A stretch of 64,000 nt of DNA. It comes from Isoetes taiwanensis. Taxonomy: Eukaryota > Streptophyta > Lycopodiopsida > Isoetales > Isoetaceae. The position numbers and the translations under genes are program-made. The notes below the pieces were generated by a model. That model did no database searches. It was not told where the DNA came from and was given only the letters and a program-made list of their open reading frames with translations. The stretch lies in the NCBI GenBank assembly GCA_021234155.1, contig JAJEKV010000384.1:185269-249268 (forward strand). The letters run 5' to 3'. Positions 1-64,000 of this stretch are shown here, piece by piece. The first letter of the stretch is position 1. Each line of letters begins with the position of its first letter.

Positions 1-145
1 ACTCCGACATTTGGGATGAGGCTAATGTTTCTTGGTTAATTTGAGGCTCAAAGTGGCTTGCCTATAGTCTTAGGGTTCTAATGCAACAAATTTTTGGTCG
101 ATTTGGGTATGTCTAGCTCAAGTTATGAACTTGGGAAGTTGAGGC

Positions 146-218
146 TGACTCTAAGAGTCTTGGCGGGAGGGGTGTTAGGTTGGGACCTAACTAGGCTCTG
201 GGCGCACTCTTGGAGTCA
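146..218. repeat. 73-bp foldback repeat, copy 1
   Basis: The copy starts TGACTCTAAGAGT and ends with the inverted complement ACTCTTGGAGTCA. Inside is a second perfect inverted repeat, GTTAGGT facing ACCTAAC, around a TGGG loop. Three more copies lie at 1794-1864, 2004-2072 and 2221-2292. It could be a very small MITE or a hairpin-forming RNA. No target-site duplication is obvious. Confidence 0.75.
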
Positions 219-358
219 CTGAGTGAAATTACTCCAATTGTTGCCAAAACTATCTTTGTGCCTAATGAATATACAATCTTAAACAACTATATATTTTATT
301 ATTCAAAATTTTATACATCGGATATGACACATTTAGTTACAAAATTAATTTCCTTCTA

Positions 359-1578
359 TTAGTCCCTCCGCTTGATGTACTTAGCCAGACCTCATATCCT
401 TTGGTGAAGGGTGACTCTTTTCCATGGGAGTGCATGCTAATGAATCTTCAAAGTGCTGTACAACCTCCATCTCTGCTGCTTCTTGTAAAAGCGAGTAACA
501 TGTCGTTGGTTACCGCTTGTTGTCGAACTCCCACAAAATTTCTCGGACAAACCTGCGGAATGCTGCCCTCGGGATGAGGAATCCGTAGCTCCTTTGGAAG
601 TGCTTGATTTCCTTAAGGCTCGCAAAAGGGGAGTCTTGGGATCTCTTCATAGGCTTCTTGGGGGTTCCGGTAGCTCTGGCGGGGGGTTTGAGCTGGAATG
701 CTTCGAGTTGGCCTCCCTCCAAAGCCAGTTTGACCCTGTTTTTCTTCGTAGTAGGCTGCGTAGTCTTCGAGTGCATCTTCTTGTATATTTTGTAATCTGC
801 TAACTCTTTCTTGTACCTCCTCTACGGTCCTAAGGTGTATGAGTCTCGAGGCGGTTTTGGTTGCTTTCTTCCATTTTTGCCTTCTACGCATCTAGCTTCT
901 TTGCTTCTTGCCATACCGAGAATGGTGGGGGCAACGGCGGGGGTAGGTTAATCTGTGTCTCAACTGTGTTTGGAGTTGGGCTTGGCTCTTCCTCGCGGAT
1001 TTCCTCTGTTTCAGGTTGAGGGTTAGGCTGCTGCTGTGAGGATTCTCCCGTTCCGAGAAGGGTTGCCTCAAGAATGCTGCTATATCGCCAGTCTCCTCCG
1101 ACGAGGTTGGGGATTGTTCGCGCCGGTTGGCTTCGTTTATAGATCGCCCGACCAGGGTTCTTCTCTTCTTTTTCGGGGGTTCTTGGGTCATTACCCTTTT
1201 TCCTTTGGGGTCGGGGTCCTCTCTGTTCTTGGTTCTTTGTTCCCGCCATTGGTCGTCTTCAGGTTCTGCAACCTCCTCATCTGCTTCTGTTCTCGCTTTC
1301 TCCTCCTTCCTCTTGGCTCTTTCTTCTCTTCTTCTTGCCTTTTCCTCTTTCTTCTTGGCCTTTTCTTCTTTCCTCTTTGCCTTTTCTTCTTTCCTCTTTG
1401 CCTTTTCTTCTTTCCTCCGCCTCCTCTCCAAATTCAGTAATATCTAGGCCGCCTCTCCATGTCGGCCTTGGTTTTGTCGTCAGCATCTTTGAGCTTCTGT
1501 TGTTTTTGCGAGCACTTACACATTTGGGCCTATCTTCCTTCCTTGGCTTGGCGGGGCGGTTTGTTTGGTCCTAGCCAT
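359..1578 (-). pseudogene. histone H3-like gene with long tail (degenerate), copy 1
   Basis: Reading from 1578 down, the gene opens MARTKQTAPPSQGRK, so its first eight residues equal canonical H3. A long tail rich in K, E and R repeats follows (about 890-1480), spread over three frames by indels. At 776-510 the H3 body is clear: ATGTPKKPMKRS matches the H3 segment ATGGVKKPHRYR, then SLKEIKHFQRS, then FRRFVREILWEF where H3 has FQRLVREIAQDF. After an in-frame TAA the same frame goes on with LLQEAAEMEVVQHFEDS (H3: ALQEAAEAYLVGLFEDT) and PKDM. A frameshift then gives LAKYIKRRD and a stop at 359. Histones package DNA in the nucleus; long-tailed H3 variants include CENH3, but the class cannot be settled here. 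Several indels and a stop make it a pseudogene as read, unless introns explain some of them. Confidence 0.8.
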
Positions 1579-1793
1579 TTAATGACGGCCGATTTGGGAA
1601 GCGCGCCCAAAAAGATCGGCTAATGAGAAGGAGCTCGTGGAAGCGGGAGAAACCTAAAAAATGAGCCTATGTCCCGTAATTTATAGGGTTGGATTTTTTA
1701 GGGTTTAGTCGATTTAATCTTACGGTGGTTTTGTTGGCAAAGTCTCCCCTGTCTTGGCCGAAATTGGGGTCTTGTTTGGTGCTGCTTCTTGAA

Positions 1794-1864
1794 TGGCTCT
1801 AAGAGTCTTGCGGGAGGGGTGTTAGGTTGGGACCTAACTAGGCTCGCGCGCACTCTTGGAGTCG
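1794..1864. repeat. 73-bp foldback repeat, copy 2
   Basis: Same design as copy 1, with outer arms GGCTCTAAGAGT and ACTCTTGGAGTC and the inner palindrome GTTAGGT/ACCTAAC. It lies upstream of the start of the minus-strand H3-like gene. The flanks outside the core also look weakly self-complementary. Confidence 0.7.
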
Positions 1865-2003
1865 GCCTTCTCTGCTCCAACACACCCAATTTACACAATT
1901 TACATTTGTTACTCCCTAATTTAAGCATTTTAAGCGGGGATCCTATCATTACTTTGACCCTTTTTATTAATTTACGTTTAATTTTAAAGGTCACTTTTGG
2001 GGA

Positions 2004-2072
2004 TGACTCTAAGAGTCTTGGGGAGGGGTGTTAGGTTGGGACCTAACTATGCTCTGGCGCACTCTTGGAGTC
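2004..2072. repeat. 73-bp foldback repeat, copy 3
   Basis: Same core as copies 1 and 2. This copy sits inside a larger inverted repeat: TCACTTTTGG at 1991-2000 faces CCAAAAGTGA at 2080-2089, so the potential stem is near 100 bp overall. Confidence 0.75.
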
Positions 2073-2220
2073 GCTGTTCCAAAAGTGACTTGTACTTAAT
2101 GTTTTTTCGATGTTTTAACATACAATTCTAGCTATTTGAACTCTTTGGATCGGGATTTCATCTTTTATCTTACCATTTGGAGTTCCTAAGGTCAAGTTCT
2201 AGGGTTTATATGGGGTGGCT

Positions 2221-2292
2221 TGACTCTAAGAGTGCTTGTGAAAGGGCCATTAGGTGCGAACCTAACATGCTCCGAGAGCACTCTTGGAGTCA
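2221..2292. repeat. 73-bp foldback repeat, copy 4
   Basis: The arms are TGACTCTAAGAGTGCT and AGCACTCTTGGAGTCA, a 16-bp inverted repeat with one mismatch. The inner palindrome (TTAGGT, ACCTAA) has drifted. Flanking TTCTAG and CTAGAA extend the potential foldback outward. Confidence 0.75.
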
Positions 2293-2449
2293 TTGGCCAA
2301 AAAGTGCTAGAATTTTGTAGGATCTTTTAAGTGCCTATGTTCTCTAATTATCCTAATCTTAGATAATTACTAGCTCTACCCGGGAAAGAAAAAATTTTCC
2401 GCTACTTTCGAGGGTTTGAGGGTCCTATCAAGTTAGTACTATTGGGAGC

Positions 2450-4156
2450 ATGGTCGATTGCTTTGCTCTTGGTCTCCAAGAACATTGCTCGATACCAGCG
2501 TGGCGTCCCCTACTACGTATCACGGTGCACTCACCGTATACAAACGAGGAGTTCATCCCCATACCAGCTCCATGCTAATACAGGGGCCCTCCACCGACAA
2601 CCGCAACCGTGGTCGGGTTCCGGTGGGAAGAGTGGAAGGGTCATTGCACCCCGTCTTCCTCGGGGCCTACCTAGGCCGGAAGCGTAAACATACATGTCGA
2701 TAGCACATACATCAACATCATATGACCATCACGAAGGATGGTCCTCCACATATCTGCATAGACAAAGATCAAAGACATCACATAGGGAATCCCTACCCAA
2801 GGCTCGGACTCAAGGGGATGGCCCGGCGGCTTGGGTCTCCGAGTTCATTGCGGGCCGAATTCATGGCAATGGATTTGGCTGGCATATGAACATGGCTTAG
2901 GGTTGTCCACTCCATCCGCCCCTCTGTGCACACTTTGCGAGTGGTACGAAAAGTGTCGGGACTGGCAGAGTAGCGGCCGGATGCATAGCCAAGAGGACTA
3001 CTCCCGGGCTCATCTTCCCGATTCCGATGGGGCAGGTAGGGATCACTCCCTCCAGAGACCTACATGCTGACTCAAGGTGGCTAGAGGGCCCTTTGCCCGT
3101 ATTCGGACCGAACCTTTGGAAGGTGAACACCACCCCCCGGGTGTCGAGCCCATGCCTTGCCCGCACGCTTGCTGGCAAGCCATTGGACCTAGCCACAATG
3201 GTTCGGTAGGCCTTACACACCGGAGGAACCGTTCATGAGTCGGGACATGAACCTCCTTCTCTGCCGGTCTGGCCCCTTCACCCACATCCCGGTGTGGCTC
3301 TTGTGCCAGTAGAATCTACGGTGTGCTAGAGGCTACTCTAGGAGCATCAACTACAAAGCTTTAGGTCTCTACCCCCTTCCCAATACAAGGAGTTCATAGA
3401 GATACATCATTCATATACATCACGGAAAAGAACTAAAGAACAAGATCTAACCTACAACATAGAGTTAGGTTCTTTAGTTAGAGTCTGCTATCTAGAGATC
3501 GGATGGTCATTCTAATAGGCTAAACCTCTTTGCATTCAATGACTAAAATAGGGTTTAGACTATCTAATTGGCCAAATACACGATCCTTGAGGGGCTCCCC
3601 GACTGAGCTCGACCATCCCGCCAAGCGCTCGAATCTAGAGAAGCTAAGGATGCAACTCTCCTAGTCCGAAGTGCGGGATGCGGTTTTGGTTTGTTGAGGC
3701 AGCCAAAAAGCAGTCCCTGAAGCCCTAAAATCGAAAATTGGGCTAGTTAGGGTTTCCTACCCTATATAGACAAGGGAGTTGGCTAGGGTTTCCAATTATC
3801 CCCTTTTTGGCATGTGGGATAAGTGGAAATGGGCCCACTTGCCTTTAAGGGCTAGGTGGCCAAATGTGCACACATGGAAATGTGTGCCCACATTAATGTG
3901 TACATTGGAAAATGTGCACATTAATTGCACCTATGGGTGTGGCCCACTTGGCATGAAGTGTCCACTTGGAAATGTGTGCCCACATTAATGTGTACATCGG
4001 AAAATGTGCACATTAATAGTTGCACATATTTCGGCAAGTTGCCCCCAGGCTACTCGCTGGCTACATGCTAGCGTACCGCCACCGGAGTGGGGTAATGCGC
4101 GCGTGGCAAGATGCGATATCGATCCCCGGGGCCGATAATGTCTTTGGAACGTCACA
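2450..4156. mobile_element. probable decayed gypsy-type LTR
   Basis: This stretch is similar in blocks and in order to the LTR at 19084-20564: a GGCGGAAGCG-like segment, a segment on a GGTTGTCC ... CCATCC pattern, a GATGGGGCAGG segment, and the end GGAACGTCACA at 4146-4156. No polypurine tract or internal gypsy region adjoins it, so it may be a solo or broken LTR. The left edge is uncertain because a TGTGACG start is not visible. No gene is supported inside. Confidence 0.45.
3876..4017. repeat. tandem duplication of about 50 bp
   Basis: A 50-bp segment at 3876-3925 recurs at 3968-4017 with one mismatch. It is built from short inverted words such as TGTGCACA and ACATTAATGT. It lies in the right part of the probable LTR. 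Confidence 0.8.
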
Positions 4157-4329
4157 TATATGCTGCAAAAGAACTCTGCAACCAAGGATTCAGCAAGTTC
4201 ATATACTGCAGGTAGATATCTAGCACTCAAGAATCTCTATGGCATGCGATATGGACATATGGGTATCTCTCGCCTTAGCAATGCGGCGTCAAACATCAAA
4301 TAGTAAATGGATTACCACTTCTTAAGGAA

Positions 4330-7300
4330 CAACACTTAAAATGTTCAACCTAGTCTTGGAAAGCAAGTTCAAGCATCTTTTTCGGACTATTCTCAATTTC
4401 GTGCCACTTAGCCTCTTCAATTGATTCATTGGGATATATGCTACTTACCACTTGAGTCACTATCGGACAGCGTGGTACTTTATTATATTTGTTGATGACT
4501 ATAGTAGATATCGTGGATATATCCAATCACATTTAAGTCTCAAGTATTTTCCATTTACAAAAATTTCCAGTAAGCTTGTGGAAAATGAATTTTCTACAAC
4601 AATCAAGGCATTGAGGTCCGACAATGCCAAAGAATACTTGTCTCAAGAATTTGAAGATTTTTTGAAATCCAAAAAGGCATTACCGTGGAGTTGATTGTCC
4701 CATATGCACATCCTCAAACGGAGTTCTTGAAGCAAAAACGAGAACTATTATGGCTCTAACTTCGAGTATGCTCAAGCACAAACAATTACCACATTTTTTG
4801 CTTTGGGCTGAAGTCGTCTGCCACCGCATTATATATCTCCAATAGAGCGCCAACCAAGTCTTTATTGCTAAAAACACCTTTTGAGGTTTTGTATGGTCGT
4901 AAACCTGATGTCTCTCATTTTAAGATATTTGGCTGTCTGGGTTATGCTGCATTCCCTCGTGAGATATTACAGAAGAATGGCAAACCGTCGACTGTGTCTC
5001 TCAAGGTCATATTCATAGGATATACCACCAATATGAAAGCATGGCGCTGTTATGATCTATCTCAAAGAAAGTTTTTGCTTCGCGAAGTATGATTTTTGTG
5101 GAGGATGCAGTCTATTCATCAGATTTTTATCAGCTAGACAAGACAGATTATGACAAAGTCATTTGCAATCTCTTGGATGACCATTACTCACAGGTTACAT
5201 CTCAGCCACTCACTATGGAACCATCTATCGGGTTCCTCAAAAATTGCTTCTTCCATTAAGTGCGAGATGTTCCAATAGTCCCAACAATCTCCAATGCTTA
5301 TGAAGATTTTCTACCCAATCGATTATGTTGAACCCGCTATATCTCCCGCTATATCTGAAGATGTTGAACCTATTGTTGATATTCAAAGTACTGCGGATCA
5401 CATTTATGATATATTGCCATGCAGGTCTGCTCGAATAGCCTCTTTACATCGTTCCAGTAATGCAAATTATACATTCTGCAATTATGCATTGATGGCCAAG
5501 GTATTACATGAACGTGATCCTCTTACCTATTCTCAAGCAGCAAAACATGTTCACTGGCAGCAAGCTATGAAAGAAGAATTGGCCATGCTTTCTAAGCAAG
5601 GAACTTGGAAACTAGTTCCAAAACCAGCAGAATCACAATATTATTGGAGCCAAGTGGATCTTTCGTACTAAGTATCACTCGGATGGCACACTATCTAAAC
5701 ACAAAGCTAGACTGGTAGCTAAAGGGTATACACAAGAGGAAGGCTTTGATTACAACGAAGTATTTGCACCTGTGGTAAGATTGGACACTATCGCATTTGT
5801 TATCTCTTTGGCAACCTGAGAAAAGTTGGCCCATCTATCAAATGGATTTCAAATCTGCATTTCTAAATGGAGATCTACAAGAAGAACTGTACATGCAAGC
5901 AGCCACACGGATTTGTAGATCAAAGTCAACCTAATTATGTTTGCAAGCTCAAGAAAAGTATCTATGGCTTGAAACAAGCACCACGTTGTTGGAATATGAA
6001 GATCAATACGTTCATTCATCGATATGGAGTACCAAAGATCAAGAGCAGATCCAAATTTATATTTCAAATTCCAAGGGGATTTGGTTTCTATAATACTTTT
6101 GTATGTGGATGACACGATTATGGCCGAGGGGGATCTTTGCTGATCTTAACCTTTCTACAAAACGTCTTCTTAAAAATCATTTTGAGGTTACGATCTAGGC
6201 CTCATGCACTATTGTCTTGGAATAGAAGTCCGGCAGAATCAAACGGGTATATCTCGTCTCAACAAAAATACCTCTCAGAAATTTTGGAGAAATTCCATAT
6301 GGCGGATCGCAACACATCTCCAACACCATCCGACTTGGGTCAAAAGCTAGTATTAGAGCCCTGAAGAAGATGTGGATTCTAACGCTATATAGACAATTAG
6401 TTGGAGCACTCCTATATCTTTGTACTACTCGACCTGATATTGTCTATCTTTGTTGGAGTCTTGTCTCGCTTTATGACACATCCCAAAGAATCACATTGGA
6501 AGGCAAGAAAAAGCGTGTGCCGATATCTAAAAGGTAATCGCCAAGATGGTCTACACTACACTAAAGCACGTAATCCACAACTTATCCTTTATTCTGATTC
6601 AGACATGGCCTCCAATCGATATTGACTCTAGAAAATGTCTCACGGGCTATCTTTCATTCTTTGGTGATAATCCTATCAGGTGGAAGTCCCAAAAACAAGA
6701 TTCTAACAAGATTAGTACCATCAAGCGAAATTAAAGCTCTTACTCTCACGGTCACGGGGAAATGTTGTGGTTAGTTCATTTATTTGAAGATCTTGGCATT
6801 CTAACCACACCGGCAAAGAAAGATATAACCGTGACAATCTTGGAGCAATACAACATGCGAAGGACTATCGCCTTCATTTACAAATCAAGCACATGGACAT
6901 CAAACTGTTTTGTTCGAGAACAAATGCGGTAATAAGTTACTTACACTTTCCTACCTTTGTTCTACTAAGGATCGTCCGACGGTTTCACTAAGGGTCTTAA
7001 AAAGCAAACAATTTCTCCAATATGAAAAACTTCTTACATATTGCACTGTGGCTCATTCCTGGGGGAATCAAAACCTTTTAAGGTTCTTTTTGTTAGGATT
7101 TAGATTTCCTTTCAGCTATGCTCGGTCATGGGGGATGTTAGACATTTACTACAACACATTGTTATGATGACTCAAAGATAGTATGCCACCTATTGTGCCG
7201 ACATGGCATCCTACTATAAATGCCATAGTCGCTTTAGAGTAGTGGTTCTTCTTCAGAAGTATTCGAGAGAGACGACTCCATTTTCCTTTGTTGTCTCTAT

Positions 7301-7380
7301 TTCCTTCAATACATTGAATTCAATAGACTTTCACATTTTGTTGGCAAATGTGAGATATTAGTATTTCAATGCTGCTCAAG
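4330..7380 (+). mobile_element. Ty1-copia retrotransposon, 5'-truncated and decayed
   Basis: Pol is readable in pieces across several frames. The integrase core is at 4410-4760, with YFIIFVDDYSRY and KALRSDNAKEYLS. The integrase C-terminal part is at 4865-5092, with FEVLYGRKPDVSHFKIFGC. Reverse transcriptase runs about 5500-6360: a FKSAFLNG-like segment near 5850, YGLKQAPRCWN near 5970, and the YVDD catalytic box near 6100-6111. RNase H remains are at 6540-6900, with LILYSDSD and SRKCLTGYLSFFG. Gag, protease and any 5' LTR are missing. A polypurine run, GGGGGA, at about 7130-7135 is followed by TGTTAGACATTT at 7136, a likely start of the 3' LTR. Many frameshifts and stops make it non-autonomous. 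The order integrase, RT, RNase H identifies copia rather than gypsy. Confidence 0.85.
7136..7380 (+). repeat. probable copia 3' LTR
   Basis: It begins TGTTAGACATTT directly after a purine-rich tract and contains a TATAAATG-type box near 7214. No 5' partner LTR is present, so the right edge is approximate. Confidence 0.45.
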
Positions 7381-7680
7381 AATATTGCTGGAACACATCG
7401 AAACTAATTTTAATGATATGTATGGAGACAGCAAGGTATCAGCAAAAGAACCCAGATTTCATATATAAAAGGCAAAAGGTTTCAGATTTTAGATTTTAGC
7501 AGAACCAAAAGGTATATCTGTCTCTGCATTTCTGTTTATGTACACAAGCTCAACTGTTCACAAATTCCCAGCAGAATCTACCTATCTTAAGATGTTCAAA
7601 CTTCGCCAGATATATGCCTTCTTCCTTTTTCATAGAATAATAATCAATAAAAATAACTGTAGGCACTGGAAGCATGATTA

Positions 7681-7789
7681 CCTTTCGTTTGATCCATTAT
7701 AGTTAAAACAGCTTCATAATATAAACTTGAATGTTTCCTTTCGTTTGATCCATTATAGTTAAAACAGCTTCATAATATAAACTTGAATG
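7681..7789. repeat. exact tandem duplication of about 53 bp
   Basis: Two adjacent, practically identical copies begin CCTTTCGTTTGATCCATTA and end AAACTTGAATG. Their near identity suggests a recent local duplication at the 3' side of the receptor-kinase pseudogene. Confidence 0.85.
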
Positions 7790-7879
7790 GGAAACAGATT
7801 CCAGGCTTAGAAGCTTTTAGTGTACCCAGGCATGAGTTTTTGGAAATAGCTATCCAAGTATTTGATCTTCTAAAAAGTG

Positions 7880-8690
7880 GTATATACTTTATAAAGATGC
7901 CATCTGCCCTCTGGCAGTTAAGAATATTTGAAACAGATAGAATAGCAACCCTCTAGCTATGCCTATCGCTATCTCCATCCTATCTCTCCAGGTCAAGGTC
8001 TTTCCCTCATTTCCACCAATGATCGAGTGATCCATTTGGCATGAAATCATACACCAACATTTGCTCACTATTTTCTATGCAAAAGCTTCTTGATCCCACT
8101 CAAAGCTTCTTGATATAGCCCCTTGTTGCAGCTTCCATTTCCTAACATGTAAATATTGGACGCAGCCCTTCAATGCCAGCTATGGATTTGTTAATCTCTT
8201 TATTAACCACATTAATGGGTTTTATTCTCACAAGCTTTATCACAGCTACAACCATGCAAACAATCACAAAAGCAGCTACTATCAGCCCTATAACTGCAGT
8301 CTTTGTGTTTGATGGTAGGGCACCTGATGATGGATTAGTATTTCTAAATCTAAGAAAAATCTCTGTTTCATTGTCTGGTACAAAGCTAGCTACTATAGTA
8401 TCATTCAGAATGAAGCATCCCTTCTTGGAGGAATAGGAGTAAGCTTTGCAGCTAGGACAGTTATCAAGCCAAGCTTCTTTACAAGCCCTACATTCTTAGT
8501 CCCATGCATACTCAGACAGCTCCATAAAAAAATTTTCCATAGGAAGAAAATATTATTTAGTCTCGTAGACCCTGGCCTGTAGACCTTAATAAGATCTTTC
8601 CTTTTTTCTTTCTTCCAAACATGTGATTGAAGCCTCATAAGGTAAACATGAGTATTCATCATGATTAGAACACGCATGTGGCAGCCAGGT
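7880..8690 (-). pseudogene. G-type-lectin/S-domain receptor-like kinase fragment
   Basis: On the minus strand the C-terminal part of a plant receptor kinase is readable through several frames. First comes a cysteine-rich stretch near 8470-8410, CPSCKAYSYSSKKGCFIL, typical of the PAN or S-domain region. A membrane segment near 8330-8215 follows (AVIGLIVAAFVIVCMVVAVI). Then come a RPIFTC and EMEAATRGY segment resembling the start of the kinase domain, and LVYDFMPNGSLDHW near 8050 with a degraded IARGLL segment by 7920. Such kinases signal at the plasma membrane. The extracellular lectin domain and the catalytic and activation-loop segments were not found, and stops interrupt the frame. It is a fragment, not a working gene. 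Confidence 0.6.
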
Positions 8691-8877
8691 GGCCTTCTTT
8701 GAAAGAATTATACACAAAAAGACAATTCTACAAGGACAATTTCTAGAATAACTGGTTTCCTCTGACATCCTAGATACTTAGATACACTTGTCACATAACC
8801 TCAGAACTGTATTGGGGCAGTTCCGTGTCGATAGGGGCAGGGCATGCAAATAAAGAATCTATTAAAAGATGAAATCA

Positions 8878-9045
8878 GAAAATAGGAGGAAGATATCACT
8901 GTCTTTTCAGGACCCAGGCAGCTCATGAACCTCCTAGACCAGAAATGTCTCTTGATTTGTGTCCAGCATACTATGAAATAGGAGGAAGATACCAAAGTCT
9001 ATTCAAGGACCCAACCACTTTGACAGCTCATGGACTTCTCAGACC
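8878..9045. repeat. diverged tandem duplication, about 88-bp period
   Basis: AAATAGGAGGAAGATA, an AGGACCCA block, CAGCTCATG and a CAGACCAG-like block occur in the same order twice, at about 8878-8945 and 8968-9045. This is a local duplication with drift. No coding role is seen. Confidence 0.6.
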
Positions 9046-11689
9046 AGTACTAACTTGTGTATCTATGAACCACCATAAACAGTAATGGGAAAAAGAAGTC
9101 AGAAGTGTCTGCTGGGGGCAATCAGAAAATGGCCAAAAAAAGCTAAGAAAGAACAGCCTCCCAAAATAAGGAAAGGAAAAATAGACATGGATCACAGGTT
9201 ATTTCTAGGTTATTTCTAGCTGTATTTTGGTTGCAATGAGTTTCATCTGTCACAGCAAGGGGGGTTGCACTTATTTTTTGTAGATGTGAGGCTGACATTC
9301 TTGGCAGTGCCATTCTCAGCTATGAGACACTGGCACTGTCCATTTCCACTACATAACCCAGACCACATGCAAACGGAAGCTGGCATGGATTTTTGAAGTA
9401 CTGGGTAGTTGTTCAAATACCAGCTACAAGAGTGTGAGATACTAGATTACCATCATTGTCTAACCTTAAGAAATTGAGCGCCACGCTTTGAGATGGTTCA
9501 AATGTGGCGATCGGCGTGGAGCTGCACTCTGATGATGATATCTGAAACTTGGACTAACTGCTGGAGACATTGAATAAGACTGGTGTAATAAGACAAATTG
9601 ATGGAGCTGGAGACATTGAATCGAGATGGTATTTGGATTTTAGCATAAGCTAAGCAATGTTATTGGGAATCAGTTAGACTTCATCTGCGGTGCAACAGTT
9701 CAGTTCTCTATACTGAAGTTGCAATATCACATTAAACATTAGCAATATCAGTTAAGGCAAAACCTGGATTTTCTTGTCCATACTTTCTGCATTTTGCATC
9801 AGGCAGAATATATTCTAGCTATGTAAGCACATGCACTATGCTTATTAGAAGGTGCTTGGAGTTGATCTTGAAAAGGACCTATGTGGACACTGATGCACTG
9901 CCATGCAGTCTAGATGACACCCATGAATGTTCATGGGATGGGCATTGCTGCAGCAGGACAATGGAAACAGCAGGACAATAGAAACAACGGATAATCTAGT
10001 GATGAGCCTGAGACATTTGAAGTAAGCGTGATGGTAGGCGGCCTGCTATCATATACGTCATATTGCCAGCAGCATATTCATCTAAATTCATGTTCATTTT
10101 GACAATTATTTAAAATTTCCCTAAAAAATGAGATTACTAACCTTCTCAAAATCAAGATAGATCGGTTGTTGGTTCTTCAAGTTTCCTTTATTCTCTTGTT
10201 TTATCTTCTTCTTGAACACAACGCCGGAACAGAGCTCTTAAGATCTTTTAAGCTCAGCTGTAGAGCTGCGATTTCTATTTTACTGCAATCTATGATGGCC
10301 ATACACCCTGTGAATATTGTTTACTGTCTTCCAAGCATGAGCAATGACAAGCCTCGTTTTGCATTGCCTTTCATTTCTTGACCGACCAAGCCACTGCTTC
10401 AGAAACATGAGACCTAAGCTATCATACAAATCCGACCTAAGCTATCATACAAATCCGACCTCCATTATATCTTCTAGATGCTACAGATAGATACGACATG
10501 CTTTTCTTTGCACATTACAAAGATCCAAAGCAGATAGGTCGTATATAGGTGATCATTGGCGCCATAGCCGTATGTGAAAAAACCTCATATTCCATATATC
10601 ATATATGCCACGATTCCAAGTAAATGGATTCTTTTAGACCATACAGGGCAAATCCTAAAGATACCAAAAGGGCCAAGAAACCAACTTCGGTACATTATGC
10701 CATATTCCATTGGAGTAGGGTCGTAGAAATACCTCTCCAAAGCAAAATAATCTTGTATCTGGGGAATGTTGCGGACAAATTTTGCCTAGAAAATTGGCCG
10801 TCGGCGTCGTACGAGGCCAATTTTCGGGCCGGAATTTCATGTTTACGCAAACATTTGTGTAACGTGAAATTGGGGGAGAGGGGGCATTTTACGCCCACGT
10901 CAGCCATTTTCTTGTTCATGATTTTAAGATTTGGCCGAGGGTTAGGCTATGGCGCCGTCGACGTTTGATGGCCTAGGCGTCATCTATCCGGCTCCTTTTT
11001 GTATTACCTGAGGCGTTGGATCGAGACCTATCTTCTGATGTAATTTTTGAGAGGAGCGCCTTAGATTTTCCTAGTTTTTGGAAGAATCTTGATATTCCTG
11101 TGTCATTTTGGAGTTTTGGAGTGTCTTTTCGACTGGAAAGCCTTGAAGTTGATTCTGCTGTTTCTTTTCATCTGATTTTGAAGAAGAGCGCCCGAGATTT
11201 GCGACTACTTTTTGAAGGATCCTTGTTTTGTTATATCTTTGTGGAGATTTTCGGGGGTTTTTCAACTGCAAGGCGTTGTGTGAGTAGGAATATTTTTAGT
11301 TTTTGTAGTAGATTCTTATTTTCTTGATTCTGACCTTCTTCGACAGCTGGAGCTTCAAGTTCAAGATCCAGAGTGTTAGGACGAGTCTGGCGACTTGTAG
11401 AAGAAATTTGTGAGCCAAGATTCTAATCTAGGTAACAAGCTAGTTGGATACAAGAAGCTCTGATAACAGATAGGCTTTGCAACACTTTAGCGTCCGTGTT
11501 TAGGCGCTGAATCCTCCGCTCAGGTTATGAAGAACAGGCCTAGTAGGCAGCAGATGATAGCCTTGATCAAGAATGTCGGGATGGACCTTGTAGCCATGTG
11601 CAAGAAGCAGAACTGCCCTCATAGGCAACTGATGACAGCCTTGACTAGATTTTTGTTTTGGATATCCGAAGATACTCTCTGAGGGCTTT

Positions 11690-11795
11690 TCGGTGTTTCA
11701 ATGTTTTGATTCAATGTTTTCAGTGTTTCAATGTTTTGATTCAATGTTTTCAGTGTTTCAGTGTTTTGATTCAATGTTTCAGTGTTTCAGTATTT
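11690..11795. repeat. short tandem repeat, period about 32 bp
   Basis: The words TTTCAGTGTTTCAATG and TTTTGATTCAATG alternate about three times and then decay. It is a minisatellite-like array with no coding evidence. Confidence 0.75.
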
Positions 11796-12735
11796 GTGAA
11801 TATAATGTTTTTCATTGTAATGTTTCGATGTCTTTAACTGAAAAAATTGGCAAATAGAATCACTGATTTTGGAAAATGGCCTATGAGAATGAGTGATTCC
11901 CGGAAAGAATCAGTGCCACTTGGCACACACGAATAGGCGGATGGAGCAGAAAATGCCCCACCCCAATTTTACGTAAATGGGCTCTTTAGAGTCCTAGTCA
12001 ATCTTGAACAAAGTTTGATGTAGAGCCCGTGGCCAAGTCATATTGTGGTCAGGTAATAGAAGCATAGCACCAAATGGTTCATAAATGTTACATGCAAACA
12101 ATTTTCCCTAAAGGCAACATGTGAAAAAGATGCATGCACAAATTTTTATCCATGCAACTATCTTGCAACTTTGTTGCTTCCATATATGTGCCCACTTTTG
12201 GCCACTTTGCACTTAAATCACCTTAGAGTAACATATGAAGCAAGTGAACGCTTCCACAAAGCCCATAAGCTAGAGAAAAGTGGCATGCAATTGCATGTTG
12301 ACCCACATACCACGCATGCATTTAAATCAAATGCATGCACAGATTACAAATAAATCCCATAAGCTTTATCTTTAGTTTTATCCAACAAAAGCTATCTTAT
12401 TGACCATGCTGGTCCACAACATGTCACAATGCTTTTACTTGTCTTGATCTTTTCTTTGCCAATTTCTATTCGTGGGAATTCTCATGTAGATGGTCGCCAT
12501 TAAGTGCATGAAAGTCTTAAATTCAATAGACTTGAAATAACATCTAGCTATTTGCAATGTTATCTCCATGCTTTCTACAATTGAATCCTAAAGATTTTTT
12601 TTGCAAATGATCATGTAAGTTTGCTTTGCCTCACGTTCTTATAGGCCAATCAAAATGCCATACAACAAATAAGTTAATTGTCATCATATTTCTTAAAGTT
12701 ATAAATCAAAGAAAAGAAGATCCAAAGAGAATATT

Positions 12736-12768
12736 CCTCCTCCTCCTCCTCCTCCTCCTCCTCCTCCC
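12736..12768. repeat. (CTC)n microsatellite
   Basis: About ten CTC/TCC trinucleotides occur in a row. It is a simple repeat with no gene context. Confidence 0.9.
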
Positions 12769-12790
12769 ACCACAATCCCTCCCTCGGGAT

Positions 12791-12850
12791 GTAGGACACC
12801 TCTTTTTATAAGGAAAGTAGGACCCCCCCTTATAAAAAGAGGGGTTCTAC
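12791..12850. repeat. hairpin with 23-bp arms
   Basis: Arm 12791-12813 is the reverse complement of 12828-12850 with two mismatches; both contain CTCTTTTTATAAGG or its complement. The loop is 14 bp. It could be the remains of a small foldback transposon. Confidence 0.7.
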
Positions 12851-13503
12851 TTCCTTACACCAGAAGAAAGTAGATTCATAGAATCTCTAATTCAGCAACA
12901 ATTTATTGTATCATCTGTATTTTACAAGTATAAGGTACAGTGGCATGCGATTGCATGTTGATCCACATGTATGAACTCGCAAAAGAAGAAGCGCGAAGGA
13001 AAAAGGACGCGAAAAAAGGACAAGTTTAGAACACAAGTTTAGAACTGCTTTCCCAATTCAGAAAAAAGTCTGCCTTAGGAAAAATGACACCATTTGCAAA
13101 CAAATAAAGATTTGATCATGATTCCAAATGTCACAGCCACTTAAGGTCTTGAGGATGCTAGGCCAAAAGTCAGATGCAAAGAGAATAGCACAAATCACTC
13201 AAAAATGCAGTCCTGACTGGGTAAAAAATAGGTCGATATCCTTGGCAGAGAGCAAATTTTTTGTCGATCGAATAATATGAATTCTTTTAGTGTTCTGATG
13301 CTTGATTCTCACTCAGATATGTCAGCACACCAGGATCAAACTCTCTTTTTGCAAGAAAACAGGTGCAGAAAATTCTTGAAATTTAAGATTTGGCCAGACT
13401 GACTGTTACAATCAGAAAATAGCAAGCAGAGCTTGACAAATTGATTTTGTGATTATCTTTTTTGAACTTTGAAGGTACTCTACTATTTTTAATTGTTCGT
13501 AAG

Positions 13504-14250
13504 CAAGGAAGGAAGGAAGGAAGAAATTTTTAACGTCCACAGAACCCAATCGGGTTATGGGACCAGAACAAACAAAGGGGGCATAAGCCCTAACAGAACA
13601 GAGGGCCGAGTCCCAAAAAATAGAACATGGGGTCTAAGCCCCATTACAACACACAAATAAAGGGCCAAATCCCAACAACAACGACAATAGTGGGCCGAAA
13701 CCCTGGTACAGACAATGAAAATAATAAGGATTAGGGCTATGCGCTCACTGCCCATGGGTCGGAGGGCCACTGATCCCGAATAATAGCCTGCCCCCCTCTA
13801 TACACTGCCCACTGCTGCCGCAAGCGAGCTTCCCGAACCCGACACAATTCCCCTTCGCGGGGATAGTACCTTTGGAGTAAGATCCTCACGGGCGGAGAAT
13901 GAGGTCCCCTTCGGATGATTGCCATGCCGCTTGAGAACATGCGGCGAGAGATAGCATCGAAAGTGGACTAAGAGATGTCGGCGGGCGATCAGGCCCATCT
14001 TGCTCCAACTTCGATGGCGCCTTCAGCCTGGATATGCATCTCCTTGGTGAAAAATTGACGTGCTTCATCTGTACCGGAACAACCACCGTTCTCGGGAATG
14101 CCGACTAGACGCAAGGCCAGGGCATGTGGCCTACCAGCTGGCGGCTCCGGACCTGGCTCAGAGGCAGAGGTGGGCATCGGATCTGGTGTCGAGGCCCCGA
14201 CCAACCCATCTGGTGCCGCCGAGGAGTGTGGTGGACACGCCCACCTAACC
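13504..14250 (-). mobile_element. LINE-like 3' end with (TTCC)n tail
   Basis: On the minus strand the sequence ends in a short TTCC microsatellite (13504-13525 as GGAA on the plus strand). Just before it is GTGGACGTTAAAA preceded by GGTCCCATA. The plus-strand LINE at 41745-43845 has the same arrangement ahead of its own tail, GGTCCCATA then GTGGACGATAAAA. Upstream, minus-strand open stretches at 13737-14204 are arginine-rich and without a recognised domain. A non-LTR retrotransposon 3' terminus is the best reading; the 5' limit is a guess. Confidence 0.4.
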
Positions 14251-17200
14251 AGCCTTGAGCCTAGTAGGTAGGTGCGCAGTAGAGCAATGCAAATGCTCGG
14301 ATGTCGGACCTGTGCTTAATCCTGGTAGGACGGTACTGGGACTGGCTGATCCGTGCCCTACCGACTGGAGCAGCAACTCAAGAAGTTGCACCCAGGCCAC
14401 TAGTGGCGGTGGCGAGAGGCCCGAAAGTGAAAGTAATCAGACTGGATCATGCGGATGCTGGCCGGCATTCCCGGGGGCATTAATCGAAGCCGAGCATCAA
14501 TCCTAGCCGAGCTGCGTAAGATGCATTAGGGAACGAAGTGGAATGTGCATCTAGGTGTGCGGGAGGGGATCTTTGGGGCCAAAAAGAAAGGAGCTGCTCG
14601 AAGGTAGGGGCGTAATGGTGGAATCATAGGGTTCTGCCGAGGCGGACTTGGGAGCCGGGATGAGGTTGTTTGATTTGCAGGTCTCCCTAGCCAAGTGCTT
14701 TATCCGGCAGGTCATGCTGAGACTATAAGGAAGGGCACAAGCTGGTGAAAGCTCAAGCAAAGGCAGGCCAAGGCAAGCAACTGTAGACGACTAAATCTCC
14801 GATTCTATGAACCAAGACTATGAATCAAAACTCAGGGCAAGCACGCCAAAGCAAAGGCAGAACCGAAGCCAAGGGGGGTGGGAAACCGTTCAAAAACGCC
14901 AGAGCAACTAATTGAATCGAGGGATGTACTGCCACAAAAAAGGAACGTGCATGAACTGACCTGATGCAAACCTTGTGGATCAAACTCAGGGCAAAAATCA
15001 GGCTGGCGGATGCTGCTATTGCCGGACTGACTGGAATCTGCCGCACTGGGCCCCAAGCTTGCCGAAAACCTGCTGGAACCTGCCGAACTTGGCCCCAAGG
15101 TTGCCGAAAACCTTGCTGAAGGCTGGAGCAGGGTGTTAAGGACCAGACCTAATCCGGGTGGGCCGACTTGGGTTGTGGGTTAGCCGGAACTGTGTTGGGC
15201 CTGCTTAGGTTGACGACTTCCTTATAGGAAAGGCCCCCCCTGACCTGATGAGCCCTGACCTGAGTTGTTTATGCTCTGAAGCAGAAACCGACCAATCAAC
15301 CTGATGCAAATAGAATCATCGCCCTCGTGCAAAAGCTAACGCTGTAACCTGTGTTGCTGCTGAAGATTTGATGCTAACCCCCGAGGGGGTTACTGGAGCT
15401 TGGCGCCCAGGATGGGCGGTAGGCGCTTGGGAAGGGAAGATTGCTTGTTTGATCAGAAATGCTTCTATAAACTTGAGAATGCAATTTTTTACTTGAGAAA
15501 TGCAAAAATAAGCCAGAATACTGTTATCAGGCAAGATAAGAATGCTCTCTTTATGTTTTTTCAGCTTTTTGTGCTATCTCCTAGATGGTATATTCTCTGC
15601 AAATGCACTTGATCTATTTGCAAACACTAAACCTCTTGGATATGTGTGCTAATGGACTCTGAATGCAACTTAATCTAATTGTAATGTGTAATTTTAAATC
15701 TGTAGAACATAATATACTGAGATCTAGTTTACAATGAGCTTTAGATAAACTATTTCATCTTCAAATTTCATTTTTACCTTATTGCTTTACCTTGTCTTGT
15801 AACTAGAGTGCAAATTATACTTAGGTATATCACCAAGGGTCGGATTTTCATTCATTTCAATATCACACAATTATCAGATTCCCAAGCTCTGTGGTCTTGG
15901 GTACAGGATCAAATCATTCTTCAAAGTCAAAAATAAGATAGTAGCATCAGGTAATCCATGGATTCTGAAGCTCGGAAGGCAGATTCAAGCTCAAGTCCTT
16001 CAAAACCGGTCTCAAAATGAGCAGTGTTGACCGATTCTCCCGCCCAAAGCCCTCAAAGTTTTTTCTGAACAATCCCTTTTTCAAAATGCTCTGTTCTGGC
16101 CCATTCTTGGCAATTTCGGCCTATAGTCTTGTCTTTTAGCTTAGTTTTGTGGTTCTTGGCTTAGAATCAGTAGATCCGAGGGTGTTTAACAATGATTAGG
16201 TGGTTAATTCTAGGAAAACAGACGGATCTTGGCACGACTGGATTTTTAGGGTTCTTGAGAAAACTTGATCATTTATCCCACATGCATTTTTCTTAAAGGC
16301 AGATCGGGTATATAAGGCCTGATCTGATGTGTCTTTGTAATTATGCGTGCTGTCTCCACGTGATGTCTGGCCCGTTGCCAGCTCACATGCCCAGAGGCAC
16401 CACATGGCGTGGGGAGATTGGATGGGATGAGTGACTTGGCCGCAGAGGGGGGGGGAGGGTAGATAGAAATTTTATTTTTACTTCTTGAACCTTGGCACAA
16501 TTCCCACGAACTTAAAAATGAAGGTCAATATGAGGTGTTTTTTTAATATTCTTTTTTGCAAATGGAATTTTTTTTGATGCTCTATGACATGGAAGAATCT
16601 TTTTTGCAAAATCAATATTTGGTTTTTTAGCTCAAAAAAGGGCAAAAATATGATGAAGTGGCAAGTTGACATGGTGAGTTGGCAAATACAGGATGATATG
16701 GCAAAATGAGGTGGTGATGTGTCAAACAAGTTGGCAAAATGTCTTTTTTCTAGTCAAAACTTTTGATGAGGTGGAAATGAAGTGTGTGACACATGTGTGA
16801 TGATGTGGAAGCATTAGTGATGATGTGGCATGATGACATGTCCCCTCAAGAATCACTTAGGTCAAAATTTTTGAGAAGGGTGACGTGTATGAGATGACAT
16901 GGCAATGGTGGTGATGTGGATGGTGGCTTGGCAATTTTGGATGGGGACATGGGTCAATTTGGCACTAGTGCACATGAACTTGTAACTTTTGTGTAAATAC
17001 TTGATTGCTTGACTTCTTCATGCTTCCCTTGGGAATTTGTGCATTTTCTCTCTCTACTTTGACTTTTAGAGAGAGAAGATGACCTTAGATCATGGGAAAG
17101 GCCAAATTCAAATTGAGTAGAATTTTTTGCTTGTTCAACATGATGGTGGCATGATGAGTGTGTGGAGTGTGAATGGTGCATGAATGACATGTTTTGACTA

Positions 17201-18100
17201 GAGAAAAGGTTGTTTGCCAAATTTGTTATGGGATATGAAGGTGAGGCATGGAATGTGAGGCAAGTATGATGTTTTGAATAGGAATAAGGTGATGAGCTCT
17301 AGATATGAACCATGTAAAATAGTGCTCTTCCCAATAACTCAAAGCAAACCACATACCAAGTCAACTTGAGGGGTCTTCCGTGTCTTCAAATTGACCTTTG
17401 CTTGAATCAAAGTCCATCCAAATGCTTATGTGATATTCAAATGAATCAAATCAACATGTTATGGCTCTTCAATGCTCTTCTATATTGCCTTAGCATGACC
17501 TTTAGCAATCAAAGTCAATATAAAGAGGACTTTACTTTTATATTCAAATGCTCAAATCAACACTTTGTTACTATTGAAGGCAATATTACTTCTATATTGC
17601 CATAGCATGAAGATACAATGATGCATTACCTCAATATGTTAATGAGGATTTCAATGAAGAAGATATTGATTTCATTTTTGATACTCAATGATGATTTCTC
17701 CTACACCTAGATGACATCATGAAGATAGTGGGTGATGCATTACCTCAAATGGCATTAGTGATGATATATTGAAGATAAAAAGTTCCAAACATTGGTTCAT
17801 TTTTAATTGCTCTGCAAATTTGCTTAGATTTGGATGATGATGAGTTGGACGACATTGAGCCTGATATTGAAGACCAATTCAATGCTTTATGACAATTTAC
17901 ATTGAATATTTTATAAAAGTTTGCTCTAAGTTGATTTTCCTGCAATTTGATTAGCTATATAAGACCTAAGAACATACATGCATAAACACATAAATATTGG
18001 TTATAATGTTTATGTAATATTTCTAATGTTATTTATACAATTATCATATTATCATTAGAACCATGCTAGTCTAATTAAATACTATAAGATGTTTATTTGC
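14250..18100. other. no gene recognised
   Basis: Open stretches here are short and without recognisable domains. 16550-17250 is full of variations on GATGATGTGGCA, as in old satellite or MITE DNA. 17380-17770 repeats words such as TCAAATGCTCAAATCAA and GCATTACCTCAA. Confidence 0.55.
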
Positions 18101-18129
18101 AAGGTTGGTTCCCTCATACTGGCTAGTGG

Positions 18130-18644
18130 CACTTTTGTGTCAAACTTAGCCCTTTTTGCGTCAAAATATCGATGTATTTTTACTTAACAATGTCACTACA
18201 TTGACACTTTTTTGACACAATCACAAGACAACTATAACAAAAAATTGACTTAAAATTGCCGTTATATTTGATACTAATAACTGACACAAACGTTTTCCAA
18301 AAGATGACAAGAAGCTATCACAAAATGTGACACAAATGCGTAACAAAATCGATCCAAAACTTTAGAACTAGCGATGTTATAGTAGAAACAAACCTATTGC
18401 TATACTTGACTTAAATTATGTCACAATCTTGTTGCAATCAATGACGTAATCATCATTATAAAGGCTAACGAAAAAATTCCAAACTTTTGACACACATGTG
18501 CCATAAGAATTCATTCCTATTTCAACAATCGTATTGACGCAAGTTCAAGACACAATCAAATTAATTTGTGTCACTTTGTTGCACACAAATGACAAAACTT
18601 AGAATCATCGAGGGGTTATAAAAAACCTATCCTCTTGTAGTGTA
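18130..18644. mobile_element. right end of a CACTA-type element
   Basis: The segment ends CTATCCTCTTGTAGTG at 18629-18644, the exact inverted complement of the start CACTACAAGAGGATAG at 18954. Upstream, TGTGTCA and TGACACA words recur many times in both orientations, as in the subterminal repeats of CACTA elements. The left end is not resolved. Confidence 0.55.
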
Positions 18645-18953
18645 TATTGGACCAGAATCATACCAAGTTGCAATCATTAAAACCCCAGCTAGCCGTCAAT
18701 GTCGTTGGTCTTTGGATGTACAAGTGCACATAAAGGCTGATGATCATGCGTACCTTGCAAGGGAAGCCAACAACATGAGATTGACAATGAAGCACAAGCT
18801 TGGGGATTAACATGGAATAAAGATCTAACCGCATCCCAGGAAGCAAGCAGACCTTTAAGGAATGGGAAAGCATTTGGATATGGATGCAGAGGGTACAACA
18901 AAGCCCATGGGAAACTAGGCTTGATAGTTGTCTCGTGAAAGGGGAGACACTGC

Positions 18954-19083
18954 ACACTACAAGAGGATAGGGGGTATAGTGTCAACCCTTGTGACAAGCC
19001 GTAGGCCTAGTGACAATTTTGTGTCGACTGCTACTATCTTGACACAAAGTGCTTGTGTTGTGTCAAATTTATGTCTAGTACAT
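18954..19083. mobile_element. left end of a CACTA-type element, cut by an LTR insertion
   Basis: It begins CACTACAAGAGGATAG and carries the same subterminal words (TGACAATTTTGTGTC, TTGACACAAA) as the element ending at 18644. It stops at 19083, where a gypsy LTR begins. No transposase is seen. Confidence 0.55.
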
Positions 19084-20564
19084 TGTGACGATCCTTGAAC
19101 ATATACGGCACTCCGGACGCATACACACGGGGACTTTCCCCTCCCAAGGCAACAACTTCGCCATGACATTCGGACCATCTATGAAAAATGCGGGTGAAGG
19201 AAGGAGGTGTCATTCGCCCATGCCTTCAATGGGACTCTATGTGGCGGAAGCGTGAATACAAGTTAGCATACAACATAATCATATAAGGAATAACCACCAC
19301 GAAGGGTGGAAACATCCATTTGGATAAATACATGGAAATGCATTTAATACTAGAAAACTCCCCAACCCAAGGTTCTACCCGGCTAGGACTCCGATAGTTG
19401 ACCCGGCTAGGTCTCGTGAAAGGGGAATCTTGACATGGCGTTGCTGGCATAGAACATCGGCTAGGGTTGTCCCTCCATCCATCCCCCTTGTGCATAACTT
19501 TGCGTAGGCCTGAGTGACATGGCGTCATTTTGGAGTGTAATCGAAGGCATCACCCTTTGGGACTACTATGGGTTACATCTCCCGGTCCGGATGAGGCAGG
19601 TCGGGAAGTGTCCCTTCCCAGTCATGATGAATCCATGGGTGAGCTAGAGAATGCGTCTTTGCATCGGTGAGCCCCATAACCTTACCCGACTTACTCCCCT
19701 AAGTCTACTCAAAGTACAGGGTGCTCACACAACTATACCCAGGGAGTGTCAGACCCATACGGCCGGGTTCACTGGCCAGCTATCAGGCCTAGCTCACTGA
19801 AGGAGTCCCCGTAGCCTTTTATGCTCAGGCGAGACCCCACCTCACACTTCATCACCACGGCTCCTTGTCTGGTGCTTCAATCATGCCATAGATTCCACGG
19901 CTCGGTGGGACCTTGTGCACAGGCCGCATATACTGGGTACTAGGGGAGATACTAGGAGCATACTACGAACATAGGTCACAGAGGTCTCTACCCCCCTTAA
20001 ACCTTGCTTTCAGGAATAACTAACAAAGATACTAGCAAAGATATATCCATCCATACATCACAAAGCATAATCCATAATTGAGAACAGTTCTAACTATCAA
20101 ACAAGGGTTAAACATAACCAAATACAAGCGATAAGAAAGGTGAGGCGGTGATCCTAGAAATGTCAAGCTAATCTATCCACTAACCCGAATTCCTGCTGGA
20201 TCCATTGTCATGTGGCATCTCCATCTTCAATCAATCTGGGCGCCCAGCAGCTCCTCTCCTTGGAATCGATTTGGGGACTCATTGGGGTTAGGATCCAATT
20301 TGCTGGCCCATAGTAGCAGTTTCCTGCTGGCCAATCGAGTTTGGCCACGTGTCCCCTTCCTAAATAATCAATTGGCCTAACTTAATTAGCTTAATTAAGT
20401 TATTTAGATAATTATCCCTTAATTATAGGCAATTAACCCTTAACTAGCCCCTTATTAATTTAGCATCAACCCCCTAGGTTAACATACCCCATGGTGGCGT
20501 CTTCTTACTACGTGATGTGTTAGTATATTTATATGTAGACCGTACAAATACATGGAACGTCACA
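19084..20564 (-). repeat. gypsy LTR (3' LTR of a minus-strand element)
   Basis: The two ends form a near-perfect inverted repeat: TGTGACGATCC at 19084 and GGAACGTCACA at 20554-20564. Next to the right end, a tract of seven Cs (GGGGGGG on the minus strand) fits the polypurine tract that precedes the 3' LTR of an element read leftwards. The internal side (20570-22004) carries gypsy integrase on the same strand. The length, about 1.48 kb, is usual for plant gypsy LTRs. Confidence 0.7.
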
Positions 20565-22004
20565 TTCTCCCCCCCTTAGAAATAATGCTGCCCTCAGCAT
20601 TGGGGTTAGTTAAAACAAATGATAGACACCTTAATAAGTTATTCGTACAAAAAGTGAAGTAATGTCTTATTCCCGAAGGTAATAGACATAGAATTTAGAA
20701 ACCACGTAAGTGTTTAAGCACCAAGGTGCATTTAACATTATCAGGAGGAAAAGAAGTTTAAAGGACCGAAGTCCAATAGTAAACAGCACACTACGAAGAT
20801 CGACTCATGTAGACAAGATGAAAACTGGAAAACTTGGGCCATCAGCAACCCTCTATACATGGGCAGGTCACGTACCGCTCACTGGCCTGCACATGTCAAT
20901 ACGTCAGTATATATATACATTAATTAAGTATGTTGTAGTTGAAGGGACCACCCCCTTTATAAAAATAAGAGAAAAACCTATCTACTAGGGAATCTATCAT
21001 GCCTATGGTTCGCAATTCATTGCGGCATAAGGAATGGCCAGGTTCCCATTATAGCCGAGATGAATGCGGCCTATCAACTATATGCTTTCCAAGCAATCCG
21101 CGGTCATGCCGACATTGACAATACACCACGTCCTAGAGAACACAAAGGTGATCTCATCATCGGTAACTACTTCTATTTACGATGCATCTACCCTCACAGC
21201 TCACTGCATGACCCATGCCGAATCAAGCCTTCGAAGCTTACCGCCGGGTGCGGGGTTGATGACATCGTTGATGGTGCGGCCTTGAGATTCCCGCATAAAG
21301 TCTGGATAATGTTTATCAAGGTCAATCTTCATCACCCAGGTAGCATCCTCAGCTGGCAAGTGTTTCCACTTGACCGAATATTGTAGCATTTGAGTCCTTC
21401 TGGTCTGCTTATAAGCCCGATCAAGAAGAGCTTCAGGCACTATCTCTAGATGCTCTTCTGTCATTTCAAGGAGGGTGGGTGTATCCAATATCTCCTCTGG
21501 ATCAGGAGTGTGCTTCTTCAGAAGGCTCACGTGGAAGACCTTGTGGATCTTCAAGTGGGGTGGCAAATCCAATCAATATGCCTGATCTCCAACACGTTCA
21601 GTGATCTTAAATGGCCTAGCCCATCTGGGTTCCAACTTCTTGCAGTTACCAATTTTGAGCTTGGCTTGTTTAACCTTGATCTTAAGCCAAACTGAATCGC
21701 CCATCTGGAAAATTCGTTGGGTCCTGTGCTTATCAGCGACACTTTTCTGACGACTACGCGCAGCCAATAAATACCCACAAACTTCCTCAACCAAAGCTTG
21801 CATTTCCAAGAGGAGTTGTTGAGAAACCTCCACCTTAGAAACAGGGTTATGCCATGTGTCTAGAGTAAGGCATTGATAACCATAATTTATCATGAAGGGA
21901 GACATTCTTGAAGACTCCTGTTTCATGTTGTTATAGGCGAACTCGACCAAATAGATATAGTCAGCCCATTGAGATTGCTTACTCCACACATAACTTCTGA
22001 GCAT
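20565..22004 (-). mobile_element. Ty3-gypsy pol 3' part (integrase end), truncated
   Basis: Minus-strand reading from 22004 gives WADYIYLVEFAYNNMKQES and SPFMINYG (end of the integrase core), then KSVADKHRTQRIFQMGDSVW and KLEPRWARPFKI (the GPF-like module). After one stop it continues HLKIHKVFHVSLLKKH and a YSVKWKHLPAEDATWV segment, the usual chromodomain-like tail of plant chromoviruses. Reverse transcriptase, protease and gag are missing because the element is cut at about 22004 and replaced by an L1-type fragment. From about 21200 to 20565 no coding sense is seen before the polypurine tract. Confidence 0.8.
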
Positions 22005-22326
22005 ATATTATTCATAACCTTGTTATAACATAATCTAATGCAAGATAGTAAATTATAATCCATTAAAGAAGGGAAAAGCACATCAAATCTGTCCCTAAGC
22101 CAAGACCAGAATGAAGCCAATTTAGGGCAGAAAAAAATATGATCAATACTTTCATCTTGCAAACAACACGAGTGGCATAAGGCAGAAATATTATTACATC
22201 TCCTTGAGATATAATAATATTTCTTAGGCACTTCCGCAAATTTAAAAGTTGTTCCGACAAAGAAAAGGGGAGCGTTTGTTTTCTTGAGCTGATTGATCTG
22301 CCTGGCAAAGTGCTCCAAGCAATCAT
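22005..22326 (-). mobile_element. L1-type LINE fragment with zf-RVT domain
   Basis: The minus-strand reading contains CNNISALCHSCCLQ, DESIDHIFFCPKLASFW and a WLRDRFDVLFPSL segment. This cysteine and histidine spacing is that of the zf-RVT domain at the C-terminus of plant L1-type ORF2. It directly abuts the truncated gypsy integrase, so one of the two was joined to the other by insertion or deletion. Confidence 0.7.
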
Positions 22327-22329
22327 GGC

Positions 22330-25300
22330 GGAGGCAAACCCTTTCTCACATTTATGTTTTATTCATACGGTGCACTCCTTTCTACATGATTCATCTGTGC
22401 ACTCTTAGAAGTTCAGAATCCAGCATTGTTGAAGAAGGCATGGTAGATTCCTTGGGTTATAATACGACCGGATCTTTTTTTGCGTTATTCAAATCCTAAT
22501 CTCTCTTTCTCTTACCTTCACAATCCCTTTTGATCAGCCAGAGGCTAATGAGGATGTCGGAGCAGATCGTGCTTATGCAGCTGAGATTATCATCGAGCAT
22601 TTGGAGCCCCAACCCCATCTTCCTTCACTGATAGCGGAGTCAAAGAATATTGAATTTCTTCTCCAAAATTCGTCTAGCTGCTTGAAGCAGCTCAGGTCAG
22701 TCTATTATTCCTAGAATGCCTTCATCACTTCTCCGAGGCAGACCATTTTTTATTGTAAAAATGGCAGACCATTTTTGGAGCCTTTCGTTACTTAAAGGAA
22801 CTAATCAACATCATCCATTTTGTAATCCAGGGAGCAGAGAATGGGAAGAATCCAGCAAGCTATGGTGGAAAAATCTCTGATTTTTGTGGGCTGCAAGGAT
22901 CAACTGCTCTGATCCACCATCACAATGCTGAGACCTGCAGAGGAGCGGGCAAGCACCTCTTTAAGGCATCCACTGCCACGTTAAAAACAAAAAAAGCCAC
23001 AACAATAAGAAAAAAAAAAGAACGAAGTAGCATCCTTGCCTGAGCTCGGTTATGGCGATAGGGCGGCGAACAAAACATTGTGTGGAATAGGAAAAGCAAG
23101 GTAACAATGCCAGAGTTGGTTATGGTGATCGGAACGAAGGAGCAGCTGATTCAAAACTCTGCTATATGCTTTCCCCTGACAGTCGTGATGAGCATTGAAT
23201 AAGGTGGATGGAGGAATGGGGAGGTACCGAAAAACTCAAGAAATATCCTGGAAACTTTTTTTTCTTCCAAAACACCACAAAAAGCACACCGGCACGAAAG
23301 AAAAATCCTTAAACTTTTAAGTAGATACAAGAAATTTATCGCGCGCCAAGGCCATTTCTTTAGTTCAAACTGTCTTGAGTTTGAACCCATCGTTAAAGTC
23401 CAACGTTTGACAATGCAATGCCTACTTAGAAAAAAGGAAGCTAACTTTGCCAACGAACACATTCATTGTTTATACAAAGAAAGTTAGAAGCAAATAACAA
23501 TATATTAAACTAGGGATCTACTAGGTGCCAAGTTTATGGTTTGGCGAGAGAGTTCCATTTGAGCCCTTAATCAAAAGGTTTAGTGCCTCATAAAAAGAGG
23601 GGTTGTTGGGGAACGATTTTGGAGACAACACACTAAAGAAATTTTTTTTTTGAACATAAAATGAATCAAAAGACACAAACATTTTCTAAGGATTATGAAC
23701 AATAAGAATGAATCTATGTACAATTATAAATGAACCTTGAGGATTATGAACAAAAAATGAATCTTTGTATAAGCGCAGAATCGAATCTTTTTACAATTGC
23801 AAACCTCCAAAATCAAAGTCCCATGCAACAAACAATGCAAGCAATCTATGTAGAGGAATGTGGAAGGAGACCTCCCGCTTGCTTACATCAAATTTCAATA
23901 ATGGCGGTCATGTTCCTCAAAAAAGAGGATAAAGATCGATTACAACCGGTGCATCGGTGACCATCCACCAATCTTCCCTTGCAGATTCAGGTGATTTTGC
24001 AACATCTGAAGGCCCTGACGTTACTGTTGTATTAGTGTCCATATCCGTTACTTCATGTCTCAGGATGCTTGCTATTGAACTCCTAAAGGCTAACCTGTTC
24101 TCAAATGTTCCAATTCTACGTTGACCTCGTGTACAACAAATGATATGTAAATATGTTCATGACTGTAGAATCAAGACAAAGGAAGGATATGTTCACTAGA
24201 TAGGAACCAACACTCCTATTCATTCACACGAGCAAGCAATGTGTTATCGCTGCAATAAACCCCCACAAGCTCTCAAAAAAAGAATCCTATAATATACACT
24301 CTAAAGCCTTGAGCTTTTACCCCTTACTAAATGTAAAAACGTTTGAATTTTTCTTTTTTATATACCATTGAACATCTTTCTCGGCATTGCTAAGAGAGAT
24401 AAAAGTTTTAACTTAGTTTTAGCTTAAATTTCATTCTTATTTCTCCCTTATGTAGTGCCAGGTGAGTTTAAGCTTTTATACAACGGCATTCTGTCTCCAT
24501 TCAAAGATAAATGGAAGGAAAAATTGGTTAGCAAATACAAAATGAGCATAGAGTATTATCTTACGTAAATCTGCCATGTAACTTACTCATGCTATTCCAC
24601 AGCATATGTAAATTTTGTAAAATCTCAACTCACATTGGTGGAAATATAATTTTGGGAACATTCCAAAAATGGAAATGAAGCCCTTGTCTAGTCAAAGGGG
24701 ACAAAAACATTATGGAAATTGACAACCGAGCATGCTAAGGTCACGCCCAAATGCAAGCTTGTTGCAAATGTGGTTACATTAGATTTTTGTTTATCAACAA
24801 AGAACAACTTCTCTTTCGGATATAAGTTGTTAGCATAGAAGTCACTTGCTTTCTCAAGCTCGGGAAGACCGCCACACGAGAAAAGGTTCGGAAAAGGATG
24901 TTATGTATATATATACCGGTTTAGACAACTACTAACACATATGGACCGTTGATTTCCAAACACGCCTAGCTTTGAAAACCGGGACATTTAAAGTTGGAAA
25001 ACTTACAGAGCATACCTTAATCATAAGCTCTCGGCTTCCTCACCACCCATAGTCCCATACCATACTTCGAAAACCAATTGTGAAGAAAGTGGTGCACAAA
25101 GGGTCACTTGGGAAGCAACAACTTATTGAGAAATCATCCATGCCCCCAAGTCAAAATTGTCAACCTGGCAACAAGAAGCAATTTCATTAGCCAATTTACC
25201 AATGCCAGATGATGATGGTGATAATGATGTTAATGTGCATAATAGCCTCTTCTTTTAGGTTTGGTAACCTAGTTCAACTGTATGTTGACTTAAATGCAAA

Positions 25301-25390
25301 ACTTCCGATCCTCTTTGGATTCTACCTGCCCTAGTCCACACAAATGCTGATTGATCCCTCTGGATCCTATGGCAATGCGAGCTCATTGAC
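22330..25390. other. no gene recognised
   Basis: This AT-rich sequence has no open frame with a recognisable domain. Short A and T runs occur near 23010 and 23641. A word TACAAGAAATTTATCGC occurs at about 23327 and again at about 30850. Confidence 0.6.
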
Positions 25391-25394
25391 ATAA

Positions 25395-25587
25395 CACTAC
25401 TATAAAAATAGGTAGAAATGGCACAAAAGTGACATTTACCCTCGCTTTTACTGAGCATAAACGTCACTTTTGTGCCATTTATGATGTTTATGCTCCCCAA
25501 ATGGCACAAAAGTGACGCTTATGTCTGGTAAAAAGGCGGAGGATAAATGTCACTTTTGTGCCATTTCTACCTATTTTTGTAGTAGTG
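25395..25587. mobile_element. CACTA-type MITE, complete
   Basis: The 193-bp element begins CACTACTATAAAAATAGG and ends with its inverted complement. The terminal inverted repeats are about 44 bp with a single mismatch. It is flanked by a 3-bp direct repeat, TAA, at 25392-25394 and 25588-25590, the target-site length expected for CACTA elements. The interior repeats the TIR word GGCACAAAAGTGAC in both orientations. It has no coding capacity. Confidence 0.9.
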
Positions 25588-25599
25588 TAAAATGAAGAT

Positions 25600-27580
25600 C
25601 GAGTTATTTCACACTTAAGCTAACTATTACAATACATACCTGCGTTCCTATAGCAGCAACCAGACCAATACATTCCAGCCAGGCACAACTCCAGGCATAC
25701 CCCATTTAGGATCGGCCGAATGAAGCGTCGAGTTATCCCCAGCGACGGACCTGAACTTCATCCTATTTCAACGTGTCCTCTTCCATACTTGTTGAGCCAC
25801 ATCCTGCAACCACCACATACATATAGCAAATAAGATGCATGACACCCATGCCAGTGTATGCACACACCAACCAGCTACACACCACAATTGCCCAACCCCA
25901 CATGTGTCATACAACTACTACAAACGAAAGCGGTGAATGCGTTTGCAAAGCAAGATATGTCCATTGTGACAAACCTGCAAGAATTTTTCGTTTTATAACA
26001 AGCGGTGCCTTGGCACTGGAGCGATGTTACGATATGCCTCGGGAAAACCAACAACCGTGGATCTGCGTACCGTTGCATCCCAAACCTGCAAAGAGAATCG
26101 GATAAGTAACTAATGTTTGAAAAAATACTAACTAGAGGAAGAAGATCAAAAGTACCTCTACAACATCTGGTCTTACACAGATGCAAAATTGGAACGATTA
26201 TGTTTCAATTGTACTAACAGTGGGGACACGAATCATGTAGCGCCCAAAGAATCGCACATTACAGCCTGGGAGAAGAAAGAAACCATCCATAAAGATTGAA
26301 GAACAAAGCCCAAGAATAAGCAAAAGCAAAATATCAAATTATATTATTGCAAAAAAGGATGAGAACCTGAAGCCACAAACGATTTGCAGGAAGTCTCCTT
26401 AAACATCTAGAAACAGCTAAAGAATTAAACTTGAAGAGAAATGGAGGGTTTACAAAGTGGCCACAGAAACACAGGGAGTATTTCAATCAGGAGGCTTGCC
26501 AAGATAGCCAGCTCACGGATCTGAAAAGAACAATGGGGCCTTTCATGCTCCCTCGATTTACTCCCTACACGTAAGATTGCTCCGAAGCTTAAACCGATAT
26601 TCCAGGCGTAATTAACATGGGATTATTACCACCCGGCTCATGCAATCCGGAAAGTGCACGGCAATTTAGAAACGCAACAAACCGTATAAAAATCGTATAA
26701 CCTTCGTGGAAAACCATTAATCACGCACATTTTCAGCAAGAAGAAAAACATAAGAGAAAAGTCGGCCATGCTCGCAGACGAGTTCTAGAGGCTGGTCAAC
26801 AAAACCGGACATGGCGAGACCATTGAATATTAGAGCAATATCGATTCTCTCGAGCAACTGTGGCGGCACTTACCACCATCGCAAATCGGCCAAACAAAAG
26901 ATGTATAAGACGTTGTCTAGAACCACGCCATGGCGAGAGACGCAAAGATAAGAACCCATAAATTTTTGTTACCCGGATTATGGCTATGGGTGTAAGAGCA
27001 GAGCTCACGGAATGGGGCGAAAGCAAACCGGAGAAAGCGAGCCTCGGCGAGAACATCAGACGGGTGGGATTCCTCGGCCGGATAAGCACAAAAACGTGGC
27101 TTCCTCGCAATTTTTCTCCCAAAAATTTTCCCTCACGATTTTTTCCCCGGACAGGAATCCAAAGAATATGGGAATCGAATCTGGCTAGAATCAATTATAT
27201 AAGTGTAGAAAAGCTCCTCAGATCACCTTAAGAACTGCCACTTGTCACCGTTGAATCTTGAAATTAGAGCAGTAAGTGCTCACGCCGATTTTACACATGA
27301 AGATTTTGTATTCAACTTTAAATACACCGCTGTATACATTTTCGGTTCTCACTCAGCGACCAGAAATGCTTTTATAAGAGATCGCTTGCGACCAGCAGGA
27401 GGAGGAGGTGGAGGTCTCTGTATTTTGAAGGTACCGACCGTATACATTTTCCTAGGTTTGCATTCTGATTTGTCGAAAATGTAATCATGGCATAGAGAAG
27501 GGACCAGAATGATCTTATTGATGAGATCGCTTGCGGCCAGGATGAGAAGGAGGATGTCTCAGTAATTTGGAGGTAGGTAG
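25600..27580. other. upstream region of the PPR gene, no gene recognised
   Basis: A minus-strand open stretch at 26796-27194 (132 codons) has no recognised domain. It could be part of a divergent gene or leader, but nothing supports that. Two similar words, TATACATTTTC and GAGATCGCTTGCG, occur at 27334/27443 and 27380/27525, a small local duplication ahead of the PPR start. Confidence 0.5.
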
Positions 27581-27588
27581 CGGGTCGA

Positions 27589-29622
27589 ATGTTTCAACTG
27601 CCTTCAATTCAAACATTAATCTGCATTTTGCACAAGTGCAGGAAAGAAAAGAACCTAGCATATGTGCATGCCTATATTAGTAATAGCAAGATTGAGGTTC
27701 ATAGAGTGGTAGGTAACTACGTTGTGCCAGTTCTAGTAGGATGTGATAGTGTTTTTGATGCCCATCGTATCTTCAACAGCTTAGTTCAGCGAAATGTGTA
27801 TTCCTGGACGTCGCTCATATCAGGGCATGTTGAATGCGGACAACCTAGTTACGCTTTCATCTTATATCAGAAAATGCAAGAGGATTATATACCTCCTAGC
27901 AGTTATACAATCATGGTCTTATTGAGAGCATGTGCTAGGCTGAAAGATATAAAAATGGGTCGGGAGCTACACAAGGAAGCTGTAACAAAAGGATTTGAGA
28001 AGAATATTATTGTTGGTAATACACTCCTCGACATGTATGCCAAATGCGGCCTGCTTGCAGAAGCCGAAGATGTCTTTATGCACTTGCCAGTTCGTGATGT
28101 TGTATCCTGGAATGTATTACTCTCGGGATATGTTGAGAATGAACTTTGCCAAGAAGCCCTCAAATATTTTGAGAAAATGCAATCAGAGGGATTTCTTCCT
28201 GATGAAATCACATTTGTTTGCAGCCTAAGGGCGTGTGGCGGTGCAGGATCTGTAAAAAAGGGACGTGAGATGCACAGTGAGATTGAAAAGATGGGGTTTG
28301 AGGGAGAGATTTATGTGGGCAATACATTGGTCGACATGTACGCCAAATGTGGTTCACTTGCTGAAGCACTAGAAGTCTTTGACAAGTTGCCAATACGAAC
28401 TGTTGTGTCATGGAATGCTTTGGTTGCAGGATATATGGAAAATGGTCTATCTCGGGAAGTACTGAAATGTGTGGAAGTGATGCAGCTGGAGGGTACATCT
28501 CCAGATGCCTTCACATATGCGTGCAGCTTAAAAGCATGCAGTTCAATAGGAGCTGTGAACAGAGCTAGACAACTGCATGGTGAGCTCAGACGAAATGGGC
28601 TTGAAGGAGATCCTTTCTTAAGAAGTACTTTAATTGACATGTATGGAAAATGTGGATCACTTGCAGAGGCGTGCAAAACATTTGACAAGGCACCAATGCG
28701 TGATGTAGCCTTGTGGAATGCAATGATAAATGTCTATGGCACAAATCATGAAGGCATCTTGGCTATGCAGTGCTTTGGGGACATGCAAAGGTGCAATATA
28801 AAACCAGATTCTATTACATTCACATGTCTCCTTACTGCATGCAGTCGTGCTGGTTTAGTATGCCAAGGGCAGGAATATTTTAGGACCATGAGAGAACATT
28901 ATGGGATTGATGCAACTATTGATCACTATACATGCATGGTTGATCTTCTTGCACGGTCTGGATACTTGTTTCAAGCAGAACAATTGCTCGAAACTATATT
29001 AAATGTGCCTTCTATAAAGACATGGACTGCGTTGCTCAGTGCTTGCAAAATTTATGGAGAAGCAAAGCTAGCTTTAACATGCTTTCAGCACCTCACTCCG
29101 TTAAATCCAACTGCAGCTTCTTATGTGCTTTTATCAAGTATCTATGCAAGTGCTGGCAGGTGGGAAGATGCAAGCAGAATAGAGGAGTTGAGGAAACATA
29201 TGGGAGCTCAAAAGAAGCCTGCAATGGCTTTGATAGAGGTGAATAAGAAAGTACATGGGTTTGTAGTTGGGGATATCAAGTGCCAGAGTAAAGAAGCTAT
29301 ATCAACGCTCGAAAATTTGAATTTGCGCATGAAGAAAGAAGGATATATTCCAATTTTAGATCTTGTATTAAAACCTCTTTCACTTGAAGAGAAAGAGGAA
29401 GCAATGTGTGGGCATGCAGAGAAGCTGGCTATAGCGTTTGGACTCTTGCACACACCACAGGGTCAGGCGCTGTATGTAACTAAGAACCTAAGGATGTGTG
29501 ATGACTGCCACAATGCAGCTAAGATAATATCTAGAATTGAAAGACGGGAAATCATCCTCCGAGAGGCTTCTTGGGTTCATCATTTCAAGGATGGTTTGTG
29601 TAAATGCGGGGATATGTGGTGA
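27589..29622 (+). CDS. PLS-class pentatricopeptide repeat protein with DYW-type deaminase domain
   Basis: The intact 677-residue intronless frame has about twelve PPR motifs from residue 70 to 474 in the P-L-S rhythm, for example VVSWNVLLSGYVENE, VGNTLLDMYAKCG and ITFTCLLTACSRAG. E-type motifs follow (TWTALLSACKIYGEA, YVLLSSIYASAGRWEDA), then a PG-box-like segment (PAMALIEVNKKVHGF) and the DYW cytidine-deaminase domain. The zinc-site residues are present: HAEKLA (HxE), CDDCH (CxxCH) and HHFKDGLCKCGDMW. The last three residues are DMW, not DYW. Such proteins bind specific organelle transcripts and convert C to U in plastids or mitochondria. The N-terminus is short and shows no obvious transit peptide, so the true start or an upstream exon may be missing. 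The gene stands alone; a LINE end lies just downstream. It is the only clearly functional gene in the window. Confidence 0.93.
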   Translation: MFQLPSIQTLICILHKCRKEKNLAYVHAYISNSKIEVHRVVGNYVVPVLVGCDSVFDAHRIFNSLVQRNVYSWTSLISGHVECGQPSYAFILYQKMQEDYIPPSSYTIMVLLRACARLKDIKMGRELHKEAVTKGFEKNIIVGNTLLDMYAKCGLLAEAEDVFMHLPVRDVVSWNVLLSGYVENELCQEALKYFEKMQSEGFLPDEITFVCSLRACGGAGSVKKGREMHSEIEKMGFEGEIYVGNTLVDMYAKCGSLAEALEVFDKLPIRTVVSWNALVAGYMENGLSREVLKCVEVMQLEGTSPDAFTYACSLKACSSIGAVNRARQLHGELRRNGLEGDPFLRSTLIDMYGKCGSLAEACKTFDKAPMRDVALWNAMINVYGTNHEGILAMQCFGDMQRCNIKPDSITFTCLLTACSRAGLVCQGQEYFRTMREHYGIDATIDHYTCMVDLLARSGYLFQAEQLLETILNVPSIKTWTALLSACKIYGEAKLALTCFQHLTPLNPTAASYVLLSSIYASAGRWEDASRIEELRKHMGAQKKPAMALIEVNKKVHGFVVGDIKCQSKEAISTLENLNLRMKKEGYIPILDLVLKPLSLEEKEEAMCGHAEKLAIAFGLLHTPQGQALYVTKNLRMCDDCHNAAKIISRIERREIILREASWVHHFKDGLCKCGDMW

Positions 29623-29759
29623 TCTATTATACCAAAATGATGGGGATAAACAGTTCACTTTAGTCTTCCCATTTTGCAGAAAGCGGGCAAAATCCCATCA
29701 GATGGGGTCATGTTTAACCATGGGCATATCTATTGAGTTTTACAGGATAGGAATTAAAT

Positions 29760-30165
29760 CCTCTATTAATGTATACAGCGCAAAGTTACTTGTCTGCCCC
29801 AATATCCAGGAGTATGCGGAGAATTATAGCACGATACAGAACTGGGTCTCACTGGCTCAGAGTGGAGACAGGTAGGTGGCAGAGGAGTCCAAGGGAAGAG
29901 AGGAAATGTACGTTGTGTGAGACAGATGCCATAGAAGATGAGATACACGTATTCTTAAACTGTAGCTGCTATAAAGAAATAAGAGAGAGACATAATATAG
30001 CCCATACTGATTATTACTCCTTACACCAGTTGAACCCACAAAAATTAGGCAACTACCTCAAAGAGCTGGAATTACATAGAAATTTTTTGCTCAAACTTTG
30101 AGATATGATGATGTAAATTCGTTCGCTTCATGGCCCTTTGGGTCTCTCGAAGTGTGAATCAATCA

Positions 30166-30222
<57 letters not shown>
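29760..30222 (+). mobile_element. LINE 3' end with (ATT)n tail
   Basis: The reading at 29769-30101 has RRIIARYRTGSHWLRVE, then RKCTLCETD and EDEIHVFLNC. This is the C-terminal zinc-binding segment (C-x2-C ... H-x4-C) of LINE ORF2. After the stop come about 60 bp of 3' UTR (TGGCCCTTTGGGTCTC) and an uninterrupted ATT microsatellite at 30166-30222. The element is heavily 5'-truncated and lies about 140 bp after the PPR stop codon. Confidence 0.75.
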
Positions 30223-30229
30223 GCATCTG

Positions 30230-32040
30230 TGTCGGTGTCATGTTATAGTCTGAGTGTCGGTTTTTTTTGGAAACTAGTGCGCAGTTTCTATGATTTCCGT
30301 CGGATAAGGTTGTGTGTGTTTAAACCACGGCATGTCATGTTTTAATGAGAGTGAAAGAAATAGTGGGCTTATTTTGTGAACTAAACAAGACCCCATCCGA
30401 TATATACACATTTGGCCGAACGGCTTTTACAAAGATTTGCATTCCGAAAACTTTTATACCGTTTGGACAGGACTTCCAAGAAGAGAGATTTGGAAAGTAC
30501 AACCGTGTGAAAATATTTACATCTGCATTTTGAAGATATGTTGGATGTTGTGAAAATAGATATTTCGAAACTGAAATGTCCATGGTTTCTTACAAGTAAT
30601 GGCAACCCTACTTTATTCCTAGCATTCATATAGATGGTCCCTGATAATATCAATAAATGTTACAAGAAATTTATGGCGTTTCTCAATAACAATTGGAAAA
30701 ATGTGTGAAGTAGGAATAGACTTATTAAGATTCGTTGTACACGTGACAACCCCATATTTTAAAGTTGGACAACGTCAAAACAAAATAGGACTAGGAAAAG
30801 TGCCTAAAGTTGCTAGGCCTTTTGTCCGGTGTAAGCTCAAAAACTATTCTATTACAAGAAATTTATCGCTGCGGCCTCACATTTCTCTTTACCCACTTGG
30901 CGTCAGTTCAAAATCCAAGTATTATAGAGGAAATTTCAAGATTATTTCTATTGACTAAACAATCTATTGATCAGTAAGTTACTGTTAGTCTATTAGTTAA
31001 TTCAAGAACATCTAATCCTGTGAAACCAGTTTCCTTGAATGGGATGGTGAATTGAGTTTTTAAGAGGTTTAAAAACTATGACCCTAAAACAATAATGTAC
31101 AGAAATTGTCTATGTGCTCCCTTTATTTGACCATTGCTAAGCGTTCGCATAAGAATAATACATCTCTCCTTTCCATCACATACTCCATAAGCTTTTGGCC
31201 TTTGATGTTGAATTCTTAAGGTGTGATGTTCCTCATCCTAATGGATGTCAATCTATTAACATGCTCCGAACAAAATGATATAACATCAAAGTTTATGCAA
31301 AATTTATTGCATATCATAGACATTTATCATAGACATTTATATCATAGACATTGTTCTTACGCTCTATATAATGTAATCCAATTAGCCATCTTCCTATATT
31401 TTGAGCAATAGTTATTACTTGATTTTTGCTTATGGCTATTGGATCCTCGCTTTAAAAAGAGGTTCCTCATGTTAGTTTTGAGGCTGAATGATTTTTCCAT
31501 ACTAGATTTCCTTCTAGTCAAAGTACTCTAATAAAATTTAGCTCGAAAAAAATATTTCACCTCTCTAATGAGATTTATTTCTGAAAAATTACTAGGCAAA
31601 AACTAACTCCATATAGAAAATTTGGATGCCAGAACTTATGTTGGAACTTAAGATGGAGGCGAAATTGGGCCAAAAGCCAGTATATATCTACTTAAGGATA
31701 CAGATAGCCGGCATCTAGCTGGACCATCGACATGCTTCTTGAGCTAGTTTAAACCCGGCTCCTAGCTCCAGAAATACAATATATTGGCCTTTTTATGAAT
31801 TTCAATAAGCTCCAGAAGATTCACATATCATTTTTTGCCTGCTAGAAATTCGAATCCAGGCTTCGAGGTTCTCTATAACTCTGCCCAAGAGCATCGAATT
31901 ATGCCCAAACAACTACATCTACCCTAATTTTGGCCTATTACAGACCTAATTTGAGCTTCCTGAGCAGTTCTAAAGCTATTCCCATGGCCAAGGCTCGATG
32001 CCATCCTTCCAACAGTTGCAGCAAGAGAGCCTACAATTAT
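30230..32040. other. no gene recognised
   Basis: This AT-rich DNA has only short open stretches. A word CATAGACATTTAT is repeated near 31313-31350. The interval carries no domain I recognise. Confidence 0.6.
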
Positions 32041-32068
32041 AGAATAGAATAGAATAGAATAGAATAGA
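32041..32068. repeat. (AGAAT)n tail of minus-strand LINE
   Basis: Five to six AGAAT units, which read ATTCT in the LINE's sense. The plus-strand LINE at 41745-43845 ends in the same pentamer. Confidence 0.9.
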
Positions 32069-35000
32069 AATTATTGTCCCTTGTGCCCTAAGGCCCTCGG
32101 ACTCGATGTAGCATGGGCGATCTCCTAAAGGGCGCTATTAGCACATCACACTGGTTTATTGTAGCCTTTTCCAAGGCTTCCTTAGTTTTATTAGCACCCG
32201 CACCCCGCTTTTAATCGGCATCATGGCGTGCGGTGGTCGCGTCGTTATCAATCAGCTTTTAGTCGAGCATTTAGTATGTCTATGACTGCGCCTCTTGGGC
32301 TTATTCATATTACAAGCCCTCTTTCTTTATGCACTTCTCGATGCCCCATCATCATCTCCTCGACAAGGCCGCGGATCTCTCATTGTTTACGCCCTTATCA
32401 TCGGTGTGTACCGCCGACCCCATCTTATGTTTCGTATTTGTTTCTAACGCCTCGGTACATTGGGCACTCATTGAAGGCGGTGATTCTCATCCTCCACTTT
32501 CCTGATTATCCTGCATTCTACATATCAGATTGTCCTTTTTCTATTTTCCTCCATCACGGTCCTTTTCAATTCTTAGATCGTGGCTCCCCATCATCGGAAG
32601 TAACTCCCAATGGCTGATTGGAACCTTGTGTCCACACCTTTAGCCCATTTCCGTCTTTGTGTCGTCATTTTTTTATACCTCAGATTCTGCTGATTCCTGT
32701 AATTCTCCCCCTATATATATCTCAAAGGTCTGCGGCTCGATTTCTCGCGGACCCTAAAATGACTATTTTGGTTTTTGCAAGGTTTACCGTTGACTTCGCT
32801 TTTTTTCGCATGAAGGTCTCTAGTAGCTTTAGTAATCACATTGCATTCCCTTATTCTTTGTGGCCATCATGCTCGTGTCATCAGCGATATAACATAATAG
32901 GTACCTTGGTGTCTCCTAATGTAGGGGCGTCCGTATCCCTAACAATGTCTGGGATGGGGGGCCTGTTCGTTTGACTTCTCAGATCGCAATTTATTGCCCC
33001 GTCCTTCCTGCTCCATTTTTTGCATATACCCGTGGTATAGTCTTGCAATCGCTCCTACCATGTCTCGGTGCACATATCTATCGGTCTTCCCTCGGAGGTG
33101 TCGAATGCCTTTCTAAAGTCCACAAAGTAGCATATTATTTTCTTTCCACAGAGCTGCATTACGCTCTATTAGTATCCGTAGGATTACTAGATGATCCGTG
33201 GTTGAGTGTTCGGCCAAGCCTGCCTCGTCCTTGTGCCCTCGGGTTTCTGATTTACGCCCACTATTTTCCATTTGTGTCGAACTTTTTCAAACTACTTTCG
33301 CGAAGATAGAGCTCACCATAATTGTCCTATAGTTCCGGTTCCCTCTGCTCCCCATTTGTGTAGAGGTATGACCTCGTTGTATGCCCATCGTCTGGGGGCC
33401 CCGGTATGTATTATGCCATTAAAATGTGGGAGCTTTGTTTCCCTATTGTTGTATCCGCAAGCGGTTAGTCCATAGAGATCCGGGGCTTTGTTATTAGCCA
33501 TCCCGTTTAGTGCTATCATTACTTCCTGTATGCTGAAGCACGATTTATCCATCTCTTGTAATGCAGATATTGGCATTGGGGGATGCCCCCGTCTTATATA
33601 GTTTCTCAAGTATTTCTCCCATCCGGTTGTTGATGTTTGTCCTGTGTGTTTCGGTTTTTCTATTCCCCCTCTCCCTTCCTTTAAATCCCTTCCAGAAATT
33701 TCGGGGTTGTCTTTTCAGTATTTTAGCCAGATCCCATTGATGATGTACCAAATTTTTGTTTCGCTTTGACTTCAACATTCTTAGGTATGCCGCTCTTTCT
33801 TTTTGATGTGTCTCTCTGTCTATATGCGCCCGACTCTTCTTTTTGTTCCTGCATTCCTCATCATACCACCTGGAGGCCTTAAAAAGCATTGCCCCTCCCG
33901 GTCTCTTTTCGTTTTTTCAAGACCTCAATTGCGCCTTCACCATTATGTCATTAGGCACGCGTTCCCATTCTTATCCGCTCTATGCTCTCCCATTCCCATT
34001 TTCCCATTTCGCTCGATAGATTGTATGAATATATCGCATATTTATCCTCAAATTGTATTTTCATTTTTTGCCTTCTCTTTCTCTTTTCCCATTGTGTTAT
34101 CAACTTGAGTTTGCTCACCCCCTTTGAATGTTAACTGCATGGGTTTGTGACTTTCCCTTTCCCGTCGGCCATTCTAGTAGCACGAAGCTTGAGACATTTT
34201 TCCAGGCGCTTGGTCATTCATTATCACATAATCTACTATGCTTCCCCCGTGTGCATTCTGGCTCGTGAAATTTCCTGATCCTCCCCATTTTTGTACCCCA
34301 TTAGCTATAATGACCCATTTTCGCCGTGCACACTTCAAACAAGTAATTCACCTTTGGTATTGATCCTCAAATTGTCTTGTCTTTGTGCCTTTTTTCCAAT
34401 CCCGTGATCTTGCAAGATGTGTTTGCTTGCCTATTCATTTGTCCATCCTTATGTTTTGTGCTTGTTCTGGCCGGGGATGCACTTAGTAATAAAAGGGTAT
34501 GGACATCTCATGTTCAAGTGTGCCCAAAAACATCCCTAGTATCTTGATGAAACGTGGAAGCTAATTTAACCCCTAAAGTATATATTTTGCCCCGGATAAT
34601 GGCAAAAACCCCTAATGGTAAGTATACAAATCTTGAATGGTAAAAAAACCCCCTTTCTTGCATGCACATGTCCCATTACTACAAAGAATCTGAATCCCCC
34701 GGGGTTCCCCGGCACGCTCGGCGTTAGATCCCCTATTAGAATCATTGCCCCCTATTCCTTCCACTTCATCATACTCTCCCCCAAGTTCTAGCAATTCTAG
34801 TTTGTCCTTTGTTTTGGCGGGTAATGCTGCTATGATCAAAATTAGGTCTTTTTGTTTTGCAATTGAATACTTAGTATCATGTATCTTTTATTGATATCCG
34901 AATGTAAAATACATGCACTATTTGCTACACTCTCTTTCACATAACAAGCTAGGCCTGCGCTTCCTCTTCCTATCTTAAAATCCTTATCTTTCCAGATGTG

Positions 35001-36162
35001 AATAGTCGGTACCCCTCTTCCTGGCGGTACCGCTTAATATTGTGTTCCCATGTCTCTACGGGACATATTATGTCATGACTATGGGCTCCCTCGAGCCTCT
35101 CTCCGTCATCCCAAGGGTATCCAGTACAATTCCAGTACCATATTGTCAGCGTCTCTTCCCTCGAGGCTGCTTCTTTGGGGTTTCTGGTGTTCTGCTCCGT
35201 TGCCTACTCTTCTCGATCGTCCTCTGGCCTTTGTGATCGAGGTTGGGCCCATGGTTCCGGCTTGGGGCGTTCGATCTTTGCCGACCCCGTTTCCGCTTCT
35301 TTCTGCTCCTCTGGGTTGAATCACTTCTAGGACTATCGCCTTCGGTGCCCCCCCAAGGCTGGCTTTCCACGCCCTTGTGGCATAACCACCAAGGGATTGA
35401 TATTCTCCTTCTCCACTTCTATTGACTTTGTGGACTCCATATTCTGTTCTTGTCCTAAGATTGTTTGCTCTTTGACCCTCTGGTGCAGGTACACTTTGCC
35501 ATTCGACTCCCACATGTATCCCCGCGTCGATTCAATTTCGGCCTGGCGGTTCCACCTGTAGCCCTTGACGTTGCATGACCGTTAGAGCTTCCTGTACTTT
35601 GATCCCATTCTTTAGCCTGGATCCCATGCGCAGTATCCTCTCCTTGGCATCGTGTCCCCGAGTGTCGATTTATGTGCCCGGACCCGCCCTCTCCATTGGC
35701 CCCGACCGCTTTGCTTTGACGATGATGCTCCGGTGTTCTTTTGAAGAATATCTCTATTATTTCTCGATCACTTTCGATATGTGTCTTCATTAGGTTTCTC
35801 TGCTACCCCTATTAGGCTAACGTCATGCTTAATTCTATTCTGCTCCTCAAATTCCATGATATGCGGCTTTATTCTATCAAATGATTCCCATGCATCTAAC
35901 TCACATTTGTTTTTAACTCAACCAACCTCTGCATGATCTTAGCTTTTTCTTCTTCAATCTCGTCTATCCTGCGCTGCATCTCCTCGCTTGTCCTCTCGAC
36001 CCCTCCTATCCTTACGTCCATCTTTGGAGATGGCTATTTTGTTGCGGTTGGCTCCTCTCAACGTGTTGAGTGCATCCATGCTTCGGGATTCTAGACTCGG
36101 TTGCTTGTTCATTTGAGCCAGAAAATCTTTGAGATCCTATTGGCTCAGTGGTGCTCTTGCCA
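32041..36162 (-). mobile_element. near full-length LINE (non-LTR retrotransposon), decayed
   Basis: Read on the minus strand, ORF1 begins near 36162 (MARAPLSQ) with a charged, coiled-coil-like N-terminal part and runs to about 35200 through several frames. The endonuclease domain starts near 35150 (YWNCTGYPWDDGERLEG, then DIICPVETWEHN) and shows an ELGGEYDEVEG segment near 34780. The linker (ASRWYDEECRNKKKS) and reverse transcriptase follow at 33889-32800: IALNGMANNKAPDLYGLTA, a GAPRRWAYNEVIPLHK segment, EHSTTDHLVILRILIE, and an IADD box near 32890 in place of YADD. It ends at a microsatellite that reads ATTCT repeats on the minus strand (32041-32068). Frame breaks throughout show it is dead. 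Confidence 0.8.
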
Positions 36163-36510
36163 TATCTGCTTTCTTTTGTTGGCTGAGGCCGGTGCTTTCG
36201 CCATTGCTCCGGGGGTGCCGTATGCGTGCCGGTGATTTCGCCCCGGGTTACCGCAGAATGGAATTCTTCCGGTAAGATAGCCGCACTATACGTAAAGTAT
36301 GTATATTACATCTTTAAATGGTGCGTTATTCAAAAATCACCGTTAACTCCGAGTTTGAATTTTGAAATAGCCATATCCATTAATTATTCTGCCCACCACT
36401 ACTTATTATTCGATTCACCCTTTAGATCTCGTCGTCTTTCCATTCCCGCTGATTGGCCGGGGGTGACCCTCTCTGTACCAATGCAAGATTCGGTAGTTGC
36501 CTACCGGAAT

Positions 36511-36578
<68 letters not shown>

Positions 36579-36579
36579 T
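36511..36579. repeat. (TTTA)n microsatellite
   Basis: About seventeen uninterrupted TTTA units. Its position suits the tail of a minus-strand retroposon. Confidence 0.95.
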
Positions 36580-37140
36580 GCCTTTATTCAATCATTTTGG
36601 TGATCCGGGAACCAGTTGGAGGGTCATGCCCTCGCTATCCTGGCCTATGGCGGGGGTTAGACCCCTCAGTCCGTAGCGTATCCCAGTCTCCTTTTTTACT
36701 ATAACACATTTATATACATATACATCGTATCCTTTCATGCTGTCTGGTACTCTATGGTGGTCAAATTTTGTTGTTCTCATGATGATTTTGAGTTTATAGT
36801 AGTCCAGACTACCAGTTGGTGGATCCAACCCTCGCTATCTTGGTGTACGGCGGAGGCTGGGCCTCTCTGTCCCCTAACTTATTCCGTTCACTTTTTACTC
36901 AGATGATCTTGCCTTTCCTGTATAGTCCCAGTCTCTGCTGCATTCCCTATTTTGTCGGTTATGTGTCCCTTCATTTCCCCGTCTTATTCTATCGACTTAG
37001 ATTCTTCTTGTATTCGCCACCTTCATATTTAGTGTCACGCCTCACCATGTTGTCCACGCTTTGTTCGATGATTTTAGCCCGTAGCTGGTTTTGGTTTTGT
37101 CGCCGTATCCAAAGCCCACCTGGCTTTTGAGGCTCGTCGC
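36511..37140 (-). mobile_element. LINE-like 3' end with (AATA)n tail
   Basis: The (TTTA)n microsatellite at 36511-36579 is preceded, in the minus sense, by TGATTGAATAAAGGCATAAA, as in a LINE 3' UTR. Two diverged copies of a segment with CCCTCGCTATC and GGCGGRGG words lie at 36620-36665 and 36828-36870. No domain is recognised upstream, so this is a tentative 3' fragment next to the larger LINE. Confidence 0.4.
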
Positions 37141-37766
37141 TTTGTTGTTGTTAAAGCGTAAGTTTTATCTGTTTTAGCTATCCTTCCTACAAACCGCTTT
37201 CATTGATTATACTACTTGCATTAGAAAAAATGGGGTCTCCAACCGTCTTCCTAAGAAAATCCTAAGATAAATTCCATGTCATTTTAAGTTACTATTTTAC
37301 CTTTTCCACATCATCACTTTGTCTTTATAACAAGAAGATTTAGAAATCCTTCACATTAGAACCGTATCTTTAGAACCGAAGGCATTATTTTAGCATCCAC
37401 GTGGCCACATTAAAAAAACCAAAAAAAAAAAGCTTTGCTCGTGCGTAGAGCGTTCCTCATTTACATCTTGTTTTTGGATCTACAGGGCACAAAATCGGCC
37501 ATTGAGACTCTCACTCTCCGGATCAACCACAAGATCGACCACCGAAACTCTTCCTCGAGGTAGGTTTTCTACCTCAACCATTTGATCTTATATTTGCCGC
37601 TTGTTCATTTTTTGAAAATGTGAATTCATTTGAATTTGAATTTGAATTCAATTTGAATTTGTATTCAAAATCCTTTGCCTCCAATGAAGAATGCATATAT
37701 ATATATATATGCAATGGAGTTCCAGAGCAGAATTTTTGCTCATTACCTTTACCTTGCCATTCTGCA

Positions 37767-40370
37767 ATGGCACAACTCAGAATTAGACTACCATCAGAAG
37801 ATTATGCATAATTGAGAGTAGAGCAGCAGGAAAAACAATTTGATGAAGATGAAAGTGGAGCTAAACATGCCAATTTATGGGCAAAGAGAGAGATATACCC
37901 CAGAGATCCATTCACGGGCAAGCATCCTAAATTCAATTGTATTGCTGAGCTTGTGCAGTTTGTTTGTGAAGGAAAAGCAGGGCTTCTTGGCTATTGTGAA
38001 AGTATGGTCCAGTATAACATGCAAACTTTATTTCATATGAATAATCTGGCATTTTGCTTGCAGCAGAAGCAAGAAGAGTGCTTATATTTGACTAAAATGG
38101 TTAATTCATTGGTCAAGCAAGTTGAAGTAAAGGACCATGATGCATCTAAATAGACAATGCAGCTCAGAAATAGGATCTTGCAATTGGAAGAAGATATGAA
38201 ATTGATGGATTTTGTTGTAAATCAGTCAAATAGAGAATCAATAATTGCAAATTCTGAGGCTAAAAAACATAAAATCAGAGTTTGCGTGTTGGAGAGGAGG
38301 CTTAAAAGATTAAAACAGACCTCTTTTGGTCTTAGACAAAGAAACAAAAACTTGAAGCCAATATCAACATTAAACCCCACATGTGGGGTTGTTAGAAAAA
38401 GAATTTGTGCTATACGTGACATGGTACATGGAAAGAACGATGCAAAAGCTGATAATGCGAAGGATACAAGTGCTCATAACATTAGCAAAGTTATGAGAAG
38501 TTTTGCCACAAAAAGGGACCTTATGACAATGCTAAATGCACCAGAAAATGGCTATTTCAGAAAAGCTATAATTAACATGGTTGTTCAAGATATCTGCTCT
38601 AAGATTGACATTGAAAAAATACAAGCAATTTGTGACTCGGCTAGGATTAGCACAAAAGCGTATAGGTTGCTGTTCAAACCATTCTACGATGCCTTGACTT
38701 CACTTGGTACAAAAAGTTTTATTGTTCAAAGGCCGTACTATGTACATAAGGTAAGGGCAGTGAGGAATAATTCGATTAATGAAGTATTTGGATGCATGCA
38801 CTCAATATTGTCAGGCCTGCCAATTGCATCCAAGAATCCTTCAAAAGGTAAAGAAGAAAGCAAATCTATGATAGGTCTGAATGAACATAATAATTTGTGG
38901 TTAGATTTGGAAGGTGTTTTGAGATTTATGGTAATTTACTATAATTTGCAAGAAAGCGATGTTGAAGGACAGCTGGAAGTTTGCATCAAGTTAGATGAGA
39001 TGGAATTATCTCATGCTAAAAAGTATGAGCGAGTTTCTTTGACTCTCATGAACAAGGCATTGTTGTCATCCTACGAAGAACAAGGGAAATTGAAGAAGAA
39101 AAAGAGAGATCCCGAGTGGTTCTCCGTTCAATCGGAGGATCATACATGCTGGTTAGGATTGTTTCAAGTCCGAAAGAAAAACCATGATGTATTAAAATGG
39201 GTGTTTGAACAAACAACTATCCCTGCTCTAATTCATAAGTATCATAGTGGTGAGAAATTGATTGTTGAAGGATTTGGCGCCTTCTTGATTAATTTTCACA
39301 TGGCTTCTGATTTGAAAACAGAAAAATGCATGTATAACATTTCAAATACGGGTGCAAAGACATCCAAGAATTGTATATATTGCAATTATACGTTGAAATC
39401 ATCAAAGAAAGGGCACTCTAAAAGTACTTTGGACTGTGATCAGCTTGCAGCACCAGATAGATATATAAATGATAAAATGTTTCAGCCAATATTGCCAATT
39501 CCGTTGGAGAGGGTTCATGTTTGTACGCTTCATGCACTTGTAAGGATTGTTGATAAAATGATCCACCATTCAGCCTGCTTTGTATGGAATATCAGAAATG
39601 AGGAGGACAGGAAAGAAGGGATTAAGCGAGTGGAGAAAGTACTATCGGAGGCTGGTTTACATGGCGGATGTGTCAAGTTGGAGAAAGACACTAAAAAATC
39701 TAATGGTAGGAGCTCTATTCCAGCCAAGGTTTTGATTGGAGGCTTATAAAGCACGCCATTTCTTGTCTAAAGTGGATAGTGCGCAAAGAGGAGACTTCGA
39801 GTTTGGTAAGATGTTCGTATATGCAGAACATGATAGAACAGAGACAACAGCAAAAAAGTTGAATGCATGGAATGCTTTACCTGATCTTAACGTGCTGCTA
39901 TAGAAGCATTACTTTACTGAAAGCAACAAGCAACAATTCGAAGCTGTCAGAACGCCTTTACAACAACTTTATATACAAGCATAGGGAGAGAGTGAAGTCA
40001 CACATTATGTGCATATAATTTATGCACACAGCCCCTGGTTTGCTGAAAAGTATGGAAGCCTTGCTATCTGGAACACGCAGGTAATGGAAAAATCCCATAA
40101 GCAAGCAAAGGTAGCCTTCAATCAAAAGACACGAGCAATAAATCTTCTCTTTCTAATCCACTAGTTCAGATGACCCAATGGTTCTATAGGAGAATAATAG
40201 CACGTCATGAAGAAAACATGGTGAGACGAGCTTCTCCAAATGTCCCAGATGCAACTATAGAAGCTGCAAAAAAACGAAGGCGAGAAACTTGGAAAAATTC
40301 AGAAGCAAATGACAGGTGCATAGAATGGAGGGAAAAGCGCCAAAGAGTTGGAAGCAAGTTTTGTTTGTAA
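37767..40370 (+). pseudogene. gene A: transposase-like protein of an unnamed family, copy 1
   Basis: One frame runs through 37767-39749 with only two in-frame stops (TAA 37809, TAG 38151). It then shifts frame at about 39747 and twice more, ending at 40370. Numbering from 38157, the parts are a coiled-coil N-terminal region (1-70), a helical region (115-210), VCIKLDEMELSHAKKYERVSL with D280, FHMASDLK with D385, NCIYC with C406 and C409, and a LERVHVCTLHALVRIVDKMIH block with H459. Further on (about 40060-40130) is KYGSLAIWN followed by MEKSHKQAK. The D ... D ... CxxC ... H ... E order resembles an RNase-H-fold (DDE) transposase, and uncharacterised TE-like proteins of fungi and invertebrates share similar blocks, as far as I recall. 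I do not recognise the superfamily. It converges on gene B. A second copy at 53940-56060 shows this is a repeat family. Confidence 0.65.
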
Positions 40371-41744
40371 TTACATTCTTATTTCACATCAAGAAAGTTG
40401 AAAAGGGCAGCAAAATTTTGTGCAGACTGATTTTACCTCGTTATTTTACCACGTTATTTTGTGCAGGTCAGTAGCTTTTCAATTCTTGCTTGAATTTTGT
40501 ATCCTTCGGTTTTCATTTGTTTTTTTTAGGTTAGATGTCTTCATGATTCTAAAATGTAGCAGAGTATATTTTTAACATTAAGTTTGTTGTTCTTAGCTTT
40601 TGACAATGCAATGTTGTTGTGACAGAGCACAATGAGTCTAGAGTACGATTCTGAAATATTGCCAAGGGCATTGAAGAAGAATTATTGAATCTCTTGTCCC
40701 ATAGAAATATTCAACGTATAGCGTAGATGAATATATTTAATTGATGCATCGTAATTGTGGAATTGAAATGACCAATAGCAGGATTGTAAAGGCAAGTCAT
40801 GTGAATTTAAGAATAAGAAGACAAAGATGAATTGTATTGATGGATACGATCTGTTGCACAAGCCCCAATTGTAGCTCTGTTATATATGTGAACAAATGCA
40901 TCCTTATATGGCTGAGATCTGAATGCTATTCCCAACAAGTCATCTAGATAAAAGCAAACTAGTTGGTCACCATGCTCTGGATACTTATCCTAGAATGATG
41001 ATTAGTATAGTACTTTGAAAAGCTGAATCAATAGTTGTATGCATGGCTTAGAAATCTGCAGTCAAAGACATAGAAGATTTAATACTCAATGCTCCATCTT
41101 ACAATAGCAAACTGAACAAGAAAGAAGAACATTTAATTGTAACTGTAAAAAATCCTCATAGTACTGAAGAGATACATTTCAGAACTGAAGGTTCAAAGTT
41201 TCAAAGTTTCAAAGTTTCAGAACTGAAGTTTCAGAGCTACTAAAGTTTCAACTTGTAGAACCTAGTCAATATAAAATCCTGATCAGCAAAAGAGTTGATT
41301 TCAGGAATTAAACCTGAAGATCCAGCATCCAACAAATTTTTTTCCCTATTATATTATTGATTTAATGCTGACTACATTTGGAAACTTGCAATCTTTACAC
41401 TTGATTTCGCATTCCCTGCGATATCCAATCTTTCTTCCATTCAAAAAGAATTGAAACTCCCCATGCATCCCGAAAGTATCTAATGACTTTCTAGGGTCAA
41501 GTAGCGTCAGGTCCTCCTCCACATTGAGCACTCTATTATCGGCAGCCGCCATAAATGTAACTCGGATCCATGAAAAAGGGATTACCGCCATGTTCTTTCA
41601 CGCTTTCCAATGATAACGTACCATTCTTCCAAAAGCGCTTTCTTGAGATACTTTTGCAGCTGTATGACCCAATGGGAAGTTTAGCACACCGCATTACCTG
41701 CATGAGCCTAGCACCGGTCATTACCGAAGGGATGTCATAATGGG

Positions 41745-43845
41745 CCTCGCAACGCCCGCTAATCCGGGAAGGCGCAAGATTTGGATGGTATGCAGAGTTT
41801 CTCAAGTGGGCCGGGCCCCCAATGGTGCGGTTCTCTCACAAAGACTCTTCAACGGGGCATTGCAAGAAGGCTTCCCCAACTTTGGACTACTAGTAGAGTT
41901 GTGCCCATATACAAAGCTTGGGGGACCCCCACCCAGCCCACCCAACTATCGTTACCATTATGGTCGGGCCTGTCTTTGCCAAGTTGCTTGCCGGGATTCT
42001 TGAGCGGCGATTGACACTTTGGGGCAGGGATGGAGAAGTGTGGGCTCGCACGCAGGCAAAAGCTTCCGCCCCCGGCATTCTACTATTGACCATATCTTCA
42101 CTCTGCGAACACTCATAGAGGATGGTTTAATCGGCCTTGAGAACCAGATTATTGTTGCTTTGTGGGATTTCGCAAAGGCTTTTGGACACAGTGCCTGGGG
42201 ATAAGTTGTGGGCCCGATTTGAGACAGACTGGGACCCCGTCGACTTGCGAGTACTGCTATATATGCAGACTATATGAGGCTTGCTCCGGTCGTCTCACAC
42301 TGTCGGGGAGCCCGTTGTTAGTAACATTGGGGTGCCAAGGCTGCCCTATCCCCGACGCTCCGACTTGTACATTGACCAGCTAGAAGAATGGCTAGCCGAG
42401 CATGGGAGGGGGAGGCTGGTTGATGCACCACATAATCCCGCAACTCATATATGCTGATGATGTTGGCCTGCTCGCATATACCCCAGAGGACATGCAACGC
42501 CACTGGATGCTTTTGGACACTTTCTGCCAATTTTACGACATGAGTTAACTTGGCCAAGACAAGGGTGCTGCTGGTCCCATCATCTCGGCACCCACGTCTT
42601 CCCTCATTCACTTACCAGAGGCAGGTAGTGGAGGTGGCTCAGTCTTATAAGTATTTGGGCATTGAGTTTTCTACTACCACACTTTGGGATGCATCCATCA
42701 GGTTACGGGTCACCTGCAGGTCGGAAAGCCCTGTATGCAATGCAAAACAACAAATCACAAGGCAGAGTCAGTATGCATGGGGTCACTGTGCACACTTGTT
42801 CAGGGCCTTGGTTGAACCGGTCCTCCTCTATGGGGCGTATGTGGGGGGCCCGATGATATCCCTCACCACTTGGAACGATCTAGAGCAGTATGTAAAGCTT
42901 TCTTGGCGGGCACCGGGAGTGAAATCCACGGTCCCATATCAGATCTTGCCCAAGAGACAGGCTTCCTTCCATTCTGAGGGTCTGTATTTGGAGCGTCACA
43001 TTATTTACTTCAGAAGGTGGTGGCTATGGATGAAGCCCGGCTGCCCAACCTTGCTTTGGCAATGGCGATGGGCCGGCGACTCAAAGCCTGCTTGGAAAGA
43101 CAAGCAAGCCCGGTGGTTCGCTATGGAATGTGCGAGGCACCGCAGATGTGGATCGGTGCATACACCAGGAAGCAGCGCTGAAGGCGATACTTGGATGCTT
43201 GCTTCATGGGCAAGCTTTTGGGATCAGAGGCCTGTCACATGTCAAAGTGGCAAATTATCGACGGCGAGGTTAATCCCATGCTCACGAGGGGCCCACACCA
43301 CTACCCTGCGCACCCGTCTACCCATGAAAAAGCGCGGGGTGATTGCTTCCCCGCCACCGACAGTGCACACCACCTCCGCATTGGAGAGCGGGGAGATGGA
43401 TTCGGGAGCGGCGTGAGGACGCAGTCTGTCGATCATCGGCAGGCGCCATTGAGGATGAAAGTCGCGCCCTCGGGCCCGTCGGCGATACGGGCATATCGGG
43501 CTCGGTATGCTTCGGTTAGTTGTGCTTATCGGGCCTTGCATGAGCTCTTGAGCACGCCCTCTGTAGGCTTGTTGGGATCGTACCTCCGGGAGGTAATGGA
43601 TACGCGGACTCCGGTTATGCCCCCGTCCGACATTAACCTGTTGCATACTTGTGATTATGTATATAATCATGCAAGATGTCGGCATCCTTATTGCTACTAA
43701 GGTTTTCCCCGAAAACCCTTTGGGGGCGGGGGTTTTAATCACGGTAGTAATCGCTTCTTTGCTCTCTCTCTTTGTACTTGGGTCCCATAGGCGGTTGGTC
43801 TCCGTGGACGATAAAATCATATTCTATTCTATTCTATTCTATTCT
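41745..43845 (+). mobile_element. LINE, 5'-truncated, with (ATTCT)n tail
   Basis: Reverse transcriptase is readable through several frames: RVVPIYKA and a VGPVFAKLLAGILERRLT segment at 41885-42010, a FRPRHSTIDHIFTLRTLIED segment at 42063-42122, and VALWDFAKAF near 42153-42185. The catalytic LIYADDVGLLAY follows, with YADD at 42450-42461. The thumb-side block YKYLGIEFSTTTLWDAS is at 42640-42690. The 3' UTR holds GGGTCCCATA and GTGGACGATAAAA, then ATTCT repeats at 43821-43845. It lacks ORF1 and the endonuclease. It lies inside the minus-strand gene B, whose coding sense is seen on both sides. Confidence 0.8.
43821..43845. repeat. (ATTCT)n tail of plus-strand LINE
   Basis: Five ATTCT units directly after the LINE 3' UTR. 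It is the same unit, in LINE sense, as the tail at 32041-32068. Confidence 0.9.
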
Positions 43846-45559
43846 TTCAATAAAATAGTTGCAATATAACATTTGCTTAGTCAACCTGTATCTGCAAAAA
43901 AATGGTGAACTTTTAGAAATAGTCTTAGAAATGGTGAATCTGTATCTGCAATAGTCTTAGAAATATACATATTACCTAAAAATGAACATATTTGTTGCAG
44001 CCATGCATTCAATAATTTGGCCTCCACTTTCATGCTCCCTCCGCATCCAATCAGCAAAAAATAAGCCTTCTAATGTCTTGGTTGTAACGTGATTACACGT
44101 ATATGTTTGAGGAGCAACCTTAAACGATTCAGATTGAAAGAAGAAGTAAAATACGTTAACTGGCAAAAACACTTTGCTGGCACATCTAACTCCACCACTT
44201 TCTGTGAGGGTCCTATAGACTTCTTTTGTCAGATGTATACGATAGGTTGTTAGTACTTTCTCGATCCACGTAATTCAGCACCCATGGATTTTTAAGTTTG
44301 GGGGACCGATCTCCACATGTTTTTCTATGCGCCTTGCGAATCTTGTATAGTGGAATTTATGAAACCGGATGCCTTCATCATGCAGACTTTTCCTTGAAAA
44401 ATCCTGAAATAATAGCTGCCCTATCTTATAATGGTAGACTTCAAGGACGCTTGTAATGCTCTGAGCTGAAACTCTATCAACAAAGTCAGAGGAGGAAATG
44501 TAATTGGCTTCAAGTTTAGGACATGATGACTTCCCTGCAATTGACTCCTTTGCCATTTCACGTGGATTGTAAGCATGCTCACAACAAAAAAAAAGAACCT
44601 TCTTACCACCATGACTAAATACAATGTCTTTTACTCGTCCCTTCCAATGAGTTGAGAGGTCATTTAACCTGGACTTATCCACCTTATGCTCACCAGCTGT
44701 TCGAGGCATCATGATAACCCATGAACCAATTGAAACACGAAGTTCAAGCCAATCACCCTCACTTTTCTGATTACGCACAATAACTGTATCTAGACCAGAC
44801 CTAAGCATTGACATGACCTGCAGACAACAAAACAAGAATCTGAGCAACAATTTTGTCATGCAAAATGATAAGCGAAGCACTGGATTTTTGAGAACTAAGC
44901 ACTAGCTTCAATCGATATTAACATTGCTGTAGCAACTAGCTCCACATGAATTGAAAGCTTTAAATTCTCCCCAAATAACTTGGCCCACTACTAACTAATT
45001 TTATATGTGAATACTCATTTTACATCACACAGGACTCAGAAATAACAGAGGAATTGGCTTGCCAAGAGAGAAATGTAATAATGTAAAAAACCAAAATTAA
45101 AAGCAAAGCAAAACTGGATTACAGCAAAGATACAAACTGTAGCATGTAGCAGAAGAGAAGCAAGTTGTTTCTTAAAAAACCAGCTTCAGAACACTTCAAT
45201 CTTAATGCATATGAAAGAATGAAATGGCATGTTAAGCTCATTTAGATACACATAATTATCTGAAACCCAAGCTTAAAACTTCTATCAATGCCTATTCAAG
45301 AATGATTGAAATGGATCTCAAAGATTAGGACAAATTTGGCTCTCACGCAATGGAATGGGATTGTAGAACTCTATCAGGGCAACCTCTGCTATCGCTATAC
45401 CAAAGGCAGTGTTACAAACATGATTTTTTTTTTATGTAAACTAGCAAGTCACACCTGATTTGTTTTGATGCTCCTCCAATCAAAATCTGTAGATGAACCG
45501 AGTGGATGAATCGGAACTCCTTACCCCTTCTTTACGCCTCAGAAAGCCTAACCCAAACC

Positions 45560-45591
45560 ACATTAGGTGGATTTGGGGTCTGAAAATGGCC
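45560..45591. repeat. left terminal inverted repeat of the candidate element
   Basis: It contains GGGGTCTGAAAATGGCC, matched exactly and inverted at 59021-59037. The outer part ACATTAGG is also matched at the right end. Confidence 0.6.
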
Positions 45592-45939
45592 CTTATCTTG
45601 GGCTAAAGATTTCCCGTCGGTCGCCCGGGACCAATCAGGTTTAGCGCCTTTTTCGAAAGTCGGTATTACTTGGCGGGGTAGAAGGATGAAGCGGGCTTAC
45701 TTGGCATCCACATGGCGTATTTTCATAGGGGATACTGCGCTTTTATTGCAACCATTTTAATGGCGTATTTTTTGAGATTAACCCGCCGCCCAAAATAATG
45801 GGTGACTTTGACCGCCTCTTGTCGGCGTCACCAACTCCTTGTCAAATTTTGGCCAAACCTCAGTCTGTCACTCCGGGCCTCGTGCATCCTCTCCGCCTTC
45901 ACTCCTCATCCGCAATCCATGTCTCCTGTAATTTTCTGT

Positions 45940-46860
45940 GTTCTTGCCCCATTTGAGAACTCCCAAGGTCAAGAAGTGGGAGGTTTTGTCTCAATAGGGT
46001 TCAGTGGGTGAGTATCTGCCATCAGCGAGGGGACATAGAGTTAAGCGACAAAAGGCGATCGGGGCGATGCGGACACATTGGATAGGTAGGATAAAAGAGT
46101 TCAAGTTGAATTCTAGCGGCGAGGAAAGTGGAAAGTATAACAATACGACATGCATATACCCCTTCGATATGGCCAAAGAGCTAATCTCCACCAAAAGCAG
46201 CTTCCCAAAATTGCCCTTAAATGGTAACCACCTTAAACGGATCACCCGGCGAAGCTGGCTTGTCTACTTAGCGCGTAGAGATAGTTTAGCGTCGTGTGAT
46301 CTCTTCTCTCATTTCTTTTCGTTGACGCGTGTTTACAAACAAATTTATTGTGCGGGTTTATGTTTATCGGGGCGTCGTGGATGTCATTCCGGCCCGAAAG
46401 TATTAGTAGTGTACTTGTGGGTGTATCACATAGACATCGGAATTGTCCTTTTCAAGGTATGGATGCGGTGACCTTGCGGGGTATAGGCATACGGTTTTAC
46501 GGACATGATTATAGCGTAAAGGTCGGGGAAACCGAGCTTGAGGGCGGTTGAATTGCCCCCTTTAAGTGAACTTTGTAAGCCCGAGACTAATGAGAACAAT
46601 GTAATTGCAATGAAGAAATGCATGGCTGACGAGGTGCAAGCGGAATGTGCAGAAACGGGGCGTGAGGATGAGTTTCAAAATCTTCACCGTTTGAGGTATT
46701 TGCTAACATATTCCGGATGGCGCGGGGAAGTTCAAAAGCTCAAGACATATCGTGCTTTCTCCCCCCTGCCGATTTTGTGGATGGCTTATTTTTGGTTCCG
46801 ACCAGGATGTTCGATTCCACGAATCATCCGGTCAACTAACAGAGGTCCGGCGTAGTTAAG
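45940..46860 (+). pseudogene. gene B': second copy of the BAH-like protein
   Basis: The protein matches gene B in two blocks. Block one (about 45980-46210) has FVSIGFSG, then THWIGRIKEF and a FDMAKELISTKSSFPKL segment, against VSIGSWV, THWKGRVKDI and REMAKESIAGKSSCPKL in B. Block two (46350-46550) has FIGASWMSFRPESISSVLV and a GIGIRFYGHDYSVKVGE segment, against YISSSDFVDRVSAQSITSVLE and EGIRFHKFHYTRFARRIE. Between them is a 130-bp stretch without similarity that carries GTCGTGTGATC. It may be an intron or a small insertion. The C-terminal half of B is not recognisable here; 46550-46860 stays open but differs. Frame changes between the blocks show decay. Confidence 0.5.
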
Positions 46861-47396
46861 TCCTCCTTTAAGTTCAGATACTTTCTTCCAAAACAATATT
46901 TATCGTTAATTGTCAACTAGAGCGAAGGAAGCGAGAAAAAGAGAGGTTTTACAACTTTTTGGGAGCCGTTTGAGGACCATAATAGACACTTTCCGATCAC
47001 GGTGGATATTCGAGTATGGAGAGGGAGGAAGTCATTTATCGGCCACCATGGAAAGTGAATGGCCATTATCCGAGAACTAAGAGTGCTAATGGAGGCAGAG
47101 GAAAATTCTGGACGACTTCCATTATTTTATTGATGGCATTAGGGTTGGTTTAGGCAAGAGGAAATGTAAAAGTTTAGTGAGTTCGCGATCAACAAGAAAT
47201 TGTCTATCGGCTAAGCGCTTTGAATCTCGGTTTTTATTTGTGTTTTTTGTCTCGATGTTTTAGGGTTTCGTATTTTGTCCGATATTTTTTAGGGTTCCGT
47301 ACAATTATTTAAAACGTTACCATCATATTTTACTTTAACATTTTTTTTACTATTTATCTCCCGCGCGGTTGTCCCCATTTTTGTCGGTGTTCGTAG

Positions 47397-47404
47397 TATA
47401 AAAG
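47397..47404 (+). promoter_or_regulatory. TATA box of H3-like gene copy 2
   Basis: TATAAAAG lies 27 bp before the ATG at 47424. That is close, so the leader would be very short or the start site lies downstream of the usual distance. Confidence 0.45.
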
Positions 47405-47423
47405 CGCCATCCGCTGAGAAGCC

Positions 47424-48205
47424 ATGGCAAGAACTAAGCAAACGCAAGGATCCATCAGGTGGTGTAAGGCGGTGATTACATTAGTCCGCCTTCTTCATCC
47501 GACTCCCGAAGTCTCGATAGAGATTCTCCTCCTCCGACCATGCCCTAACGAAGACCGGAAAAAGAAATCCGCGACAGACCGGGGCGGAGAAGCAGCCCGG
47601 AGTAAGTAGGGAGGTGCACTCCGGTTCGAGACAGAGGACAAAAATGTGAGACCGGCGAGCAGAATATGATGCCGGATTAGTGGGCAGCTGCCTCTTCTTG
47701 CCTCTTCCTGCTCCTCCTGTTCCTCCTGTGGAGGTGCCAGACCCAAATCGAGGAGGAGGCCCACCTCGAAAGGGAAGGCGACCAGGAATGTGAGGAGACG
47801 GCCGGAAGAGTCAGCCGAGGAACAGCTCGCAGATGCTGGGGAGGAGGCGGCCGGAAAAGAGTCGGCCGAGCAAATGTGCTCCAAATGCTGGGGTGGGTGA
47901 GGGTAGAGGCGGAAGCGAAGAAGGCCTGGTGATAAAAGCAGCGAGATTAAGAAGCATCGAGGGAAGAGCTTGAGATGGTCATTCTGGGCGTCTCCCATTT
48001 GCCGAGTGCGGAGAGAGATTGCAAGAGTGTGGTGCGCGGCATCATACATTCTGAGAATTCAAGCAACTGCCTTAAATGCTCTTCAAATGGCTTCGAAGCG
48101 GTTGGTGTCGGGTCTGTTCGAGACTCATGACTTGCGGCCAATACATGCCAAGCGGTATTTGTCATGCCCAAGGACATGCGCCTCGTCACGCATAAAGGGA
48201 TCCCT
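47424..48205 (+). pseudogene. histone H3-like gene with long tail (degenerate), copy 2
   Basis: It opens with MARTKQT, identical to H3, then changes frame at once. A long tail follows, in its last part basic and in one frame with the fold from about 47728 (RPKSRRRPTSKGKATRNV). The histone fold reads in a single frame at about 47925-48150: RRKRRRPGDKSSEIKKHR matches H3 KKPHRYRPGTVALREIRKY. CRVRREIARVW matches FQRLVREIAQDF. LNALQMASKRLVSGLFETHD then IHAKR matches MALQEACEAYLVGLFEDT then IHAKR. A one-base shift then restores FVMPKDMRL (H3: VTIMPKDIQL). Two stops lie in the tail at about 47900. A chromatin role is expected for the parent family. It lies inside the candidate TIR element between B' and the coiled-coil genes. 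Confidence 0.75.
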
Positions 48206-48470
48206 AGTACTATGGTCAAAATTTTATGGCTGAATACAACAAGAAGAAAGACCCCCGGAAAAAAGGCCGTGAAGTGCCTTTGTGTTTTTTCATATGTATA
48301 ATATTTCTTAATGCAATGGCTTTATAAGCTTAATCTCTTAGTCCATTTCTTTCTTAGAAGCCTAGCTTCGCACTTTGTATTTTTTTTTTAATGTTATACG
48401 TGAGGATCACAATGACGACAAGCATTGTGCTTTTTGTTGCACATAGTAGTCTTGGCGTCGTGTGATCCAA

Positions 48471-48494
48471 CCCTAACCCTAACCCTAACCCTAA
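48471..48494. repeat. (CCCTAA)4, vertebrate-type telomere repeat
   Basis: Four perfect CCCTAA units sit next to GGCGTCGTGTGATCC at 48454-48468. Most land plants have CCCTAAA telomeres, so the six-base unit is unexpected. It may act as a telo-box-like promoter word for the gene starting at 48571. Confidence 0.9.
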
Positions 48495-48570
48495 AATGTA
48501 CGGACAAATCTCCCACAAAATTTGTGTCCCCTTTCATAATCGACAAACGGCCTACTTGAGTTCAAAAGTG

Positions 48571-49174
48571 ATGGCATCAGCTCCTAAACATCTTCTTGTT
48601 TTCGTCGTTTGCTTCGCCATGGATTGTTATGTGAAGTTCACGGAATGGTATGCATCCCCCTCATGACAACGAGGAATTTGCGCCGACTGCGATTTATCCG
48701 TTCTATTGCAAGGAGTTGGACATCATGGCAAACAGTAGCGAGCTTGGATGCTATCGCGAGGTTGCTTTAGCTTTCACCCAGACCGCTTGGTCTCAGCGCA
48801 CGTCCTTTGCAGATGTCCCTGGCTCGTGGATTCCAAAACCAGCTCTAGAGGAGGCGGCTTCCCATTTGCAAACAGGGAAGATGTTTTTCAAGAATGCTTG
48901 CATACGGGCTCCTCTCGGCTGCGTCCTTGTGCTTAAGAAGGTATCTTATTTCTCTTTGGATTTTGCATTTGCTAGTTATTGCATTACGCTTCGGCCAAAC
49001 CGAAGATACACTGGAAACAATGAAATCTTTAAGCCAAGGGGGTCTGTTATGTGTGATGATCTTGACTATAGCGTAGAAATGGAGATAGATCTACAAGAAG
49101 AAGAGCAAGAATGTAGGAGTTTAGCCGGACCTTGGCCTTGGGTGAACCAGAGGAGGGAGATGATTCGAAGGTGA
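48571..49174 (+). pseudogene. unknown coding stretch, frameshifted
   Basis: An ATG at 48571 gives MASAPKHLLVFVVCFAMD and a YVKFTEW segment. One base later the frame from 48650 continues for 174 codons with KELDIMANSSELGCYREVA, SWIPKPALEEAASHL and an acidic end MEIDLQEEEQEC. GTATCT at about 48940 could be a splice donor. No domain is recognised. It opens, like the small tandem genes, with MAS, and lies 77 bp after the telomere-type repeat. It could be a real multi-exon gene with one indel, or a pseudogene. Confidence 0.35.
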
Positions 49175-49362
49175 TGAGGATGGGATGAGGATGAAAAAGA
49201 AGTTGTCCCGACATAACGCCAATTTTAGTGGAAGGCAAAGAATACTTATTGCTAAGTGATATCTTGAGGAACCCGTCTATGTTACTTAATGTGTGCTAGG
49301 GAAGACGAGCTTATATAAGATTACCTTGGCGAATGGGTAAACTTAGGCCTAGATTTTGAAGA

Positions 49363-50032
49363 GGATTTGGACAAAGAGATGTTTGAAGTATCTAATTATA
49401 CCGGCAATGCTATAAAGCTTAAAGAAGCATATGAGAGGTTGGAGTCTCGATTTGCTCAAGATGAGGCGAATCTACCAACGGAAGAAGAATTCCAGCGTCT
49501 CCGCAAAAGCGCCAACAGGATCTAGGTGTTTACAAAGGCCCTTCATCAATCGCGGCAAAGATAAGCCCGGGTAGATGAGGATAAATGTGAAGAAGATAAT
49601 CTTGAGGGTTCTTATTTGTGGGAAGTAGATGATTTTTCTTGCCGACATGCACGCGGGGGACAGGAAAGATTGAAGGACTCTACATTGTTAAGATATATCT
49701 CAAGATTCGTTAATGGGGAGATAATCGTCTTCAGCAGAACTTTCAGTCCAAAGGGTGCAGAGTTTGTCTATTACCTCCGTGCATTATGCATGTTCGGGAA
49801 CCATTCCCAATTGGCATCAAACACTGAAAGGGTGATAGCAATTCGGCGGGATGTTGTGTTACAATATTTTGACGACCAAGCCGGTCTGCGGGCGAGCAAT
49901 ATGTTAAATTTTTTAGCTGCTGGCTTGACTCACCCAAGGTTGGAAGCTGGGGTCGATAACATGGAAGTCATTGCCTTGTTGGATCAGTGCGGCAGGGGAT
50001 TGAAAGAGCATGAAATTGACGACGAAGCTTGA
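49363..50032 (+). pseudogene. unknown coding stretch, one frame with a few stops
   Basis: One frame is coding-like from EDLDKEMFEVSNYTGNAIK near 49363, through ERLESRFAQDEANLPTEEE, to the open stretch 49616-50032. The latter has 138 codons: LRYISRFVNGEIIVFS, GAEFVYYLRALCMFG, VLQYFDDQAGLRASNML, and an acidic end HEIDDEA before TGA. Stops lie between about 49520 and 49580. The codons look protein-like but I recognise no family. It may be the 3' exon of the gene begun at 48571. Confidence 0.35.
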
Positions 50033-50268
50033 GAAATTGGAAGTTATATGTTTTCCAACTTGTATCGGTAAAATTATTTATGTCTGATTGTCGCCAAGAA
50101 ATTCTAATAAAAATTATTTTATTTGTATTTATTCACATCACGCGAAATACATCAGTCTGATTTTCTGTCATATCTAGGTTTTCGCGTCGTGTGATATCTA
50201 TCTCGAAGAAATGAAATATTATTGGAAAAAGACAATTAATTTATTTATTCCGCTCGTGTGACTCATGT

Positions 50269-50277
50269 TATAAATAG
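50269..50277 (+). promoter_or_regulatory. TATA box of tandem gene 1
   Basis: TATAAATAG is preceded at 50252 by CTCGTGTGACTCA and followed 85 bp later by the ATG at 50362. The identical word precedes tandem gene 2. Confidence 0.6.
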
Positions 50278-50361
50278 AAGACCGATGTCCACGACCTCCG
50301 ACGCCTTCCGCTACGCGCCATCTTCTACTTCCGAAGCTTCCGCCTTCCACCTTCTCGCCCG

Positions 50362-50770
50362 ATGGCATCATCATCTTCCTCCAGCAAGCGACCACGCCAA
50401 GATAGCACTCCCCAGCCCCCAGTAGTCGCTCTGTGGACATCACCCTTGCGGTGGTGATGAAGAGATTCAAGGAGATCCATGATGAAAAACAACTCTGCCG
50501 CCGAGAACAATGAGGCGGGTCGGACGATTAGCCTTCACGAGGGAGGCTGGCACTTGCAGACGAGCGAGACGTTGAGCTCGTGGGAAACATTCGCCATGTA
50601 CCAAGAGGCGACGAGCCGCAGGGAGGAGGCAGTTGGAAACTGCTCACATGATTTGTGAGGCCTTAGAAGATATGGAGAAGAAGTCCGAGCTGGGAGGATG
50701 AGAACGCTTGACCTTAAACTTCAAGCTGCAGGACATGAAAATCAGCTAGAGGATCATGAAGATCCCTAGC
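50362..50770 (+). pseudogene. tandem small gene 1, coiled-coil type, frameshifted
   Basis: The start is MASSSSSSKRPRQDSTPQPP. After a frame change the conserved block VDITLAVVMKRFKEIHDEK follows, then stops. The block recurs in genes 2 and 4 (VVMKRFKEVHDEN, IVLGVLMKRLKEQDD). Its charged heptad-like pattern suggests a short coiled coil. Function unknown. The unit from promoter to the inverse motif at 50865 is a tandem duplicate of the next unit, with a period near 880 bp. Confidence 0.5.
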
Positions 50771-51171
50771 CGTTGTATCTATCTATTTTTGCTTCAAAGA
50801 AAAGTTTTCTATTTTTTTGCTTCTATCTATCCTGTTGTTCCAATGTATGTTCTGTTTTATTAAAATATCACACGACGCGAAATGCCTTGCTTGCAATTAG
50901 GTAGCAATCAATGGATTTCGCTGCAGATCTCCATGCCATTCTATTTTGCTTCAATGAGAAGTTCTATCTTTAGTTATGTATCAGTAAAATTACTTATGTA
51001 TAGATTGTATCACCGAAATTATCAATAAAAATTATCACACGAGCTTTCTCCGGAAGAAAAGACGTTAGAAGAAGTAACGGTTTTTCACACTGCACGCCGA
51101 AATGTAACGGTCGATTTTCCCGACCCACGGCATCCTTCAGCGCCGTGTGACTCAAGCTACTAATGAACCTC

Positions 51172-51180
51172 TATAAATAG
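51172..51180 (+). promoter_or_regulatory. TATA box of tandem gene 2
   Basis: TATAAATAG is preceded at 51139 by AGCGCCGTGTGACTCA. The ATG is at 51293. Confidence 0.6.
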
Positions 51181-51292
51181 AAGACTTTCTATCTTGCCTT
51201 CGACCTTCGATCCTCTTCCGCCTTCCGCTTTTCTTTCGCTCATCTTCTCCCCCCCTCCCGCCTCCGCCTGGGCCCGCCTTCCCTTTCCTCCG

Positions 51293-51660
51293 ATGGCATC
51301 TTCATCCTCCTCCAGCAGGCTTTAATCGCTTCAGAACTGCTCACGGACATCACCCTTCTTTGTGGTGATGAAGAGATTCAAGGAGGTTCACGACGAAAAC
51401 AGCCGTCTTCACGTCCGAGAAGATGGAGGCGTGGACAGGTTAGAATTCACTAGGGGCTGCCGATGAGCGAGACCTTGAGCTCGCGAAGCAACATTAACCG
51501 TGTACCGAGGCCAATAGCCGTAGGGTCGGTGGCGATTTTAAGCGCACACAACATTTCGCAGCGCTAGAATAAGTGGAGAAGAAGCTTCGAGCCGGGAGGA
51601 TGAGAACGCAAGCTTTATGGCTTTTCAAAGCATACGAGGATCATGAAGATCCGTAGCCAT
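51293..51660 (+). pseudogene. tandem small gene 2, coiled-coil type, decayed
   Basis: The start is MASSSSSSRL and then a stop. A frame change restores VVMKRFKEVHDENSRLHVRED, homologous to gene 1. The 3' flank is also duplicated: a TTTGTTTCAAAGAAAA segment, an inverse motif ACACGACGCCAAATGCC at 51745, and a CTTGCAATTAGGTAGCAATC segment occur in both units. Gene 1 and gene 2 therefore arose by tandem duplication including promoter and terminator region. Confidence 0.5.
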
Positions 51661-52173
51661 TGTATATATATTTTTTGTTTCAAAGAAAAATTTGCTCTAT
51701 TTCTTGCTTCTATCTGTTCTCTTGTTTTGTTTTATTAAAAGATTGACACGACGCCAAATGCCATTCTTGCAATTAGGTAGCAATCAATGGATTTCGTCAG
51801 ATGATCTCCACAACGACACCTCGTTGTATGTATAAATTCATAATTTATTAATGGAAAAGTGTATGTAACACAAATATCTAGCTAGATTATGTGATATAAC
51901 TTCTGTGTAAATGCTAATTTGCATGTGGATGACAACGCCTATTCACATACGTGGATTGTGGATGACAACGTCATGCCAAGGACGTGGCATGCGCGCCACA
52001 ATAACATCAGTTTTTGTACGGCTTGCATACAAGACGCTAGGATATGACGGATCCCATGATGTGAACATAGGCTACCGCTGCCTTAATTGCATGCTATAAT
52101 TTCTTCTCAGAGGATTATTACACAACTTTATCTGGGTATCGCAAACCGTGAGATTCCAACGTATTCTAGTTTC

Positions 52174-52180
52174 TATATAA
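52174..52180 (+). promoter_or_regulatory. TATA box of tandem gene 3
   Basis: TATATAA lies 102 bp before the ATG at 52276. No clear copy of the GTCGTGTGA motif lies just upstream, unlike genes 1 and 2. Confidence 0.45.
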
Positions 52181-52275
52181 ACGCCTGGGAGGCCTTTGTC
52201 TTCTCCCTATCCGCCATCTTCTGTTTCTACCACATCCGCCTCGCCCATCACTCCCTGTTTCTCCCATCACTTTCA

Positions 52276-52700
52276 ATGGCCTCCAGCTCCGCTCCATCCC
52301 CGCCGAGATCTTGTCTCAAGTTTTGGTCAAGGAAATTCGTGAATATTGCCACTGAAGCGGAGGAACGGATCCGCCTTCTAAAAGAAAAAGAATGATGAAG
52401 ACGCCGCCAAGCTGGTTGCGGCAGAGGAAAAGGCCGCTTTCTCATGGAGGAGGTGATTTTAGTGCGCTGATAATCGGCGGGCTGCTTTAGACCGAATTGC
52501 GGCGCCACGAGATATAACCTCCAAGAGAGGCTTAGGGCCGCAATCGGCGGGAGAGGCTGCCCGAGCCCAACTCGATGAGCGGAAGATAAGGTTGCGGAAT
52601 ATGAGAACGTGGTTGGGGCGGTGCAATCATGTTGGAGGAGCAGAAAAAATTATCACCGCCTCCGTGAAGAGCTTGCCCGGCGATCATAGGCATCGGGCTC
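52276..52700 (+). pseudogene. tandem small gene 3, coiled-coil type, frameshifted
   Basis: The start is MASSSAPSPPRSCLKFWSRK, then TEAEERIRLLKEK. With one frame change it continues NDEDAAKLVAAEEKAAF, and later pieces such as KVAEYENVVGAVQS and NYHRLREELARRS are strongly helical and charged. It is more diverged than genes 1 and 2. Similarity to them rests on the MASSS start, layout and coiled-coil pattern. A long T run (52710-52729) follows. Function unknown. Confidence 0.4.
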
Positions 52701-53047
52701 CTCCTAGAGGGGCTTTTTTTTTTTTTTTTAATGTTTGTAATTGGTTTTATTTTTCAATGGGAAAAGTTTTTGACAAATGTACCTAATATTACGCTTCCTA
52801 TTTTTAATTTTCAATATCCGTGGTAGAGAGAATGACAACGGATCACACGGGTTTAAACCCTTCATAGGGTTTTAAAGCTCGTGTGCAGATTTCGCGATGG
52901 TGTGATATACGGTGTAGTTAGAATAGTTATTAATGTGTTCCAAACGGACAAGCACTCATTAATGTGTTCTAGCGGACAACCGAATCCCGGCCGACACGCA
53001 GCGATGCCAAATGAAAGTGTGTTTAATATGTTCAAGCGCTTAATATG

Positions 53048-53055
53048 TATAAATT
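53048..53055 (+). promoter_or_regulatory. TATA box of tandem gene 4
   Basis: TATAAATT lies 92 bp before the ATG at 53140. A TTCGCGATGGTGTGATA sequence at 52891, a degenerate form of the recurring motif, lies farther upstream. Confidence 0.45.
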
Positions 53056-53139
53056 GAGGTCCTTGCATGTGCTCCTTCCACCGGTTAGAGTCTTTGCTCC
53101 TCACTTCTATAATCTTAACGCCCCTCCCATTTGTCATCT

Positions 53140-53635
53140 ATGGCCTCCACATCCTCAACCCGATAATGGAAAACTAAGAGGATAGAACTCCCCTTCCGAC
53201 ATAGTGTTGGGTGTTCTAATGAAGAGGTTGAAGGAGCAAGATGATCTTCTAAAGGAAAACGCCTGCTACAATTCAGCACAGAAGAAGAAGAGAATGAATT
53301 CAACCTTCTCATGCTTCAGAGCCGTGGAGAGGCAAATCAGGCGTTGAATAGAAGGTCGGACAGATGACATGCCCCAACAACCTGACCGAGGTGGTTATGA
53401 CGGCAACGAGGATGCTAATTCAGCAGTAAGAACACGTTGTGCTATTGGGACAGGAGCGGACATGTACAAAGAGATGGTGGACAGATTGGAGGAACGCTTT
53501 GATAGGGGTGATTGCTCGCTTGAGGGAAGAGATGAAGACGTAAGACGCAGGGACGGAGCTGATGATGATGATGAAGATAATGAAGAAGAGCTCGACCGAG
53601 CAACAATGAGTCGTTGTATTTTGTTTTCAATGTAA
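53140..53635 (+). pseudogene. tandem small gene 4, coiled-coil type, frameshifted
   Basis: The start is MASTSSTR, followed by a stop. A change of frame gives SDIVLGVLMKRLKEQDDLLKE, matching VDITLAVVMKRFKEIHDE of gene 1. A further frame at 53369-53635 holds EMVDRLEERFDRGD and an acidic tail (DGADDDDEDNEEELD). Inverse motifs at 53692 and 53769 follow the gene. Function unknown. Confidence 0.45.
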
Positions 53636-53939
53636 CATCTTTCACAACTTTAATCAAAAGTAACCCTTTTTATTATTATCTTGTAAAGCTTCACACGACG
53701 CCAAGCCACATAAATGCAAGCAATAGCTTAACCTTAATTGTTCGCGCCCGTGATGATACAAATAAGATCACACGACGCCGAAGCTACGGCCAGTGCAAAC
53801 AAGGTTGGAGGCAAGTATTCAAGGTCGTGTGAACATGCTACACATTACAAGTATATTTTTACCGATTCTTTGTCTCTTAGATCTCCACTGCTATGTAATG
53901 CTAGTGGGGCCCTAGAATTTTGCCAAGCAACTTTCCGTT

Positions 53940-56060
53940 TTCTCTTCAAAGATTATGCCAATGGTGTTTACGACTCGGGTTGCTCCTTAAAGCGACCTTC
54001 TTGTCGTATTTAGCCATCGCCTTCTATAAAACCACTGGCTATCTGTCTTAGAGGGTTGGTTCCCACATTTCCACCCCTCTTTGAGTGTTACGATGAAAGG
54101 CTATTTTAGCTTGTTTATGCGACTTCTCCATGCCTTGTGCACTCCCACGCTAGGCTTCCATACTTCCTAAAAACCAGGTGCATGAGCCCAAAAGATGTGC
54201 AAGTAGTGCGTGACTTCACTCTCCCCATGCGCCTATGAAAGCTTTAATAAATTTGTTATTCGCTTGTACCTAACATTTCTGCAGATCTTCTTCAGGAGGT
54301 CCATTCTCCCAATGTATGGGAACAATTCAGACAATGCATCCCATGCTTTTTTTTTTCCTCAATGCCGAATCTAACGCCATCATGGCGGTCCTGCTCCGCA
54401 TCAACCAGCAATTTTCCAAATTCATAGACCTTTTCTCCCATCTGGTTTCCGCTCAGAGCCTCTCTATGATTCTTTATGAAGGCCGAGCCATCCCTCCAAT
54501 TGACACCTTACGAGGCACACTTGTTCTTCCTGCCCGCTTCTCATCGAGCTCTAATCTTACATTGCCACCATGCAAACCTGCTTCCGATAGAACATGTTCA
54601 ACTCTACGAATTCCTTCCTCTTCTCTTCTTTGTCTGAAATGTTCCACACTTAATCAAGAGCTCAAAAATATCATCTTGTCGATGATTCTCACAAAGCCGC
54701 AAAGTGCGAGATATGAACCCTCTCTAATGGAATGGGGAAAATGCCATGGAACTTGGGATCTTCTTCTCCTCTATTAGGAGCATTTGCTTGGTTAAGGGAC
54801 AAGGTTGAAACAGTCTTCCCAAGATTTTGACTTCCTTGCATGATTGCAAAGATGCATAACTTTTGCATGTTCCTTGTCCTCCTCCACTTATGTTGTACAT
54901 TGCTTTTCGCTTTTAAATCGACGCCAAGTGAAAAATTACTTTGTAAGATCCATAGTGATCTACTTGCAATTTTTCCCTCCCTCTAATCTAGATATTAGAC
55001 TCGGATGTCATTGATTGAACACCCATTTCAAAACCTCGTGGGTTTCTTTTCTGAACTTTAAAGAGACCTAACCACCAGGTGTCATCTTCTTGATTGACAT
55101 GAGAACCATTTTTCCGCACGCTTCTTTTCCTCGTCCCTCACCTCTACATCTTTTTGTTATTCTTGTTGTTCTTTGATTTAGCATGTGCAATTGCATTCTC
55201 AATTGCTCTATTCATGATGACAACGGATACCCTCTCATACTTCTCAAACTTGGTCGGTTCCATTTCATCCAATTTTATGCAAACTTCAATCTCACCATTA
55301 GTTTCTCAGAATCATAAGTCATAATATTTGACAAGGAATTGTAAGAGAGTAACCAGGTCAACCCAAAGATTATTATGCTCATTCATTCCAACTATATCAC
55401 AACAATCCTTGCCATTCTTATCTTTTTATGGCTATGGCAGACCAAAGACATTCAACGTGGTGCATCTCTCCTAATATGGCATACACCATCTTTGTCCTAG
55501 TAACCCTTGTATTCTCGACAATTTGTGGACGTGGAGCTTAATACTTTTTTGTGCCCATTCTTTTCAACGCCTGTGGAATGGCTTGAATAGAGAACGGTAA
55601 CCAAGCCTACGATGCCTACATCATCACAAACAGCCCAGACATCCGTCGCTTCTAACTTTTGTAGATCTCCCTAGTACCATTTCCAATACCATCTTCTTGA
55701 GAGGAGAGTTGTAGGGGCTGACAAATCATGTCCACTATCTCCCTGCTCGTCGCTAGGTTCTTCACTACGTAACCAAGATTGCTTCTAGTTTCCCCGCATC
55801 TTAACCGCCTTTGCTAGTGTTGTAAACGGACTTTGTGGCCGCGGACCTGGGCCTGAATGCACCTGATCCAAACTTCAGTTCCTCTATCGGTCGATAATGC
55901 TTCTTCCTTTCTCGCAAGCCAAGGGTGTTTTCTTCAAATTTTTAACCTACATTGAAGCCCAAAGTTTGCTCTTTTTCGAGCTCTTGGATCTTTTCTTGCA
56001 CTGCCCTATCACCAATTTGACTTGTCCACTTCAGATCTCAAAGAAGTTTCCTCCCAAGCC
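53940..56060 (-). pseudogene. gene A': transposase-like protein, copy 2, decayed
   Basis: Minus-strand reading aligns with gene A over its length. Near 55900 comes LGLRERKKH, against FGLRQRNKN in A. Near 55360 is a MNEHNNLWVDLVTLL segment (A: LNEHNNLWLDLEGVL), then EVCIKLDEME with the first acidic residue and KYERVSVVIMNRAI. Near 54990-54850 are FHLAS and MYNISGGG (A: FHMASDLK and MYNISNTG). Near 54720-54490 are IPLERVH, ALVRIIDKMI, GIRRVEHVLSEAGLHGG and SIGG. Near 54220-54080 are WGESEVTHYLHI, KYGSLA and GMEKSHKQAKIAF. The order is the same as in A, which confirms the family. Numerous stops and shifts show decay. It points toward B' across the cargo genes. Confidence 0.7.
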
Positions 56061-56510
56061 GTCATTCCTTTCCTTCATCATGTTGGAGTAATGAAGCGAG
56101 AGAAAAAAAGCTGCTGGTTTAAGTTATAATTCTTGTGACAATCGGAAGTAGCTCATCTCAAGGAACTGGGGATTCGATTCCCAATGCCTTCATCCCTCTC
56201 AATCTCTCACAATATCCCAAGAGGCCGAGTTACCGCTACCACAAAATCGACTAAACTTGAAACGTCCCCAAATGACGGTTTTCGCCACTCAACGGATCCA
56301 ATGGATATAAACCGCCATCCGCCCGTGATGTCGATACTTTTGAGCCCCGCATAAGCAATATGTCGAGGTCTAAGTTCTTATTTTTAGACCTCTTTTTGCA
56401 TTGAAGACCGGAGCATATTCCGAGGGCTTGGATCCTTATCCACACATCATTTGAGCTTCCATACCGCATGGATCGCAGACGGCGCGAAATGAATGTGTAC
56501 AATTTGTATG

Positions 56511-57072
56511 CCCCAAAGACAATTCGCCGTGCTTGAGATTCAAGTCCGCATACTAACCTCGCTTTTGAAATTTGCAACGCAGTATATGGAAAAGTCCATT
56601 CTCCTACAATCCATGCTTTTATACAAAAGCAAATTCAAAATTGAATTGTAGGGGGGCGGAAGCCCTGTATTGGGATGAAGTAAAGATCCCGTTATTTAAC
56701 TTTTAAGGCGCAATCGCTAAATACTAAACGAAAGTCTAATACAAAGCTTCAACCTACACATTCAAATTTTGAAATGTAGAAGGCGGAATGGACTCTAAAT
56801 GAAAATAGGCAAGACAAGAATCGGGTGATGCGCATGATTGGTATCCGACAAACCAAGAGACACCGCCATGAGTTGCCTGAGATGCTATAATGCAAGTGGC
56901 TTTTTAGAAGCGCCACGCGTTGCGCTAACTGTCTCGACAACAAGAGAATTAAATACATATGGCGCCATAGATATGCGATTCCCCTTATTCCAAGGGAGAA
57001 TATTCCAAGCAAATGGACGACGGAAAAAAGGGGCGGAAATATGACGTGGAATGGTTGATAGGAGGCCATTTT
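56511..57072. repeat. direct repeat R1 near the right end of the candidate element
   Basis: It shares several blocks with 58501-59029: AAAGTCCATTCTCCTACAAT, GACACCGCCATGAGTTGCC, TTTTAGAAGCGCCACG and a GATAGGAGGCCATTTT end. It stops matching exactly where the TIR core would begin, so it may be an older, broken terminus. Confidence 0.8.
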
Positions 57073-57642
57073 AGTTCATAAAACATAATATAACTTGGAA
57101 TGATAGATATTTTATATGCAAATGGGAGACTATTGATGAGGGACTTGTGTTTAGTTTTAATTTGACAACAAATAAGAAAGTGGATCACACGATGCTTAAT
57201 TTAGTGTGTTCCATTTTTTGTTGCATATGTACTATTCTTTTTGGTGTGATCCTTGAAAAATAATATGCTCTTTTGAAAAGGGATGATGACTTATGTACTT
57301 AAGAGTGGTAACACATGTACAAAGAAAAAAGTTAGGTATTCAAATGGAATTAGAAGCAAAAACTTTTTACATTCAAAATTTTTATGGCCGTATGGCTTTA
57401 CATCATTTTGTAAATTTAAATGCCCTGAGGCTTCAACTATTCACAACAAAAAGCCCGGAGGCTTGCAGTCATATGGTAAGAAGTCGGAGGCAAGCTCCCG
57501 ACTAAGAACAAGGAAAAAATAAGAGGTGCTCTGCCCTAACAAATTTCATTCATCCGCTTCATCATCTGCGCAAAAAAAAAAATAAGAAATAACCGTTAGT
57601 TGAATGCTTAAGAAAAGAAAGAAAACATGCATGTACCATGAA

Positions 57643-57965
57643 CTAACGCCATGAGCTCCTCAAGTCGCTAGATTCGCCTTCAACTTCTTCATCTTCTTCA
57701 TCATCTTCGCTTTTCTCCGCCGGTAGACCACTCATTTTCTCAAGAATCTCCTATCCAGCCTTCAAGAACACTGTGATGAACTCCCTCTCCGAATTTCCTC
57801 TCGATTCTCATTCTCCGATTCCTCACAAAGGAATCGAGGAAGGAATCAGAGGCATTGTGAGCAAGAACCGCGGGCAGCGGAGGGAATCATGAGGGAACAC
57901 CTCTTCCAGCCGTAATAGGGCCTCTTGGAGGACACCTCCAGCTCTTCCAGAGCTGATCTCTTCAT
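57643..57965 (-). pseudogene. possible small acidic-tailed gene
   Basis: The reading from 57965 gives MKRSALEELEVSSKRP and a YYGWKRCS segment. After frame changes it ends with EILEKMS, a segment PAEKSEDDEEDEEVEG and SSWR before TAG at 57643. The SSKRP word and the acidic end recall tandem genes 1 and 4, but the evidence is thin. It lies between repeats R1 and R2. Confidence 0.25.
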
Positions 57966-58160
57966 GGCGATGGACTAGAGAAATTGGGCTGAGGAGGATC
58001 TAGCAAAGATTGGGCGGAGATTGGGGGGAGAATGGGCGCCAATCTAGGCTGGAATAGATATAGGCTGGATTAGACGGAAAATCGAGGGAATGATTCGTAT
58101 TCCAGTCCTATCAACCATCATTACATGCCATTATGTGCATATCTCAAATTTGAGCCATAT

Positions 58161-58266
58161 CTAATATCTTCCTTTTTAACCTTATACCTAAATATCCAAT
58201 ATCTTCCTTTTTAACCTTATTCCTAAATAGCCAATATCTTCCTTTTAACCTTATTCCTAAACCTAT
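58161..58266. repeat. tandem repeat, about 40-bp unit, three copies
   Basis: CAATATCTTCCTTTTTAACC followed by TTATTCCTAAATA occurs three times with small changes. It is a local minisatellite inside the right part of the candidate element. Confidence 0.85.
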
Positions 58267-58500
58267 ATGATTTGAGTTTAACCAGAAAAAATGAACACCG
58301 ATATAATTCAATTTAACATACTATTTAATACCAAGATGCTACGTCACACTATGTCGATAATTGGGATTTAAAAAAAAACACCCAAACCCTCCCGAGAAAA
58401 CCACGTAAGTGCCGACCTCACTTGTGTTTAAGTTTAATTTGACAACAAGCAACTTCCATATGGTAGATCGACGACGCCAAATCAAGATGTGGTATTTTTA

Positions 58501-59029
58501 TGCCCCAACACAACCGCCTGCGTGTGAGCCGAACGTCCGTACTAACTTCGCTTTTTGAAATTTGCAACGTATATGGAAATCGAAAAGTCCATTCTCCTAC
58601 AATCCATGCTTTTATACATTAAGCAAATTCAAATTTGAATTGTAGGGGCGGGGAAGCCTGATTAGGGATGAAGTGAAGATCGGTTAGGCGCAGCCAATAA
58701 AAATGAAAGTCTGATCTGATACAAAGCTTCAACCTACACATTCAACTTTTGAAATGTAGAAGCGGTGACGCCAAGACGCTTACCAAGAGACACCGCCATG
58801 AGTTGCCGGTATGCTATAATGCAAGTGGCATTTTAGAAGCGCCACGTGTTGCATCGTCAGTCCGTCTCGACAACCAATGTAATTAAATACATATGGCGCC
58901 ATGAATGTGCAATCCCCTTATTCTAAGAATATTCCAAGCAAATCGTAATTATGAGAGTTTGGTATCCTAGGTGGTATGGGAAAAAGGGAGCGGAAATATG
59001 ACGTGGAATGGCTGATAGGAGGCCATTTT
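58501..59029. repeat. direct repeat R2, adjoining the right TIR
   Basis: This is the second copy of R1, about 2 kb away. It ends in the right terminal inverted repeat, whereas R1 lacks the CAGACCCC part. Confidence 0.8.
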
Positions 59030-59053
59030 CAGACCCCAATCCGCCCTAATGTT
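59021..59053. repeat. right terminal inverted repeat of the candidate element
   Basis: GGCCATTTTCAGACCCC is followed by AATCCGCCCTAATGT. The inverted complement of both parts is present at 45560-45591. Confidence 0.6.
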
Positions 59054-59059
59054 ACGCTT

Positions 59060-60870
59060 ACCATATTCAAAAATATTTACGGGAAATTTTCAGAGGTTTA
59101 GAATTTAAATGCGTAAATCAAGTAAGATTATAGATATCTCTTCTTGAATCATTCCAGTCGTACTAGAACCCCATTACTTCCTAATCACCGTGATTATATC
59201 CCGTGGTCCTCATAGTTCAGGCATGGTGAACTGATCCACGGATCAAACAAATGTACCGACCGCAACCAAAGGGATGTAAGCCCTTTCTCTAAACATAGAC
59301 AATCTTCCTCACATATATACTAGGGTCCTTCCTCCTCCAGCCTTTTAGATTCCACGGGACTGTGATTTTTTCCGGGTTTCCCTGAACGAGCTCTTTTTCC
59401 TTGATGCTACTCTTGGTTCCACTAGCGCTTTTCAAAAAATATTTTGCCTTTGTCCATGCTGATTGATGCGCTTAAATCCAAACCTTCTAAGGGCCTTCTT
59501 CAGGCAATCTGTTAGAACCCTAAAAGAAGAGAACTTTTCGGCGTTAGCGATTTATACTGATCGTTTTTAGGATTAGCCTCTTTTTCTCGGGCCCTTTTCC
59601 TGGTTATGCCTCATTCATTATCGCCTTGTCCCGCCGTGGTTTGTATCCACCATTCATAATTTCTCAGATCCGTATAGTTGGGAAAACGATTCGCGCCGCT
59701 TTATATCTTTTTTCAATTAACTCATAAGCCCTTCAGAGGTCTCTAGGTAAAATCATTAATCTGCTATCTTTTCGACGTGTATCACTCCCCTCATTATCAT
59801 TGTTCCAAGATTTGAGCCCTTTATTTATTGTGACGCTTATGCGCTCATGTAATTCCTTTATGCTTGCTTATCGGCCCCTTCCATTGGGCTGTAACCCCGT
59901 GACGTAATGCCACGGTTCCCTGCATAAAAGCTATTCTCTCACCGTATGCTATCTTTTCAGCGCGAGCGAACCCATTTTGCGCCTTCGCTTCTAACAAAGA
60001 CATTCTGTCACCATTCACACACTTCCGTGTCCGTCTCTTTTCCTTCCCCAAGCTTCCTTCTTTGTTTGTTGTTGTTCCCTTGGCTATCCCACTTTTTATT
60101 TTTTAGCGTCTGTCCATATTCTAAGTTTGTCTACACTTTATTTTACCGTTAGAGAACCCTAATGCTCCATCAGCGCCCTTTATACTAGTTACCCCGATAA
60201 ACCTCGATCAATTTTTCGATCGGCTTGCTTCACAAAGATGGAAATCGGGAGATATAATTGTAAATTTACATCATATTTTTCTACAATGTATGTAATAGAT
60301 TTATACATTATGTTAAAACGTACAGCGGAAAGAACTCTGGAAGAACTATCTAACTGCACCTTGCTTTTTATGTTAAAACATCAAAGCTATGAAAGAGAAA
60401 TCTAGATTTAAACGAAAGATAGTAAGCTACTGATTCATCTATGTTGATCCTCGCACTGTCCCGCTTTCATTCTCCTTTATCATGTCTTCTAGCGTGACCT
60501 GTAACCCAGCTTTGTTGCCAAAGATCGCCAAGAGATTGTCAAGTTCTTCCACAGGGGCTTTGATCCTGTCGGGCAGCCCAGCACATGTGCTTCCCTTTTC
60601 TGTTGGAGCAGGTGATAGTTTGTCTCAAAATGGACTTTGAAATGATTGTTTATCCATAGATCCGTAATTTTCAACATTGTTTCGAGCCTTTGCATCCGAT
60701 TACTTTTTTTTTTGAGCAATAGTAGGTAATATACTTATTCTTGCTTCCCATTGGGCGCTCCTGGTGATCTTTGTCTACCCCTCCTATGTGAGCCCCTACC
60801 ATCCATTAATCGGTTAACACAAAGATTGAAACCCGGTGCTATGTCTTTTTTCTTGAAATTTTTAGGATTT
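59060..60870. other. no gene recognised
   Basis: The minus-strand open stretches at 59845-60051 (LEAKAQNGFARAEKIAYGE) and 60489-60719 look protein-like but match no family I can name. They might be further remains of the L1-type element next door. Confidence 0.45.
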
Positions 60871-60875
60871 CCATG

Positions 60876-61202
60876 TCAGAACCTTTTCATTCTTTTCCAA
60901 AAGCTTATCTGGGAGATAGTCCACCGTGGGTTACAATATGTTTGGTATGAGATCGCTTTCTCTTCTACACTCTCTGCTATCCTGTCTTCTCTGGATTTTA
61001 CGATAAAATTTCGGTTTGGTATATACATGTCTATTCTTGCTAGGATGATAGTGCCTTCCACGACAATCGCCACATCGCTTTGCATCGCGCACTCCAAGAA
61101 TGTATCATTTGGAAGGAAAGCAGATTGGTTTGAGCTAATAACTTTCTCAAGATGACTTTTTAATTTATAAAGTCCAATGCAGAGCACCAAATTCAAAAGC
61201 AC
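60876..61202 (-). mobile_element. L1-type LINE reverse-transcriptase fragment
   Basis: Minus-strand reading gives LYKLKSHLEKVISSNQSAF followed by LPNDTFLE. This is the RT block that in plant L1 elements reads like RLKxxLxxLISPNQSAFVPGR. Later residues include a VVEGTIILARIDM segment near the start of the palm. It is a short decayed piece with no tail found. Confidence 0.55.
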
Positions 61203-61209
61203 GCGACAT

Positions 61210-64000
61210 ATACCCGATATAAAGCTGCCTACATTCTTAGTGAATTGAGAAACTCGGGCAATCTACTTTATTTATCCCTTTAGAAATTCAAAAGAAGGTG
61301 TAAGATTGATCCACAAAATTGTCCTACTTCACCTCATACCATCCCACAACAAATTCTACCCTGCAAATAGATTTATGGGGGGATTCACATGGAGAAGTAT
61401 GGATGGGCCAGGCGAATATTGGGCGAAAACGTATTCAAACCCCAAGAAGCTTCAGCGGTTAGAAGCAGTATTGGCTATGCATTAGTAGCCTGTCGGTGAA
61501 AAATAGCATCACCGCTCAAACGGCGGGAAAAAATACTCTCATGTGAGTCGCCTTTACCTTCCCGAGTTGTATTGCCAGTGAAGAGATGTCAAGCTCGCTC
61601 ATCCGGAACCGCCATGTCTAAGAAACAATCTATTAAAATATATGGCAGAATCGCTGATTAAAGCATCTCGGCAGAATCACCGATTAAAACATCTCGGCAA
61701 AGATGAAGACCAAGATCTATATAAAAAAGTCAGCTTTAATCCATCTTCGGTGCCATATTAGGGATTGCCCCTGACTAGAATTTCATAGCCAGAGTTTTCG
61801 AAACCCGGTTTCGACCTCCCTGCCCTAAGAGTGCCAAAATGGTGAATCTCGAATTTTGAAGATCCTTAATGTAAAACGCGATTCGCTATTTGGCAAAAGG
61901 TGTTCTTTAATTCTTCCTCCAGTAGAACAAGTGGATGACCCCAGCCTTGGGTAGTTCATGAGCATGTCAAAGCGTATAAGTTGGTGAATTCCATGTACAA
62001 GGTCTTGCTTGATGGACGCCTTGCCTCCTTCATCCAAGTGGCCTTTGGTCATTCCTAGGGATCGGGCAGAAGCAAGTATGGGAATGGGTATGGGATAAAC
62101 TACTCCATCCCAAAGTATTTGTTTGTCTCAGCGTTAACATTCTAGTGCATGATTTCATCCAGAGGTATCCGCTTTTGTCCTTCAGTACGAGGGACTGAGA
62201 CAATTGAGCATTGCTTCTTCTGTGTAGACATGTCGAGACATACTTGTTGTGGCTTCAAGGCCTCTTTAATTTGAATTTGAATAGCCAGCATGTATTATTA
62301 GCCTATCCAAGTAGTTGGGATAATTTGGCAAAAAGGGTGTTTCATTTGGCTTCAGATGGATCATTTGGCCCATTTGAAAAGAAGGAATCTTCATATTCAA
62401 AGGTCATGTTTGTTCAGATGCATGTGTCCCTTCTTGATGCCCAACAAATGAATTGTCAAAGCATCTGTGTGCTCATCAATTGCTAATGAGGTGAAGAGCT
62501 TATCCCATCTTTGATTCACACTTATTTATAAGATTTTGCTTGCTCTTCATCTTTGTTTAAAAGTTGTTGTATTTGAGTGGGGTGGTTTTTTGCTCGATGG
62601 ACATTCTCCACTTTAGTCCCCATTGTACTTTAACTTTCTCTTGGACAATAAAGCTCAAGTCCTTCAAAATAAAAAAGATTTTAATTGCCATATGCATGCT
62701 AAGTTATTCTTAAGTAAACTAAATTGTTGTCTTGTAAAGGCAATAGCATCCACTTGAGAGACTTAATATGATCAGCTCTACAACACATTCATCTCTTGTT
62801 TAACAAATGTCTATTGATTCAGTGTTTTGGTATGTTGCAGTAGGAAGAAGAAACAAGGTAAAAGAGTCACAAGAAAAAGAGAAGTTTTTTTACCTTAAAA
62901 TTTGTTAAGCAAAAGAGAAGGTTGCATAGTCGAGAACAAGATAGTTATTGTTATTTGAAAGTGTGGTTTTGTGGTCATATTAAAGAGATAATATTGCCAT
63001 TGATTTGCGACCAATGATAAAACATGCATTTGTGGCTACAAAGTCACTCTTATGTGTTTGGAATGGTTGGTCTATGAAAGTGTTCCTCGTCAAGTGTACT
63101 TTTATGATTGAAGGAAACTCATGACCGCAGACATAGTCAAGTAAGAGTCAGCCATTAGCTATTAGCTTTGGTTTTATATCATGATCCTCGGCATGCTACT
63201 CTATGTATTTATTTACATCATTCAGAGTTGTGAAGTATGATTAAAATCAGTGAGAAAATTAATTGAAAATCCTCAAGCTATTTCATGGAAAAAGGCGCTC
63301 TAGACTCCAAGCCACGTAAGTCTAGCCTCGCCCTATAAGAGAGATGGAAAAGCCATAGCCATATTAGGATATTTAGAGATGCTCATCCATCCCTGGAATG
63401 ATATGAAGCAATCAAGAGAATTTACAAAAGCCATAGCCATATTAGGTGTTTTAGAGTCAGCCATCCATAGGTGTCTTTAGAGATGCAATCAGCGTAATCT
63501 ACGTAATGGAAGTTACGAGTTTTTGTAGTTTAAATCAGTTTGTGCATCTAAACGTAGTTTGAACCAGTTGTGTGCAAATGTAATTTCTTTGATCTAGATA
63601 CTAAAGCAGAAAAGCAACGGTCCCCTTAGTTTCTAAAGTAGTGCCATAAGGTTCTAAAACCCCTAGTACTATCACACAAAGTATGGCCCATGTCTTAATG
63701 CATTAATGTGACCACATCGTTAGGAATCATACACTGATTGGGGATGCATTCACCATAAATTCAATATAGTAAAAAAAAAAAGATGTCACTTCATGATAGA
63801 GGATATTATTATGTGGCTAATTATTCTAATCAAGATCACCATGAATTTCTGTTCTCCTTATCACCTATTTTGTAAATGGAAACAAACTTTACCCAATTTT
63901 GTGAGTTTTTACAAAGTTTATTTTCATTCAAGCTGCCTTAGGATTTGAATTTCTGTTTGTAAATATCTCATGTTAATATACATATTTTGAAACATTATTC
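61210..64000. other. no gene recognised
   Basis: This is AT-rich DNA with a diverged tandem duplication: AAAAGCCATAGCCATATTAGG occurs near 63350 and 63427. The open stretch at 61825-62052 (minus) and the one at 62211-62486 (plus) have no recognisable domain. Confidence 0.5.

Follow-up and report, generated by a model that had tools for sequence, protein, structure and literature searches.

The 64,000-nucleotide window of Isoetes taiwanensis DNA (the whole stretch analyzed) contains a 13.5-kb element with terminal inverted repeats (TIRs), a second element that it interrupts, and the H3 gene of an LTR retrotransposon. In window coordinates, the features are as follows:

393 to 1578, minus strand: H3 gene of a decayed LTR element of the third group (MARTKQTA start at 1578-1556; H3 fold at 710-393)
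37219 to 45560, plus strand (A on the plus strand, B on the minus strand): A/B element without H3 cargo, interrupted at 45560/59052, of the same family as A1045
45561 to 59051, plus strand: whole TIR element, 13.5 kb, between ...AACCCAAACCA and TTACGCTTACC..., without target-site duplication
45561 to 45591, plus strand: B-side terminal inverted repeat, CATTAGGTGGATTTGGGGTCTGAAAATGGCC
45998 to 46860 (end approximate), plus strand: gene B', decayed homolog of B (44.9-44.0 kb), BAH unsupported
47423 to 48200, plus strand: decayed histone H3 gene (MARTKQT start at 47424; H3 fold at about 47838-48200)
48635 to 50032, plus strand: decayed ORF2-like gene (best match to LTR ORF2 at 49694-49936)
50274 to 53723, plus strand: tandem coiled-coil-type genes, at about 50.3, 51.2, 52.3, and 53.3 kb
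53950 to 56570 (approximate), minus strand: gene A', decayed homolog of A, putative transposase
59021 to 59051, minus strand: A-side terminal inverted repeat

A multicopy TIR family carrying a histone H3 gene

The perfect 17-bp inverted block reported at the two ends of the element was confirmed. This core (GGGGTCTGAAAATGGCC) lies at 45575-45591 on the plus strand and 59021-59037 on the minus strand, while shuffled versions of the window had a mean of 0.02 core matches and never two or more (0 of 100 shuffles). Genome-wide, the core occurs at 654 places (332 and 322 on the two strands), with none for the reversed control. Counted by eye among the 100 core places listed of these 654, at least 14 facing pairs are 13.2 to 13.8 kb apart, the window pair included. 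Ten of the 13 further listed pairs were retrieved, for a sample of 11 with the window copy, and all 10 proved to be copies of 13.2 to 13.8 kb with precise ends, collinear with the window element apart from indels and 88 to 94% identical. Positions 45561 to 59051 are a decayed copy of a multicopy 13.5-kb TIR transposon family, as the original prediction of a candidate DNA transposon with paired ends had proposed. The TIRs are about 32 bp long, and the terminal sequence of the family (CATTAGGGCGGATTTGGGGTCTGAAAATGGCC) sets the exact bounds, so that the predicted interval of 45560 to 59053 took in flanking sequence, a single base on the left side and two bases on the right. Paired ends recur as expected; no intact copy was among the 11 sampled, all of which, including the one in the window, look dead.

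The predicted H3-like gene encodes a core histone fold, with a PF00125 match above the gathering score (E of 1e-8, 35.9 bits versus a cut-off of 26.4); the corresponding scores are 44.6 bits in TIR copy C907a and 143.5 bits in LTR element C1034. Recurrence of H3 between the ends also held, with the fold present in 10 of 11 TIR copies, the MARTKQT start in 9 of 11, and one or the other in every copy. Two outcomes named beforehand as unfavorable, copies of the repeat that do not bound A/B-type genes and H3 and the tandem genes never found with A/B elsewhere, did not occur. The position of the start was compared for 31 TIR cores on contigs C4 to C217, using listed MARTKQTA sites on the same strand and at most 8 kb inside. 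Among these listed sites, at least 8 of the 31 cores had one: six at 1853 to 1864 bp and the others at 6822 and 6874 bp, the last (C78) being excluded on account of codons unlike the TIR type. As the matches are those listed and the pattern is exact, misses say little.

Support for the remaining genes was mixed. A has 26 relatives. D471 and D576 are invariant where the alignment covers them, and E835 lies in the motif QGMEKSH, which few rows reach; no Pfam transposase family matched. A is a putative transposase, and A' is its homolog inside the element, so the earlier description of A' as transposase-like holds as far as motif pattern and context carry it. The BAH-like label for B' was not supported, as B matched no Pfam family at E values up to 10 and no PDB entry, and the homology of B' to B stands. 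The four tandem coiled-coil genes were partly upheld as a set, with genes 1 and 2 clear paralogs (61% over 105 amino acids in copy C907c), gene 4 related to both (E of ~1e-4), and gene 3 without a match to the other three among the rows listed.

Insertion without target-site duplication

Target-site duplications, which the original prediction had proposed to look for, were seen in none of the 11 TIR copies, in agreement with two natural empty sites. The CAT...ATG ends had suggested insertion at CATG with duplication of 2 bp, but the empty sites ruled this out. The A/B homologs at 37.7-44.9 kb, reported as lacking the cargo, are a separate element without H3. Its A-side end is at 37219, and the window 13.5-kb copy is nested inside it; the neighboring A/B genes constitute an older or equal host element. 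The earlier caution that nested events could have produced the same picture was right in the sense that one element interrupts the other, while chance nesting is contradicted by the recurring copies. CATTAG ends occur in three other A/B families, none of which has H3 inside, and smaller A/B relatives of 7.6 to 10.1 kb have matching ends. The 13.5-kb family belongs to this larger CATTAG-ended group, which has convergent A and B genes and inserts without target-site duplication. The window as a whole is heavily nested, and elsewhere one TIR copy is inserted within the H3 gene of an LTR element.

H3 and ORF2 in Ty3/gypsy retrotransposons

Several groups of Ty3/gypsy retrotransposons in the same genome carry an H3 open reading frame followed by a second one (ORF2), in the order 5' LTR, H3, ORF2, gag-pol. 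For example, C908h has LTRs, a primer site, a capsid-type gag, reverse transcriptase-RNase H before integrase, and a short (5-bp) target-site duplication. In C1034 only, the integrase C terminus matches a chromodomain (PF00385; E of 1.6e-7, 31.6 bits versus 25.1), as in chromoviruses; no chromodomain matched in the C908h pieces scanned. ORF2 and gag of the third-group element in the window lie upstream of the window, in L039. A listed H3 place lies upstream of ORF2 in at least 38 of 96 ORF2 rows, compared to 0 in the control. For the LTR H3 frame, a search gave 4,501 matches; among the 120 listed, query coverage never exceeds 43%.

The TIR gene next to H3 matches LTR ORF2 (tblastn, 1e-6; profile, 8e-6; reversed controls empty) and the ORF2 of the third LTR group (9e-7). 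The ORF2 profile detects 3 of 11 TIR copies and misses the third group's ORF2 (E of 1.4); none of 8,000 candidates scored was an ORF2 relative at E values of ≤0.01, and a Pfam search for a histone fold at the ORF2 C terminus gave no match. The module is thus common to class I and class II elements, and H3, which does recur as cargo of the TIR element, is not peculiar to it. Finding the same H3 and partner gene in both element types suggests a chromatin protein adopted into the elements' toolkit.

Purifying selection acts on the H3 fold in the sampled LTR copies, which were chosen for high scores (dN/dS of 0 to 0.09 in 7 pairs). Across the 11 TIR copies, divergence from the majority is 8.9% in the H3 region, 4.4% in A, and 4.2% in B, so selection is shown for LTR copies only.

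MARTKQTA is encoded at 2,079 genome places, with many different synonymous codings, and at none for the reversed control. The canonical tail ARTKQTARKS was not found in full; both the TIR family and the third LTR group retain its ARTKQTA part. TIR starts have ARIHP in 7 of 9 cases, and tail position 10 is not serine in any of 10 sampled loci. In the copies read from LTR groups 1 and 2, the MARTKQTA start is missing and there is a different N-terminal extension.

Comparison with known elements

Elements of the MULE/Mutator type make a 9-bp target-site duplication, and TIR superfamilies such as Spy make none. The absence of a duplication in 11 of 11 copies and of a MULE transposase domain in A argues against the former; in insertion without duplication the family is like Spy, and A has no Pfam transposase match. 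A Helitron, which has no terminal inverted repeats, does not fit the 32-bp TIRs, and the reading frames of copy C907a contain no Rep/helicase domain. Nor does a Polinton/Maverick, with its 6-bp duplication, fit the lack of any duplication and, in the same frames, of DNA polymerase B, retroviral-like integrase, and capsid genes. Ty3/gypsy retrotransposons with extra reading frames, and chromoviruses, are known classes, with which the H3 carriers share their LTRs, primer site, gene order, and 5-bp duplication. They differ in that two frames precede gag and the first of these encodes an entire histone H3 fold.

The closest likeness is to a high-copy DNA transposon of the hAT type in Pseudocercospora fijiensis and related fungi, which has one or two H3-like sequences between inverted ends, a full-length set of 9.5 to 9.9 kb, and inactivated copies (PMC6710886). 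That element has a hAT domain and an 8-bp duplication, whereas the Isoetes family lacks the duplication in all 11 copies and A has no hAT match. The fungal H3 stands alone and was captured from the host gene (PMC6710886), whereas in Isoetes H3 is paired with ORF2 and shared with LTR elements under selection. Bdelloid rotifer retroelements likewise have the same accessory frames in unrelated element types; these are enzyme frames within retroelements (PMC5408684), whereas in Isoetes a pair that includes a histone would have passed from class I to class II elements. It is unusual in itself for a retrotransposon and a DNA transposon to have a gene pair in common, and so is a TIR group inserting without target duplication.

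Origin and possible role of the H3-ORF2 pair

The best explanation, which we consider probable, is that the TIR family and the LTR elements share H3 and ORF2, with A as the transposase, transfer from LTR to TIR elements, and an anti-silencing H3 variant as the product. Few host proteins are as constrained as histones, and transposon silencing acts through histone H3. The pair would have moved from one element class to the other, with the direction from retrotransposon to TIR element more likely because LTR elements carry it widely and the three other A/B families read do not. The product would be an element-made H3 variant that acts in chromatin, with a fold able to enter nucleosomes. A tail of the K4 type (ARTKQTA) persists in the TIR family and in the third LTR group, and the ARKS context is lost; this would favor an active state and help element copies resist H3K9-based silencing. 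Lysine 9 is kept at 1,051 of the 2,079 MARTKQTA places, which weakens a model of K9 loss.

A stronger reading, possible but advanced tentatively, is that the H3 variant and ORF2 form a functional, tradable chromatin-control cassette of Ty3 retrotransposons and a new TIR superfamily without target-site duplication. The element H3 would then keep a nucleosome-type fold and, in some of the groups, a K4-reader tail, with the silencing context dropped. With isoleucine in place of lysine 9, the TIR product may protect or label new copies, or it may act as a poison of H3K9 methylation, and in chromodomain-bearing elements H3 may supply integrase with its own target. If elements keep an H3 gene of their own over long periods, this would represent an unusual way of countering silencing or of targeting, and the manipulation of chromatin by transposons would become open to direct testing.

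Capture as a passenger, in which H3 and ORF2 of the TIR element are transduplicated, functionless cargo, would account for the decay of 11 of 11 copies, the more diverged H3 region, and the three A/B families without the pair, and it has the fungal H3-carrying hAT as precedent (PMC6710886). We consider it somewhat unlikely in view of a conserved gene pair, rather than a single gene, common to LTR elements under purifying selection. It is unlikely, too, that the module serves LTR targeting or packaging instead of anti-silencing, with integrase or capsid recognizing H3-marked chromatin or complexes: the C1034 chromodomain and the position of the two frames ahead of gag-pol within one element are consistent with this, but the C908h pieces scanned gave no chromodomain match and the frames of TIR copy C907a contain no integrase or gag.

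The lack of a duplication, the large size, and an A protein without a Pfam transposase match could also describe virus- or plasmid-like linear DNA with inverted ends, integrated without target duplication. The precise ends of the retrieved copies, the 7.6- to 10.1-kb A/B relatives with matching ends, the DDE-like conserved residues in A, and the absence of any viral family in the C907a frames make that origin very improbable. An H3 fragment from an LTR element nested by chance within the TIR element, a picture for which the nested state of the window and the TIR copy truly inserted in an LTR H3 gene might speak, can hardly be entertained given the same order in 10 unlinked copies and a MARTKQTA start 1853 to 1864 bp from the B-side core in at least six copies among those listed.

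Loop 1 of the TIR H3 is longer, and this H3 is unplaced in a tree where most forks stay open. In LTR groups 1 and 2, loop 1 aligns with canonical H3 and has no CENH3-type insertion, which makes a centromeric-H3 origin of these groups unlikely.

Ends and copies of the TIR family

The 17-bp core predicted at both ends of the window element is present there, far from chance: the genome searched (1,658,258,908 bases in 1110 contigs) holds 654 matches to it, against none for the reversed control. By eye, 14 facing pairs spaced 13.2 to 13.8 kb apart, the window pair counted, make up 28 of the 100 core places listed. Ten of the 13 pairs other than the window's own, among the matches listed, were fetched, and these copies (13.2 to 13.8 kb) proved collinear with indels, confirming paired ends at other loci. 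Identity among the fetched copies and the window copy is 88 to 94%, and divergence from their majority sequence is 3.9 to 7.4%. The family terminal sequence is CATTAGGGCGGATTTGGGGTCTGAAAATGGCC; departures occur at the left end of one copy (C192) and at both ends of the window copy.

45561-59051, window element of the 13.5-kb TIR family, ends compared with family copies

The longest frame in the region of A', the homologue of the putative transposase A, is 347 amino acids, versus 864 to 931 in intact A relatives, so the 13.5-kb family looks dead in this sample, where no intact copy was found. At C907:3778101-3783441, two facing cores are separated by only 5.3 kb, and the unit may have arisen from this family by deletion.

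Histone H3 recurs in the copies examined. The H3 gene proposed for the window element was confirmed (frame 47907-48233 matches PF00125 at 1e-8), and the frames from the two halves of another copy (C907a) gave PF00125, at 2e-11, and no further family above cut-off. A tblastn search with H3 recovered the fold in all of the 11 copies but C35a, and the MARTKQT start is present in nine, being absent from C192 and C907c; each of the 11 has one or the other. Seven of the nine MARTKQT-bearing copies start MARTKQTARIHP, with isoleucine at position 9, and the other two, including the window copy, shift frame after MARTKQT.

LTR retrotransposons carrying H3

Searching the genome with PF00125 produced 8705 first-look candidates, and 150 of them were given scores. 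Of these, fifteen lie at 164 to 165 bits, and two of these, when read, are canonical H3; the other 135 (144 to 155 bits) have frames of up to 494 amino acids, and three that were read with their flanks are LTR retrotransposons. One of these, C908h, is complete at 13,231 bp, with a 1633-bp and a 1632-bp LTR (their 1642-column alignment has 43 mismatches and 19 gap columns), the duplication GTGGC, the primer site TGGTATCAGAGC, and Ty3 capsid, reverse transcriptase, RNase H and integrase domains. Between LTR and gag-pol it carries an H3 open reading frame (485 amino acids stop to stop, its fold sharing about 75% identity with H3) and a second gene, ORF2 (470 amino acids). The integrase of a second carrier, C1034, terminates in a chromodomain (1.6e-7); none was found in the pieces of C908h scanned.

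A third LTR group is represented by a decayed, minus-strand carrier at the window start, in the order MARTKQTA, H3 fold, ORF2-like frame, gag. A better-kept member, with MARTKQTARIVV, H3, ORF2 and pol, is split by the A/B element A1045. LTR and pol remnants at window positions 19081-22006 (minus strand) have 72 to 82% DNA identity to H3-carrying LTR elements, and locus L047 (C907:39769700-39770600) has a short 122-amino-acid open frame with an H3 fold of second-LTR-group type, which may be a fragment, a solo gene or a variant of the host.

An H3-ORF2 module common to two element classes

The H3-ORF2 pair is standard in the LTR elements. Among the best-scoring matches listed for each gene (150 for H3, 96 for ORF2), 38 of the 96 ORF2 rows have an H3 place within 3 kb upstream (control, 0; expectation, 0.03), and 31 of these 38 pairs are spaced by 251 to 292 bp. 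The module is also common to LTR and TIR elements. The ORF2 of C908h matches the TIR gene that follows H3 (27% over 81 amino acids, 1e-6), and a profile of four LTR ORF2s matches it in three of 11 TIR copies (8e-6, 1e-5 and 3e-4), with nothing up to an E value of 10 in reversed controls. The third-group ORF2 matches the TIR gene at 34.5% over 110 amino acids (9e-7; three of 11 copies at E ≤ 0.01). This ORF2 is not found by the four-ORF2 profile (E 1.4) and has no match to other LTR groups; the link between the two LTR kinds of ORF2 is thus indirect, by way of the TIR gene and of position.

Constraint and possible roles of H3

H3 is under constraint in the sampled LTR copies, where six pairs gave a dN/dS of 0.02 to 0.09 for the fold and a seventh gave 0, eight of 15 pairs being saturated. 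Corresponding values were 0.08 to 0.19 for ORF2 (five of six pairs) and 0.11 to 0.25 for the N-terminal extension (five of 15 pairs), in a comparison where several dS values exceed 1 and copies were chosen by high score, which favors intact ones. MARTKQTA is encoded at 2079 genome places in many synonymous forms, counted whether or not they lie in LTR elements (reversed control, 0), and 1051 of these read MARTKQTARK. In ten sampled loci, position 9 was K in seven, V in two and E in one, and position 10 was never S; thus the tail retains its K4 part and has often lost the K9-S10 context. In the TIR copies, divergence from the majority is 8.9% in the H3 region versus 4.4% in A and 4.2% in B, which argues against recent constraint on H3 there.

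The module would have passed between element classes, probably from LTR to TIR, and the H3 product would act in chromatin. For the module as a whole, shielding from silencing is slightly ahead; a role alongside the LTR machinery, in targeting or in packaging, is the somewhat less likely alternative. Within the TIR family, H3 may be mere cargo.

The nearest published case is a fungal hAT transposon with H3, for which 471 H3-carrying repeats, 8-bp target-site duplications and inactivated copies are described (PMC6710886). Bdelloid rotifer retroelements share open reading frames (PMC5408684). The word "histone" is absent from the main texts of two Isoetes genome papers (PMC8566536, PMC10541799), and among the papers listed in searches of subscription-free literature other than preprints, none was seen to describe LTR elements that carry H3 or an H3 common to different element classes.

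Insertion without target-site duplication

Target-site duplications were looked for, and none of the 11 TIR copies has a 2- to 8-base repeat at its boundary; shifted boundaries gave only 2- to 3-base matches, and in nine cases these were the element ends' own palindromic CAT...ATG. Two natural empty sites agree that insertion occurs without duplication. C35a interrupts an LTR element's H3 gene. On the left its flank can be aligned with H3 genes of LTR elements; the match to C908h extends a few bases beyond the junction, and farther right the flank matches C1018a in the stretch that follows H3. By eye, codons run through this junction, where a single G is added and nothing is duplicated. The copy in the window lies in an A/B element whose undivided site is present in the relative A1045; the joined flanks align over the junction, which reads CCATTACG (flanking T counted), the same as in A1045.

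At A1045 (L040-L041), an A/B element of the family interrupted in the window sits between the H3 gene and ORF2 of a third-group LTR element. This insertion and that of C35a hint at a target preference, although two cases prove nothing. Within the interrupted A/B element, frames at window positions 42544-43416 resemble, by eye, non-LTR retrotransposon reverse transcriptase.

The wider A/B group

Three other A/B loci have open A frames (A1045, 931 amino acids; A1048, 864; A1036, 877), with B facing A at each, no H3 match between their ends and, by eye, no target-site duplication at their flanks.

A1045 element, 8277 bp, ends start CATTAGAAAAAAAATGGGGTCTCCAA, 26 bp identical
A1048 element, 7616 bp, ends start CATTAGAGAAAATATG
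A1036 element, about 10.1 kb, ends start CATTAGAGTTT

The genome search with A yielded 86 rows of 41 to 100% identity from 81 scored candidates, beside 3313 first-look candidates left unscored. A has no Pfam family above cut-off and nothing of note in the PDB. Its conserved D471, D576, CxxC and HxCxxH stretch, together with E835, which the few rows extending that far place within a QGMEKSH motif, form a pattern compatible with a DDE transposase. The reading of B as a BAH protein was not substantiated. The structure and copy number of the 13.5-kb TIR element are observed directly; A would be the protein that mobilizes it. The protein collection holds 26 relatives of A, two of them (P0010 and P0018) on contigs of other origin, 130 and 298 kb long; the A/B group of transposons therefore probably extends beyond this genome.
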